Below, one piece after another: positions 1 through 64,000 of a stretch of 64,000 nucleotides of DNA. The notes under the pieces are model-generated. The model searched no databases. It was not told the origin of the DNA and was given only the letters and a program-made list of their open reading frames with translations. The stretch spans positions 1,798,001-1,862,000 of the forward strand of contig JARGXX010000092.1 in assembly GCA_030374765.1 (NCBI GenBank), read 5' to 3'. Both the position numbers and the translations under genes were made by a program. This DNA comes from Agarophyton chilense (taxonomy: Eukaryota; Rhodophyta; Florideophyceae; Gracilariales; Gracilariaceae). Each line of letters opens with the position of its first letter. The stretch's first letter is position 1.

Positions 1-1264
1 TTCGGTCTACACATTCCCATGTGCCACGATCGATCAAAGCGTCAAATTCTCGATCGATGGCTTCTGCCCATTCCTTGACCTTCCAGGCTTCCTCGAACGA
101 TTTCGGGATGACCGTTCCGGTAGTAGACCTTGCCTTTGCGGCCATACAATGTATGAGAGAAGTTTCCATGTGATATTCAGCCTCATCGTCCCCTTCGAGT
201 TCAGCTTCTTGGCGGTTGCGAGAAGTGAAATCGATTAAGTCAGGTAGGGAAGGTAATCGATCCGATGTGGATGTCCGAAAATCTGCCAGGCGGGTGTTGG
301 TGATTTTATCCCACTGTGGCACATAAATGCGCAATAGGGTTCTCGGACTCTCCATTCACACGAAGTGTCCAAGCACAGCGCGTGGTAGAAACTTCTTGTG
401 CGGAGCAGTGTCGGACCGATATATGTAGGCGTGACCTTGCCGTCCAAAGGGTAGGAGATGCTCCAAGGTCGGTTGTTTACCAAACCAAAGCGAGTGTGGA
501 GTGTATATGTTAACTCTTGCACAGGGGAGACGGTTCCGTCTCCAGTTTGCGTGGTTAATTGCTTCCTCCCAAAGGAGTTTAGGGAGTTCCGAAGCGAATA
601 GGAAGGTTCTGGCTGTTGTCCAGAGATCCTGGATGAGTTTCTCAGCTGCGCCATTCGATTGATGTGCGTAAGGCAGTGAGTACTCCAGGAGTATACTGTT
701 GTCCTCACAAAACGTGATAAGTTCGTTAGAGCGGTTTTCACCCGCTCGATCCAATCGAATACGATACATGCGACAGTTGATCAGCTCGTTCTCGGCAAGT
801 GCTCTGTAGCGCTTGATGCACGAGAAGTTCTTTGACTTGTTGGAGAAGAAGTACACAGTTGACTGCTTCGTTTTGTCGTCAAGAATGGCCAGTAAGTACG
901 ATGATCCATTAGATGACATGGTACTGATCGGACCAGAGATGTCAATGTGAGTCAATTCGAGAGGTTTCTGGGTAACAGACTGCTTCTCGTACACTTGAGC
1001 CCGACGTGTTGCGGCTTCCTTGCAAGAAGTACAGTCTATCGTCTCAATGTCCTCCTTGGTGAAGTGGGGAATGCCATAGGTTGAGTGGGATGCCGCAATC
1101 ATTCGGTTTTGTCCAGGATGTCCAAGCTTTTCATGCCAAATCTTGGCGTCGTCCTTGAAAGAAGCCCGAGCGGCTGTAAGATTGCTCCTTCTTACCGGAT
1201 TGGGTATGGGATATAAACCGTCGTTGGATCGAGACTCGTAGAGACAAGTCTTATGATTCTTGTT
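1..1264 (-). pseudogene. copia integrase and start of reverse transcriptase
   Basis: Directly downstream of the TGA at 1265 the frame reads an HEKLGHPG block (GAG-pre-integrase, around 1125) and a CxxC pair. The rve core follows: DISGP for the first Asp, DRAGE for the second, and NGAAEKL for the catalytic Glu. A second TGA (356-358) lies just after an AVLGHF block, where related elements continue. The same frame then runs to the left edge and ends in the start of the RT domain (EFDALIDRGTWE). The element therefore continues beyond position 1. Known: integrase inserts the cDNA and RT copies the RNA. This copy has two in-frame stops and is presumably inactive. Confidence 0.85.
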
Positions 1265-2500
1265 TCAGATCTTCACACCATCAAAGGAGTCCGTGTGTTC
1301 GAAGTCGATCTTCACCAACTTTGTAAGTTCATGGAGTGAAACGAGGTTGTCGGTGAAATTTGGTGTGTGCTTTGCATGAAGCAACAAACCGTCACCAATG
1401 AGGAGTTTGATAGTCCCGGGTCTGACGATAGGAGATAGGCCGTCAGATGTCTCGACCAATCCAGTCCTCTTCCCCTGGTAGTCCCAGAAGAAATTTTTGT
1501 CGAAGACAAAGACCGAGTTTGCACCTGAGTTTAGCCAAGTATGCATCTCCCTGTCGTAGTCGGAAGCACTGAAACGGGATTTGGTGCGAACAAAGAATCC
1601 CACACGTCTGTTAGGGGTGTTGTTGTTATGATAGTTGTTCCTACCAGGGCTTCGATTGTTCCAGTTGTTCCTCGAGTTCCTAATGTTATTATCGTTTCGT
1701 ATGAACGAGGGACCGCGGTGTGTGTTATTTGAGTTGCTCTTCGAAGGACGCGATCGGTGATCTCTACAGATGTAGCCAATCTTGTCGCAAGACCAACATT
1801 TGACTCCTAACTTCTTTCTGAAGTTCCTCTGTTGACGAGCCTTTCGTGCCCCAAGCCGGGGCTTAGACTCTTCAGTGTTGTTTTGAAAGGTTACAGGGGT
1901 TTGAATTTGATCTTTTGTTCGCCTGCGATCTATCTCCGACTTTACGAGCGCCACGACTTGATCATACGTCATGCTATTCGCATGTGCCAAGAAAGTGATG
2001 GCCATGAGTGAGGCGGGCAGAGATCGTAGAAGCACAGCAGTCTTTTCCGTGTCGAGGATAGGATCGTTCAGTCGTGCCAGCTCGAGGAATGTCTTTTCCA
2101 TTTTCGTGATATGTTTGGTGAAGTCATCCTTGTCATTGAATACGATGGTTGATAATCGTTGACGAAGGTTCATCTTGGACTGAAGATTTTCCTTCTGGTA
2201 CGTGCTCTCCAACTTCTGCCATACCTCTCTTGTGATAGACGAAGCCTGTTCAAGAATGGAGCTTACTGTTACGGTTGGTTCCAGTCCGAGATTTTGTTCG
2301 ATTGTGGACCGAGCTTTGCGATCGTGCTCATCCCACCTTCGTCGTGCTTCTTGACTTGCACTTTCGGCAAGGCGATCTTCATACGATACATTCGAAGTTG
2401 TGTCAGCATGCATAAGATCGTGGACGTAGATACGCGATGTGTAATTGTCGTGAGGTCCCGTAAGTCTTTGGAACCTCCGACGTTCTTCGTTCTTCGTAGG
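1265..2500 (-). pseudogene. copia gag and protease region
   Basis: The frame opens just after an ATG (2504-2506) that is immediately followed by a TAA, so the natural start seems to be destroyed. The first internal ATG is at 2413. An LTGPxxNYTS stretch near 2460 resembles the usual N-terminal copia gag motif, followed by a UBN2 domain (WQKLESTY, LLRSLPAS). A basic Asn/Arg-rich tail follows. The zinc knuckle reads CX2CX4YX4H, so two of the four CCHC ligands are replaced. The protease motif reads WLNSGAN instead of the usual D-S-G-A, so the catalytic Asp is missing. The frame ends at a TGA (1265-1267) and continues directly into the integrase. Copia assignment is secure; function is unlikely. 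Confidence 0.85.
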
Positions 2501-2506
2501 TTACAT

Positions 2507-3866
2507 ACTTCTTAGCTTCTCTCTTTTTTCTTCTTCTACTTTTTAATCTTCTTCTTCACATGTCCACTACAGGGGGAGCAGTGTTCTAACGTGGGCGCCT
2601 TAACCAACACTAGGTAGTTAAGCTCAATACCGTAGCCAGAGGTCCCCGGTTTTTGGCAGCTAACCCCTTGAGTAGGCAAAGACCTGCACGGGACTTCAAC
2701 TTCAAAGATACAGGAAGTCCACCGTGGTTAAAAACTGTGATGAAGATATATTGCGTAATTGCACCAACTCTTCAAATTGAAAGCGAATTATTTTCGGTCG
2801 ACGGCCTCAGGGTTGAAGTTCGTCGTAGGCAGTAGTTTGTTTCGGCCCGTTGATTATGAGCAAGTAACGAAGCATTACAGCCTTGAGCCGAAGTGATGTA
2901 CGTTGTCAATGATGAGAAAGAAAGGTACCAAGTTCAGTTCCGAATCGAAGGGCAAACTTCTGCAGCGGTTGAATGCAAACGGGAACGCGTTCGCGCGTTG
3001 CAGCCCCAGGAAGCGCTGAAGGGTCGAATTTGTGCAAGGCTGCGGTTGGGATAAGGCGCAAAAGGAAGAATTCGAGGGAATATGTGCGGGAGAGAGAGCT
3101 GGGGATGCGCGCGCCCTGGGAGAAGCGTTTTCCCCAGGGCGATGCTACCATGTAGCGTGAAGATCGGTCCTCTGTTGCCCTGCCCCCGTTCCCGGCGAGG
3201 CACCGCCGCCGTCGCTCATTTATTTGTACACCCAAACGGGTGCTTGTGTCGGCCTGCCACTGTGAAGTGGCCCGGTGATTGGCACTGATATTTGCACCCA
3301 GTGTGCGCGTGTCACATTGCGTCACAGTGGGCAGTTCGAACTCGATTTTCAACTTATCTCTTACAAGTATAGACCGGCCCTTTCGGCCTCTGGATGTTTT
3401 GTTTTTTTCTCTCTACTGAATGTCCCTCGGAAAATTCCCAATCAGGTTTTTGACAAGACGAAGTGTACAACAATTCCAAACGTGTGGGTAATGATTATAC
3501 ATATTGTACAAGAGAAAGCGGCCTTCGGCCGCAGGCGGCGCTGCGCGCCGCGGTCGTTCTGCTCGACTATTTCGTTTCTATGAAGCTTATTATACTATGC
3601 TTGAGCTTTTAGTAGCGTTTGTAGCTCTAAGCGTAGCCTTTTGCAGAGATATAAGGCCAAACTTGCTGAAGATTCTATTATTGACAGTGTCGACATACAG
3701 TGATGGATCATAGCAGGTTATCGGCTACAAGGAGCGCTGTGCCGTTTAGCATTAGCTGGTGCACGATATATTAAAGATATATAGTGAAACGAGCTCTGAA
3801 ATGTATGGTGAGCTTGGTTAAGGACATTTTATTTTAAAAGCAATGGGGCAGTTGTAGCATATTATG
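2507..3866. other. no recognisable gene
   Basis: Probably contains the unresolved copia 5' LTR near its left end (a purine-rich GGGGGAGCAG tract at about 2574) and otherwise unassigned sequence. A 15-nt perfect hairpin (GCGGCC-TTC-GGCCGC) sits at about 3518-3532, followed by GC-rich palindromic DNA. Open frames here (for example 2906-3352) have no recognisable domains and overlap one another on both strands. Confidence 0.5.
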
Positions 3867-4106
3867 CCGTTCAAACTGCCTCCGAAACTGTAACTTGCAG
3901 TGTCGACGTACAGGCACGGACTTAGCAACTTGACTGCCGCTAGCGGCGCGGCGCACCTTAGCAGCGGCCGCGGCACGCACATATATCCGTTTGAACTGCC
4001 GCCAATACTATAACTTGCAGTGTAGATTTCAAGTGACGGACTTTGCAACTTGACGGCCGCTAGCGGCGCTGCGCGCCTTAGCAGCGGCTGCGGCACGCAC
4101 AGTGGC
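3867..4106 (+). repeat. 120-bp tandem repeat, two copies
   Basis: Two head-to-tail copies (3867-3986 and 3987-4106) begin CCGTTYRAACTGCC and share an inner GCCGCTAGCGGCG palindrome and the string GCACGCACA at similar offsets. By eye they are roughly 80% identical. A shorter related fragment (CAGTGTCGACATACAG) lies near 3687. The repeat sits about 210 bp beyond the 3' end of the Helitron helicase, so it may belong to the Helitron 3' region. I did not find a convincing CTRR end. Confidence 0.7.
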
Positions 4107-4314
4107 GCCGGATATCTCTTTATAGCACGAGAATGCATTGGCTTCAAACTATCTTGGTGATTTGGCTTTTTATGGCTCCGTGCGTCTCTAATCCGGAATG
4201 GGAAAAAGTTTTAAGATCAAAACAAGTTTACACGCAAACAAAAAGAAAAGCATAACATTTTTTTTGGCTGAGTGTTTGAGCACTGATGCATATCTACGTA
4301 GTGGGATGAGGATT

Positions 4315-6654
4315 TCAAAACTCTATAGCCTCAGGAAGCACTGGATTGATTAGTGGAACTGGCATCGGATGTATCGTCTGTGGATTGTCAGGCGTAAGGC
4401 TAGAGTCGTGCAGTAACAACACATGCTCGTTCCTTCGCACTCGTGACAGCGCCACATACAGCTGACCTGCACAGAAGAAATTTGATCGCACATCAACAAC
4501 TAAACCGTTCAGAGTTTTGCCCTGTCCTTTGTGAACTGTTGCTGCAAATGCAAGTCGAATGGGGAACTGTCTTCGAATCATAAGAATGTCTGCAAAGGAA
4601 AACTCAAAATCCATGCGATGCAGCACTTGTGACTCGATTACTTGACCGTTTTCGTTGAACCTTGCCACATGCATCGTAAACTGATCCACACGAACTACGA
4701 CAAACATTTTTCCATTTACCAACACTGGATGCAGAACGTTTCGAATAACCATCACAGGAACACCAATTTTGAGGCACAGGTTGTGTGGAGGGATACCAGT
4801 AGGAGCATATTCATAGGCAAACTCAGGCACAATAGTGTCCGAAATATCCGACTCGGCAGTCTGCGCTCGAAGTGGCTGTACTGTAGTTGCGGAGTGCAAA
4901 GTGATTTGCTCACCCGGAAAAAGATTCAGGTCAGCAGTATTGTGTTCATCCACCAAATGATTTGTGGACGCAATTATCATTTTGCTGAGATCTACATCTT
5001 CTTTGCGCCGCGTCGTGACCCACTTCCACACAAACTTATATGCGGTTTTCATCACTCCAGTAGACTGCAGTGGAGGTGGTATAGTACTCGAGATGGTGTT
5101 GCGCGCAACGGCACGCAAAAAAGCCGCAAACCCCGGATCATCTTCTTGGCGAACTTGTTCTGTGAGATAAAGAACTTGCACAGAGGAATCTGTCCAGAGA
5201 TTGCTTTTCCATGGCAGCTGATTCAAAATGTTTGTATACACTCTTCCAACGTTCCCACCCGCCTCAGGCTCCATGTACGACTGAGGCACAACAGGAAGCA
5301 ACTGTGAGTAGTCGCCGGCGAACACTATAGACAGTCCACCGAAACATGGCGGTTGCGTTTGTGGTTGAGAACTTCGCAAGTCTTTGAGTAGCACGTCCAT
5401 GAGCTCTAACAACCTTCTGGAGAGCATCGAAACCTCGTCAAGTACGAGTAGCTGTAGATTGCGCCAAAGTTCCGCTCGTTGAAACCGGGGACCGTACTTG
5501 GACAACAATGAAAGTTGTGTAGTAGTACTGTCTTTATCTCCCACCCCCAAACCAAGCAGACTGTGCAATGTGCGACCTCCCTCGTAAAGGGATGCAGCGA
5601 TTCCCGTTGTAGCTGTCAATTCAACTAGCATTCCTTTTAATTCACATATGTCCCGCAACAAATTCAACATATACGTCTTTCCAGTGCCTGCAGATCCTTG
5701 TATAAAGAAAACGTTTCCAGGAGTCGTCAGACGATCTTGATCGGATTGCTGTCGGAGTTCTAAAGCATTCACAATCGTATCCAGGACGTGTTTTTGTGTT
5801 GGTTTCAATGTATTATACCTGGATTGCAGTGTGCTTGCATTTCGCACCACTCTTAATTGGCGAGTGACTACTGCACGATCAGTCTCAGTTTGTTCCTCAT
5901 TTTGCTGGATATATTGAACAAAGAAGCTATGCTCACGGAGCAAACGACCTCCATGGTGGTCAGATATGCTAATAATTCGTCGATACAATTCCAGCTTTCG
6001 CTGTTGTTCATCCCCGGCGTGAATATCGCTGCACAGCGCATCCCAGTGATCAACAACCATTTTCTCTGCATCTGCGCCTTGCTGATACAGCGTAACTACC
6101 AACCGCCGCAGTTCAGATGAAGTGCTGTATATTTGAACTGCCTCTTCAAACGCAATGGCAAACTCGGTACCGTCACTGAGCAGCCCGCTTGCGATCGCTG
6201 CTTCCCGAAATGTGGAAAGCTGCTGTCCGTCAATGGTCCTCGCATCTTCGTAAGAACTTGAGGCGCAATTCATAAGTAATAAACGCAGTGAAAAAAGCTC
6301 TATTTCGGCAGGAACGACGGCTCGAATTCTGGCGACGCACTGATTCTCTTCTGACCTCTCCACGACATACATCGACGGATCACAATCGTCTCTCGGCACT
6401 TGAGTACTGTCTCCATCAAACTGATTGTGTACACTAGTTGGGAGGGTTCGATACAGGCGCACCTTGTCATAGTAGGAGAGGTAATCAAGACTGGCATATG
6501 TCTCGGGTCTCTGAAAGTACCGTTCCAGTGTTGATGGCTGTGAAGCCGTGTGAATGTCATTAGGGCTGCGAAGAACAAAAGTTCTCTCTCCCTCCAAATG
6601 TATTGCAAGTCGCTCCACAGTGAGCAGAATGAAGACGTGACAAAACTCAAAGAT
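4315..6654 (-). pseudogene. Helitron PIF1-type helicase part of RepHel
   Basis: Superfamily 1 DNA helicase: Walker A GSAGTGKT, Walker B LLVLDEVSML, a FAGDYSQLLPV block, an LTEQVRQ motif, and the C-terminal FAATVHKGQGKT and YVALSRVR motifs of the PIF1/RecD family. The region starts directly after the TGA at 6655 with an IFEF...VERLAIHL block that Helitrons place between Rep and helicase, which shows the two halves were one protein. There is no separate ATG start; a GTG is the only initiator-like codon near 6618. Apart from that stop, all helicase motifs look intact. Known role: unwinding during rolling-circle replication of the transposon. Confidence 0.85.
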
Positions 6655-9294
6655 TCACCAAGCAGCATTCACGGCACCCACCACACGTGCCCGCATGTAG
6701 GCACGGATTTCATTCTGCACCACAGCTGGTTGTTGGGTATCTGTACCCGATTCATTCTGGTTGCTAACATTCAGAGCAACTTCTTGTGCTTTGGGCTGCT
6801 TAAAAGCATACTTCATGAGGTACGCTACCGCTCCTCCACCCTGCGTGCGCTCTACATTGATGTGTGAGCGGTACTTCTTAGTGAGTGTAGGATTGTATGG
6901 CACGATTTTGAGATCTTCTTCATTTCTTCTTCGGTAAACAACACGGTTTGTTCCTTCTTCGATGTATGTTTCTTGGACAATCATTGTGCTATCGTACCCA
7001 AATCGGCAACGACCTGCACGATTACGACAATATGAAGAGTGGCGGTGGCGGTGCATTGATAAAACGAGGGCGCGCAGTTCGTCATCTTCCCCTGGACTTG
7101 GTACTTCGGCTCGAATCAGACTGTCAATGGCATCTACGTCTTCTATTACACCTCCTTCTAACCATAGCAGGATGTGATGGTGCGGTACGTTTCGTTCTTG
7201 AAACTCCAGCTTTGCTGCAAGTCCCAAGCACTTGGACCCAAATAACTGTTCTGAATTCTTTTCGAGGTCTTGCACAATATCGTTGATGTACTGGTTGTAA
7301 ACTCGGGCAATCAAATCTGGGCGGTCAAACGGGCGTGGACGATTAGCTGGTGCTGTGAAAGCACTCCGATGAGTCGTATCCATGCCTAAACGCTTCACAT
7401 CCGCTCGCCATACGTTCATTGTGACAGTGATGAATAGCGAAGGGGGTCCTTTTCTTGCCACAATCGCTTGCACATCCTGTCGTTTACTTTTCCAGTACTT
7501 AGAAGAGTTCACTAAGTCAACAGGAAGCAAAATGCGTCCCATAAGCCTGAATTGCGCGTCAGTCATTCCGCCAGTCGATTGATTTTTCGCTTGAACGATT
7601 TCCGTCTCTTGAACTATGCGTGCTTGCTGCTGCCGTTCTAGGTATTGAAGTCGCATGTCTTCAATGTTCGTTTGTGCGCGAAGCAACCACATTTGCATTA
7701 ATGGACCACTATTAAGCAAAAAGTTATCTGAATACAGTCGACGCTTTGCATTTTGTGCCCAAGTAAGCTTCTGAAGATTCCACTGATCGAAACCGAGCCC
7801 TAAGCTTTCTTGCGTACCATTTCGTGCTTGCAGATACAAACGCAGGTCAAACGGTTTATGCTCGTCGCCATACGGGTACAGAAGGGGAAATGTACCTCTC
7901 TCTGCTAGCATAGAAGACGGTTTCAGCAATTTATACCGCACTCGGGGGTTGCTGTTTGAGTTTACTGCAGCCCCTGCTTGCTCCGTGTCGCCTGTGATAG
8001 CTGCGTGTTCTTCCGTAACTGTGCCCTCAGTCAACTGAGGCACCTGGGCCTCGACATGGTACAGACTGCCTGGATCGACTACGAAGGTTCTCATCATGGA
8101 TGGTCTAGCTCCAAAAGCATCTTCGGACATCGGACCTGCACCTACATTGTCACCAGACACTGTTGCAGTTCTGGTGCCCTCATATCCGCGCACTATCACT
8201 CCCTCGTTCGCAGCTTGCGAGCTTACGTCAACCGTATTTTCTTCTTGTGCCTGCATTTGCTCCGTTGTCAGCATCGCTCGATGCCGCTCTCGCACCACAT
8301 CAGGTTTGGGCTGAATCACCTCGTAAAGTCTCGGAACCATGTGTTTCACGTTGATGTCTTGGATAAACGCTCGCAGGTTTGCTCGTGTATAGTGAGCAGG
8401 ATCGAGAGAAGGAGGCCCTGCGCCCCAAAGAAAACTATACCACGTGCTGCTCTGTCTGTGTGCCGGGAGAGCGAGTGCTGCAGTTCCTTCTAGTCTGAGA
8501 AACGAAGGGCCACATCCTGTGACATAGGACATGTCCATAAACGCTTGAGTGGTGGCAAAAAGCGTATTCAAGTTTAAGGAGTTCGAGTGGAATGCTCTTC
8601 AACGGTATATGCTTCGTATTTCTTCATTAGTATGGCGTCTACGAAATGTGACCCCCCATCTTGAATTTCGTTTCATGCCACAACAGACTCCATGTACCTC
8701 TTTTCCTAAAAGCACACACCCACACCACTTGCAACTATGAATTCGTAACGTCGAGTCTTCGTATGGTCACGAACCATAGGTGTGTGAAAACGCACCGCAT
8801 CTTCTGCATCTGCGGGTTCCTACGGTGGACAACGTCTCAAACTCAGGAATGTTTGCACGAGTGGCTGGATCAATCCATGCTTGAGCAGCATCGGAATCCC
8901 ATGCGTAGTAAACGCGATAAAATCCACGATCTGGACGTCCGGCAAACAGCATGACGGTCGAATCAAGCTCTTGGAGCGATTTTTGTTCTTCTGAATGAAT
9001 AGCAAAAGTAGGAACCTGCTGAAGCTCTGACTCAGTGGATGGTGCGGGAGCTGGAGTGATTTCATCTTCTTCAACTTCCATCGGAGCAGGCATCTCTTCT
9101 TCGAAATTAGCCCGAGGATGGTTTTCAGTGGTTTTCGTGGTACTTGGAAGTGATCCACCGATGATTGGAGCTGTAATTATTTCATCTTCGTTCAAATCTG
9201 CGACGACTACTGGATCTTGCACATGCTGACCGGTTTCGTTTACTTGTACTTCATCATCTTCGACAGTAACCGTTACTCTTTCGGGTCCTTCCAC
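6655..9294 (-). pseudogene. Helitron Rep (HUH nuclease) part of RepHel
   Basis: The upstream end is acidic and low-complexity (about 8900-9290), followed by a Cys-rich stretch (RRCRRCGAF, then KWCGC and VCCGM) across two TGA codons at 8767 and 8599. The Rep core follows from about 8570: a GTFPLLYPYG block, an FITVTMN block, and an HHHILLW block containing the HUH histidines. A Cys/His region (SSYCRNRAGRCRFGY) and a final VAYLMKYAFK block complete it. Known: this nuclease nicks and joins DNA strands during rolling-circle transposition. The frame stops at TGA 6655-6657 in the middle of an AAW-x-IFEF motif, where Helitron proteins normally have Arg, and the helicase continues in the same frame. 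No ATG start is obvious at the 5' end. Confidence 0.85.
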
Positions 9295-10503
9295 TCCTGC
9301 GATTTTCGCGCCTCTGTTTTCTCCAGAACTTCTTCTTCTTCGTCTCTATCTCACGCCTCCATAGTTTTGTCTCTCTTTTTCTTCTTTATTCATTTTATTT
9401 TGAGCTTGTGCTAGCTCTTCGAATCTACGAAAAAGATTATGTAATATAAAAAACAAACACAACGAAACCGTGTGAAGAAAAATGTTTGATCTTTGGTTGC
9501 AGTTTGTTGCTTTGCACCCACCGGGGCTGGTTGCATGCATCTGTCTTAATTAAAGAAAAAGCTGCAAGACTTCTAGATTACCCAATGCAACTCATGCGCA
9601 GCACAGGGACTCTCGACAAACTTCTGTTGAAAAGTGACGGACGAAGTGTGCCAAGCCGGTTTTCAAGCCGTATGCTGTTTAAACCGCGTCCGGTTGTTGG
9701 GATGGGTTTGATATTACTCACGGCAATACTCCTTGACACGCAGTGGAGCAAGCGCTTTCCAGATCCCCAGAAGTACGACACGGCGGCCGCCCCAGACCAT
9801 GCATAGAAAGGTCTGCTGGTATAAGGTCTGGGAAACTCTCAATACTTTCTGAATGAATCGTTGTCAAACGATCAGTGTACCACGCAGCACCTGACTTTTC
9901 CCAGATCCGTGGTACTCAGTGGGTTACTACGATGGCGGCCTGCACACGAGCTCGGCCTTGCCTAGGTCCCAGGGCAGTCACAGCACTCAGTCTCTTGTCA
10001 TATCATAGAGTGCTGTGGCCCATGCCTGAAATTTGGAGGTTTTTTTTGTGGTTAGGGTCAAGAGCCGAGTTGTCTGACCCGGTTCATCATCAGTGTACCA
10101 TATATCTGTTTTGGAGCCTGAGGGTCGGATGTGTAACGTAATACGACCAATGATTGGTCGGCACTTGGGCGGCGCACGGCACTGTAGCAAAGTGCACTCG
10201 ATAATTATTGGGTGGGAGTGGGTTTGCGTGCCACGGGTCAGACGTGTAGGAAGACTTGGCGCGAAGGGGCCCCCCCTCATACTGATGACAATCATTATAA
10301 GGGAGAGATACGAGACCGATGGGTGAGAGCGAAAGTTCGACCAAGCCGTGGGTTTGCGGTCGCAACCAAGCCAATCCATGTCGTTCTCAAAGGCTGATTG
10401 CAACTCGCAAAAGAGAATGCTTTTGCGGCAGACGGAGTGCTTCCTCGTCAACGGAAGTATTTCTTCGTTACAGCGAACGAGAAATAGAGGAGGAAAGCGC
10501 GAT
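9295..10503. other. no gene recognised; Helitron 5' flank and promoter region
   Basis: The left part is a Helitron leader or flank with purine-rich DNA. The right part precedes the Cys-rich membrane protein and may hold its promoter. Short open frames (for example 9486-9806, 9987-10451) overlap on opposite strands and show no domain. Confidence 0.4.
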
Positions 10504-10545
10504 ATGGAGCGATATTTGTTGGGAGATTCATTGCTTCACAGGAAA

Positions 10546-11601
10546 ATGGGTCATCGCAGACGACGCACAGTATCGCATCTACTGCTTATAGCTTTAATGG
10601 CTTCGGTGTGGTTCAGATGTGCCAAAAGTTCCGAAGTCTCCCCTTATTCTGATGTGAGTTGCTGCGAACTGCAAAAGGAAGAGCTTGAGGAACTTAATGG
10701 TGCTAGCAACGACTGCACGTCGCAATTCCCTTCTATTGACATCTTGGCTGCAAAATGTCAAAAGTGTGCACCAGGGAAATGTCGAGTGGAAATGGCCTGC
10801 ATCTGCCCCTCCCAGTTCCTCAGCTTTTCACATCACCAAGCTGGTTGTAAGGACTCTTTCGATTATTCATGGCCAGATTCCATTGGTAAGGAAGATTTTA
10901 TGTGGAAAAGTTGTCGTTCCGATTTCACTGCGCCGAAGGCGTCGGCTCGGAGCTGCTGTTCTTTGAATGAAGAACAATTGCTGGAAATGCGGGGAAAAAG
11001 CAATTTTTCCCCGGGATCTTCAGTGGAGATTGTTTCTACTGAAAATTGCGAACGCTGTTCAGCGGGGCGATGCCGGATCGGCTTTCAATGCGTGTCCCCG
11101 AGTACTTTTATGCAAAATTCGATGCAACATGCAAATTGCCAAGATCATTTTGGGGCTGTGTGGCCCGATTCAGTTGGAAAAGCCGATAGTGCTTTGAGCG
11201 GATGTTCAAAAGAAGAAGAAATTGGGGGCAGCTCGACAGGCACAGGCAGTAGCTTTAGTGACAACGACAACCAGATTGATGAGGCGTCGTCGACAGCAAC
11301 ACCGTCTATTACGGCATCGCTTGGTGAGATGCCGCCCACTGCGATGTCGAATGCGACATCAAACAGTGACTTGAATACAACAAATGCAACAGAGTCTGGT
11401 GGGTCGGAATCAAAAGATGAAGGAAAAGACCAATCAGGCGGCCTGAGTGGTTTGGAGATCAGCGGAATCGTTGCTGGTCTAGTGGGGACGCTGGTTGCAA
11501 TTATTGGCCTGGGGCTGGAAGTTAAAAAAAGGCGTGTAAAGGCCCCAAATGTAAAGGCTATTGCAGAGTTGGATTTCGGTGAGCACGGAGAGAAGTTGTG
11601 A
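10546..11601 (+). CDS. Cys-rich type I membrane protein with duplicated WPDS-GK domain
   Basis: 351 residues if started at the ATG at 10546, which places a basic n-region (HRRRR) and a hydrophobic core directly at the N-terminus as a signal peptide. An in-frame ATG at 10504 would add 14 residues. Two related extracellular modules follow (about residues 38-123 and 136-220). Each has a CC pair, about 30 residues, then C-x2-C-x4-C-x5-C-x15-C, the motif WPDS[IV]GK and a final Cys, with identical spacing in both. A Ser/Thr/Asn-rich stalk with NxS/T sites leads to one transmembrane helix (about 305-325) and a short basic tail (KKRR). I do not recognise the family. Topology suggests a secreted or plasma-membrane protein with a small cytosolic tail; ligand unknown. 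Confidence 0.75.
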   Translation: MGHRRRRTVSHLLLIALMASVWFRCAKSSEVSPYSDVSCCELQKEELEELNGASNDCTSQFPSIDILAAKCQKCAPGKCRVEMACICPSQFLSFSHHQAGCKDSFDYSWPDSIGKEDFMWKSCRSDFTAPKASARSCCSLNEEQLLEMRGKSNFSPGSSVEIVSTENCERCSAGRCRIGFQCVSPSTFMQNSMQHANCQDHFGAVWPDSVGKADSALSGCSKEEEIGGSSTGTGSSFSDNDNQIDEASSTATPSITASLGEMPPTAMSNATSNSDLNTTNATESGGSESKDEGKDQSGGLSGLEISGIVAGLVGTLVAIIGLGLEVKKRRVKAPNVKAIAELDFGEHGEKL

Positions 11602-13196
11602 ATGTTTAGCTTGCGGGGATACAGCTGAAGTGAGATGCGGTGCAGCGAGTCGTGGCATGTGGTTGGTGCGTGTAACGATGTCGAGGAAGATTTTGCGGAG
11701 ATGATGTGATGACGCGGGGGAGTGAATTGGGCAAGGGAGTGGGTGTGGGGTGTCACTTTTTATGAAGTGGGCATGCGCATGAGTGGGTGGATGAGATGTC
11801 AAAGATGTGTTGTGGTATGAGGATTGGTGGGGCAGGCAGCTTCTGCAGCGACGTGGAGTGGTTTCCTTTTGTCGGTGATGACGACGAAAGGATGGGTGGG
11901 CGGGGGGGTGCTACTGGGCGAGTGGAGGCATAGTTTGGGAGGGTGTGTGCACAATGGGTTGCAATTGGCAGAGCTGGAAGCTTGGATGAAGTTGGGCAAG
12001 CTCAAGCTGGTGCACAATAGGAGGCAAGGGGATATAAGCAAAGGCAACGGGGATGTGGAGAAAGTGTGTGGCGTAGTGACGCAAGGGGGGCTCGGTTCCC
12101 TCCATGTAAGCTCCGCCCTCCGTGTACAGAGCCAGACGGCCATGGAGTCATTCTCCCCAGCGTGTTGGCGCTCGAGGCTCCGCGAGGAGCTCCCGGCGAC
12201 CGCCATGCAAGGTGATAGGCGCGAGCGCACCACGTACAGAAAGTATGCTTTGAAACAATTCTCCGCAGTTTGCAGTACAAAAGGAAAGGGCAGTGGAGGG
12301 GGGGGGGGGGGGGGGGGGGGGGAACTACGCCGCGAATCGGGCCTCACGTGACGTTGGGGGGAGGTGTGAGGTTGATATGTGTCATTACTGCAACAACTTG
12401 ATAGGCGGCGGAGGTGAACTCTATCAGACGCAGCAGTACTAACGCCAACCGGGAAGAACAGCGACAAATAGCGGAGGTGCGCCGGAGGTGGCGTGAGAGG
12501 GGGGGCGCGCAGAATCGTGGGCGGGCGGTCTGACGCCAGACAGGCACACAGGCGCAAGGCTCTTCGGCGGCGCGAAAAGGCGCCAAATATCGTCCAAGCG
12601 CTCTTTTTTTAGCGCGCTCGAGGAGCACACCTGCCCATCGTGACGCGCACAAGTAGCCCAGGGCTACGGCGTCGCGCTGCGCCAGCGCGCGCATGCGCTC
12701 GTCAAATTACAGCTCACATCGCCACGTGTGCACAGCACATTGGACACTGACAAGCGCCACCACACGCGAAACATACAGAGCTGCACGCCGCGATTTGCGT
12801 CGTGGCGCGGGTAGTCGCTGGGTAGCCTGCGAAGCGCGCGTGTCACGGGGCGTGATACGCGTGCCGCGGCGCCCACGTCAGCGCTGTATGACCGGTATGC
12901 CGTCGCGGGTTGCGCGCACACACGCCACGCGCGTCACACACGCCGCGCGCGTCACACACATTTGCTCGCCCAATGGCTGCTTGAGTTGGCGCTCTTTCGT
13001 CTCGCATGCCGCGAGACGCTGCTTTCCGTCGTCTCTCGCCTCTGCCTCTGCCCCCTCCTCCCCCCCTTTTCCACGCCACTGCCCCACTGCTGCCTACCGC
13101 CCGTGCCTTTTCCACGCCCCCTGTTTTCATAGTTCGCCCTCCCACCCCTTGGCGCCCTACCCCTCGCGACCATTCCGCGATCTCCGCTTCTTCCAC
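11602..13196. other. intergenic, GC-rich, no supported gene
   Basis: Contains a 25-G homopolymer (listed separately) and, from about 12,890 to 12,960, repeats of CGCGCGTCACACA type. The frame of the next gene stays open upstream to an ATG at 12693, but the translation there is Arg/Thr/Ser low-complexity without domains and looks like leader DNA. Confidence 0.5.
12298..12322 (+). repeat. poly-G tract of 25 nt
   Basis: An uninterrupted run of 25 G residues lies on the plus strand, flanked by AGTGGA and AACTACG. Such a tract can form G-quadruplex structures and its exact length is prone to sequencing error. Confidence 0.9.
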
Positions 13197-14960
13197 ATGG
13201 CTCCTCCCCCTGTCAACAAGTTGCGCAGCTCCATTGAGCGCGCTGTGCGCGCCTTCAGCTTTCATCGCGACCCTGCTGAAGCCCGTCCGCCGCCCCCGCC
13301 GCTCTCACCGCTCCCACCGCTTCCGCAGCTCTCGCCGCTCTCGCCGCTCTCGCCACCCCCGCACCCCCCCTGCGCACCCGCGGAGCCCGCCTCCGCGCAA
13401 CCCAATGTGCACTCCACTCGTTCCTTTCCAAGTATGTCTTCCATTCGACACACTTCGCAACTACCGCGACGTCCGCCCCGCCCGCATCGTCACCTCAAGT
13501 TCGTGCCGCGTCGCACCCCGCATTCGTCCCGTTCTCCCCGTTCGCTGCGCACCTTTTCTTTGAGTCATAACGTCTCTGCAACCCCATCAAACCAATCGAA
13601 TTCTCCACCCCACCCCATGTCTTCCGCCACGCCGTCGCAATCCTTGGCAGATACGTCGTCGCTCCCCAAGCCGCACATGTTCCGCCGCCTTAGCGCCCAC
13701 CGAATGAGAAGTCTCTCGCTTGGCCACCGCGCCTCAGACCCCGCTCAGGACCCGGACAACAAGCTGTGGAGCAGCGGCGGTCCCGCTTTGTTCTCCCGAT
13801 CGCCCACGGAGGACAGTACCAGCTGGAGCCGCATCTTCGCATCCTCCTTCGACTTGAGAGAAAAGGCTCGCTGGAGGAAGAGGAACTTTTCCTATTCCTG
13901 CACCGACTTTGAACTGGAACAAGAGCATCATATCGTTGAGATTGGCCAGCGTTTGCCGGACCGATCGCACTCTGGCACAGAGGAAGACGTGTTCGGCAGA
14001 CGTCGTCGCGACTTTTCCATCTCTTCTTGTTCCCTGCCTACCGTGCCATCATCCGGACTGCTTGCTTGTGACGTGGATCAGACTGTGGATCGGCGAGTGA
14101 ATCAGAGCGTGGACCCGCGTGCGTCCACCATCCGCCACTCGTCTCTCAAGAGCAGCTCGGACAGCCGACGTGCGCCCGAACAGCCGCGCTTCCTGGACAC
14201 GCCCATTGTGAAACCCGATCGCAACCACAAGCCGCCTCTGATGAAGGAAGCCACCACGGATGACTTTGACGAGCAAGAAGCCATTCGACACATCACCAAG
14301 GCCATTGGCAGCTCGAAAGGTCGGCTGCGTAAAAGCGCCAACATGAGCAAGGCATTCACAGCGGTGATACGCAGTGGCGACGGCTTTCTGAGAAAGAGTG
14401 AGTTGATCCAACAGACGCTTAATAGCGAGGACAGCAAGGACCCGTCCATGATTATTCTTCTGGACCCGGAGTCGTGTGAGCCAGGCTCCATGCGGCCGGA
14501 GGGCGCCAGCAGTGCGTCGGAAGAAAGCGGATCGGTTGAGAACATGAAGAGTGTGCGCGTGGCGGCCGCGCCAAACATTGGTTTTAGTACGAGCATGACG
14601 GCGCGTCAATGCGCGGCCACTTTGGAGACGATTTTAAGGGACATGGCATGCAAGGTGTCTCGCTACACGGAAGAGGATATTGGGAAGAGCAGCACTGTGA
14701 AACTGAGGGCGACGCGCTTTGGCGGTGGGGCTCGACTGTTGGATCGAAAGGTGAAGGTGTTGGTGACAGTTCGCGAGGAGGACAACATCAGAACGTCGGT
14801 GTCGTTCAGACGAGTTTCTACTATGTACGGGAGCCGGGACGGGCACTTTCCGTTGTGCAGCGAGATTCGGGAACGGTTCCAAAGGGAATGGCCCGCGGTG
14901 GTTGAGGCGCTGTACATTCGCGTCCCTCACACGCAGGTGGTGAGAAGCAATGATGGGTGA
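13197..14960 (+). CDS. low-complexity protein with possible KA1-like C-terminus
   Basis: 587 residues from the ATG at 13197 (MAPPPVNKL); an earlier in-frame ATG at 12693 is possible but adds only low-complexity sequence. The first ~200 residues are Pro/Ser/Arg-rich with CTCTCGCCG-type repeats in the DNA (about 13,320-13,370). The middle is Ser-rich with many RxxS-like sites. The last ~110 residues form the only globular part. They contain CAATLETILRDMACKVSRY, then a strand-rich KVKVLVTVRE and a VSFRRVS motif, then a final helix CSEIRERFQ. Order and motifs resemble a kinase-associated KA1 domain, a membrane- or kinase-binding module, but no kinase domain is present. Function unknown; the KA1 suggestion is inference from pattern only. 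Confidence 0.55.
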   Translation: MAPPPVNKLRSSIERAVRAFSFHRDPAEARPPPPPLSPLPPLPQLSPLSPLSPPPHPPCAPAEPASAQPNVHSTRSFPSMSSIRHTSQLPRRPPRPHRHLKFVPRRTPHSSRSPRSLRTFSLSHNVSATPSNQSNSPPHPMSSATPSQSLADTSSLPKPHMFRRLSAHRMRSLSLGHRASDPAQDPDNKLWSSGGPALFSRSPTEDSTSWSRIFASSFDLREKARWRKRNFSYSCTDFELEQEHHIVEIGQRLPDRSHSGTEEDVFGRRRRDFSISSCSLPTVPSSGLLACDVDQTVDRRVNQSVDPRASTIRHSSLKSSSDSRRAPEQPRFLDTPIVKPDRNHKPPLMKEATTDDFDEQEAIRHITKAIGSSKGRLRKSANMSKAFTAVIRSGDGFLRKSELIQQTLNSEDSKDPSMIILLDPESCEPGSMRPEGASSASEESGSVENMKSVRVAAAPNIGFSTSMTARQCAATLETILRDMACKVSRYTEEDIGKSSTVKLRATRFGGGARLLDRKVKVLVTVREEDNIRTSVSFRRVSTMYGSRDGHFPLCSEIRERFQREWPAVVEALYIRVPHTQVVRSNDG

Positions 14961-15697
14961 GAGAGAGGGAGTGATTGTTGCTGTTGTCATTATATTGGCG
15001 GAGGGATGTGGACGGTGTAGATATGGCTAGTGTGGGGAGTGGTCTACAGTATTACGAATGTATAAATTGGATGCTGGTTGGGGGCGTTGTGTTTCTTTTT
15101 GCGCGGTGCGCGCGGGCAATAGTTTTGGGGGCGGTCGGAGACGGGCGGCGCTACGAACCGAGGAAGCAAGGGGAGTTGGACACGGCGATGAACGAGGTCG
15201 TGCAGCGTGACTACTACTAGTGTAGATGCATAATCACGTTTAGTATGAACTCGCGAGAAACAGCAGGAGCACATAGACACGCTGCTAGTAGAGTAAGGCG
15301 ATAGCACATGACGTACATATGTATGCACGAAGGGCAGGCGCTAGCACGGCAGAGCGAGCGCTCACACGACTGGACGCGCACACGACGCGGTCGCAGCGCG
15401 CGCCGCGAGCGGGCGGCGCAGAGCCGCGGCGTGGCACAGCGCGCGCAATTCACGCGTGGCGCGCATTGCACAGGGGACGTATCCTAACTGTTATCCACAG
15501 TTGGTTTCTCCAAGTTGCCAGCCACGCCTACGCCTGCACGCGTGCGTCGCGCGCGCCTACACGCCCCAATTGCGAGCCTGCGTCGTCAATTGATTGGTAA
15601 TTACGCTACTCCCTTTTGTTCACCGTTCAAATTCAAAACGCTTCCCGCGGTGTTCTTGTTTTTCGCTTGCGAGCGAGAAGCTGCTGCGCTGCCCAAC
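14961..15697. other. intergenic between KA1-like gene and sulfotransferase
   Basis: No convincing gene. The region is GC-rich towards 15,400-15,560. The sulfotransferase frame remains open upstream to 15515 but begins there without an obvious targeting signal. Confidence 0.45.
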
Positions 15698-16669
15698 ATG
15701 GCGCGTCGCGCGTTGGGGCGCTCTTCTCGATGGGTGGCGTCGAGGGCCGCGCGGCGACGGCTCTGCGTACGGCTCTGCGTGTCGTCGCCGCTCGTTGCGC
15801 TCGTTGCGCTTGTCGCGCTAGTTGCGCTTGTGGCGCTGCTGGGTGCATTGCCCGCGTTGCGGGTTGCCTTCCGCGCCGCGCTGCCCGCGGTGTCGCTGTC
15901 GTCGTCGTCGTCGTCGCTGCGCTCGCGTGCCGCTGCGCGCCGCATTCTGGCCGCGCCCTTTGCGCGTCGCGTTATTGTGAGTGAGAGTAATGCGCTCATG
16001 TTTTGTCCCGTGCCCAAGGCCGCTAACAGCAATTGGAAGTACCTCATTCGCAGGTTTGAGCATTTTCCTGACTATGCTGACCTGGCCAAGGCGCACAACC
16101 CGAACCTGTCCGGCTTGCGATATCTCTCGGACTACTCCGTGGATGAGGTGCATCGACTCATCAACGACCCGACCTACTTCAAGTTTGTGTTTGTGAGAAA
16201 CCCCTACTCGCGCCTCTTGTCGTGTTACATGGACAAGTTTCGAAACACAAATGCAACCTACATCAATACCGAGTACCGTCAATTTCTCGCGCACTTGTTT
16301 CATTGGCATTATGCACGATCGGTAGACATACATAACCAACCACCCCCATCGTTCCCAACCTTTGTTGATGAGTTGTTAAAACAGCCTGCCGCTTCTATGA
16401 ATGCGCATTGGATGCCACAGACTCTCCACTGTGGCATTGGCATCATGCCGTATGACTTTATCGGACGCATGGAGAACTTGCAGACAGATGCTCGCTATGT
16501 GCTTCAAAGACTCGCCAAGACCAACTACCAGTTCCCAACGCAACAACAAATTGGCTTTCCGCCCTCTGGAGCCTCCAAACAACTTGCGGACCAGCTTTAC
16601 ACCCCACAGCTCCGTTTCAAGGTTCGTGCCATTTACCAAACTGACTTCCATCTTCTTCACTACGATTGA
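15698..16669 (+). CDS. carbohydrate sulfotransferase (Sulfotransfer_2 family)
   Basis: 323 residues from the ATG at 15698, a type II membrane protein: a basic N-terminus, then a transmembrane helix (about 31-50) built of LVA repeats, a short Ser-rich stem and a lumenal catalytic domain. The PAPS-binding sites are both visible: the 5'-phosphosulfate loop CPVPKAANSNWK (about 103-114) and the 3'-phosphate loop FVFVRNPYSRLLS (about 163-175). The family-typical HWMPQ...C (237-245) and YDFIGRMEN (252-260) blocks follow. This set matches the HNK-1/chondroitin-4-O sulfotransferase family, which transfers sulfate from PAPS to sugar hydroxyls in the Golgi. Inference: in a red alga the acceptor may be a galactan such as carrageenan. 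Its stop codon is 2 bp from that of the convergent NDUFA9-like gene. Confidence 0.88.
   Translation: MARRALGRSSRWVASRAARRRLCVRLCVSSPLVALVALVALVALVALLGALPALRVAFRAALPAVSLSSSSSSLRSRAAARRILAAPFARRVIVSESNALMFCPVPKAANSNWKYLIRRFEHFPDYADLAKAHNPNLSGLRYLSDYSVDEVHRLINDPTYFKFVFVRNPYSRLLSCYMDKFRNTNATYINTEYRQFLAHLFHWHYARSVDIHNQPPPSFPTFVDELLKQPAASMNAHWMPQTLHCGIGIMPYDFIGRMENLQTDARYVLQRLAKTNYQFPTQQQIGFPPSGASKQLADQLYTPQLRFKVRAIYQTDFHLLHYD
15791..15842 (+). repeat. 9-nt repeat encoding the transmembrane helix
   Basis: Diverged copies of a CTCGTTGCG-type unit encode LVA five times inside the sulfotransferase membrane anchor. A run of TCG/GTC triplets encoding Ser follows at about 15,897-15,921. Confidence 0.75.
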
Positions 16670-16671
16670 AT

Positions 16672-17652
16672 TCACCCAATGTACTGTATCGTATGTGCGC
16701 TACACCCTTTCGGTTCGATGCCAAGGTCGTACAACGTCTTGGCGCTTGGAGACACAATATTATCACTCTTGAGTAGTTCAACTTGGTCTCTTGTCAAAAG
16801 AGGCGCTAATGAAGGAACTCTCGAATGGATACTTTCAAAAAACGCACCTTGCATCGAGGCAACCGCAAATGGGATCGGCAGTAGCAATCGTTTTCGCCCC
16901 GTCACCTCCAACATCATTTGCATTAACTGTTCAAACGTGAGTACTGTTTTGCCACCAACTTCATAGATACCGGATGTCGTCTTCATCTCAGAATCTATCG
17001 CTAGCGCTTTAATGATTGCAGCGGCAACATCTTCCACATGAACCGGTTGATACTTCGTTTTCCCTCCCCCAACCAACGGCAGAAATGGAAGATAGCGAGA
17101 CATGTTTTCAAACCGATTAAAGAAAGAATCTTCTGGTCCGAACACAATCGATGGACGAAGAATAGTTACTCTTGCAAAGTCTTTTGAAAGACTCAAGGAT
17201 GCTAGTTCTCCCTTTGCTTTTGTACGTGCGTAAGCGCTGGTCGAATTCACATCGGCTCCGATGGCGGATACGTGTACCATGTTCTTTACGGTTGGTGAAT
17301 TTTTGATGGCTTCGGCTATCACTCTTGGGGCTTCTTCTTGAATTCTTGCAAAAGTAATGTTTCTTGAAGGTGTTTCGTACAAAATACCCACGCAGTTGAT
17401 GACATCTGTCGCGCCCTCGATGGCACGTTCAACCTGATGTGGGTTTGTAATATCACAGGGAAAAGGTTGGATATTGCCGATCGCGGGACCCATACGTTTC
17501 CATGTCGAGGGGCTCTGGACGGCCGCCGATCGCGCTGCCACACGCAGTGTGAGCTTGTTCGCGTACGGTTCCCGTGAAAGGCTGCGAATGAGTTGGCGTC
17601 CTATGAAACCAGAGGCTCCAAACACCGTAAGCGTTTTCGATGCATTGGCCAT
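16672..17652 (-). CDS. NDUFA9: NDUFA9-like atypical SDR (complex I 39-kDa-type subunit)
   Basis: 326 residues from the ATG at 17652. The frame stays open a little further to a TAG at 17707-17709, so any longer presequence would need an upstream exon. The dinucleotide-binding loop GASGFIG lies at residues 12-18, followed by CDITNP, VINCVGILYE, an SAIGAD block, a Y-x3-K pair (YARTK), RPSIVFGPEDSFFNR and PVHVEDVA. The C-terminal LLTRDQVELLKSDN block is characteristic of NDUFA9 rather than general epimerases. Known: NDUFA9 is a non-catalytic NAD(P)H-binding accessory subunit at the matrix arm of mitochondrial complex I. Inference: the same role here. Divergent from the IDE gene, convergent with the sulfotransferase. 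Confidence 0.85.
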   Translation of the reverse strand: MANASKTLTVFGASGFIGRQLIRSLSREPYANKLTLRVAARSAAVQSPSTWKRMGPAIGNIQPFPCDITNPHQVERAIEGATDVINCVGILYETPSRNITFARIQEEAPRVIAEAIKNSPTVKNMVHVSAIGADVNSTSAYARTKAKGELASLSLSKDFARVTILRPSIVFGPEDSFFNRFENMSRYLPFLPLVGGGKTKYQPVHVEDVAAAIIKALAIDSEMKTTSGIYEVGGKTVLTFEQLMQMMLEVTGRKRLLLPIPFAVASMQGAFFESIHSRVPSLAPLLTRDQVELLKSDNIVSPSAKTLYDLGIEPKGCSAHTIQYIG

Positions 17653-18232
17653 GTTCACTGCGGATCTCGGTTGCCAGAGGGTCAGATGACGACCAACGCT
17701 TCGCACCTACTGAAAAAGATACGAACCAGACGAAATGGATATTCCATTCACGGCTAAGAAGATTTCCCTCATATCCCTATTGGCACATTACTTACCAAAT
17801 ACGGCCCCAGCTTTGGCCAGCTTTGGTCAGCTGTGTTTGATCCAGAACAGAACATGAGGCCAATAACCCCAGCAATGTCATTCTCACTGTTACAGCAACG
17901 TTTTCCATTTGCAGTTTTCCCTTAATTTTTTTACACCTTGAACTACGCTGTACGAGGGGTTTTTTTTTGAACTCTTTAGTTTCTATAAGAGTTTGGGTTC
18001 CAGCTAATGGCGATACATACACCGATCGAGGTGCGGGAACTGCTGCGTCGGGCAGTCGGAAAAGCCGTACTCTAACGATATCGTCCGGAGTGCATCAGCT
18101 TTTATTCTGGTTCCAGAGTTCTCGTTCTGGTGAATATATTGCAGAACAAAGGTGGGCGCGTCTGCGAGGTACAAAGTATAGGTTCCTTTTTTCTGAAGAA
18201 AGAGCTGCATTGGTTGAGATTCAGACCATATC
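17653..18232. promoter_or_regulatory. divergent intergenic region between NDUFA9-like and IDE genes
   Basis: A 580-bp spacer from which the two genes are transcribed outward. It holds T-rich and A-rich runs (about 17,925-17,970), but I could not assign a specific promoter element. Inference: shared or back-to-back promoters. Confidence 0.4.
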
Positions 18233-21193
18233 ATGGCCATAGACTGCAGGGCTGAACGCGACCTTGTCGTTCACCCTCCCCTTGAGGTCAGCCCATACGA
18301 TCAACTTCGTTACCGTGCGATAACTCTTTCAAATGACTTGGACGTTCTCATTGCATCCGACCCGTCTTCTGATAAGGCTGCGGCGTCTCTCGATGTAGCT
18401 GTCGGAAGCTTCTCGGATCCGGAAAATCTTCCCGGACTAGCACATTTTCTTGAGCACATGTTGTTTCTTGGAACTGAGAAGTACCCCGACGAGGATTCCT
18501 ACAACAACTTCTTGGCGGAGAATGGCGGCCGCAGCAACGCGTATACTTCCCAAGAGCATACCAACTACCATTTTCAGATTATGATCGCCGATAAAAATCA
18601 CGAAGAAGCAGACGAGAAGATGCCGCCGTTCAAGGAAGCGCTAGATAGGTTTTCGCAGTTCTTCAAAACTCCTCTTTTTACTGAGGGCGCTACTGAGAGA
18701 GAGTTGAAAGCCGTACATTCTGAGCACCAAAAGAATTTACAAAGCGACTCTCGTCGACGTTTTCAGGTACAGGCCGAACTGTCAAACCCAGATCATCCTC
18801 GAAGCAAATTCAGTACAGGCTCCTTAGAGACTCTTCGAGACATTCCTCAAGAGGAGGGTATAGACACTCGTGCTGCCTTACTCGAATTCCACCGCACATA
18901 CTACTCAGCAAACATTATGAAGCTCTGCGTCATTGGTCCCCACCCGATAGATGTTATGCAAAAATGGGTTCGTGAACTCTTTTCCGGAATATCAAACACC
19001 GGACGGGATCTCCCATGTGAGGAATATCGCTCGATTCCCTCTGTCCGAGAGCAAGACTGTGGTAAGAAGATCGTGGTCGAGAGCATCAAAGATATTCGAC
19101 TTCTGGAAATTTCTTGGACAACACCATGGTGTGCCAATGAATATCGTTCTCGCCCTGGGTATTTTGTTGGAGGTTATGTTGGATACGAAGGTGAAGGCAG
19201 TGTGTTGAGTTTGTTAAAGAAGTGGGGATGGGCTGATAGTTTGGCGTGTGGGCCCATGCCTCTCATGACGTACAACGAGTTTACAGTCTACATCACTCTT
19301 ACTGCGGAAGGCATGGAACATATCGATGAAATTATCTCCTTAGTCTACCAGTGCATTCGTTTGGTCAAAGAAAAAGGAATCACTGCAAAAGCATACGAAG
19401 AAGAAGCTATATTGAAAGAAAACATGTACAAGTTTCGTGAAAAGGCTGATCCTGAGGATTTCGTTCTCCATGGTTCGAGCTGGATGCACAACCTTAAGCC
19501 ATCCCAGTATCTCAGTGGCCAAATATTATATATGGAATTTAATCCGGACGATATCAATGCCGTCTTGGAGCACTTGACCCCTGAGAGAGCGAATGTGATA
19601 ATTGTCGGGAGATTTGCGAGCGGGAAAACTACTATGACAGAGAAGTGGTACGGGACTCCTTACTGCGTCGAAAAGATACCTGCAGATACTTTTGCGAAAT
19701 GGAACGCCAGCCTTTGTGACCCCAAGTTATATCTGCGCGGTTCAAATCCTTTCATTCCTAGCGAATTTGATCTTCTCGGTGAACCTCTTCCTGACGGGGA
19801 GAGAGACCGATCGGGTCCAAAGCTGGTTCATTCAACAGAGCAGATGGACGTGTATCACAAATTAGATAGATCATTCAAACGTCCTAAGGCATGTATTGTT
19901 ATTCTTGTCCGCACACCAGGCTCGTACGAAAGTCCTCTTCAAATTGTTTTGATTTATCTGCTCGCATTTCTTGTTGAAGACGCACTCATGGAATTTTCCT
20001 ACCCAGCCCATAGAGCTGGATTCGAATATGAGGTTGATCAACAGATGAATGGACTCCAGATATACTTAAAGGGGTACAGCCATCGAATAGATGTTCTACT
20101 AGAAGCTATCTTTCGGAAAATTGCGACACTGGAAGTCGACCCTGTGCGTTTTGCTATGCAAAAAGACCACTTGCAGAGGAGTTATCAGAACTTCGCAAAG
20201 GCTCAGCCGTATTCGCTGGCTATGTACAACACCGCCTCTTTACTGGAAGAACCTCGTTGGCATGTGAATGAGTGTTTAAGTGCTCTGTTGGATGGCAGAC
20301 TTACACAGGAACGGATGGCGATTTACACCAAGGAAGTGTGTAAACGAGCGCACATAATGGCTTTAGTTACCGGAAATATTGCCGAGGAGGCTGCAATTGG
20401 GATGATGGAGAAGGTTCATTCCATCTTGCAATACACACCTGCAAAGGATTTTGAACATGCTTCTCGAAGAGTTGTGCAATTACCTCTCACTAAGGATGTG
20501 TTTTATAGAATGAAGCATACCAATCCTGAAGATAATAACTCTGCAATCGAAGTGTTTTTCCAGATCGGACTACGAGGAAACTTTGAATCTGACATGAAGC
20601 TAGAACTTTTGAGCGAGATGCTTAATAAGCCCTGCTTTTATGAGCTTCGAACAGTGCAGCAACTAGGATATATGGTTTTTGAAGGATATCGCGAGTACGA
20701 GAACACTCGCGGGCTCTTCGTCATCGTCCAATCAACAGTGAAGAACCCTGATGATCTCCTGGTCAGAATTGATGCGTTCCTAGTTTCAGCCAGAGAAAAA
20801 GTTCTGGAAGACATGACTGATGATAAGTTTGACCAATTCAAGTCAGCTCTTAAGGCCAAGAAATCCCAGCCGGAGATGTCAATAGGACAGGAAACTATCA
20901 GATTCTGGGACGAACTAGTCAGCGAAACCAGGGAGTTTGACCGACCGTCCAAGGAAATTGAAGCATTAGAGTCCATTCAGAAGCAGGACGTGATCCAGTT
21001 CTACAATGAATACATTGGGCCGTCAGGGAAAAGGAGACGCAGAATAGTTTCACAAGTGTACGGTAATAATCATCCTTTCGAAGACAGACAGACGATTCCA
21101 GAAGACGCCATCTGTGTCTCGGACCCATATGCATTTAGACGCAGCTCCTCTCTGTATCCTGTTGGTGGAATACATGACTTTGCTGGGGTATGA
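18233..21193 (+). CDS. IDE: insulin-degrading-enzyme-type zinc metalloprotease (M16A)
   Basis: 986 residues from the ATG at 18233, the usual full length of insulysin. The inverted zinc motif HFLEH is at residues 71-75 (His71, catalytic Glu74, His75), with the third ligand likely Glu164 in an AVHSEHQKN block. The distance to that Glu is about 12 residues longer than in animal IDE because of a short acidic insertion (around 120-132). Downstream, ENGGRSNAYTS and the C-terminal half with a YELRTVQQLGYMV block are family hallmarks. No transit peptide is evident, so cytosolic or peroxisomal action is most likely. Known: IDE clears small amyloidogenic peptides and, in plants, degraded presequences or signals. 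Convergent with ARP8, 83 bp apart. Confidence 0.92.
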   Translation: MAIDCRAERDLVVHPPLEVSPYDQLRYRAITLSNDLDVLIASDPSSDKAAASLDVAVGSFSDPENLPGLAHFLEHMLFLGTEKYPDEDSYNNFLAENGGRSNAYTSQEHTNYHFQIMIADKNHEEADEKMPPFKEALDRFSQFFKTPLFTEGATERELKAVHSEHQKNLQSDSRRRFQVQAELSNPDHPRSKFSTGSLETLRDIPQEEGIDTRAALLEFHRTYYSANIMKLCVIGPHPIDVMQKWVRELFSGISNTGRDLPCEEYRSIPSVREQDCGKKIVVESIKDIRLLEISWTTPWCANEYRSRPGYFVGGYVGYEGEGSVLSLLKKWGWADSLACGPMPLMTYNEFTVYITLTAEGMEHIDEIISLVYQCIRLVKEKGITAKAYEEEAILKENMYKFREKADPEDFVLHGSSWMHNLKPSQYLSGQILYMEFNPDDINAVLEHLTPERANVIIVGRFASGKTTMTEKWYGTPYCVEKIPADTFAKWNASLCDPKLYLRGSNPFIPSEFDLLGEPLPDGERDRSGPKLVHSTEQMDVYHKLDRSFKRPKACIVILVRTPGSYESPLQIVLIYLLAFLVEDALMEFSYPAHRAGFEYEVDQQMNGLQIYLKGYSHRIDVLLEAIFRKIATLEVDPVRFAMQKDHLQRSYQNFAKAQPYSLAMYNTASLLEEPRWHVNECLSALLDGRLTQERMAIYTKEVCKRAHIMALVTGNIAEEAAIGMMEKVHSILQYTPAKDFEHASRRVVQLPLTKDVFYRMKHTNPEDNNSAIEVFFQIGLRGNFESDMKLELLSEMLNKPCFYELRTVQQLGYMVFEGYREYENTRGLFVIVQSTVKNPDDLLVRIDAFLVSAREKVLEDMTDDKFDQFKSALKAKKSQPEMSIGQETIRFWDELVSETREFDRPSKEIEALESIQKQDVIQFYNEYIGPSGKRRRRIVSQVYGNNHPFEDRQTIPEDAICVSDPYAFRRSSSLYPVGGIHDFAGV

Positions 21194-21276
21194 GAACACC
21201 TAGCACATCCATCTGGTTTCTAGTGTTTTACTAAAGGTTTTACGCAATTGGATGTGCAGTCAGTGTCCAAACCAAG

Positions 21277-23325
21277 TTACCAATAAAAGGGAGCACGTTC
21301 CCGCAGCGCCCGTACATTTCTTGCTTCCCAGTCGTCTTTGTGGACCCAATACTCTCCGATGGCATCTGCTTCAACCATCACCGCCCCTCCCTTCCATGGC
21401 AAGGTAGCTGTGTCCGTATCATCAATAAGACCTCCTTCAGAATCAATGTCCTTTAGAATCGCGGCAGCTGCGGCTAGCTCTTCATCAGTTTTACCCTTTC
21501 CTCCATCAATGACTGAAACATCATGAATGGTTACACCTGCATCTTGGAACCCCTTTTTGATGCGACCTTCCAAGGCCAACGCAATACCATCAATAGAAGC
21601 ACCACCTCCGGCGAGAACGACTGCGTTCAAATACCTTCTGTATGTGTCTGCAGTTCTAGATTGCTGGTCTGGTCTCTTGATCTCAACAGCTCTAGCGACA
21701 GACCAGATTATGGCGTCCACGATAGAAGACTCATTTGGATTGATTGTGAATGCCGCTGGTTGACCAGTTTCGTTTGCAAAAAGTCCTATTGGGAGGGCCG
21801 CCGTAGCGATACCTGATCTTCGCAAGTCGTTGAATATGTCGCTGACAAAATTGTCGTCCTCCGAATTGCGATCATATATAGTCCGCATTTTGATATGCTT
21901 CTTTGGAGTCATCATTTCGTTCGCTGCTTTCAGCAGCTTCGGATATATCAATCCGTAACAAGGGAGCGTTCGAATACCGACCCCAAGCTTTACTCGTAGC
22001 GATATACCACTCGGTGTCTTCACAACTGCCACGTTCATGTTGTCGTTCTCATCCACATTGAATCCCCCAAGTTGTTCCGTAGTTTTGCAAATAACTGTAG
22101 AAAAGTCTTCCGCAACATCTGCCTGTGACCTTTGACTTCCGTCTCGCGTGTTTGTGTTTTCAAGAACTGTATGCAGATTTGAATAATCTCGTAACAGAAC
22201 TTCAAAAGCATTTTGAATGTGCCATGATCCGTATTCAAGATGAATTCGGGATTCCCCGCATATCACACCATCTTCGACACAGGCGACAGTAGTCGCGGAA
22301 TGTCCAATATCAACGACAGCACACGTAGCAAGTCCCGCTCCAAAGGCACAAGAGACTGCACTTTGGTGAATGAAGATGGCCGCCGTTTGCATGGCCTTCG
22401 ATGAAAAAACCGCATCAACAAGCTCGGCTACATCTCTCCGCTGTGCGGTTTCCGGAACAACAAGAGCAACGAATGACTTTGCGTACCCATCATTAACGAA
22501 AAGAAAATCATGCTCGACATCCGATTTAGACGTCTTTGAATCTCCATTCGCTGCTGCTTTCATACGTAGTTTCGATCCCTTCCTCCTCGGATTTCTTCTG
22601 TCAGACGCTAATTGGGCGACCATATGGGATATAAGAACATCGAGAGATTTTCTTATCAAACTTGCAGGGGCTCCACAATCGAACAAGAGTTTTCCATCCC
22701 ACATTGGCATTATGATATCGTAGTTCTTTGCTCTCTCTTGATCACGAAGCAGCATTTCAACCTCATGGCCAACCAATACCTCAGTCCTGTCTCGCTTCAA
22801 TCTCGTTTGTTTTCCTGCCTCAGGTACAACTTCTATGGCAGCCTTCCACGGTATAGGGCGACCCCCTCCCCGACGCCGTTCGCTCAGAGCAAGCTCTTTC
22901 GCAACTGCTTCCTGGACCTCATCAAAAATGGCGCGTGCAGCCTTCAGGTCTTCGTCAGAGCGCGAATTGTGTAGAGGAACGCGAAAGGGTTCTCGCGTAG
23001 GATCCGCAACAGATTCGTCGCTCCGCAGAAAAGCTACAGCCGGAAAAACAATTCTTGGAGTTGAATCAGATGCAAACCCATATCGAATGGCAGACGATCC
23101 GAAAGAAAGAACAATGACGTCTTCTGGCTTTGGTTTCTGCAACCGAGTATCTGGTCGTAATCTGAGGTGCTGGTCACGCAGCTGAGGAATCCCATTTGTA
23201 ATCGAACTCTGAGCATCTGCGTCGCCATTCATACTCGCTGTTGGGCCGATGTCGTTTTCATTACCCATTGGTAGAAGTGAAGCTTCAGTTAACTGTACGG
23301 AGTCGTTTCTTCTCCTCGCGCTCAT
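21277..23325 (-). CDS. ARP8: actin-related protein 8 (INO80 complex)
   Basis: 682 residues from the ATG at 23325. An N-terminal extension rich in Asn/Asp precedes the actin fold. Actin-family blocks are present: a phosphate-1-like SFGSSAIRYG, a phosphate-2-like VVDIGHSATTVACVEDG, and an adenosine-type LAGGGASIDG near the C-terminus. The end, WKGGAVMVEADAIGEYWV...RALRERAPFYW, matches the diagnostic Arp8 tail (WKGGAV...LRERA-F-W) and not conventional actin. Insertions in the middle, including basic RRNPRRKGSK, are also typical of Arp8. Known: Arp8 is a nuclear subunit of the INO80 chromatin remodeler, binding nucleosomes and actin-Arp4. Assigned by the C-terminal signature. Confidence 0.85.
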   Translation of the reverse strand: MSARRRNDSVQLTEASLLPMGNENDIGPTASMNGDADAQSSITNGIPQLRDQHLRLRPDTRLQKPKPEDVIVLSFGSSAIRYGFASDSTPRIVFPAVAFLRSDESVADPTREPFRVPLHNSRSDEDLKAARAIFDEVQEAVAKELALSERRRGGGRPIPWKAAIEVVPEAGKQTRLKRDRTEVLVGHEVEMLLRDQERAKNYDIIMPMWDGKLLFDCGAPASLIRKSLDVLISHMVAQLASDRRNPRRKGSKLRMKAAANGDSKTSKSDVEHDFLFVNDGYAKSFVALVVPETAQRRDVAELVDAVFSSKAMQTAAIFIHQSAVSCAFGAGLATCAVVDIGHSATTVACVEDGVICGESRIHLEYGSWHIQNAFEVLLRDYSNLHTVLENTNTRDGSQRSQADVAEDFSTVICKTTEQLGGFNVDENDNMNVAVVKTPSGISLRVKLGVGIRTLPCYGLIYPKLLKAANEMMTPKKHIKMRTIYDRNSEDDNFVSDIFNDLRRSGIATAALPIGLFANETGQPAAFTINPNESSIVDAIIWSVARAVEIKRPDQQSRTADTYRRYLNAVVLAGGGASIDGIALALEGRIKKGFQDAGVTIHDVSVIDGGKGKTDEELAAAAAILKDIDSEGGLIDDTDTATLPWKGGAVMVEADAIGEYWVHKDDWEARNVRALRERAPFYW

Positions 23326-25210
23326 GAGAAAGCGATAAACTTTGGGTTATCGAGGTTTACACGAAGGCAAGGAGTAACGAGTAAACACCCAAGAGAATTT
23401 AATATTCTGAAACGGTGGAGTTCAAATTATATACGCCTAACATCTTCATTCGAAGACAGTAGCCCGTATTCCGGGCTCCAGGACGAAAACAGTGAATGAG
23501 GCTTTGATTACATCTACAAGGGTACTCACGGAATAACAATTGCGAAGGTATTCAGAACTCGCACGGAAAAGTTTTTGATGAATTGATTCCTGCCGCGCGA
23601 TACATGTGTAGGGTAACATTGCCTACTGTTGTACGAAGGGTAAGGTTACCACTCTGCCCTACAACAGTCGTGGCACCCCGTGACACCTGTCTTCAATACG
23701 TTGTTAGAGATGCTCTAGGTTTAGGGCTTGTCGTTTAGACAAACACATTGAACTGATCATCGTTCCGTGCCCGTGTTCGATATTTAAAAGATCGTTGTGT
23801 CGAGTCTGTCTCTGGCGTTTAATGCTGAACCCTTTTCGAATTGGAGAATAGACCTTAAAGGGGTTCCTGCAACACTGAAACGTTGACAAGGTGAGTACTA
23901 CCTTTCAGCGAGTGTAGAACAGTCCTGATTATCTAGACGTTTGGGCAGGTTTTCTCCTGGAGAGGCTGACCCTTATCTTCTAGGTGGTTTTGGAGGTGCA
24001 TTTGAAAGGATTAATGCTAGTTTTACGTTTACTTTGTGACGTATGTCACATGCTTAAGTTTCCCGCCTTCCGGGAGAGGGGGCTGACACGAAATAGAGTG
24101 GGCATGAGGCCCTTACGCTGTGCCGACACCCTCCTTCACCCCTTTAAGAGGGATCGCCAGGCTACATGTTACTTCCGGGACACGGGGGGCATCGAACTGC
24201 CAGGCAAAATAAAGAATGGACCAATTTCAGTTCCCCAACGATTTCTTTCTTAAAAACCATCTCGATGATAGTGTGCAACTCTACCACTACGAAGCGGAGA
24301 ATCAACTGCGACCCCTCGCTCTTATAGGCTGTTTTTAAACCTCCTACAAAAAGGAGGAAGAAACGAGCCATAGTTCATAGGAATGGTGATAATGTAAGCC
24401 CCTGAAGACCAACGGTGCCCTTTCGAAGTGAATCCTTTTTTCGCTGTACAAGAGCACTTCTCTTGGTCGGTACGGGCAGGTAGCTTTGTCCTATGAACGA
24501 AGTCGAGAAGCTTGGCGCGTTCCAATCATCTCTATCAGTGTTTATTGTTCTTTTTGTCTTTGCGTAGGCAATACACTAGGACGTGACATAGAATCTGTCA
24601 ATGGGCATTGTCAAGCTACGCAGGTTGCCCCTTTCGTACGTTCCGCAATGTATCGCTTCAACTTACGATTTAAGTAGGGTGCCCGATGCAGGAAAGGAGC
24701 GCAGTGAACTGCAATTGAGCTAATATCTCCTCTGCTTTTCATGCTTAGCTGTGCATTTTTTCCGTAGGTACCCACTGCGAGAGCAAGAGTGTAAAGTAAA
24801 CCAAGTTTACTGACTGCAGGAATCAAGTTCACAATAATCGTGTATCACATAGTTTCTGCAAGCATAATTCCACGAATGTTTCGATTCTATACCTGGATTC
24901 AATTCTGCTCCCCAAACACCAAGGTTCTCTCCAATCATATCACACAGTCAGACTTTGACGTTGCTAGCTTTTTGGATCCAGGCTCCGAAACCCTCTTGAC
25001 TGTCGAATAGCAGCTCTAAGCAGGAATGCTTTTTAGGAAAACTGATACCACAAGACGCTCGAGTTGTTCGTTCTCGGTGCTACTTTTTATGTAGTCCTCT
25101 CTCACTCTTATTGAGGTCCTTGTTTTCTCATTCCGAACAAGAAGTTCTTCTGTTCAAACGAATTGTCTCCCGTGGGAAGTCAAAATTTTCTTCCCGTACC
25201 ACGCTGTGAG
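23326..25210. other. 1.9-kb intergenic region, no gene recognised
   Basis: No domain-bearing frame. A weak nested inverted repeat (GTAGGGTAAC ... GTTAC ... CCCTAC, plus CTGTTGTA/TACAACAG) lies at about 23,608-23,670, and GTGACGTATGTCAC at about 24,036. Part of it presumably serves as the ARP8 promoter. Confidence 0.4.
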
Positions 25211-25618
25211 CTAGTTGGTCTGCAGTTCCACCTGAGAACCACCCCGAGAAGCCCTTTCAATTCCTTCAGCACCATCTCCAGCGCTTTCGTCCTCGCCGTC
25301 ATCAGGCTCACTTCGTAGTCGCCAGCGTGCACGCCCCCTGCGGAAGCTGCGTTCTGTTTTCCTGGAACTAGCTGCGTCAATCAAGGCATCAATAGTTTCC
25401 TTCACAATCATTTGGCACTCGCTCGGTTCAGCCGCTTGCTCCCTTGGTGAAGCCGGATGCTCACAGCGAATCCATTGTGGAACGACGACATGCGGGGCCA
25501 GTCTGCATGACTGGGTTGTCTTGCGCCACGGCCGAACACGGTCTATTGTCGCCGCTTCTGCTTCTGCGGCGATTCGTCGAAGTTCTCCACGAGTTCCGAG
25601 GGATGGTCGCAATGCCAT
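25211..25618 (-). CDS. small protein, possibly BCL7-like N-terminus
   Basis: 135 residues from the ATG at 25618. The N-terminal 45 residues contain GTRGELRRIAAEAEAATIDRVRPW, then VVVPQWIRC. This order (T-R..., helix, I-x-[KR]-V-R-x-W, short loop, W-[IV]-[PR]) recalls the BCL7 domain, a SWI/SNF-associated module, although the usual KKWVTVGDTSL segment is not clearly preserved. A central helix (MIVKETIDALIDAASS) follows, then a basic stretch (RRGRARWRLR) and an acidic tail (DDGEDESAGDG). It could equally be an unrelated hypothetical. The frame is open further upstream without clear start signals. Confidence 0.45.
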   Translation of the reverse strand: MALRPSLGTRGELRRIAAEAEAATIDRVRPWRKTTQSCRLAPHVVVPQWIRCEHPASPREQAAEPSECQMIVKETIDALIDAASSRKTERSFRRGRARWRLRSEPDDGEDESAGDGAEGIERASRGGSQVELQTN

Positions 25619-26539
25619 GAGTATTGTTGAGAAAATATGTCTCTGTATTTGAGTGAGCTTTGAATTGTCGTTTGTCTTGTTGTGTACCAAAGCAAAGTGG
25701 CTGATTCTCTGGCGTGGAAGATACGGCACTCCGTGGGGTCGGGTTACACAGTCTGCGGGGCGGTCGACAGTCAAGTGTGAAACGAGGTGAGAGTAAAGTA
25801 TTCACATTAGTCTCGAGTCGCAAGCGTCGGGGAAATGGAAGCTGCTCAGGACGGGCTTCGTGGGTTGTTTATAACATGGATGATAAATTAGAACTGATTT
25901 GTTTTGGTGTTTGAGGAAAAATCAATGTAGAGCACTTTTCCTCCCTTCGTCAGCTACGAGCCGCGTAATACGAGGGTATCGTCCAGCTGCTCCATTTCGC
26001 ACGCTCCATGTCACGTGGTACTTCCCAATAGATGGCATAGGAAGCACTATTCTGTCATTAGTCTATCATGATTATCAAGATGATTCAAGAGAACTTAAAT
26101 AACCGACCGATTTTCCACCTCTTTAACATAGAGAAAGAGAGACCAATCGGTGGAATGAGCCAGTCTAGGTGTTGTCTGCAGTACTGCGAAAAGCGATATC
26201 CCGAAGTGTGCTTTCGGAGACTACCGGTACACTTTTCTTGGGATGATGCTCCATCTTATGAGCATCCGTAGTACAAATCGTGCCATAGAACGCGTGCGGA
26301 AGACGTCGCAGAATGTCTGTCGCATGTTCAACGAAACCGATTAACTTCGAAGTACGGTACCCAAATGCATACAATTTGCTCATGATCATGAATACGGTGA
26401 CACAAGACGACGATGAACGTCTGCTTGATATAGGATAATACCATTCCCGGCTCGGTTCAGATGAGTCTGACCCAGATAAAACTATTTGATAGGTTGCCTA
26501 CACAAACGCCAAATTATACATTAATTCGTTGAAGCTGTT
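25619..26539. other. intergenic region
   Basis: No recognised gene. Presumably holds the promoter of the small gene on its left and the 3' flank of the kinase gene on its right. Confidence 0.4.
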
Positions 26540-27781
26540 TCACCGGACACTCAGGCTTTCTGCCTCAGGGTGGAACGCTACCACTTCCTGCCAAACAAGT
26601 TGTTTCAAATTTGATCTCGATGTTTTTCGAGGTGGTTCTGATTGGCAAAAATCATAGCTCTCATTCTCAGAATCAGGCTTTGTTCTCACCTGATCGAACC
26701 AGGGATGCCTTAAAGCGTCTTCAGCAGAAATCCGTTGCTTTGGTGAAAACAAGAGCATCTTCTTCACCAGATCAACAGCCAGAGGATCAACAGTGGGTCC
26801 CAGAAGCTCCGCAATTCGATTGTTACTGGACTTGCGCATCCGTTTCAGATACCACTGACCGTGAATAGGTAGTATTTCCACAAGATCCGGCGATGGGAAA
26901 CCGATATTGTCCACAATTTCTTGTAAATGTGAATGTTTAGCAGTGGAATCAAAAAGGTATTGATGACCGGGACGAATCAATTCTGCTATTACACATCCAG
27001 CTGCCCAAATGTCTACCTCTGCATCGTACTCAGCACCGAGACTCAGTTCCGGTGCACTCTGCAGTATAGTGGTTACAGCCCCACTCAGCTCCGGCTCTTG
27101 GCTAACAACGGGCGAATCTTCGAACAAAATATCCCGATTGGCTTTGCTGTAGAAACGTGATTCACCGAGATCGCACAACTGCACATTCATGTGCTCATCA
27201 AGTAGGACGTTTCTTGATTTAATATCCCGATGCATCAAACCCAAAGCATGCATATGTTCTAGAGCCGACAGCATCTCATAGGCTATTTTTTTTTGTGTTC
27301 CCTTGTCTTCCACTTTACCGTCCTTAAATGCCGTTTTCAAGTCTGTTTGGAGAAGAGGGGTTACGATGTAAACCGCATCCCACGCAGAATATTGCCCTGG
27401 AACGTCAATATCCAGCAAATGAGTGATATGTGGGTGGTGAAGATGCCTCAACAAGCGAACTTCTCGGAGAACATGTCTAGCCATTCGGGAAGAAGAAAAT
27501 GCGTTTAGAATCTTCTTTATTGCAACCCTTGAATTGTGCGTCGAGTCAATAGCTTTCACTACGAGCCCATATGAACCAGAACCAATTAACTTCATGTGAC
27601 GGTACCGCACGTCAACGAGGAACTCAGTGCTTGTCATCAATGGTCGTTCCAAAATGGCAAGGTTCAAAACAGCCCGACGCTTCACCATTTCATAGGTTTC
27701 TTTCGGCTCATGGAAGTTGTCATCGGGCTCACCATTATGGCTTTTCCTTTTCAGAGCGAATTTGGATAACAGATGATTCAT
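26540..27781 (-). CDS. MAP-kinase-like protein kinase (CMGC group)
   Basis: 413 residues from the ATG at 27781; the frame is open up to 28105 but that stretch lacks a domain. Kinase landmarks: Gly loop GSGSYG (67-72), Lys89 in VAIKK, Glu107 in the C helix, HRDIKSRN with Asp186, DLG (204-206), APE (243-245), Asp257 in VDIWAAG and Arg350. Layout and the C-terminal extension fit CMGC/MAPK-type kinases. Unusual: the activation segment between DLG and APE is about 36 residues and contains no T-x-Y dual-phosphorylation motif, having TTILQS where MAPKs have TxYVATRWYR. Catalytic residues are all present, so it is probably active but regulated differently. Substrates unknown. Confidence 0.8.
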   Translation of the reverse strand: MNHLLSKFALKRKSHNGEPDDNFHEPKETYEMVKRRAVLNLAILERPLMTSTEFLVDVRYRHMKLIGSGSYGLVVKAIDSTHNSRVAIKKILNAFSSSRMARHVLREVRLLRHLHHPHITHLLDIDVPGQYSAWDAVYIVTPLLQTDLKTAFKDGKVEDKGTQKKIAYEMLSALEHMHALGLMHRDIKSRNVLLDEHMNVQLCDLGESRFYSKANRDILFEDSPVVSQEPELSGAVTTILQSAPELSLGAEYDAEVDIWAAGCVIAELIRPGHQYLFDSTAKHSHLQEIVDNIGFPSPDLVEILPIHGQWYLKRMRKSSNNRIAELLGPTVDPLAVDLVKKMLLFSPKQRISAEDALRHPWFDQVRTKPDSENESYDFCQSEPPRKTSRSNLKQLVWQEVVAFHPEAESLSVR

Positions 27782-28608
27782 GACGTATGTATTCCGAGAG
27801 TGAGCGCAGTGAGATAGAGGCCTTGGAAGAAAAGCAAGCTCGTCGCCGAAGTGGAAGTCCTGTTGATAATGTTGCACAAGTTTTCTTTCAGCAAAGAAGT
27901 CAGTTCTTATTACGCATACGAAGCTGTAAGCAGATGAATATAAATGTATAAACACATATAACATATATATATGTAAATCTGTATTGCTCTGCACACCTTG
28001 ACTCAAATGATCGCGTCTTCTGTATCGAAACAGACGAGCAGTAGCACCACTTTCTGGGCGACAAGCGTAATTGCCCTCAAAATGGAATGAACCCTTTGCA
28101 GTCACGCAAGGCCTGTGCTCATACGACGAATAGCCGGGTGCAGACTCAGCGAAGCTGAGCTCTGTAGAAGGTGACCCGGAGCGGAGATGTCAGATGGGGT
28201 GGGTCAGACATAACAGCATGAAAGATATTGACCATGCGAAGTGACAAGTCTCATAAGAGGCAGTATAACCCAGATTAACAGGGACACGTCCTTGTCGGGC
28301 CTAGAACACAAAACTTTGGGCCCTACCGGCGAATATTTCACTAGTGAGAACCGGCACGATCTCAATGGGGAGATATTCGGACGGGAATCCGATTAAGACC
28401 AATATGATTCGAAGGTACAGTAAAACGTTGGCACTGAGTTGTTGGACATGTGTCCTCCCATTGAAACGCATTCGTTTATTTATATCTTAACTATCCTATC
28501 ACGGAGGATAGCAACAAAGAAACAATGAAATACCTTATTAGCCAAGTTAGAAAAGAGAGAGATCACCAAGTCGGAGAAGGGAGGGAGGGTGGGAAAAGAG
28601 AGAGGCAC
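27782..28608. other. kinase upstream region
   Basis: AT-rich ATATATATATG around 27,960 and otherwise no recognised gene. Likely 5' region of the kinase gene up to the start of the DIRS-like element. Confidence 0.4.
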
Positions 28609-28808
28609 AAAGACGATCACATTGCCACCATCGTCGGGCCGCTCCTTGACGCTTTTGTACCGCCAGCGGCGGCGCACGATCTTCATTGCAATGGCTCTCA
28701 TTGCCCGTATGCGTCGTGTAATCCGCACTGACTGGAGCAGTTTGCGCAATCCTCGCTATCCATGTGCAGTGCGTTTCATGCATATAAAGCGTCTACATTA
28801 CACGAAAC
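28609..28808 (+). repeat. direct repeat of DIRS-like element, left copy
   Basis: About 200 bp, roughly 90% identical by eye to 32647-32840 in the same orientation. Both contain ACCATCGTCGGGCCGCTCCT and end in GTCTACATTACACGAAAC. A TATAAAG lies near the right end. Confidence 0.85.
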
Positions 28809-28837
28809 CTCCAAGACATGTAATCGTCTGAACTGGT

Positions 28838-29131
28838 TCATGACGTTCTCGACAGTATGGAGGAGGGCATGGAAACGGAAGGCGGGAATAAAGGGCATCC
28901 GAAACCCCAGAAAGACGCGGCGGTGGTTCGAAACGTGCAATCAAAGTATAGATTAGCCATTTTGTAGCTGTCAGGACCCCACCAGAATCGAACTAGCCTA
29001 GCTGGAAAGAATGTACCAAGTAACAATTGCTCGGTGTGTGCTCCAATGCGTAGAGTGTGCGGAGTGTACTTTTCATACACAGGAGCAGAAATACAGAGGG
29101 CTGTGAAACATTTGCGTAAAGCAGCCGTCAA
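28838..29131 (-). pseudogene. tyrosine recombinase, C-terminal part
   Basis: The frame contains YTPHTLRIGAHT, matching the H-x-x-R catalytic box of DIRS/PAT-type tyrosine recombinases, followed by FWWGPDSYKMANLY, where the nucleophilic Tyr normally lies. The upstream half of the recombinase would fall in about 29,140-29,860 but is broken into short frames I cannot join with confidence. Known: the enzyme integrates circular cDNA without target duplication. Confidence 0.75.
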
Positions 29132-30479
29132 AGTAGCATTGTGATGTTACACAGGTTCCCCAGGCAGAGCGAAAAAGCGAACGTGCTTTCCACGAACCAC
29201 GGACCAGCGCCAGAGATTACGTCAATAGGCACTGCATATCTGCGAGACGATGATTGTGTGACAAAGCTTCTTTACTAGCCGCTCTGCTTTTTACCACGGA
29301 CAGTCAGGCAGTTATCTCCGAACGACTAACAGTATTCGGATCTGTTCGAAGAGAACCAACAGAACTGGCGCGAAGACCGTTAAAGTAATATGTAAACATC
29401 ACCATTGCTAGTTTCGGACTGTTTGAATGGAGTTCCTTGTGGTTGCTAATATGCACACTTTGATTACGTATTCGGCGGGAACACCGCAACGTACGGCTGG
29501 CGACGGAAATTGAGTTTCTTCCCAACGAGCGTAGGCTTGAGTGAAATGCGAAATGAAGGGAAACGTTGGGTCTGTGTCACATGTAAGTAGAACTTTCATT
29601 TGTCGAGCGGCGCTCAGATATTGAGGAACTGAGGCGAAACTGATTTTATGCCGTCCTTTCTCTCGAGCTTAGAAAAGCCAGCCGATATATGCCACAAAAT
29701 GTCCTTCGATGTCGGACAGTATCGTTCGGTTTTCGTCGAGACAGAACTCTTTCCAAATCTTCCATTGACAATTGCGAGTGCGCGTTGTCCGAACGCTCCC
29801 AGCAAATCTTTTGACTTATTCGAGTGAACGATACGAGCCCGCAGTTTCCCCAGCAACGGTGGCCACCCTGTGCTGACCAGCGGTTGACATGAGCATACGA
29901 TGCGCCGATCGAGTTAGAGGTTGATCTCCAGGAGGGCCGCTTGCCATGCCGAATTTAGGGACCTTTGTGCGTTTAAAACGTACGCTGGAGGTTCTGGTAG
30001 GATGGTTTTTCTCTGTTCCAGTTGTATGCGTGATGGTACCAGCCCTGAAGAGGCCATTTCGGGATTATCAGCATTGCCGGAGCTCGGTTCTGTCGAAGTT
30101 TCATTAAGGTTGCCATGATCAGGTCTATTAGTGGACACAACAGGCGCACTCCCTCGGTTCTCTTCCAAGATTGCGACAGTTCCTGGTACGTTTGCCGGCG
30201 CTGAAATACTGGGTGTTCCCCAAGTGGGCGGTAGGGAAAAGCATCCAGTGGAGCTCACCTATCAGCCAGAACGGAACGCCTGAGCCGTCGGTTTATTCGA
30301 AAGTCTCCGCGAAGGAACCGTCACGACAATGCATCTGCGAATGTGTGGGATCCGGACGGAAGCCATTCGGACCGGATCTGCATTCCTGGTTTGTTCAACA
30401 CAAGTTACAGACGTCGGAGTTCCTTCATGAGAGGCCGGCTGCACGAAACAAAAGAGTTTGTGACATGCACGACGGCCTG
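29132..30479. other. interior of DIRS-like element, unresolved
   Basis: Expected to hold the N-terminal recombinase and the RNase H end or methyltransferase. Only short interrupted minus-strand frames (29,304-29,525; 29,614-29,856; 29,914-30,258) are visible. Confidence 0.4.
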
Positions 30480-31760
30480 GTTGTCGAGATGTGGCAAAAT
30501 ACGGTTTCGTCGGCTCTCCACGATCTTGCGCCCGAGACTGCCCGACAGTAGAAGTCGAATGGCCTTTAACTCTCTTCGAGTTATGTACTGTGCGCGGTCT
30601 TGCCAGTTCCAGATGCCCTGAGATTTTTAATGCCCGTTCACGCCGGACGAGAAGTCCTCTAAGTTGACTGGTCCTCCGTAACCAACATCTGCCGCGTCGG
30701 AGTGCATAGCGCAGTCGGCGGTGAAGGAGACCATGAGACGACCATCCAACTATTGACCTGTGAGTCTCTTCCAACTGCGAAGATCCCGGATACTCTGATG
30801 GCTGAGCCTGCACCTTCTTATCGAGTCCCGTTTGCCGAGGCCGAAATCCCAATACAAAGAGCGCGTATAAAAACGAGCCCAGGGCATTCCCAGCAGTAAA
30901 AACACGCAGACGCCACAGAAATGCTGCAGCATTTCGACACTGACGTATCGCTGCCCCGGACGAACATCGATGAGCAGCTTTCGAGCAAGCTCTTGTGCAC
31001 TGCAAAGCTTGTGGGGCTGGACGTAGAAACGCGTTGTCGGCGTGTTCACCACCACGCTCAGGTGGATCACGACCTGCAAACAACTCCAATCTCCCTTGTC
31101 CGGATTGCGGGACAATCCTTATCGCTTCAGTAGAGCTTGCAAGTTGCGCCGAGCTCTCGCGCAGTGCGCCGGGCCAGCTATGACGCCAAATCTGGACGGA
31201 GCGATCAAGAAATCGTCCAAGTAGGCCAAGACTCTGTAACCGAAGCGCCGCAATTCCATGACGGATGGAGTCATCAACTGCGTAACCCATATCGGCGAGT
31301 GTCTCCATCCAAACGGCAAAGCGACACAACGAAAGTATCATCCATAGTAGGAGAACAGAAACCAGTCCCGCATGGCTGGCGCAAGCCGCATATGCCTGTA
31401 TCCTCTCTCGATATCCATGGACATGTAGTCTCCCGGCTGTAAGGTCATGGAAAATTCCTCCACGGATTCCATGCGTATTGATCCGAGGTTCCAGTGCTTG
31501 GACGGTATCGAAAGGTTGATGACGAAACGACCCTTGCGCCCTACTTCGTTCTCTTACCAGGTAGTAAAGGCCGACGAGACAAACACTCCCGCTCGTAAAC
31601 AACGTTCCACATGATTCCGTGACACTTCCTGATATATTAAAAGCTTGCAACCCTCTTCCAAGTCCCTCAACGCAAAGGCCTTGTCCTTTCCTGAATGCAG
31701 CATGTTCGACTGCTGCACACCATGACCCGGGGTTAAGGGCCGAGCGGGAGCTTCGCACAC
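30480..31760 (-). pseudogene. DIRS-type reverse transcriptase and RNase H
   Basis: One frame, read through stops, gives RT block GRFVINLSIPSKHWN, then DYMSMDIERGYRHMRL, LPFGWRHSP and the catalytic YLDDFLIAP (around 31,205). A SHQSIRDLRSWKRL connection and RNase H pieces follow (HSDAADVGYGG and ITRRELKAIRLL, about 30,560-30,720). The LPFGWRHSP and SHQ-x-IRDLR-x-W motifs are typical of DIRS-group RT. Stops seen: TAA 31554-31556, TGA 31338-31340, one at about 31,119, TAG 30750-30752 and others. The 526-residue frame at 30262-31842 is a shadow in another phase, not the real protein. Confidence 0.8.
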
Positions 31761-31867
31761 ACCATCCTTGATTCCTCGGTAGAGGTATTCCGAGCAACCA
31801 ATCTCGCGCCATCCTTCGTCTTTGCGCTGTGTTGCACGCCATAGATAGTGCGAGGGTTTGATATTGC

Positions 31868-32560
31868 CTACTGTTCTTTGGCGAACGAACCCCTTCCCCT
31901 ACTGCGCTTTGTCGCGTTGCTGGCGTGGAGGGTTGATACTGCCTTCATTAACTGGGTCTCCATGTGTGATCCCAGACGTCCCATGGGATCTTCTAAATCG
32001 TCTGCTGCCGCAATATCCCCTTTTTTCTCCAACATAGGCAGCATCAGTTTTGTGTGAGTGGGATCTTCTGCCGCCATTTTGTAGAACTGTGAGCGAAGAC
32101 CCACCACTTGCAGGGCGTAGTTAATCGAAACAATGGCCCAAATGTCAAACTTCTTGGCTTCTTCCTCTTTATTATCGACCAATGACTCTTCACGCAATGC
32201 GATGGCAGCCTCATGGAAAGCCATCCAGTATCCAGCTGCGTTACTGTAGTTAGCCTCGTATTTGGAAACAGGCCTCATGCTGGTGTGCTTCTCCATATGC
32301 CTGCGCAAGGGCCACTCACGATGCGGAAAAACCGACCATGAAACGCTTGAACTGCGGGGCCCTGTTCATACGAACAGCGAGTCAATCCGCAGTCCTTATC
32401 ATCTCGACAACGTCGGGCGACTTTGGCATATGGAACCATGTAAGCTTCGTCAATCCCCGCGGCCTCCAAAGAACCTTTGCTTTGCAACGTTTTCCCTTTT
32501 TCCAGCAGCGCGCTAACGTGTGCCGAGCTATTTTTGAAAGCACTCAATGTCATACAGATC
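31868..32560 (-). pseudogene. gag-like ORF1 of DIRS-like element
   Basis: Two overlapping minus-strand frames (32275-32781, whose right part lies in the repeat, and 31868-32308) look like one protein split by a frameshift near 32,300. They contain LSAFKNSSAHVSALLEKG, a Cys-containing RRCRDDKDCGLTRC stretch and a helical C-terminal part with ALQVVGLRSQFYKMA. No catalytic motif. The position upstream of RT fits a structural gag-like protein; assignment rests on context. Confidence 0.5.
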
Positions 32561-32646
32561 ACCAATCTGCTCAGCCAACCCAGTTTGGCCAACACGAACC
32601 GCCTGCCGCCGACTTTCGGGGACTCTCTTGAAAAGAGAGTTTCACG

Positions 32647-32840
32647 AAGACGATCACATTTCAACCATCGTCGGGCCGCTCCTAGACGCGTTTGTAGCGC
32701 TGGTGGCGCGATCGCCAGTGCAATGGCTCCCATTGCCCGTACGCGTCGTGTAATCCGCACTGACTGGAGCAATCTGCGCAATCCTAGCTATCCATGTGCA
32801 GTGTGTTTCATGCATATAAAGCGTCTACATTACACGAAAC
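32647..32840 (+). repeat. direct repeat of DIRS-like element, right copy
   Basis: About 194 bp, partner of 28609-28808 in the same orientation. In element orientation this is the 5' copy. Confidence 0.85.
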
Positions 32841-33218
32841 AAAAGCTGTTAAGCTTTCACGGGGTTCTTTGAAACAATAATCGAATTTTGCATCTCTTTA
32901 CAGTTTTCGTATCCGGAAAGAGAAAGTTTTTTCGTCTTGAACATTCAAGTTCAGAACATTGGTGAACTTCGAATTCAGTTCCAAGCGATTTTCCCCATCT
33001 TGGTGACAAAAAAATGACACTATTACCACCGAAACACCGCTGCCGCCAATGGTTTCTGTGACCAACAACGAAACCGCTATTCTTCTTTCTAAACAAAGAA
33101 AAGATGATATACAATATCTTTCCACTTTCCATCCTATGTGCTCTCTCTTTATCTTCTGAAAGACCAAAAGTGGACCTTACTAATGAAACACAACTTATTC
33201 TATCCGACGCAACGTTTC
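32841..33218. other. spacer between DIRS-like element and outer LTR
   Basis: AT-rich, no gene recognised. It directly abuts the 5' LTR of the outer chromovirus; the five bases before the LTR are GTTTC. Confidence 0.5.
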
Positions 33219-33852
33219 TGTCGTATAGTGGCAGAAGGTTTGACCCTTGAGGTTGTCAATATCCTACACCGACCTTGTAGGTGATGGATGCGAGGGATCA
33301 TCGGCCATGCAACTCCGGGCGAGCTACCATCTAGGTGTTGTGAGCCACGTGTAGTGTTGACATGTACCTTCTGGTTGAGTAATTGTTAATGATAGTAATT
33401 GTATTTATCTGTATTTTAGTACAGTAGTTCAGTGGCCACCTGGCACTGTAGCCATTGCTGGCCAGGTCTCTAACACTAGGTCAGAGACTGTGCCTTGCTG
33501 GCATCTCCAGGGTGATCTGGAGAGTGCAGTCCACTGCATATAGAGAACTGCACCTCCCCCATCCTAATCTGATAGAGACAGGCATCAATTGGGTCACGAC
33601 TGTACTTTTTGGTTCATCGTCTCTCAACTACCACACAAGCTTTCCCGCGCGTCGACGCCTACCATCGTTCACCTACAAGGTATAGGCTAGTCGCCTCGCA
33701 GTTTGCAACTGCGGGTTTTCACGGTGCCCTGTTACCATCGAGGTTTACTACGTCCACCTTCTAAGGTTCAGCGTCAAAACGCTCCCTACGGTTGAGCGTC
33801 ACTACGCTCTCGATACAAGACAGAAGCATACCCCATAGGTGATTGTACGACA
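33219..33852 (+). repeat. 5' LTR of outer chromovirus
   Basis: 634 bp beginning TGTCGTATAG and ending GTACGACA. Compared with the 3' LTR it carries about 220 extra bp (around 33,480-33,700). Shared parts are about 90% identical by eye. Confidence 0.9.
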
Positions 33853-33855
33853 TTT

Positions 33856-33867
33856 TGGTCTCCCGAC
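33856..33867 (+). other. primer-binding site, outer element
   Basis: TGGTCTCCCGAC, three bases after the LTR. The identical 12-mer lies three bases after the inner element's LTR, so both use the same primer tRNA. I could not identify that tRNA. Confidence 0.75.
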
Positions 33868-34110
33868 TTTTAAAAGTATTTTTAGGTTTCGTCGTACCTT
33901 CACAGTTCACACAAGATTCCGAGAAGGATTGGACGCTCGTACACCTATTTGGTTTCAGGAAATCCCGCAAAGCAATACAGGATACAACTATTGGTCACAA
34001 TGGAACGACCGAAAAGTAATACGCGTGATGCAAGCGCCCCGCCAAGCCATAAAGGTCTTAAAGAAGCCCCATCGGCTCAACAGATTTTGGAGAACCCCGA
34101 GGAGCTGCTC

Positions 34111-34266
34111 CGGCACCCTCGGGACAAAACCGGAAAGGTACACGGTCCGCCGCCTATGGCAACGGCACCCTCGGGACAAAACCGGAAAGGTACACGGTCC
34201 GCCGCCTATGGCAACGGCACCCTCGGGACAAAACCGGAAAGGTACACGGTCCGCCGCCTATGGCAA
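34111..34266 (+). repeat. 52-bp tandem triplication in outer gag
   Basis: Three near-perfect 52-bp copies start at 34111, 34163 and 34215 (CGGCACCCTCGGGACAAAAC...). Because 52 is not a multiple of three, two extra copies shift the gag frame by two bases. Confidence 0.9.
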
Positions 34267-35270
34267 CAGAACCTCAAAGGTAATTACCAATTGAGGTTGC
34301 AGCGGAGAAGCTATGGCCTCAGCTCGAAGAGCGAGCGAAAAAGCTCGTCACCCTCGCGGTCGAGGATGCATTATCCGTAAGGGAGAAGTCGGATACCCGG
34401 ATGGTTCCGTCCTCAATGGACGTCGATGCATTTACCCGTATTGTGGTTGATCGAGCAGCTCAAGAGCTATCGGAAAGGATACCTGAAATGGTGAAACAGT
34501 ATCTCTTAACAGATGCTAGGCAGCATGTTTACCGCGCTGTGCAGGACCTTTGGGTTTCCGAGGGACTCGCAGAATCCCGACCTACACAGGTGAACATCGC
34601 AAAGCGCATACCACAAGGGTTCCAAATGGGTCATTCCACCCATTCCAAACACTTACCTACTGGTAGTGAGTACCTACAAGGTCCAAGGCAGAGTCAAGAG
34701 GTCCCGCGGAAGGTAGATCCACAGGACATTTATCTGCCACCAATTACTGGTTTCGTTCAAAAGGATACCTATGGAGGTGGTCCCAAGGACGATTCGTCTG
34801 ACTCGTTGGATGAGCGACGAAGAAACCGAAGAGGGAAGAAGCGGAGGACGAAGAGGGGAAAGAATCGAAAGGATGATTCAGAGCCCGACTCGTCAGACTC
34901 CAGTTCCGATACGAGTTCATCGTCGGATGATGACCGTAAAGGTAAGAAGAAGAAGAAACGAACCAGTTCGACGAAGAAGTCGTCGAAAAAGACCCGAAAG
35001 GGTAAAAAGCGATACAATGAGTCGCCTGACTCTGAGTCGGACACTGAAATGGACCTGGAGGTGCAACAAACCTTGAACGATATGTTCACCAAAGCGGTTG
35101 ACTACAGGACTTATCCGTTGATCAACAAGTCTTCTGAAGACACCCAAGAGGTTGCTCAGAAGGTTACGAAGGACCACAAGAAGCTCAGTCTTCAAATGGG
35201 TGACAAAACCTTCACAGGTAAGGATCCTATTGCGATAATTGAGTTTCTACAGAAGTTCAAGCTTGCATGT

Positions 35271-36158
35271 TGTACGACAACGCTTGGAGCGGAGACACCA
35301 CGAAGATGTTCGGGATCTTCCTCTCTTGAAAGACACGCCTCAGGCGGAGGAGACGCGTCTCAGCGGAGCAAAGAAACAGAGCCACTCTGGAAAGGCACGA
35401 CGGAGTCGGGTGTAAGATCAAGGCCAATCTGGCGGGATATATCTAGAGTGTTTAGGTGAGCACGGCACAGTCCGAAGTGTGACCAATACTAGGCGGAGCG
35501 GTACCAAGGCGATTGTCGGAAAAGGAGCGAGGAAACACTCGTATGAGGGGGGGCGAGCGGGGTGAGTGACGCGGCACTCACGAGAGCCAAAAAGGAGAAC
35601 AAGAGGAAAACGGGGGCGAAAACCTACACAGGGGCGAGACTACGACAAGTGTCGGCGATTAAATATGAACCCACGGTGGTGGTAGCACTCTGGTCAACAG
35701 AGGGGTGGATGAACTAACGCGCGACGGGCGCTCACGCAGTATGCGGTGAAGACGCGCCGAAGGCGAAGAGTCCAGAGCCAAGACTCCCTCCTTGGGATCT
35801 CCCAAGAGGGTGTTTACTGGGGAGCAGTGCTCAACCTTCTAAGTAGTGTGGCGCGCGGCCCCTGACAGTGGGCGCGCCCCCGAAAAATAGACACTAAATA
35901 GCGATAGCGTAGCTAAATAAAAACTAAAAAATACTAAATAATACTAACCATTCGGTAGAATCCGAGCCACGTGTGGCACGCCTCGCACTCGAGCGTCGGC
36001 ATCCGTGCAGTCCACGTGTTCCACCAGTGTGCATTTCCGGTTTTAACCGGCCGTCAGCACGCAATAGCGGTATAGCTTTTCATAGACCAAGCTAGTCCTC
36101 AAGCGAGCGAAATCTCTAAGTCCTGGGAAGAAACCCCTTTCAAGGGCATTGTCCTTCA
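35271..36158 (+). mobile_element. 888-bp insertion, probable solo LTR
   Basis: Begins TGTACGACAACG and ends GTCCTTCA (TG...CA). It is flanked by a perfect 5-bp duplication CATGT (35266-35270 and 36159-36163). Removing it plus one CATGT rejoins the gag frame exactly (Leu-Ala-Cys | Asp-Gln-Asn). No internal coding domain and no internal direct repeat were seen, so a solo LTR is the best guess. Strand not determined by coding content. Confidence 0.75.
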
Positions 36159-37206
36159 CATGTGACCAAAATGGTTTTTCCGAGAGCGCTGCTTTGTGGC
36201 TATTTCAGTTTTACCTTAAAGGACAAGCATACTACTTGCTGCAGGGTAGGCTCTGCGGCAATACCTTAGCGGTGGATGAGGATGGCACAGAGATGTTGGA
36301 GTCATACCCAGAAGTGGTCAATTTTCTTTTGGAAACATACACCACCGATGAGTTTATCCAAGAAGCTTACTCGGAAGTCCTCGCTTACCATCAAAGGTCC
36401 GGGCAAACCGAATCGGAGTTTTCGCTTGCGCTTTGGAATGTGACAACCCGTTGTGGTAATGTGTTCGCTACCTCTAGGCTAAAGTCGCTATTTGCCGACA
36501 ATGACGACAAAGCGATCCGTTCCCAGGTACGCAACTACCTGGGCACTAACCGAAAGGTAGACTACAATGGGCTGGCTCGATACTCCCAGGGCCTTGGAGA
36601 TACCCTTCGACTGGGAAAGAGACCAGCCGGGCCTCCAACCTCGAAGGATAAACCGAAAAGGTCGGTCTTGGAAATTGAAGATACAGCAACCTCAGAGGGT
36701 AGCTAGCACATCGAAGCACCTACAGGAACCGCTATCCACCTGGTAACGACCCAGGGGCGGTTCTCGAAACCGTCGACGGTAGGAAATTGGCCGTCAACGC
36801 GTACACCAAATTCGGTACAATCGCCGCGAAGTGCGATGAGCTCGCATAGGATGCAGGGAGCAGGCTCCCATAACTCGCCACCCACATCCTACGCCACTGC
36901 TCCTACCAATTAGGTTTCGAAGCCCCCCTCAATGGTAATGCGAGACCCTAAAACTGGAGGGCTCGTTTGCTGGTTTTGTCTCGCGACAGACCATTTGGCA
37001 AACAATTGCGCTAACTTACCTCCAGGGATGAGAGACCAGTCGATTCAGGCTTGAATGCAGAATGACCAACGCCTCTATGGGTCTTCAACGCAAGCACCAA
37101 ATAGGTTCCAACCCCGTACACCGGTACAGGTCAATACCATCGAGAAAACACCAAACTTGGACTCAACCCCTCCCGTACAGGAAGAAAACACCGAGCGGTT
37201 GGCGCA

Positions 37207-39199
37207 ATGGCCGAAGCCAACCTGCAATCGGAAGGCCAATCGATACACAGAACCTTGAAGGTGGAAGAGAACACGTCACAACCAGTTCCGCTTTGTCATT
37301 TGAAGTACAAAAACTATAAAGTTCGTGCTTCAATGTGTTTCTCCGATCGCCTTGCGGTTCCGGTCACCTGCGTGTTGGATACGGGGGCCGGCCCAAACAT
37401 GCTGAACTCCCGCGTCATACCTGAGGCGGTACTTCGGAACTTGAGCCGACCTCCCGACAACAACGCGCTGGTTGATGCAAATGAGCGCCCATTAAACCTT
37501 GGAGGTTTGTTCACCACTGTGGTGCAGCTCGGACACCTCAAGGTAGGACTGCAATTCTTTGTTGTCGACCGTTTACCGACAGACTGCCTACTACGTACGA
37601 ACTTGATTGACAGACAGGTCAAAGAAATCCTTCCTGGTTCCCATACAGTCGCCCTACGTCAGAGTGGACGAATTGCCATTTTAGGTAATACGGAAACCAA
37701 ACGGGGATGGTTCGTCAAACCGAAGAAGACGGTATCCACCGAAAAGGTCTCCAACAAAGTGCACATTACCAAACAGGTTGTGATCCCGCCAATGCACCAA
37801 ATAGTGGTACCGGTGTCGTGTGCAACCCCCGGGCTGGTCGTATTACAAAACAATCCGAGGTTAGCACATCGACAACTCACCTTGATGGCCAACGGGATTG
37901 TCGACGACATCCCAAATCAACCCTTTAAGGTGTGTGTGTCTCAGCAACTTCAGCAGTCATGACGTGAAGTTGCCGAAAAATACCAATGTTGGTATCGCAC
38001 TACCGGCACTAAAAAGGGTATTCACCGTAGCTCACACTGATCTCGACGAGGTCGCCCTCGATAAGGGAGGGAGGTGCGCAAATGCATGCGTCCACAACCA
38101 CAAAGGTATCGATAAATACCAACTTGGAAGCGAAAGAAACCGATAAGACATCGGTAGACAGTGAAGAGAAACCGGACCCTGAGAGACAATGGCAAGATAT
38201 AGTCCAGATCGGTGAAGAAAACAGCCAACTGCGGGGCCGTATTATCGACCTTCTGGAGGAGTTCGAAACAATGTGGTCAGGCCATGCGGGCCAAATTAAG
38301 GCCACACAGCATCGCATCGAGCTCCTCCCAGACTCCGAGCCGATTTACCATCAACAATACCGAGAAGGTCCGAAGGCGAGAGAGATAGAACTCAAAGAAG
38401 TAAAGCGAATGCTCCGAGAAGGGGTATTTGAACCAGCCGACTCAGATTGGGCTAGTCACGTGGTTCTGGTTCAGAAGAAAGGGGATAACCGTATGAGGCT
38501 TTTTGTGGACTACAGGAGGCTCAATAGCGTGACCATCAGGGATTCGTACCCGATACCTAGTATGGATGAGTGAATCGACTCCTTGGGAGATGCGCAGATA
38601 TTTACCACGTGGAATGCCAATTGTGGTTATTGGCAGGTACCCGTAGGTGAGGAAGATCCAGTCAAAACGACGTTCACGTGCCATGCAGGTTTGTTTCGCT
38701 TCACGCGGATGCCTTTCGGGCTACGCAATGCTCCAGCCGCCTTTCAAAGGGCGCTGGACATCATCCTTTCGAAGGTTAAATGGACAACCGCCTTGGTATA
38801 CATCGATGATGTAATCATTTATTCCAGATCGGTAGAAGAGCATTTTGCTCACGTACACACCGTACTAACCCTCCTAGCTGAGGCGGGGGTGACGCTGAAG
38901 CTACGCAAATGCGTCTTCTCTACCAGAACGGTTGAATACCTGTGACACATCATAGGCCCTGGCACCCTAGAGGTTGCGCCGAGCAGCATTAGAGCCGTGC
39001 AGGAGGTCAGGTTTTCACGATCCCAGACAGACGTACGATTCTTTATTGGTTTATGTAACGTCTATCGTCGCTTCGTGAAGGGATTCGCGAAAATAGCGGC
39101 TCCCCTCAACAAGAAGCTCCAAAAAGGTGAACCTGAACGGTTTGAGAATCTATCGAACGAAGAAATGCATACCTTTGAGGAATTGAAACGACGGCTGTT
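37207..39199 (+). pseudogene. pol of outer chromovirus, PR to RT
   Basis: Aspartic protease with VLDTGAGPN (about 37,374), in the -1 phase relative to gag. Frame changes occur near 37,960 (phase change within the linker) and near 38,080. RT runs from about 38,340: FVDYRRLN, a TWNANCGYWQV variant, MPFGLRNAP and the catalytic YIDD (about 38,800). TGA codons interrupt RT at 38571-38573 (the inner element has Cys here) and 38943-38945 (inner has Gly). The frame reaches LKRRL and is then cut by the inner element at 39199/39200, resuming at 50593. Confidence 0.85.
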
Positions 39200-40059
39200 T
39201 GAAGAGCAACGTCTTCCAGGGAGGTTTTTGGGGACTTAAGTTTTTTCCGGAGCCTCCGGCGTGCAACCTCGTTATGAGTAGGAGTAATCCGTTTTCACGG
39301 CGATGGACGGAACGCCGGTGATGCACCGGCGGGACCGGGTGCGAAACACGTGGCCGCAGCGCCCGCGCAACACGTGGCCGCCAGATTGGCCCCTTTGTTA
39401 GACGGACATTTAGCTATTTAGGATAGACTTTATTCTATTCTACGGTGACTACAGTACTTAGGCCGCCGGCCTCGCGGCCGCCGGTCCAGTAAAGTCTCCC
39501 CAACAAGGGTGATCTTGGTCTTCGAGATCTTGGCTCTGGGTCGAACCGCCTGCGCGGATATACAACTCCTTACGGAGGGATTTCCCGTGGTGCACGGCTT
39601 CCCAACCCCCTCGGACGTTCAAGCAGCCTTCGTGTGTTGGGTATCTATTCCCACTTTCGTGGTTCCGCCCGTGTATACGGTTTGCTACACCCGGCAGTGC
39701 CGGCTATTCCCGAGTCCCCTCCTGCGACTCGTGGTCAACCTCGCCCTCTTGCCTCCGTTCCCATTTTCCTTCCCTTTTCCTCCCCTTCATTGGGCAATTC
39801 CCGCTCTTGCGGCTCGCACTGACACCTGTCGTGCTCGCTACTCTCGTGGGTTTTGCCTCCTCAGAGGATACGCAAGCACCGCTTCGGCGGATATTCTCGG
39901 CTTCTTTCAGCCTCCCTGCGCCCGTCGCGATGGTTCGGCTCCAGCTTACACCCGGCATTGCGCGCCGATCCCTGGGAGGGCTCTACCGCGCCGGTTATCT
40001 CGTGAGAGGAAGATCCGGACGTCTTCGTAGGTTTTCCCCCTTGGGGGCAGTGTCCTACA
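39200..40059 (+). repeat. 5' LTR of inner chromovirus
   Basis: 860 bp. It contains a 173-codon open frame (39509-40030) that is also present in the other LTR copy but shows no domain and is probably not a gene. Confidence 0.95.
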
Positions 40060-40062
40060 AAT

Positions 40063-40074
40063 TGGTCTCCCGAC
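40063..40074 (+). other. primer-binding site, inner element
   Basis: TGGTCTCCCGAC, three bases after the LTR, identical to the outer element's site. Confidence 0.75.
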
Positions 40075-40182
40075 TTAGAAGTCAAGACCGCTTGTGTCCT
40101 CTCTGAGGTTGTTTTCCGTTTAACGGGGTTTCTCCGGTCTCACCGGTTTGCTTTCTATTCTTCCGTCGAGACCGTGTGGCCA

Positions 40183-42294
40183 ATGCCAAGGAAACCGCCT
40201 AGCATGGAGCCTCCTGCAACACGCAGCCGTTCCCGCCAAAACGGTGATGCCAGGGGCATTGATGTTCCACAGGCCCTGGCTCCAACACCGGATTCCCCGG
40301 AGATACTGGTCACCGGCACTGAAGACCCGCAGCCCGATTCCGGGTTAACGACCGTCGCAACGGTGGTTTCTCCGCCTCCGCGGTTGGTCGACCAAGCGCG
40401 GATTGTACGCTTGGAAGAGCAGCTCCGCTCCCTGCGGGCTGCTCACAATACCTTCTCGAGGGAGTTCACCTCTTTACGAGGAAGCCTCGCTAACCCCCCT
40501 CCAAGTGAGTTAGCCGAGGATATCCGCGTATTGCGGTCGGACGTCAATACACTACTCGAGTGTTTTGGCGCTCCGTTTTCCTTCGCAAAAGGTATGGAGA
40601 ATCGCTTCGAGCGTCTCCGAAGCCGACTTGAGTCGGTCGAGAGGACGTTAACCTCGCCCGCGAACGCGGCTAGACCAGTTGTCTCTCATCGAGAGACCCA
40701 GTCGCGGAACCGGAAGCGCCAGAAGAACCGGGATTCTAACCGTAAGCACGGACACCCGTCCGACTAATCATCTGAGTCGGACGGTAAACCGAGTGACTCG
40801 GAGAGTTCCGATTCGTCGGTGAGCGATGACCCACAGGATCGTTATGGACGCTCTTCCCGCTCAAAGCGGTCCTCTGCCACCTACGGGGCCATCCGGTCGC
40901 GCCCCAAGGGTCGGCGACATCCGGGCCTCAAACCCTTGAAGCCCACCAACCCTCTTTACAGGACACTCCTGTCCTACCGGTATTACCGGCTAGAAGATTC
41001 TTCTTTAGGTCGGACACCGCGTGACACGGGTAAAGTGAAAGACTGCATCAAGTGGATGCAGCTTTCACTTCGTAACCAGTCGTTTACTGGGGATGATCCA
41101 ATTCTGGTCTTGGATTTCCTACACCGCTTTGTAGCGGAAGCCGATATACTCGGAATGAACGAAGGACAAGCCTACGTGGCGCTACCCTACTTTCTACGGG
41201 GTGTCGCTGAAGATCAGTTTTTGTCGGTTCGGGGCTCGTCGCGAGCCTCCGAAGGAGGTGTGACCTGCTGGCCCGAGGCCATGCAGTACCTCCTGCGTTC
41301 CTACGCAACCAACTCCGCGATACAAGCGGCGATACTCGCTTTGCGAGACACTCGACAACGCTCCGGCGAGCTCGAGACCGATGAGTCGGTACGCCTGAAT
41401 AAGGCTTTCCACCGTTGTGGTAATGTATACCCCGCTGGGGAACGCTGTACGATGTTCATTGATGGCTTGGATCCAGCCATCAAGACTCTTGTCGCCCGTT
41501 ACAGGGAACAAGAGCCGAAGGTGACCTACCTTGAACTCGTACAGTTTGCCCGCGCAGAGGGAGATGCACTACGTGCACGCAATCCGGGAACCCGGTTGAA
41601 GGCCGCTAAGGCATTGCTGCTTGAGTCGGACTCTTCTTCACCGTCATTTGCGACGGATGGCATCCCCAAACAGGGTTATGACAATATGAATGTCATCCAT
41701 CACGATGGTTTATCTGTTCCGACAACGGAATTACCGTCTACAACGGATGGCTCGGTTGACTCAACCGCAAGGGACACGGAGAACGGGCAGGTCTTTTATC
41801 TTAATGACCGCCGCACTCCGGCCCCCCGTATGCCGTACTCGAACGGAATGACACGAAGTCAGCGCCCTGGATGGGTTGGAAACCGGGAACCCGGAAGATA
41901 CACCGATGCTCGGAATGCCGTACCGCGAAACGCGGGAGTGACGTTGGTGTGCCACTTGTGCTACGAGCGCGGGCACACCTCCCCGCAATGCCTTTTATCG
42001 CTACGCGATATGGCGCGAGTGGTGGATAATTACGAAGCCCTCTCCCCGCAGGAGAAGGGCTCCGTGCCACTCACGTCATATCTCCGCGCGAAGACGGACT
42101 TCCCCAACGCATTGGCTCACACTCCGAATTCTCGGTACAAACCGGCTCAGCCGGCACGCGCCGCACCAGCGCCAAACCACGCTGGTGGATCTCAACCCGC
42201 TCCTGCGGTAGCTACCGTGCAACGGAATTATGCACTCGTTGCCGAGGAAGTCGGGCCTTCGCCCGACCAGGACCCTGTACAGGGAAAAGAATAG
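40183..42294 (+). pseudogene. gag of inner chromovirus
   Basis: ATG at 40183; one in-frame TAA at 40765-40767, otherwise open to TAG 42292-42294 (about 704 codons). N-terminal part: a coil (VRLEEQLRSLRAAHNTFSRE). Then an Arg/Lys- and Ser/Asp-rich linker, the gag core with FTGDDPILVLDFLHRFVAEA and YFLRGVAEDQFL (about 41,070-41,230), and a CX2CX4HX4C zinc knuckle (CHLCYERGHTSPQC, about 41,951-41,992). Homologous to the outer gag by the core and the spaced RCGNV block. It ends at a slippery site that lets pol be read in the -1 phase. Confidence 0.85.
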
Positions 42295-42316
42295 AGGGAG
42301 TCTCCCCTTCGGGAGA
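42282..42316 (+). promoter_or_regulatory. putative -1 ribosomal frameshift signal (gag to pol)
   Basis: Heptamer G GGA AAA at 42282-42288 in the gag phase (X XXY YYZ), one codon (GAA) before the gag stop TAG at 42292-42294. After a 12-nt spacer, a perfect hairpin TCTCCC-CTTC-GGGAGA lies at 42301-42316. The -1 phase is open from here into the protease. Confidence 0.65.
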
Positions 42317-45300
42317 GGCGTCCTCAGAGTTGAGGCTGACGACGCCCGAGGCACCGATGCCTTGCTCCCCGGTGAAAATCCTGACAAGGAAGGACACCGC
42401 AGACGCGGACTCTAAACACCTGGGTGTTTTGCGTCGACCGTGGATACCGATTAGAAATAACCGGATCCCGGATAGTGTCTTGGTAATGGCCAAGCGTAAC
42501 TACAAGGTTTACGCTGACCTTGGTCTGCACACGCAGTTTATGGTGAGATATCTCACTGTCCTGGATACAGGTGCTGGGCCAAACTTTATTGTGGAATCGG
42601 TTTGACCCCCGCCATTGCGGTCACTCATCCGTTCTGAAACGGTACCCGACTTCTCAGACGCCAATAACAACCCGTTGAAAACGGTTGGTGTGATCGACCT
42701 GGTCGTCAGGCTAGGGCGGATGGTGGTTAAACTAACTTTTATTGTGTGCCGCTCGCTGGCTGCGCCAGTTATACTGGGATGTGACTACTGCGACAGATTT
42801 GTCGACGCCATCCGCCCACGCCTTAAGCAGGTGGAACTTGAGGACGGATCGACCGTCCCCATTGTTCGTCAACCGCTGAAGCGGCCATCGAGGAAACACG
42901 TTCCTCTACCTGCTGCGCAGGAACCCACACCGGCGAACAGGGATTCTACGAAGCTACGCGTTGCCTCGTCAGTCACCATACCCCCAGAAAGCCAGGTTAT
43001 GGTTTCAGTCAATTCCCGTCAACACGGTCTTCGGGTTGTTCAGCCCTTTCCCTCGTTGTACGAGAAATTTCAGTTAACCGTTGCGAACGGAATCGTGCAA
43101 GTCACGCCGAATTCCCCTTTCAGGGTGTTGGTTGCCAATCTGGGAAAGGCTCCCCAGACGCTGGCAAAGAACCAAGTCATTGGGTCTGTGACGCCGCACC
43201 CGCTCGCGATGCTCCCTACAAAGGTGACGGCTGCCGAAGTACTCGGAATAACTCCCTCTACGGAGGATGGTCTCCCGGTATCCGGTGCAGAATCCTCCGG
43301 GGAGGCACAGCAGTTGGCGCTCGATAAAACCGTCAAGACGGATGCATTTCCGACCTCGTCGGTTCCCACAGCTGACACCAGGGCACAGCCTACGAGCTAC
43401 GATAAGATAGACCCGATCAAGGCCCTCGAGGACCTGGACCTGAGTCATGTACCGGTCTCACACCAGGACCGCTTACGCGGAATGCTACGCGAGTTTACCA
43501 CAATGTGGGACGGCTCACTGGGTAAGATCAATACAACCGAACATCGGATAGACTTGCTACCGGACGCACGTCCGGTGGCACAACCCCCTTACAGGGCGGG
43601 ACCGAAAGCTCGGGAGGAGGAAGAATTTTAGGTGGACAAGATGCTCCGTGCTGGAGTCATCGAGCCCGCCCAATCTCCTTGGGCTTCACCGGTGGTGCTG
43701 GCTCTCAAGGCTGACGGCACGTGGCGGTTTTGCGTTGACTACCGCCGCCTCAATGCCGTCACTGTGAGGGACACCTACCCGATTCCGTGCATGGACGAGT
43801 GTATAGACTCGCTCGGGGACGCTACCGTGTTTACGGCTCTGGATGCTAACTGGGGCTACTGGCAAGTCCCAGTCCGGGAAGAGGACCGAGACAAAACCGC
43901 GTTTGTTTGCCACTCGGGTTCCTACCGCTTCAAGCGGATGCCGTTTGGTTTAACCAATGCACCGGCCACCTATCAAAGGGCAATAGACATACTGATGTCG
44001 CGTTTCAAGTGGCGCACGTGCCTTGTCTACTTGGACGACATCATTGTCTTTTCCAGAAACCTGGACGATCACCTGACCCACGTGCGGGACGTGATGACCG
44101 TACTGCGAGACGCAGAAATAACCCTCAAGTCGAGGAAGTGCGAGTTCTTCACCGACACGGTGAAGTATCTCGGGCACGTCATCCGTCCAGGACGGTTAAT
44201 GATCGAACAAGTTCGTATGAAGTCCCTCTGTGAGGCGAAGGAGCCCCGTACTCAAACGGAGCTCCGATCCTTTTTAGGTCTGGTCAACGTCTATCGACGG
44301 TTTATACCGAGTTTCTCGGATATCGCCGCTCCGCTAAAGGCGCTACTGCGGAAGGGCCAGCCACCGAAGCTTGCGCCATTTACCACCGATCAGTCGGAAT
44401 CTTTTCGCTCCTTGATTAAGGCAGTTACGACAGCTCCCATCTTATCCTTGCCCAAACCTGGGTTTCCCTACTCAATCGACACCGACGCCAGCGACCACCA
44501 GGTGGGCTGCGCACTGTTCCAAACCACCCCCGAGGGGGAACGCAAACCAATTGGCTATTGGTCCCGCACGCTGAACGTCCACGAGCGCAACTACTCGGTC
44601 TCCGAGAAGGAGTGCCTCGCAGTGGTCTGGGCGCTATCCACTCTGAGCCCATACCTCATGGGCGTTCATTTCACAGTGTACACGGACCATGCCTCGTTGA
44701 GGTGGCTGCTGAACATCGCAGATCCTTCTGGCCGCTTAATGCAGTGGCGCCTCCGCTTAGCGGAATTCGACTTTGAAGTCGTCTACAAAAAGGGTGTCCA
44801 GAACACCCAAGCAGACGCCCTCTCTCGATTACCTACGACAGGTGAAGCACTTGCTGACCCGGAGGTCGACGAGATCCCGTGCTTTAAATTGGAAGGGGAA
44901 ACACCGACGGAGTCGGATTGGCCCGAAACCGGAGAAGACACCATGGAAATGGATGATCTACTCGCAGCGCGCGAGAATGAAACACCCTTACCCGGGACCT
45001 TTGTACCCATCTCCACCGAGGAGATGATCCGAGAACAGTTCGGCGACCCGTTCTGCACGCGCATACGGGCCCGCCTTAACGGTGGAGAGGACCTCCCGTT
45101 CGAGGTAAAGGACATCCGTTACCTCGTCCGGACGGTGGACCACCGATCCCAGATCGTGGTCCCCCACACCCTGCAAACCAGGGTGCTCCACCTCTCACAC
45201 TACCCGACCCTCGGGGGACACTCCGGTGGGAGAAAACTTTATCTAACCCTGCGAAGGGACTTTTATTGGCCCGCTATGGCGGTTGATTGCTACGCTACGG

Positions 45301-47573
45301 TGCAGTTCTGCACCCAATGCGCAAAGAACCGGGTGAAACTCCGGAAGCACTCCAAACGGATGAAGCTTTTCCCCGCAAGGGCGCCCCTCGAGTTTGTCGC
45401 AATCGACATTCTCGGGCCTCTACTCAAAACGCGCAAGGGAAACAAGTTCCTCTTGGTTATCACTGACCGCTTTTCGAAGCTGGTGCGCACCGTACCTTTA
45501 CGGAAGATCACCGCTTTCACGGTTGCGAACGCCTTCGTTACGCACTTGGCGTTCGTTTATGGCCCTCCGATACAGTTTCTATCCGATAACGGTAAGCAGT
45601 TCGCCTCTAAGTTCTTTCAGGACGTCTGCCGCATCCTCGACGTCAAGAACCTGTTTACTACCACCTACCACCCGCAAACAAACGGGCAGGTGGAACGCTT
45701 CAACCGCACCCTACTCGCTTCGCTACGCTCCTACGTATCCGATCACCCAATGACGTGGGACATTTATTCTGATGCTATCACCTACGCCTACAACACGCAG
45801 GTTCACCGGACAACCGGTCTGACTCCCTTCGAGCTTGTGCTCTCCAGGACACCCCCGCCAGTGGCGGTCGAACCCCAACACAGGCTCAACTCTTTCCCAT
45901 CCGTGGGTTAATACCGCCTCAAGTGGAAGAACTGGCTTACCAAGCTCGTACCGGTCGCCTGGAAGTCCATGGAACGTGCCCAGGCCGCCTACAAGCGGGA
46001 TTTTGATAACCGCTTACGCGGACCACGACCGGCACCGCCCAAGCCGGGAACCTACCTGTTCGTTCGCCGGGAGTACTACAACCCCAGGACCGACAAGCGT
46101 CACAAGCTCTCGCCTGTCGGTGAAAGTCCGTTCCGGGTCGTGTCCTCCCTCCCCGGCACCGTTGTGGTGGACAAGAACGGCGACCACGAACGTCTTTCGC
46201 AAGACCGCATCGTAGCCGCCCCACCGCCGCAGGCGGAAAACGCATCAGCCCCCGTCGAAACGGCCTCGGATACCACGGGTACAACGGTGGCACCACGCCC
46301 CGCCATGGTACCGCACCCCTCACAGGGTCTCTCCGATATACCGACTTTATCGGAACCACCGGCAATGCCGGAAACACCTGGCCCTCGCGGCCAGCTACCC
46401 TTACGGGCGCCGCACAGCGGTATTTATACCCGCCATGCGGTTAGCCCACCATCACCCGTCGCTCCGTATAAGGACGGGGAGGGGACCCACTCAATCGCGG
46501 AAGCATCGCTGTCGCAACGGAATTTTAACCGGACACCCCGTGTAAGGCCCCCGAGCGGGCAACCGGCATCGTCGCCGGACGCCAATCCGTTCCCGCAGGA
46601 CGCGGCGGTCAAACCGACCGCCACGCAACCCCGCAAGGGGGACCAAGGCGCTCGAAGACCCGAAGCCGGGAAGCGAGACCCTACGGACGCTCCGCATCGC
46701 GTGGAAGCAACTGAGGGCTCCCCGCACATTCGCGGTCGCACACCGAGCATTTCGGTCGATACCGGTATTCCGGCGGGCGCTGCGCAAGCAGGTCTAGCGA
46801 GCCACTCCGTTGAGAACGGTACGAACCCCATGGGGGAAAAGGGGCGCGACGACAAGTCGAAAACCGCCTCCCTTGCCGAACAATCGGAGCCAACCGTCCG
46901 CGACGGTCCGACCACCCGTCCTCCAGGTCACGTGACCCGGGCGGGAGATCGGACCAATGGGCACCCGGCATCCCGGTCATTGGCTGACAGCCACCCCGCG
47001 GAGGCGGATCGCCGGGACGGTGAACCACTCACCGCCCACGGCGCACCGCACGGCGGAAACTGCCCACCAATGGGAACGCCGCATGCCGCAAATCAAGCGG
47101 AGGCCTCCGGCGAACCGTCACCAAGACGGAAGGACCCCCGCAAACTCGCGGTAAGAGCGGACTTCAGGGAAGCCCCTACCGCCCAGCGGAAACACAACCC
47201 GGCCGCGCCAGCAACTTCCGCGAAGCGGTACGGCAGCCCCGGCAACCCGGCAACAACCGCAGAGCGGAATGACAAACCGGGTGACCTGGAACAGGCGACG
47301 ACGAGCCCAGCACCACGCAGGGCGGAGGCTCGGGTCACCACCACCCGGCAAGGCCGGCAAGTTTACGTACAGGAGTACGTCCTCGACCGAATCGTCGGAC
47401 ATAGCTACGATGAGCACGGGGTGCTCCAGTACCGGACCCGCTGGTACGGATACTGGCCGGAGTGGGACACCCCGGAGCCCATCGAGCACCTCCCGCGCGC
47501 TGCGGTAATGCGATACCACCGCCTTGCGGGGACCGCACTCCCAGCCACGCTGGTAAACGCCCAAGAGGGATAA
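42288..47573 (+). pseudogene. pol of inner chromovirus (PR-RT-RH-INT-chromodomain)
   Basis: A single phase from the frameshift site to TAA at 47571-47573 holds: protease VLDTGAGPN (about 42,560); RT with FCVDYRRLN, MPFGLTNAP and YLDD (about 44,030); RNase H with DTDASDHQVG and YTDHASL; integrase with the H-H-C-C finger (FCTQCAKN), AIDILGPL, LSDNGKQF and NGQVERF (D,D,E); and a C-terminal chromodomain (about 47,360-47,530; YVLDRIVGH...YRTRWYGYWPEWDTPEP). Three nonsense codons interrupt it (TGA 42603-42605, TAG 43629-43631, TAA 45909-45911), no frameshift. A long Pro/Arg-rich linker separates INT from chromodomain. Known: chromodomains steer integration to marked chromatin. Confidence 0.9.
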
Positions 47574-47906
47574 ACCGTGAACACGGAATGGAATGGCTGA
47601 TGGCGCCACGCGCCATCTCCGTCCATGCCCCAACACGGGGAAGGAAGCAACCGCTCACGCTATCCCAACGTCGTTGGTGATCGTACCAGTTACCTGGTCC
47701 GCGCGCGAAGCGCCCACCGTTAAACACCTAACTCCCAGCTAGGCTGGTTCCCTGCAACGCCGGAACCCCGGTAGAAGGCCGGTACCCCGGAAAGAAAGAA
47801 GCGGACTTGGGAAAAGGCGCCGGAAAGGCGACCCTCTTCTTTTTATTTCTCACTACTGGCAAGGGCGCCCTAGTGGCGCCGCCCTACATTCTACCGGAAG
47901 CTCCGG

Positions 47907-49682
47907 TCATTCCTCCGCACGAGGTGGACCCCCGCCCATGCGGTTGGCTAAGGCATCCCGCATGGCGGCCACATCACCCGAGATCTCGGAAGGGCGAAGC
48001 CCCACCTCCCGAAGGAAGCGCGCGATGACCTCGCCCCGCTCCGCGCCAGCGGCAGTTGCGGGCGGGACCGACACCGATGGAGTCGGATAGGAATCCGTTT
48101 GCACGGCATCAGCAGCCCCGGATGGAGCCGCACCACCGTATTCAACGGACTCCTCACCGGCCTGGCCGGACTCGTCATCCTCCGTCGGAGCGTAACCCGG
48201 ATCCTCCGGTTCGTTTTCGACCATCGGGTCACCATCCGCATAGCCGCGGTAATAGTCGCTCGAGTCGACATACCCTCGCAGGTGGTCGGCCAGGACTTCA
48301 CGCGGCGCATGCCGGTTGACTTCCGCTTCCTCGCGGCTGATCTCGTGGTACTCCCAGGGGTCGAAGTAGATGAAATCCCCCGCTAGCGCGGTATTCCTCC
48401 CGAATCCAGGGCCAGACCCGCGACGCGGTTGAATGCGTTGGGAGTTCTCCAGCGGGACCTCATCCCACTGGACTCCCTCCACAAAATCGAGGAGGCCCAG
48501 CATCTCTTCTTCGTTCGCCTCGCCCCCGAGGGAAATGCGCATGTCCAAACGGCGGATCGCAGCCCGCACACGCGGTGGCACGTACCACAATCGGTCTTGG
48601 TCGTACGCCTCAGCGAGGATAAAAGCCGCAGTGCGGACGGCCCATTCGCTTACCACGACGGACCACCACCCCGACTGGGGATCGTTCAAGAACGACGACC
48701 CTACATAGGTGAAGACTGGGGGCAGCTCAATGAAGCAACCCCAGCACGCCTCCAAGGAGGACCACGAGTCTGGGAGACTGACGTACCGACCACGTCGGTG
48801 AGCAGGCGCGATGCGCTCAATCTCCGTGTTCTGGTACGGTACGAAATACCCGGTCCGGGCCCGCCAACGCCGCTCATCGCGGATGAAGTTCTGAAGGAAG
48901 TTCGAGCGCGACTGCCGCGGTTGGTAGCGGAACTCTGCCCGAAGAATCGGTCGTACCCAGCAAAGGGCTTCTTGCCGAGCGATCGGTGTGCCCCTCCAAG
49001 CGAGGGTTTCCAATCCGTTAAGACGGTCACAGTACGACATTTCCCCGCGAGTGAGGTAAAGGTGGACGTCGAATTCGACCTCTGGCGGTATCGGGAACTC
49101 GAAAGGCGCCCGATGGTGCCTTAGATAAGCGATCCGCACAAGCGCGGCCTGAGCCTCTGCAGAGGATTCACCGCGTCGGCGGAGTATGTGGTGTACCGGG
49201 ATGGCGATACGATTACGCCAATCTCAGGACATGGTCACCACGCCGGGCAGGTCGCCCGGGAGCATCTCCGAATTATTGGTGTAGGAGTGGATCAAATCCT
49301 CGTCGCGGATAGCCAATGGGTGAAACCAAGGCGCATACCGCAACATCGCGGAGCCATGCCGAGTTCTCGGATTTGCACCCACAAAGGCGTCGTAGGTCGG
49401 CCACTGCGGTGGGTCCACCTGTCCGCGAAAGCGGGCGCCAATACGGCGGTCTTCGTACGCGAGGTTGGTAACATCCCCAGGGTGGGGCGCGGAACGGAAG
49501 CCGGTGGAACCGCCAAGGGCGGGAGTCGCAGATGTGTTATGACGGTCGGGGTCGGACATGGTGCGTGTTGGTGTGCTGTGGTTGGAATCGGATACCAAGA
49601 GCTTGCGTGCGATCCTTGGTGAAGGTGTGTTGGTTTCCGGAGACCCGGTGTCGGACGCGCTCTTATCCTGACGATCTGCCAT
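47907..49682 (-). pseudogene. antisense ORF of inner chromovirus, conserved unknown protein
   Basis: ATG at 49682, 46 bases inside the 3' LTR border, reading away from it. 592 codons with a single TGA (49224-49226) and no frameshift, ending 333 bp beyond the chromodomain stop. Features: a hydrophilic N-terminus, a central region with W/Y-rich blocks (YVSLPDSWSSLE at about 48,785, PPVFTYVGSS, VVVSEWAV, YVPPRVRAAI), then an acidic Tyr-rich stretch and a Pro/Ala-rich tail. No transmembrane helix, signal peptide or known domain. The central blocks recur in the same order in the outer element's antisense frame. The position matches the extra antisense ORFs known from some plant Ty3/gypsy families. 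Function unknown; expression would probably start in the 3' LTR or its edge. Confidence 0.7.
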
Positions 49683-49728
49683 GCCGACTTCCTCCTCGAG
49701 GTATTCGCCCTGTCTTAAGGGGGGGATA

Positions 49729-50592
49729 TGAAGAGCAACGTCTTCCAGGGAGGTTTTTGGGGACTTAAGTTTTTTCCGGAGCCTCCGGCGTGCAACCTCG
49801 TTATGAGTAGGAGTAATCCGTTTTCACGGCGATGGCCGGAACGCCGGTGATGCACCGGCGGGACCGGGTGCCATACACGTGGCCGCAGCGCCCGCGCAAC
49901 ACGTGGCCGCCAGATTGGCCCCTTTGTTAGACGGACATTTAGCTATGTAGGATAGACTTTATTTATTCTATTCTACGGTGACTACAGTACTTACGCCACC
50001 GGCCTCGCGGCCGCCGGTCCAGTAAAGTCTCCCCAACAAGGGTGATCTTGGTCTTCGAGATCTTGGCTCTGGGTCGAACCGCCTGCGCGGATATACAACT
50101 CCTTACGGAGGGATTTCCCGTGGTGCACGGCTTCCCAACCCCCTCGGACGTTCAAGCAGCCTTCGTGTGTTGGGTATCTATTCCCACTTTCGTGGTTCCG
50201 CCCGTGTATACGGTTTGCTACACCCGGCAGTGCCGGCTATTCCCGAGTCCCCTCTTGCGACTCGTGGTCAACCTCGCCCTCTTGCCTCCGTTCCCATTTT
50301 CCTTCTCTTTTCCTCCCCTTCATTGGGCAATTCCCGCTCTTGCGGCTCGCACTGACACCTGTCGTGCTCGCCACTCTCGTGGGTTTTGCCTCCTCAGAGG
50401 ATACGCAAGCACCGCTTCGGCGGATATTCTTGGCTTCTTTCAGCCTCCCTGCGCCCGTAGCGACGGTTCGGCTCCGGTTTACCCCCGGCACTGCGCGCCG
50501 ATCCCTGGGAGGGCTCTACCGCGCCGGTTACCTCGTGAGAGGAAGATCCGGACGTCTTCGTAGGTTTTCCTCCTTGGGGGCATTGTCCTACA
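49729..50592 (+). repeat. 3' LTR of inner chromovirus
   Basis: 864 bp, preceded directly by the polypurine tract (49717-49728). It carries a 4-bp TATT expansion relative to the 5' LTR. Confidence 0.95.
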
Positions 50593-52902
50593 CTGTTGTC
50601 GCCGCCAATCTTAGCGCTACCGAAAACAGGTCTACCATACACGCTGGATACAGATGCATCCCATGCCCAAATTGGTTGTTGTCTCATGCAGGAGCAGCAC
50701 AATAGAGACAAATTACCTATAGGATACTGGAGCCGCGCTATGAATGAGGCGGAGCAGAACTACACGGTAACCGAGAAGGAATGTCTAGCAGTAGTGTGGA
50801 GCATGTTGATGCTCCGTCCATAACTTTATGGTGAGCGCTTTACGTTGCGCACGGACCACGACGCCTTAAGGTGGATTCTCGGACTCGCAGATGCATCTGG
50901 TAGACTTGCCCGTTGGAGGTTGAGACTGTCGGAGTTTGAATACGACGTACAGTACCGTCCAGGTATCAAGCACAACATAGCTGACGTTATGTCACGCTTA
51001 AACACCTCAGGGTTAGAGACAGAACCGGTGGACGATGATATCCCTTGCTTTTTGGTGTCATCAAACCAAAATGGTACCGGCGAACACCTAGAAGGATGTT
51101 GGGACTTACCTGAAGACAGTGCTTTTCGGAACGCTGACATGGCAACGCAAATACTGACCCTAGAGGAAACGAACGCCATGCCCGTAACCCGAGAGAAATT
51201 TCTACGAGAACAGGCCCAGGATGCGTACTGCAGAACCTTGGCTGACCAAATTGGTTTCAAAGGTTCACCGTTCGATGTGGAGCACAATGGGTACATCGTG
51301 AGAAGGTCAACCTTGGATGGTAGCCTTCAAAAGGTGGTTCCGAAGGCACTGCGCTCGAGAGTCTTGTATCTCGCGCACTACCCGCGACTATCGGGACACC
51401 CTGGTGCCACCAGGATGTATTACACCTTGAGGCAACGGTTCTACTGGCCTCATATGGCCCATGAAGTCTATACCTTTGTAGGTTAATGCGAATCTTGTGT
51501 TCGTATCCGCGGTGGTATTCGAAAGAATCGAAAGTACCTCAAGCTGTTCCCAGCAGCGGGTCCACTGGAGTTTGTTGCGATAGACCTTCTAGGACCACTT
51601 CCCAAAACCAAGAATGGGTATCAGCACATTCTAGTGATCACCGACAGGTTCTCGAAGCTCACGAGAGCGATACCTTTAAAGGAGACGAAGTCAACCACGC
51701 TGGCGATCGCGTTCCTCAACAATTGGGTCTACCCGTATGGTGCACCACTGTACCTACTTACCGATAATGGTTCAAACTTGGCATCGAAGTTCTTCGAAGC
51801 AGTCTGTAACCTTTTTGGTATCAAGCACTATTTCACTACTTCCTACCACCCGCAGACGAACGGACGGGTCGAGCGCTTTCACCACACATTGGTATCAAGG
51901 CTACGATACTATACAGAAGAGCACCAAACTGGGTGGGATGAGCTGGTGAAACCGCTCACCTACTCCTATAACCATCAGGTACACCGGTCAACGCAGACCA
52001 CTCCCTTTGATTTGGTTCTTTCGCGACACCCCCCAGGTATTGTAGTGCAGGGAGATCATACCACCGGCACTGCAGCTGGCACACTGACCCCTGCCCAAGT
52101 CAAGCGAAATACCCTTGAGAGGTTGAGGAGGGCCCTCAAAAATGCAGAGAGCCGCCTCACTGCAGCCCAGAAGCGGTACAAGGCCGATTATGACCGTAGG
52201 GTAACCAAAGTGGTCTCTGTATCGTCGGGACAATATGTCTTCATAGACAACCCACATTCAGGTAAAAGACCACGACCGGGTGATGAAGCGGTCGATGAAG
52301 CTATTGATAGAGATGTCAATTCGAAGCTTCTACCCAAACCATGGGGACCTTATAAGGTATTGAACGCATCAGACCACACCTTTACGTTTGACCAGGACGG
52401 AATACCGAATAAGATATCAATTGACCGTATTACGGTAGCACCTGAAACGGTTCAACATCGCATGGAGGCGGACACCTCAGCTTGAGAGCCCAGAGCTGTA
52501 GCCCTGCGTACTCGACCCTCGGAGGACCCCACCCCAATTGAGGTGAACGATGACCTACCAAGGGATGATCCGGACTACAACCCTCTAACAAAGACGGAAA
52601 TGGAACCTCACACGGTAACAGCGGGAGCTCTCAACCCGGCTCCCACACACGAAGCTCCCAACTCGGAACATATGAACCCTCGAGGTAGCGTTCCCCCGAA
52701 AGATCAGGACCAAACCTCAAAGGAATTTCCCGTTGACCGTCTTGTGGGCCACACGCGAACCTACAATGGCCTGAAGTACACCGTCAGGCGGTACGGCTAG
52801 GGCCCAGAAGGGGACATTCTCGAACCCCCAGCCGCAATACCCACACACTTCCGTGTCAGGTATTGGCGCCGTCGCAAGGACCCCATGCCTGCAGACGGCT
52901 AA
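50593..52902 (+). pseudogene. pol of outer chromovirus, RNase H to chromodomain
   Basis: Resumes exactly after the duplicated CTGTT with LLSPPILALPK. RNase H shows DTDASHAQIG and LRTDHDALRW, integrase shows the finger ending CESC, AIDLLGPL, LTDNGSNL and NGRVERF. A C-terminal chromodomain (about 52,724-52,880) begins FPVDRLVGH and contains a TAG at 52798-52800, within the aromatic-rich part. Other stops: TAA 50821-50823, TAA 51484-51486, TGA 52483-52485. It ends at TAA 52900-52902. All in one phase; nonsense decay only. Confidence 0.85.
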
Positions 52903-53062
52903 CCTTAGACCTTCGTGGTACTCAGGCCTAAGGAAGGGGGGGAAAAGACGTTGTTTTCCGCAGAAGGTGGACGCATACGCGTGTCAGATTACCGACAAGG
53001 GAGGACACGAAAGAACAACCAAATGTAACATTAGGGGATACAAGAAGAGACAACAATTTACT

Positions 53063-55063
53063 TTAAGAAGGACCTGTCGGTTTAGGAGCAATGGAATCAG
53101 GAGGACTCGTGTTATTGACTACCCACGGAGGAAAACCTGCGGAAATGTTAGGAGCCATCAACCTAAGAGTTAGCAAAGGAGCGGTAGCCCCGCCACTGGG
53201 GAGAGGAGTCGAAACCGAAAGAGGATGAACGAAAGCAACCCCCGGAGCAGGTTGCAAAACCGCAGGGTTCAAGTTAGCACCTAGAAGGGGATCTGTCAAA
53301 GGATCAGATGGCGCAGCAGCACAGATGCTTGCCAGATTGGCAACCTGACGGGTGGCCAGTTGGTACATGTCCAACTGGAACTGATTCCGAAACTCACCAG
53401 GTTGGTTCAGCGCCTTCAGGTATTGCGCATGGCGCGGCAGCAAACCTTCAAGGAGCGTAAATGCAGCAACCACAGAGGTAGGCCCAGCCCTCTGAAAGTT
53501 AGTGACGCAGGACTGGCGAATCCGAGCCAGCAAACCGACCACGGCCGGAGAATCCATCATAGGTTGAGGCGAAGGACGAGCAATACCCGCCAACAGAGCT
53601 CAAAGCGGACCAGCAACCCGCGAGGACCTCGGTTGAGTAGGAGTCAGACCCGTAGGGATAGGCGACTTAGGACCTTGAGGTAACGGCTCGGACGGGAAGG
53701 GACCAGCATAAAGACCAACTGGTGTCTCCACAGTACCGTGATAAGGTTCGGGGCTCGCGGGGGCTCCATAAACAGGAGGCTCCCCGGGATAATATTGGGC
53801 GTGGCGAGGCACAATCACCCAAGTTGCGGGATCGAAAGCCTCCCAAACTTGATGGGAATCCCAATGGTAATTTTTGCTCTGCTCGAGATACGAGTCCAAA
53901 TCCTTCACAGTATAATCGGTCCCCTGCAAGATGTTCTCGTATCCAAATCGGGAAATATCCTGAACAACCCTCGGAGGTATGAAGAAGATGCGACCTGCAT
54001 GTTGAACACCATCTCGGTATATGTCAGAGTCGGGATTGCGACAATCCCAATCGATACCGAAACGGGCGGCCTCCAGAGCCAGGATGGCAACCAACACGCT
54101 CCACTCCGAGAGGGCAATCGACTAAATGAGGTAATACCGCTCTAGGTTTCGGGAAATCTGACTCCCGAAGTACACCAAAACCGGCGGAGTCAGCACGCTC
54201 AGCGACAACGGAACCTCATAGGACTCCCACCACTCTGGTCGAAGCACGTACCAATCGCGTCTGCCCTTCGTAGGTTGTGAGAAGTACTCGACGTTATGAA
54301 ACATATGCATAACGAGAGTGTAAGAGTTGCGAGTGCGAACGCGACTCTCCATCGCTGCATTCTCGCCCCACCTACTACGGTCAGCCCAATTAATAGTGGT
54401 GAAAGGCCGATTCAGGGAAACCAAGTCATGTGAAACCAGAAGGTAAGTCTCTGGAATAGGCGGGTACTGGCACACTTGCGCCACCAATCGACGGTAATAA
54501 TCCAGCTCTGGTTCGATGCGCACATACGGAAAGTCGCTGGGATATATCGGCGGGATGAAATACCTCAAAGGTGTATAACGCTGCCGACTCTGGTAACATT
54601 CCAGTCGACCCTGACGAGGTTGAGACTCTTGGTCCCGTTTTTTCAAAAGCAATGAAATGGAGCGAAGGGGCTCACAGTCCCAACGGGACAAACCCAAGTA
54701 GGTATCCAATTGTTGTCTGGTAAGAGCTGCCGGCAATGATGAATTCCCCACCGCCACAGGCCAATCGTGCTTCAACAGGTCATTGTTCGTTACCTGGTCG
54801 AAGGGAATACCAAAAGGTCCATACTGACCCGTCGTCCGGTTCGCCGCACCGAACGCGAGATTGTGAGCCCAATTGGTTTGGGTCGTCGAAGGAAGTCCAC
54901 GACAGCGTTGTGACGGGTCAGCCGGAGTCCCAGGGGAGAACTGAGTAGCAGGGACAGGCATGCTGCGAAACCCAATGTTGGGAGGCGTTCGCGAAGTCGA
55001 GCGAGTCACCCGCTTGGTAATACCACCGCGTCCACGGCCACGAGATGGGCCGCTACCTGACAT
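53063..55063 (-). pseudogene. antisense ORF of outer chromovirus, homolog of the inner one
   Basis: ATG at 55063 (the same phase stays open to 55135 and a little beyond); 667 codons with only TAG 54122-54124 and TGA 53600-53602 and no frameshift. It starts with a Gly/Arg-rich segment (SRGRGRGG). The centre matches the inner antisense protein: YVLRPEWWESYE at about 54,250, PPVLVYFGS, then SIALSEWSV and FFIPPRVVQDI, in the same order and nearly the same spacing. In a 30-residue gapless block 12 positions are identical. The TAG at 54122 aligns with a Trp in the inner copy. C-terminal part rich in Pro, Leu and Ala. No known domain; role unknown. Confidence 0.7.
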
Positions 55064-56219
55064 GGTTGGGAAGGCCGTAGCTCGACCCGACGAATGAGGT
55101 GATGACTCGACCTCCACCGCCGCGGTAAACACCAATGGGTATTCATCCTTCTGAAGTAGAGCCTCCTCGGTCCGTTATGAGGACACGGCCAACGGATCCA
55201 ACCTTTCCGGTAGTACCGACACCGACCTTTTGGGCACAAAAGTGGCCGGTGTGCGGTCGCAAGCGGGCCCAGACCTTTGAAATATCGTGGAACAGGATCA
55301 ATCAGACCTTAAAGGCATAACTGCAGGGGTATCAATCCCCTCGGAATCGCCGACTTCTTTGACCTCAATAGTAACCGGCATCTCACGTCTCTCGAGCGCT
55401 GGTGCTGCTTGTGGGGACGAGCCACCCCTTCGAGGTATCGGTGACGAATCCACGATGCCGCGCGAGGTACACCGACGTGGTACCGAATGGGTTCGAACGC
55501 GTGTGTGGAGGCGGCGCGATTTTGTCATCGTCTTGAGGGTAAACCGGAATGCAAAACTGGAAAAAGGTCGCGTAATTACCGACGGGGCCGCTCAACACCA
55601 ATAAGGTTTCACAACTGGAAGCTCCCTCCACGGGCCCAGGCCACACCTAAATGGTTGTATCGACTTGGGCTCAGGCCCCACTGGCGCCACGAGTCAATCC
55701 ATACAAGGTAGACGAAGCCTGAAAGGTCGAAAAGCCAGGAAACCAACAGGGAAAGCCGGAAAGCACGGTTACGGTCGCGACGCCGCCAATTAAGGGCAGC
55801 AATACGTGAAGGGTTGTCGAGCCGTGGGAACGACCAGGCGGGATGGCGCGCGCAGGGACCCAGGAGGGAACTGAAGTTTGAGTAACCGGGAAGGGTGAAA
55901 TACCAACTTGGTTAGACAGTGGGCTATGCGGAAGCAGAATTGCAAGCAGGCAGGGCCATTACCGAAAAGGTGTCCGCGAGCGCGCTAGTTACACTGCATC
56001 GACTTCATGACAGTCGCTACCTGAATAGTTGTCGCTCAATTCGTGCGCAGACGTCGTCGCGCGCCCTCTTTAACCGATTCTGGAGCCAAGTTCTGAACCT
56101 CAAGGGATCACGCGCCGCGCGCAGACACCACTCCGAAGCCTGCGCTGCTGTCGCTCGCTACACATCTATGGTTTGATGGAAGGAGACACGGGGCGTGTCT
56201 CACGGGTAGGAAGGGGGTC
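55064..56219. other. 3' untranslated part of outer chromovirus
   Basis: Between antisense-ORF start and 3' LTR; no coding signal. It probably contains the antisense promoter and ends with the polypurine tract GGGTAGGAAGGGGG (56204-56217). Confidence 0.5.
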
Positions 56220-56631
56220 TGTCGTATAGTGGCAGAAGGTCTGACCCTTGAGGTTGTCAATATACTACACTAACCTTGTAGGTGATGGATGTGAGGAACC
56301 ATCGGCCATGCAGCTCTGGGCGAGCTACCATCTAGGTGTTGTCAGCCACGTTTAGTGTTGACATGTACCTTCTGGTTGAGTAATTGTTAGTCCTTGTAAT
56401 TGTAATTATATATTTTTTAGTACAGTAGTGGAGTGGCCACCTGGTACTGTAGCCAGTGCTGGCCAGGTCTTTGACACTCGTTTGCCCCTGCGGGTTTTCA
56501 CGGTGCCCTGTTACCATCGAGGTTTACTACGTGTACCCTCTAAGGTTGAGCTTCAACACGCTCTCTACGGTTGAACGTCACTACGCTCCCGATACAAGAC
56601 AGTAGCATACCCCAGAGGTGATTGTACGACA
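56220..56631 (+). repeat. 3' LTR of outer chromovirus, internally deleted
   Basis: 412 bp, same termini as the 5' LTR but lacking about 220 bp between the GACACT and TGCGGGTTTTCACGG segments. Confidence 0.9.
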
Positions 56632-57878
56632 TGCTGTTGTTCGAGAGTTCATATTCTTCAGCTCAGTTTGCAGATGATTTATTTGCAACTGCTTTTCCAC
56701 ACAAGGGTTTGGTTCATTCGCGAGATCTTAAAACCTGCCCAATGCTTTTCTGTAATTGCTTCTTATCTGTCTATCTTTTTCGTGGTTAAAACTTTTCTGA
56801 TTTTCGACTTTACAGACAACTTTGCACTATTTATATCATGCAATGTCTCTCCGTCGGGTGCACACAGATGTGTTGGGTCTTTTTTGCATTTTCTATGGCT
56901 CTTGTGACCATTCACAACTTTATATTTTCGTCTTTTGGTTTTAAAGTACTCATCGTTTCTTTTCAGTTTTCTCGCTTGAGATATTCTATCATAATTCTTG
57001 CTTGATCTGTAGCGTATTTGAGAGCCACGGTTTCTTTTCTGCTGAATCATCTCTGTACTTTTTCCACACTTGGGCTCTCATTCGGATAATTGCAGCTGCT
57101 TCTGAACTCCACCGTGGTGTTTCTAGTCTTCTTCTCCCAAAAAGACGGATATCTTCGCCGCATTAAGAAGTGTGCGATTCATAAAATAAAATAGCATGTA
57201 TAGGTAGTGTCTGAACCGTCCCCGACAAACAAAGGCAAACATTCAAGTCTATGTATGAGTTTTAATGGGTAATAGCGGCTCAATAATCCAGAGAAATTGT
57301 ATGGCAATTTTGGGATCACTCAAGGTTTAGAAATCGGGCAAATTCGGATTTGCTGTAAGCGATCCGAATTGGAAGAAGCCTGACCATCTCGTATGAATTG
57401 GAGTTTCTACTAGCTAGAAATGGAAGCCAAATTTGGTGAATTTCGTATCAACGGAAGACAAGTTTGCCACTTGTAACTTGTGTCTACAATAATTGTACGA
57501 GAATTAGTTTGGCGTAAATGCCCTGTTGTCCAGTGAAACGCAAATACGAAAATGCACAAAATCCAGTTCACCCACTGTATGCATTGGCCAGAATTAGGAA
57601 TGCGACGCCGAAACCGGTGCGTTTCTTCATTCGCCTCCCGTCCCACAACCGTTCTTCGTGACCAGCCGAATAGCTGTGTGACGCTCACGTCTTGCCGTGG
57701 CCACGTCGCGCGTCGCATATCTGCCACTCATCGTGCGCAGTGCCTGCCGTACACGGCCACCCAGCTGCGTATTGCCATCTTCTCGTCACACTCCATTGAC
57801 TCCCACCGTCAATATCTGCACTAATCTTTTCCGCATCGTGCATCTCATCGTCGTCCTACATGACTTGACCACGGCGCA
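56632..57878. other. NTRC upstream region
   Basis: AT-rich to about 57,540, then GC-richer. No gene recognised; the 57410-57727 minus-strand frame has no domain. Presumably holds the NTRC promoter. Confidence 0.4.
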
Positions 57879-59528
57879 ATGGCTACCATATCTCCCGCAT
57901 TCACAGACTCGCTCTCACTCTCGCCAGCTGGCAAGCGGTACAATTCCATTGTCCCTCGCTCTGCGGCGCGTCTGCTGTCACCCCAAATTGCGCGCAATCC
58001 TCGTCGCTGTCGTACGCGCGCCGAAGCCGCCGCGCCCGTTACCAAGCCAGCACCTCCACAAACACAGAATACCTCCTCCCCCAAGTCGGCGCCAGTTGAA
58101 AATGTTGTCATCATCGGTTCTGGCCCTGCCGGTTACACCGCCGCCATCTACGCGGCGCGTGCTAACCTTCGCCCACTCGTGCTGGAGGGAATGGCATCTG
58201 GTGTTCCCGGCGGCCAACTCATGACCACATCTGACGTGGAAAACTTCCCGGGCTTTCCTAAGGGAATTTCGGGGCCGCAACTCATGTCGCACATGCGTGA
58301 ACAGGCCGCGCGTTGGGGCTCGCAGCTGCTCACCGATGATGCCGTAGCTGCTGATCTGGACACATATCCATTTCGCATCACCACCAGGGAGTCTGGCGTG
58401 GTGCGCACAAACGCTGTCATCGTTGCCACTGGTGCGAGCGCCAAGCGACTAGCCATTCCGGGAGAACAAACTTTGTGGGGCAGCGGCATTTCTGCCTGCG
58501 CAATATGCGACGGTGCAGCCCCCATCTTTTCTGGGCAGCATCTCGCCGTAGTGGGCGGCGGCGATTCAGCTTGTGAGGAAGCAGTGTATTTATGCAAGTA
58601 TGCATCTCATGTGCATCTTTTTGTGCGTTCTTCGCAGCTGCGCGCCAGCAAGACGCTGTGCGATCGCGTGCTCAACCATCCCAGCGTAACAGTGCACTTC
58701 AATACTATTGTTCTATCAGCACAGCCAGACGCAACCGCACTTCAGAACGGCAAGGGCTCACCGTTGCACTCGGTCCTAGTGCGAAAGGGCGACGGCAGCG
58801 AGCACTCAGTGGCGGTGCGTGGTCTGTTTTACGCTATCGGACACAGACCTAACACCCATTTTCTTCGCGGAAATTCCAGGCTTCGATTCGACGGTGCCGG
58901 GTACCTTGTAACCACCGCGGGCAGCCCAGAGACGGGACTGGAGGGCGTGTTTGCGGCAGGTGATGTAGCAGACTCGCAGTGGAGACAGGCGGTGACTGCA
59001 GCCGGTAGCGGATGTATGGCAGCACTGGCCGCAGAGCGTTACCTGACGCACCGCGGACTTGCTGTGGAGTACAGGCGCGACGAGCAACAGTCACCAGCGG
59101 CGGCGGCTGTGGAGGAGCGTGAGAGTGCACAGGAACTGGAAAGCGACCGCAGAGGAGCGGATGATGAGAGCAACTACGACATTCAAAACACATGGCACAG
59201 CGGGCAGTATGCACTACGGAAACTGTATCATGAAAGCAAGCGTCCGCTGATTGTGAAATATGTGTCTCCCGGGTGTGGACCATGCAAGCAGCTGAAGCCG
59301 ATGCTGAATGCTGTTGTGCGCGCGTATGAGGGTCACGTGCATTATGTGGAGATTGACATAACAAAAGATGTTGAGATTGCCGAGGCTGCGGGGGTAAGCG
59401 GGTCTCCCACGGTGCACATCTTCCATGAGAAGAGCCTGATTAAGGAGTTTCGAGGGGTGAAGATGAAATCGGAGTACCGACGGGTAGTGGAGAAACTGCT
59501 AGATGGCAGGAAGGTTGCTGTGATGTAG
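57879..59528 (+). CDS. NTRC: plastid NADPH-thioredoxin reductase C
   Basis: 549 residues from the ATG at 57879. The first ~70 residues are Ser/Ala/Arg-rich, fitting a plastid transit peptide. FAD-binding [16 protein letters not shown] (80-95), redox disulfide CAICDG (207-212), NADPH-binding [11 protein letters not shown] (225-235), GHRPNT and the FAAGDVAD block (358-365) form the reductase. A charged linker (about 395-435) leads to a thioredoxin domain with CGPCK (466-470) and the cis-Pro in GSPTV. Known: NTRC, a reductase-thioredoxin fusion, uses NADPH to keep 2-Cys peroxiredoxins and other plastid enzymes reduced, especially in darkness or low light. All catalytic residues are present. Single exon. 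Confidence 0.95.
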
Positions 59529-61302
59529 TCACGTAATCTTGGATCAAATTCTCCCTGAGGCAGCATCAAAGACTTAATCTCTCGATAACCTCTCAAACAA
59601 CTTAGTGACGGGACTACGCAAGCTACATTTGCAGGTAGTATCTGCCTTGAAGTTACGGAAAGAAAGCTATCCCTCATGCCGGCACCACGAACATTTAGAG
59701 CTGCAAATTCAGAACGAGGAGTCTCTGCATGAAAATTTTGTCTCTTCTGTCCCGCGTGTTTGGATTGGAGAAGATCAGACGTTGCAGTCTTCGTCATGGA
59801 AAGGGGAACAACGCGACGGCCAATTGTAATTGTCTTGTGAATCAAATTGTGTTTCGATTTAGTGCCATTCAGTAATCCGGAAGCTTTCAGTTGGCACAAC
59901 ATTTGCGGGTACTGAACTAAGCACGCTCTCTTGCTGATTCTCCTTGCGATGCTAAGCTTCAGTTTGTGTCTGCGATCCACAAACCACGCCTCCGCATTTC
60001 TCTGTCTCCTACTTCACGATCGCGAAAGAAATGGAGAGGGTGTGAGGAAAATATACCATTTTGTGTGGATTCAGGGGCATTGAGAGCAGAACACCGCTAC
60101 CAGAATTATTCCTCAGCTACTTCCCAAGCACTCTGGATTCACAGACAACTCTGAAGCTCTTCAAGATCATGAAGATCATGGGGAGATAATAGAAATAAAG
60201 CTTTCAGCGTCGTAGTCAGGCATTTATATATCACGCAACGTGTTCAGCCTTTGTCTCAGATTCTTCTTCGGTAAACGGTTGCAGTGAGATCCTTGGGCAG
60301 AAACGCGATTCAAAAGAGGAATTATGAACAGATCCTTTTACAAAATTGGTGTTCATTTCCCTGTTAAAGTGTTGTCCATCGCACAAGGGAAAGATTCAGG
60401 AGCTCTGCGGCTTTTGCACTTTCTTCTGTCACCAGTAGTGTCTCAGGGAGTCCTTGTACGTGCGTAGACCAGCTCCACCGAAAAGCATCAGAAGAATTCG
60501 AGTTTATCTTGCATTGCGACGTATGGTACCTTCATACGTCATTCGAATTAGTTCAGGGAGGAGACATTCTCCCACACATGAGTGACATGGTGTGTAACAT
60601 TTCGGTGATGTGGACACCAAGAAGTTTGTGAGTTGAACCCTTTCGAACCGGATTGCTTATTTCCACCATTGTAGAGATAAGATCTGCCTAAACTTACCAT
60701 TGGTTTGCAGCCGTACTTTATCAACAAAAACACAAAAACTGTTGGTATAAAGGCTGCCAAGTGGTTCTGATGTTATCTCTACAACAGTAGAGATAAGAAA
60801 CGTTGATTCTATCTAGCGAATAGAAGAAACGTATTTGCACATGTGTTCCTGTTGTCTTTCACATGCATTTTTTCAATCTTGTGTGAGCTTTTTCATGCAA
60901 TATTATTGGCTACCTCTCATCTCTACAATTGTAGAGAACAGAATTTCTAGGTTCAGAAGGGTAAACATCACGCTGATTGCAGTGAAGCCGCATCTATGTC
61001 CCTCCAACCATTGGTCTACACCTGTCCTTTTCTACGAAAATCTCGCACCTCGCAGTATCTAACTTACCCTTTCCAGCTTCAGACTTCATGTTGTCATTGT
61101 GTCTTGCTGCTTGATAAAAGAAAGCCCTGCTCCTTTGGCGACTTATATTTGCCCATAAACTCCATCCCCACCGCCCAGTCCCAACCATCATTCTCGCAAG
61201 CTAGCGTCATTCTTGCACACCTACGACAGTCACCGTTATTGGTGCACGTCTCCTTCTCAGCCAGCGAATAGAGGATCTTCAAATCATTTAACGCGCGACA
61301 AA
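59529..61302. other. intergenic region with hairpin motifs
   Basis: No gene recognised. Contains the repeated GTAGAGATAA motifs at 60,656-60,937 and, from about 60,988, the duplicated promoter of the following gene. A GATAAAAG (about 61,110) is a possible TATA-like element because it is conserved in the second copy. Confidence 0.45.
60656..60937 (+). promoter_or_regulatory. three GTAGAGATAA-type palindromic motifs
   Basis: TTGTAGAGATAAG at about 60,669, an inverted repeat TTATCTCTAC-AACA-GTAGAGATAA (60773-60796), and a perfect 18-bp palindrome TCTCTACAATTGTAGAGA (60920-60937). They lie 360-640 bp upstream of the first duplicated gene. A binding site or structural repeat is inferred. Confidence 0.45.
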
Positions 61303-62560
61303 ATGTCTCTCGTTGCGTTTGCCGCTCCGTTTACCGCAACTCGCTCGCCTTTCCTCTCGGCGCCTCTCAGCACCTCGCGTCCGATGATGACAGGCGGCCG
61401 CGCTCGCCTTACCCCACGCGCAGAACTCCGCCTTGAGCCAGGAATCCCATCTGGAGTGGACCCGCAGGAAAACGCTCCGCTACAATATTTTAAGTCTCGC
61501 CCAGTAGAGACCTACGAAAAGCGCAGCTTTACAACCGCGCTCCCGCGAAACTGGGCCGGGGAAGAAACTTCGATCGGAAGTGGGGATATCGAAATTGATC
61601 CACGCACAAAGGCTCAAGTCGATAGGAGTCGTGAAATCCAAGTGCCGCAGGAATCTACGAGTGCATTTTTGGAATACTCCATGCAGATGAAGGAGGAGAG
61701 GGAGAAGGCTTTGCAGTTGCTGAAGAAAGCTGAGGAATGACAGACGTGAGCGGCAGGGTGTGAAACGTTGATGTGGACACCATATAGGTTAGAGAATAAC
61801 AACACCCGGATTTGCTGGGAAGCTGCATCTGTGTTGGTCCAATCATTGGTCTACACCTGTCATATTTTACAAAAATCTCGCACCTCGCAGTATCCAGTTT
61901 ACCCTTTCAGACTTCACATCGTCATCGTTGCTTGTTTCTCGATAAAAGAAAGCCCTGCTTGTTTGCCTGCTGTTAATTGCCCACATCCTTCATCCCCACC
62001 GCCCAGCTACAATCGTCGTTATCGCACGCTAGCGTCATTCTTGCACACCTACGACAGTCACCGTTATTAGTGCCCGTCTCCTTCTCGCCCAGCGAAGAGA
62101 AGTTCTTCAAATCATTAAACGCGCGACAAAATGTCTCTCGTTGCATTTGCCGCTCCGTTTACCGCAACTCGCTCGCCTTTCCTCTCGGCGCCTCTCAGCA
62201 CCTCGCGTCCGATGACAGGCCGCTCAGTTCGCCTGACCCCACGCGCAGAACTCAGCCTTGAGCCAGGAATCCCATCTGGAGTGGACCCGCAGGAAAACGC
62301 TCCGCTTCGATACTACAAATCTCGCCCAATGGAGACCTACGAAAAGCGCAGCTTTGCCACCACGCTCCCGCGAAACTGGGCCGGGGAAGATAATACGATT
62401 GGAAGTGGGGATATCGAGATTGATCCACGCACAAAGGTTCAAGTTTTTATGAGTCGTGAAATCCAGGTGCCGCAGGAATCTACGAGTGCATTTTTGGAAT
62501 ACTCCATGCAGATGAAGGAGGAGAGGGAGAAGGCTTTGCAGTTGCAAAAGGAGCAATCTG
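60988..62560 (+). repeat. tandem duplication of gene plus promoter
   Basis: Unit 1 (about 60,988-61,740) and unit 2 (about 61,819-62,560) are similar from about 300 bp upstream of the ATG to near the end of the shared coding region, including GATAAAAGAAAGCCCTGCT and the stretch CACACCTACGACAGTCACCG. Confidence 0.85.
61303..61740 (+). CDS. putative plastid protein, copy 1 (shorter)
   Basis: 145 residues from the ATG at 61303. N-terminus MSLVAFAAPF rich in Ala/Ser/Thr/Arg looks like a plastid transit peptide. The mature part begins near TPRAEL and has no transmembrane helix; it ends in a charged helix (SMQMKEEREKALQL). About 85-90% identical to the downstream copy over the first ~135 residues, then it stops early with KKAEE. 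Just after that stop the DNA still resembles the coding sequence of copy 2 (CAGACGTGAGCGGCAGGGTGTG against CAGACTGGCCGTGCGACGTGTG), so this copy looks C-terminally truncated. I do not recognise the family; photosynthetic or phycobilisome-associated function is possible but unproven. Confidence 0.75.
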   Translation: MSLVAFAAPFTATRSPFLSAPLSTSRPMMTGGRARLTPRAELRLEPGIPSGVDPQENAPLQYFKSRPVETYEKRSFTTALPRNWAGEETSIGSGDIEIDPRTKAQVDRSREIQVPQESTSAFLEYSMQMKEEREKALQLLKKAEE

Positions 62561-62718
62561 AGAAGGAGCAGACTGGCCGTGCGACGTGTGGTGAGGAAGA
62601 GGGGAAGGAGTTAGTCAGCAACTATCGAACTATTCTTGTTGACGGAGTTAAGGCTGTGGAGTACTGGGGCGAACCGAATGGCCCTGTTCCCAGGCTTTTT
62701 GGTGGCCCAAGTGCGTAA
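62131..62718 (+). CDS. putative plastid protein, copy 2 (longer)
   Basis: 195 residues from the ATG at 62131. Same transit-like N-terminus and core as copy 1 (LEPGIPSGVDPQENAPL, YEKRSF, LPRNWAGE, GSGDIEIDPRT, REIQVPQESTSAFLEYSMQM) but with a 50-residue extension: a charged segment, then VSNYRTILVDG, VEYWGEPNG and a C-terminal RLFGGPSA. The extension suggests this is the ancestral form. Family not recognised. Strong conservation between copies, including acidic and Pro/Gly-rich segments, argues for selection on both. Plastid localisation is inferred from the N-terminus only. Confidence 0.78.
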   Translation: MSLVAFAAPFTATRSPFLSAPLSTSRPMTGRSVRLTPRAELSLEPGIPSGVDPQENAPLRYYKSRPMETYEKRSFATTLPRNWAGEDNTIGSGDIEIDPRTKVQVFMSREIQVPQESTSAFLEYSMQMKEEREKALQLQKEQSEKEQTGRATCGEEEGKELVSNYRTILVDGVKAVEYWGEPNGPVPRLFGGPSA

Positions 62719-64000
62719 GCTAAGAAGAGTTTTCCAGGTCTAATAGTCTTCTCTAGTAAATCTTGACTATATTTGTTTCACTACTGGCCAGTTTACCGAG
62801 TTTGCAACTGTCCACTGCAACGCACAGGCTCCACCACTTGTCGTCATAGCTGACATGCAGTGGCGTGCAAGGTCGAATCGAACGAAATCTTTCAGCGTAT
62901 AGAACAGTGTTGCCCACTCACAAGAGGAGCATGAATAGTTTGCGACAATGGTAGGAACGGAATAGACCAAAGGGAGTAGCCTCTTGCGTAGGCTCCGAAT
63001 GAAACAGGCACCGTTCAATTGTTTCTGATAAGCATCCTGACCCAAGAGAACGATGCACTGCGAATCGTTTCAGATCTCTCTCTATCTCCCTATCACACAC
63101 ACACACTCCAGCTCTTTCTTTCTATGACGGAAAGCTGAGCTTCAGTTCCTCCCTCACGCAGGGGAGTAAGCGTGAGACCCATACAAACCTCAAGTATAGA
63201 GCTCCGATAGAGCTCTTCCTCCGAGAAACCTTTCATTATCAACGAAGGTCGAGAGATTTCCCGACGACGGGCTCTTGACCTACCGTTCGTATGGCAACGC
63301 GAGGGCCTCTAATCGACATATTCCATATGTCCACAAGTGCGATTGGGAAGTTTTAGGTGTCTCCAGCCATCCTGCGCGTTCTTCACATATAGTCATAGGG
63401 GTGTCGTGGAAGGTAGTGTTCCTTAATGACAGCTACTCTTGGGACCAAAGGAGCCGGTGAATGGGGTCTCGACCACAAACAAATGCGTTGGAAAAACTGA
63501 ACTGGCTCTAGTTCCCTTTATAAGGTCCAGAGCTTGCATGGACATCTTACATACTCTGCTCGCAACAGCTAGTAAACGTTTTGGGTGTTACGGATCGAGA
63601 CACGAGCCGTCTGACACTGCAAAAAAAGCCTCATACCATGAGACCCCATTCATCCTTTATATTGAGATGCAATCGCCACATTTATCTAAGTACACTGTTC
63701 TCTTGACTCAGCACGCAAGAAAAGAGCGCGAGTGTATGTAATTAGACGATTCTGAGATTTCTCTGTAAGAAGTTCGGGCAGAAAACTTGAACCTCGAGAC
63801 AACCAGGAATTGATCTCGTCACCATTCATATAAAACACATACACCAAATCTTGGGGCATAACTATTGTGCGCACAATACAAGCTTCAAATCATAATAGAC
63901 ATGGTGTCAACAGATGCTTTGATCCAAACCGTTCTCCGTCAGCGTCGGAATGCTGGCTGCTTTCGTGAGCCCCTACCACACATGTGTGACGGACAAACAT
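62719..64000. other. no gene recognised to right edge
   Basis: A short CT-rich tract plus (CA)n at about 63,077-63,107. Small open frames on both strands lack domains. Confidence 0.4.

Follow-up and report, generated by a model that had tools for sequence, protein, structure and literature searches.

The window, by which we mean the whole 64,000-nucleotide stretch of Agarophyton chilense DNA analyzed here, contains two Ty3/gypsy elements. Each carries a long open reading frame on the minus strand between pol and the 3′ LTR, as claimed in an earlier note made from this DNA (Table 1). The two elements are not the separate neighbors that the note described, however. Element 1 (el1, 39200-50592) has the same 5-bp duplication on both sides and was therefore inserted into the pol gene of the older element 2 (el2). 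The order RT-RNase H-integrase is complete in el1, and el2 shows the RNase H end and integrase only. Their description as chromoviruses held only in part, as the el1 chromodomain is a weak match below the Pfam cut-off and that of el2 is a chromodomain-like remnant recognized by eye only. In agreement with the dissimilarity of the LTRs stated in the note, we found no match to the el1 LTRs at E 1e-5 in the el2 stretch 50601-57900, which includes its 3′ LTR.

Table 1. Features of the nested elements el1 and el2, in window positions
Feature	Position	Strand	Remarks
el2 5′ LTR	33217..33853	+	matched parts 33217-33477 and 33701-33853; 90-92% to 56218-56632
5-bp target duplication CTGTT	39195..39199		second copy 50593-50597; flanks el1
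el1 5′ LTR	39200..40059	+	97.3% identity to 49729-50592 over 864 columns
el1 pol: RT, RNase H, integrase, in order	43632..45911	+	Pfam PF00078, PF17917, PF17921, PF00665, above cut-off
el1 C-terminal extension, chromodomain-like end	45912..47573	+	PF00385, E 0.0011, under curated cut-off
el1 antisense gene	47907..49682	-	pieces 49823-49224 and 49223-47907 form one frame
Sense ORF, 245 aa	48387..49124	+	mirror frame beneath el1 antisense gene; judged a by-product
el1 3′ LTR	49729..50592	+	purine tract AAGGGGGGG immediately before
el2 RNase H end and integrase	50824..52485	+	PF17917, PF17921, PF00665; 3′ half of pol beyond el1 insertion
el2 antisense gene	53063..55381	-	start set by homology with intact copies
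el2 3′ LTR (matched part)	56218..56632	+	90-92% to 5′ LTR parts

The el1 antisense gene starts with an ATG at 49682-49680, 46 nt inward of the 3′ LTR. It faces pol tail to tail, with 333 nt between the end of the gene and the pol stop. In the window, the frame contains one in-frame stop (49224-49226); intact copies elsewhere in the genome have 591 codons (597 in a few). The el2 pieces 55174-54122, 54121-53600 and 53599-53063 likewise form one frame interrupted by stops, which relative to intact copies lie at 55175-55177, 54122-54124 and 53600-53602. Intact el2 copies elsewhere in the genome have 772 codons. In a simple motif scan, neither the antisense strand of the el1 3′ LTR nor the sense strand of the el1 5′ LTR showed a TATA-like motif.

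Judged by their sequences, the el1 and el2 antisense proteins are homologous. The gapless 30-residue stretch for which 12 identities had been reported contains exactly that number, and BLASTP of the pieces gave colinear matches (E 1e-4 and 5e-4). Profile-profile comparison yielded E 2e-8 over 221 columns, using shallow profiles with Neff near 1. For a shuffle control, an HMM was built from 15 family members with el2 left out and run against 276 window ORFs of at least 80 aa, two proteins of el2 copies outside the window and 2000 shuffled versions of an el2 protein. Just four pieces were singled out among the window ORFs, two from el1 (578.6 and 66.0 bits) and two from el2 (34.9 and 10.8 bits), and the el2 proteins of other copies scored 38.0 and 22.3 bits. 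The next window ORF reached 2.9 bits and the best shuffle 5.2 bits, so the reported similarity persists against shuffled frames.

The genome holding the window (79.8 Mb) contains many further copies. We scored 116 of 1004 candidates for the el2 antisense gene and the best 96 of 1754 for that of el1. In el1, 68 of the 96 were stop-free within the match, a fraction that rests on best matches and is hence biased toward intact copies. Homologues from elsewhere led to a third and a fourth family, el3 (68 of 1833 candidates scored) and el4 (75 of 1893), and two matches suggest a possible fifth. The arrangement in el3 and el4 was read at one locus each. At el3 locus L049, an antisense ORF of 611 codons from stop to stop has pol and the chromodomain on the other strand; el4 locus L064, read for the chromodomain, has an antisense ORF of 640 codons from stop to stop with the chromodomain on the other strand. 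The chromodomain is above the Pfam cut-off in both families, and the el3 pol order RT-RNase H-integrase was recognized by eye, with integrase also found in Pfam. El1 is closer to el3 (32% identity in the antisense protein, 62% in integrase) than to el2 (24% and 53%) in both genes.

Among 150 listed integrase matches (2999 candidates), 34 had an antisense match within 6 kb, which gave 35 pairs. In the matches listed, 30 of these pairs were 2.1-3.5 kb apart, all on opposite strands with the antisense gene downstream; 10 belonged to el2 and 20 to el3 and its kin. The other five, at other distances (three opposite-strand upstream and two same-strand), look like neighboring elements. Among the matches listed, no pair with this spacing came from el1 or el4. 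At least 70 of 100 integrase-bearing el1 copies listed had a located antisense gene, and all 20 fetched el1 loci, which were selected by antisense match, could be aligned over the whole part between the chromodomain region and the end of the LTR, with a 103-bp gap in L046. In all, four diverged Ty3/gypsy families of this genome, el1 to el4, carry an antisense protein gene at this place, after pol and before the 3′ LTR.

The integrase region is missing from at least eight of the 20 el1 loci, five of which have one junction in common. Genome-wide, this junction was found 34 times; several of these deleted derivatives look like duplicated segments. The antisense gene was present at the expected spacing in 31 of the 34 and stop-free in 22 of 27 scored, versus 31 of 48 integrase-bearing copies (p 0.19). 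Shared changes in the derivatives numbered S7 and N13. The copies indicate that the antisense gene was kept through integrase loss and that the derivative then spread. This bears on whether the protein could be a replication, packaging or integration factor, such as a partner of the chromodomain integrase. Such a role would suit a gene that adjoins Ty3 pol or the chromodomain in four families and a protein core in which the charged residues E, R, R, E and E do not vary across a 17-row alignment, but the gene is mostly open where integrase is gone. This counterargument is weak, since a factor acting in trans might persist by chance; we consider such a factor somewhat unlikely.

We then classed variants by the number of copies holding them, using 20 copies of el2, 21 of el1 and 15 of el3. 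In el2, the substitution ratio was 0.97 for singletons (S303, N723, 37 stops), 0.92 for changes in two copies (S54, N123, two stops) and 0.28 for changes in at least three copies (S59, N41, no stops). Singletons differed from the last class with a Fisher p of 8e-9, and from changes in at least two copies with p 5e-4. For changes in at least three copies, the other el2 frames had ratios of 1.1-1.6, except for the mirror sense frame at 0.45. The pattern looks like that of a gene constrained during element activity and decaying after insertion. The contrast between shared changes and singletons had the same direction in el1 (0.74 for changes in at least three copies) and in el3 (0.91, 0.73 and 0.56 from singletons to at least three copies) but was not significant (p 0.12 and 0.20), so the substitution-ratio check suggested in the note came out clearly for el2 and not for the other two. 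Over all sites, the ratio was 0.64 in el1, with 0.68 in the mirror sense frame and 0.78 in el1 pol (12 copies), and 0.87 in el3, with 0.90 in the mirror frame.

Contrary to the claim that no sense ORF lies beneath the antisense gene, the mirror frame of el1 is open for 245 aa in the window and for 411 aa in copy L029. Together with the lowered mirror-frame ratios in shared el2 sites and in el1, this could mean that there is no antisense protein at all, the frame being a by-product of sense codon bias or a functional antisense RNA. Stops argue otherwise: those common to at least two copies numbered seven (el2) and five (el1) in the mirror frame versus two and none in the antisense frame, and el1 had four stop variants in the antisense frame versus 9-16 in the other five frames. 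Between families, the antisense frame gave 238 bits for el1-el3, 253 for el1-el4 and 218 for el3-el4, with other frame pairs at or below 101 bits; el2 gave 44 bits against el1 and 41 against el4, with other pairs at or below 24. The antisense frame was thus the best in all five cross-family comparisons, which settles the coding strand, and other sources contain homologues as long as 668 aa. We regard the absence of a protein as extremely improbable. The sense ORF behaves as a mirror of the antisense codons and was judged a by-product. The antisense frame is almost certainly a real, selected gene, as the note had proposed, a view supported by homologues, substitution ratios and the shuffle control.

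Homologues were expected in other elements, and besides those in el1 to el4 they were found among proteins elsewhere, including those of two named red algae. Three protein searches returned 31 outside proteins, 30 with E ≤9e-10 and the last with E 0.01; the third list has many fragments, and the comparison covers protein sequences. Gracilariopsis chorda contributes BWQ96_03215 (55% to el1 across almost the whole length), BWQ96_08668 (52% to el3 over 299 columns) and BWQ96_10156, and Gracilaria domingensis FGB62_50g12 is also a family member. The homologues of both algae are annotated as hypothetical proteins only. In a tree of 22 rows, el1 grouped with G. chorda P0002 and P0001 and G. domingensis P0003 (support 100/100). 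G. chorda P0019, whose row is less than half filled, joined el3 (99/99), and P0006 joined el4 (100/99); the placement of G. chorda P0008 near el4 was poorly supported (80/49). Barring transfer between algae, these groupings indicate that separate gene lineages predate the split of the source alga from Gracilariopsis.

Searches with the antisense protein family found no Pfam or NCBIfam family and no meaningful PDB sequence match, and the one PHROGs match was at chance level (E 0.083). A host or virus gene captured long ago and persisting as cargo would be compatible with this result and with the hypothetical status of the G. chorda proteins. The flanked copies sit in Ty3 elements, though (20 of 20 antisense-selected el1 loci and one each for el3 and el4), and an idle gene would not remain recognizable over four families; we rate captured cargo as improbable.

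AlphaFold2 models of 30 sequences showed a predicted helical core flanked by disordered ends, with a small helical motif at the C-terminus. The P0002 core (approximately residues 112-490) had mostly pLDDT >90 with two low loops, and the window's own 325-residue fragment reached pLDDT 84 and pTM 0.86. No fold match was found among PDB or viral models, the two sets compared, and the core may represent a new fold. Family searches detected no nucleic-acid-binding domain. A simple basic-cluster pattern was present in one of 14 proteins and core pI ranged from 5.7 to 9.1 (without el2, in which the motif did not locate the core), which gives no clear sign of a DNA-binding surface. Of 14 members tested, 11 had an acidic disordered tail. 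By simple hydropathy, neither el1 nor el3 has a membrane segment (maximal 19-residue value 1.2); the el2 maximum was 2.47, in a stretch where the aligned part of P0002 is a predicted core helix. We also considered an envelope-like ORF, against which the antisense orientation and the lack of a membrane segment in el1 and el3 speak.

Our main reading, to which we assign a probability of about 50%, is that this is an antisense-transcribed gene whose protein regulates the element, by analogy with the proposal for plant TRP28 ORFs. The antisense mRNA would start in or directly beside the 3′ LTR, 46 nt from the ATG in el1, and transcription would run tail-to-tail toward gag-pol. The protein, with its helical core of ~370 residues, disordered tail and C-terminal helical motif, would be an accessory regulator that acts by transcription activation or anti-silencing of the element's own LTR. 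That it is a regulator rather than a replication or structural factor has, in our estimate, slightly less than an even chance. More tentatively, the own-fold antisense protein could be the defining third gene of a red-algal chromovirus clade whose lineages separated before the Gracilariopsis split, acting mainly on its carrier element, for example by anti-silencing; such action would account for its being kept in the integrase-less derivative, which still reached over 30 copies.

Most antisense accessory genes known so far in LTR elements come from plants, with a single recurrent domain in Retand. The function of the algal gene becomes testable in an alga with sequenced relatives, given its hundreds of copies, its several lineages and a fold that is predicted well, and some red-algal "hypothetical proteins" may belong to transposons, a warning for annotation. 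In passages of two papers on such genes, the plant LTR elements Grande, RIRE2 and Retand carry the antisense aORF-3R, with the TRP28 domain PF04195 in Retand, and an mRNA from the 3′ LTR and a role as element regulator are proposed (PMC7264820, PMC11963269). As described there, aORF-3R shares with the algal gene its antisense position between pol and the 3′ LTR and its presence across most copies and several species (PMC7264820, PMC11963269). Retand differs in belonging to a non-chromovirus lineage of flowering plants, according to the part of the paper that treats it (PMC11963269), whereas algal el3 and el4 have a chromodomain above cut-off. PF04195 was absent from the matches of 30 of 30 algal-family members at a maximum E of 10, although HMMER filters drop most matches above ~0.1, and the el3 and el4 antisense proteins matched no Pfam family. 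We found no sign in these searches that the algal protein is related to the TRP28 family. Deltaretrovirus HBZ and APH-2, as outlined in the same sources, are nuclear proteins of antisense genes with a promoter in the 3′ LTR (PMC7264820, PMC11963269); they differ in that the viral structure library yielded no fold match for the algal family, whose Pfam matches included no bZIP model. Fungal Boty, likened here by description, is mentioned as a non-plant element with an antisense ORF, as in the algal case (PMC7264820). A second, unrelated protein at the same position in chromovirus-like elements of a distant lineage suggests that antisense genes have been gained repeatedly and that the position itself is useful.

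The Ty3/gypsy element el1 has given rise to a subfamily that is non-autonomous and has spread: a common deletion in the integrase (window 44994-46297) is carried by five el1 loci elsewhere in the same genome (L032, L039, L041, L044 and L047), and its junction is found at 34 places across the genome. In a second el1 derivative, represented by loci L033 and L043, the region from reverse transcriptase to integrase is missing and ~930 bp of other sequence is present. Of the 31 occurrences of a marker of this insert, 11 adjoin a located el1 antisense gene; on these counts the insert may have its origin in another element. At the el1 locus L029, a frame resembling by eye a Tc1/mariner-type DDE transposase lies in or adjoining the el1 copy (L029:4704-5270).

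Within the window, el1 separates the two halves of el2, the second Ty3/gypsy element; these are listed below with other features.

Features of the window
Feature	Position	Strand	Remark
el2, interrupted by el1	33217-56632		el1 nested in el2 pol gene
el2, 5' half	33217-39199
el2, 3' half	50593-56632
Ty1/copia integrase- and gag-like frames	356-2500	minus	likeness by eye
Frames like Helitron helicase and its replication part	4315-8598	minus	likeness by eye
Direct duplication	60977-62510		period ~825-835 bp, identity 83-90%

Matches to the antisense protein at G000:C22:1088450 and G000:C1:52873 in the same genome have frames of 666-695 codons and may represent a fifth family.
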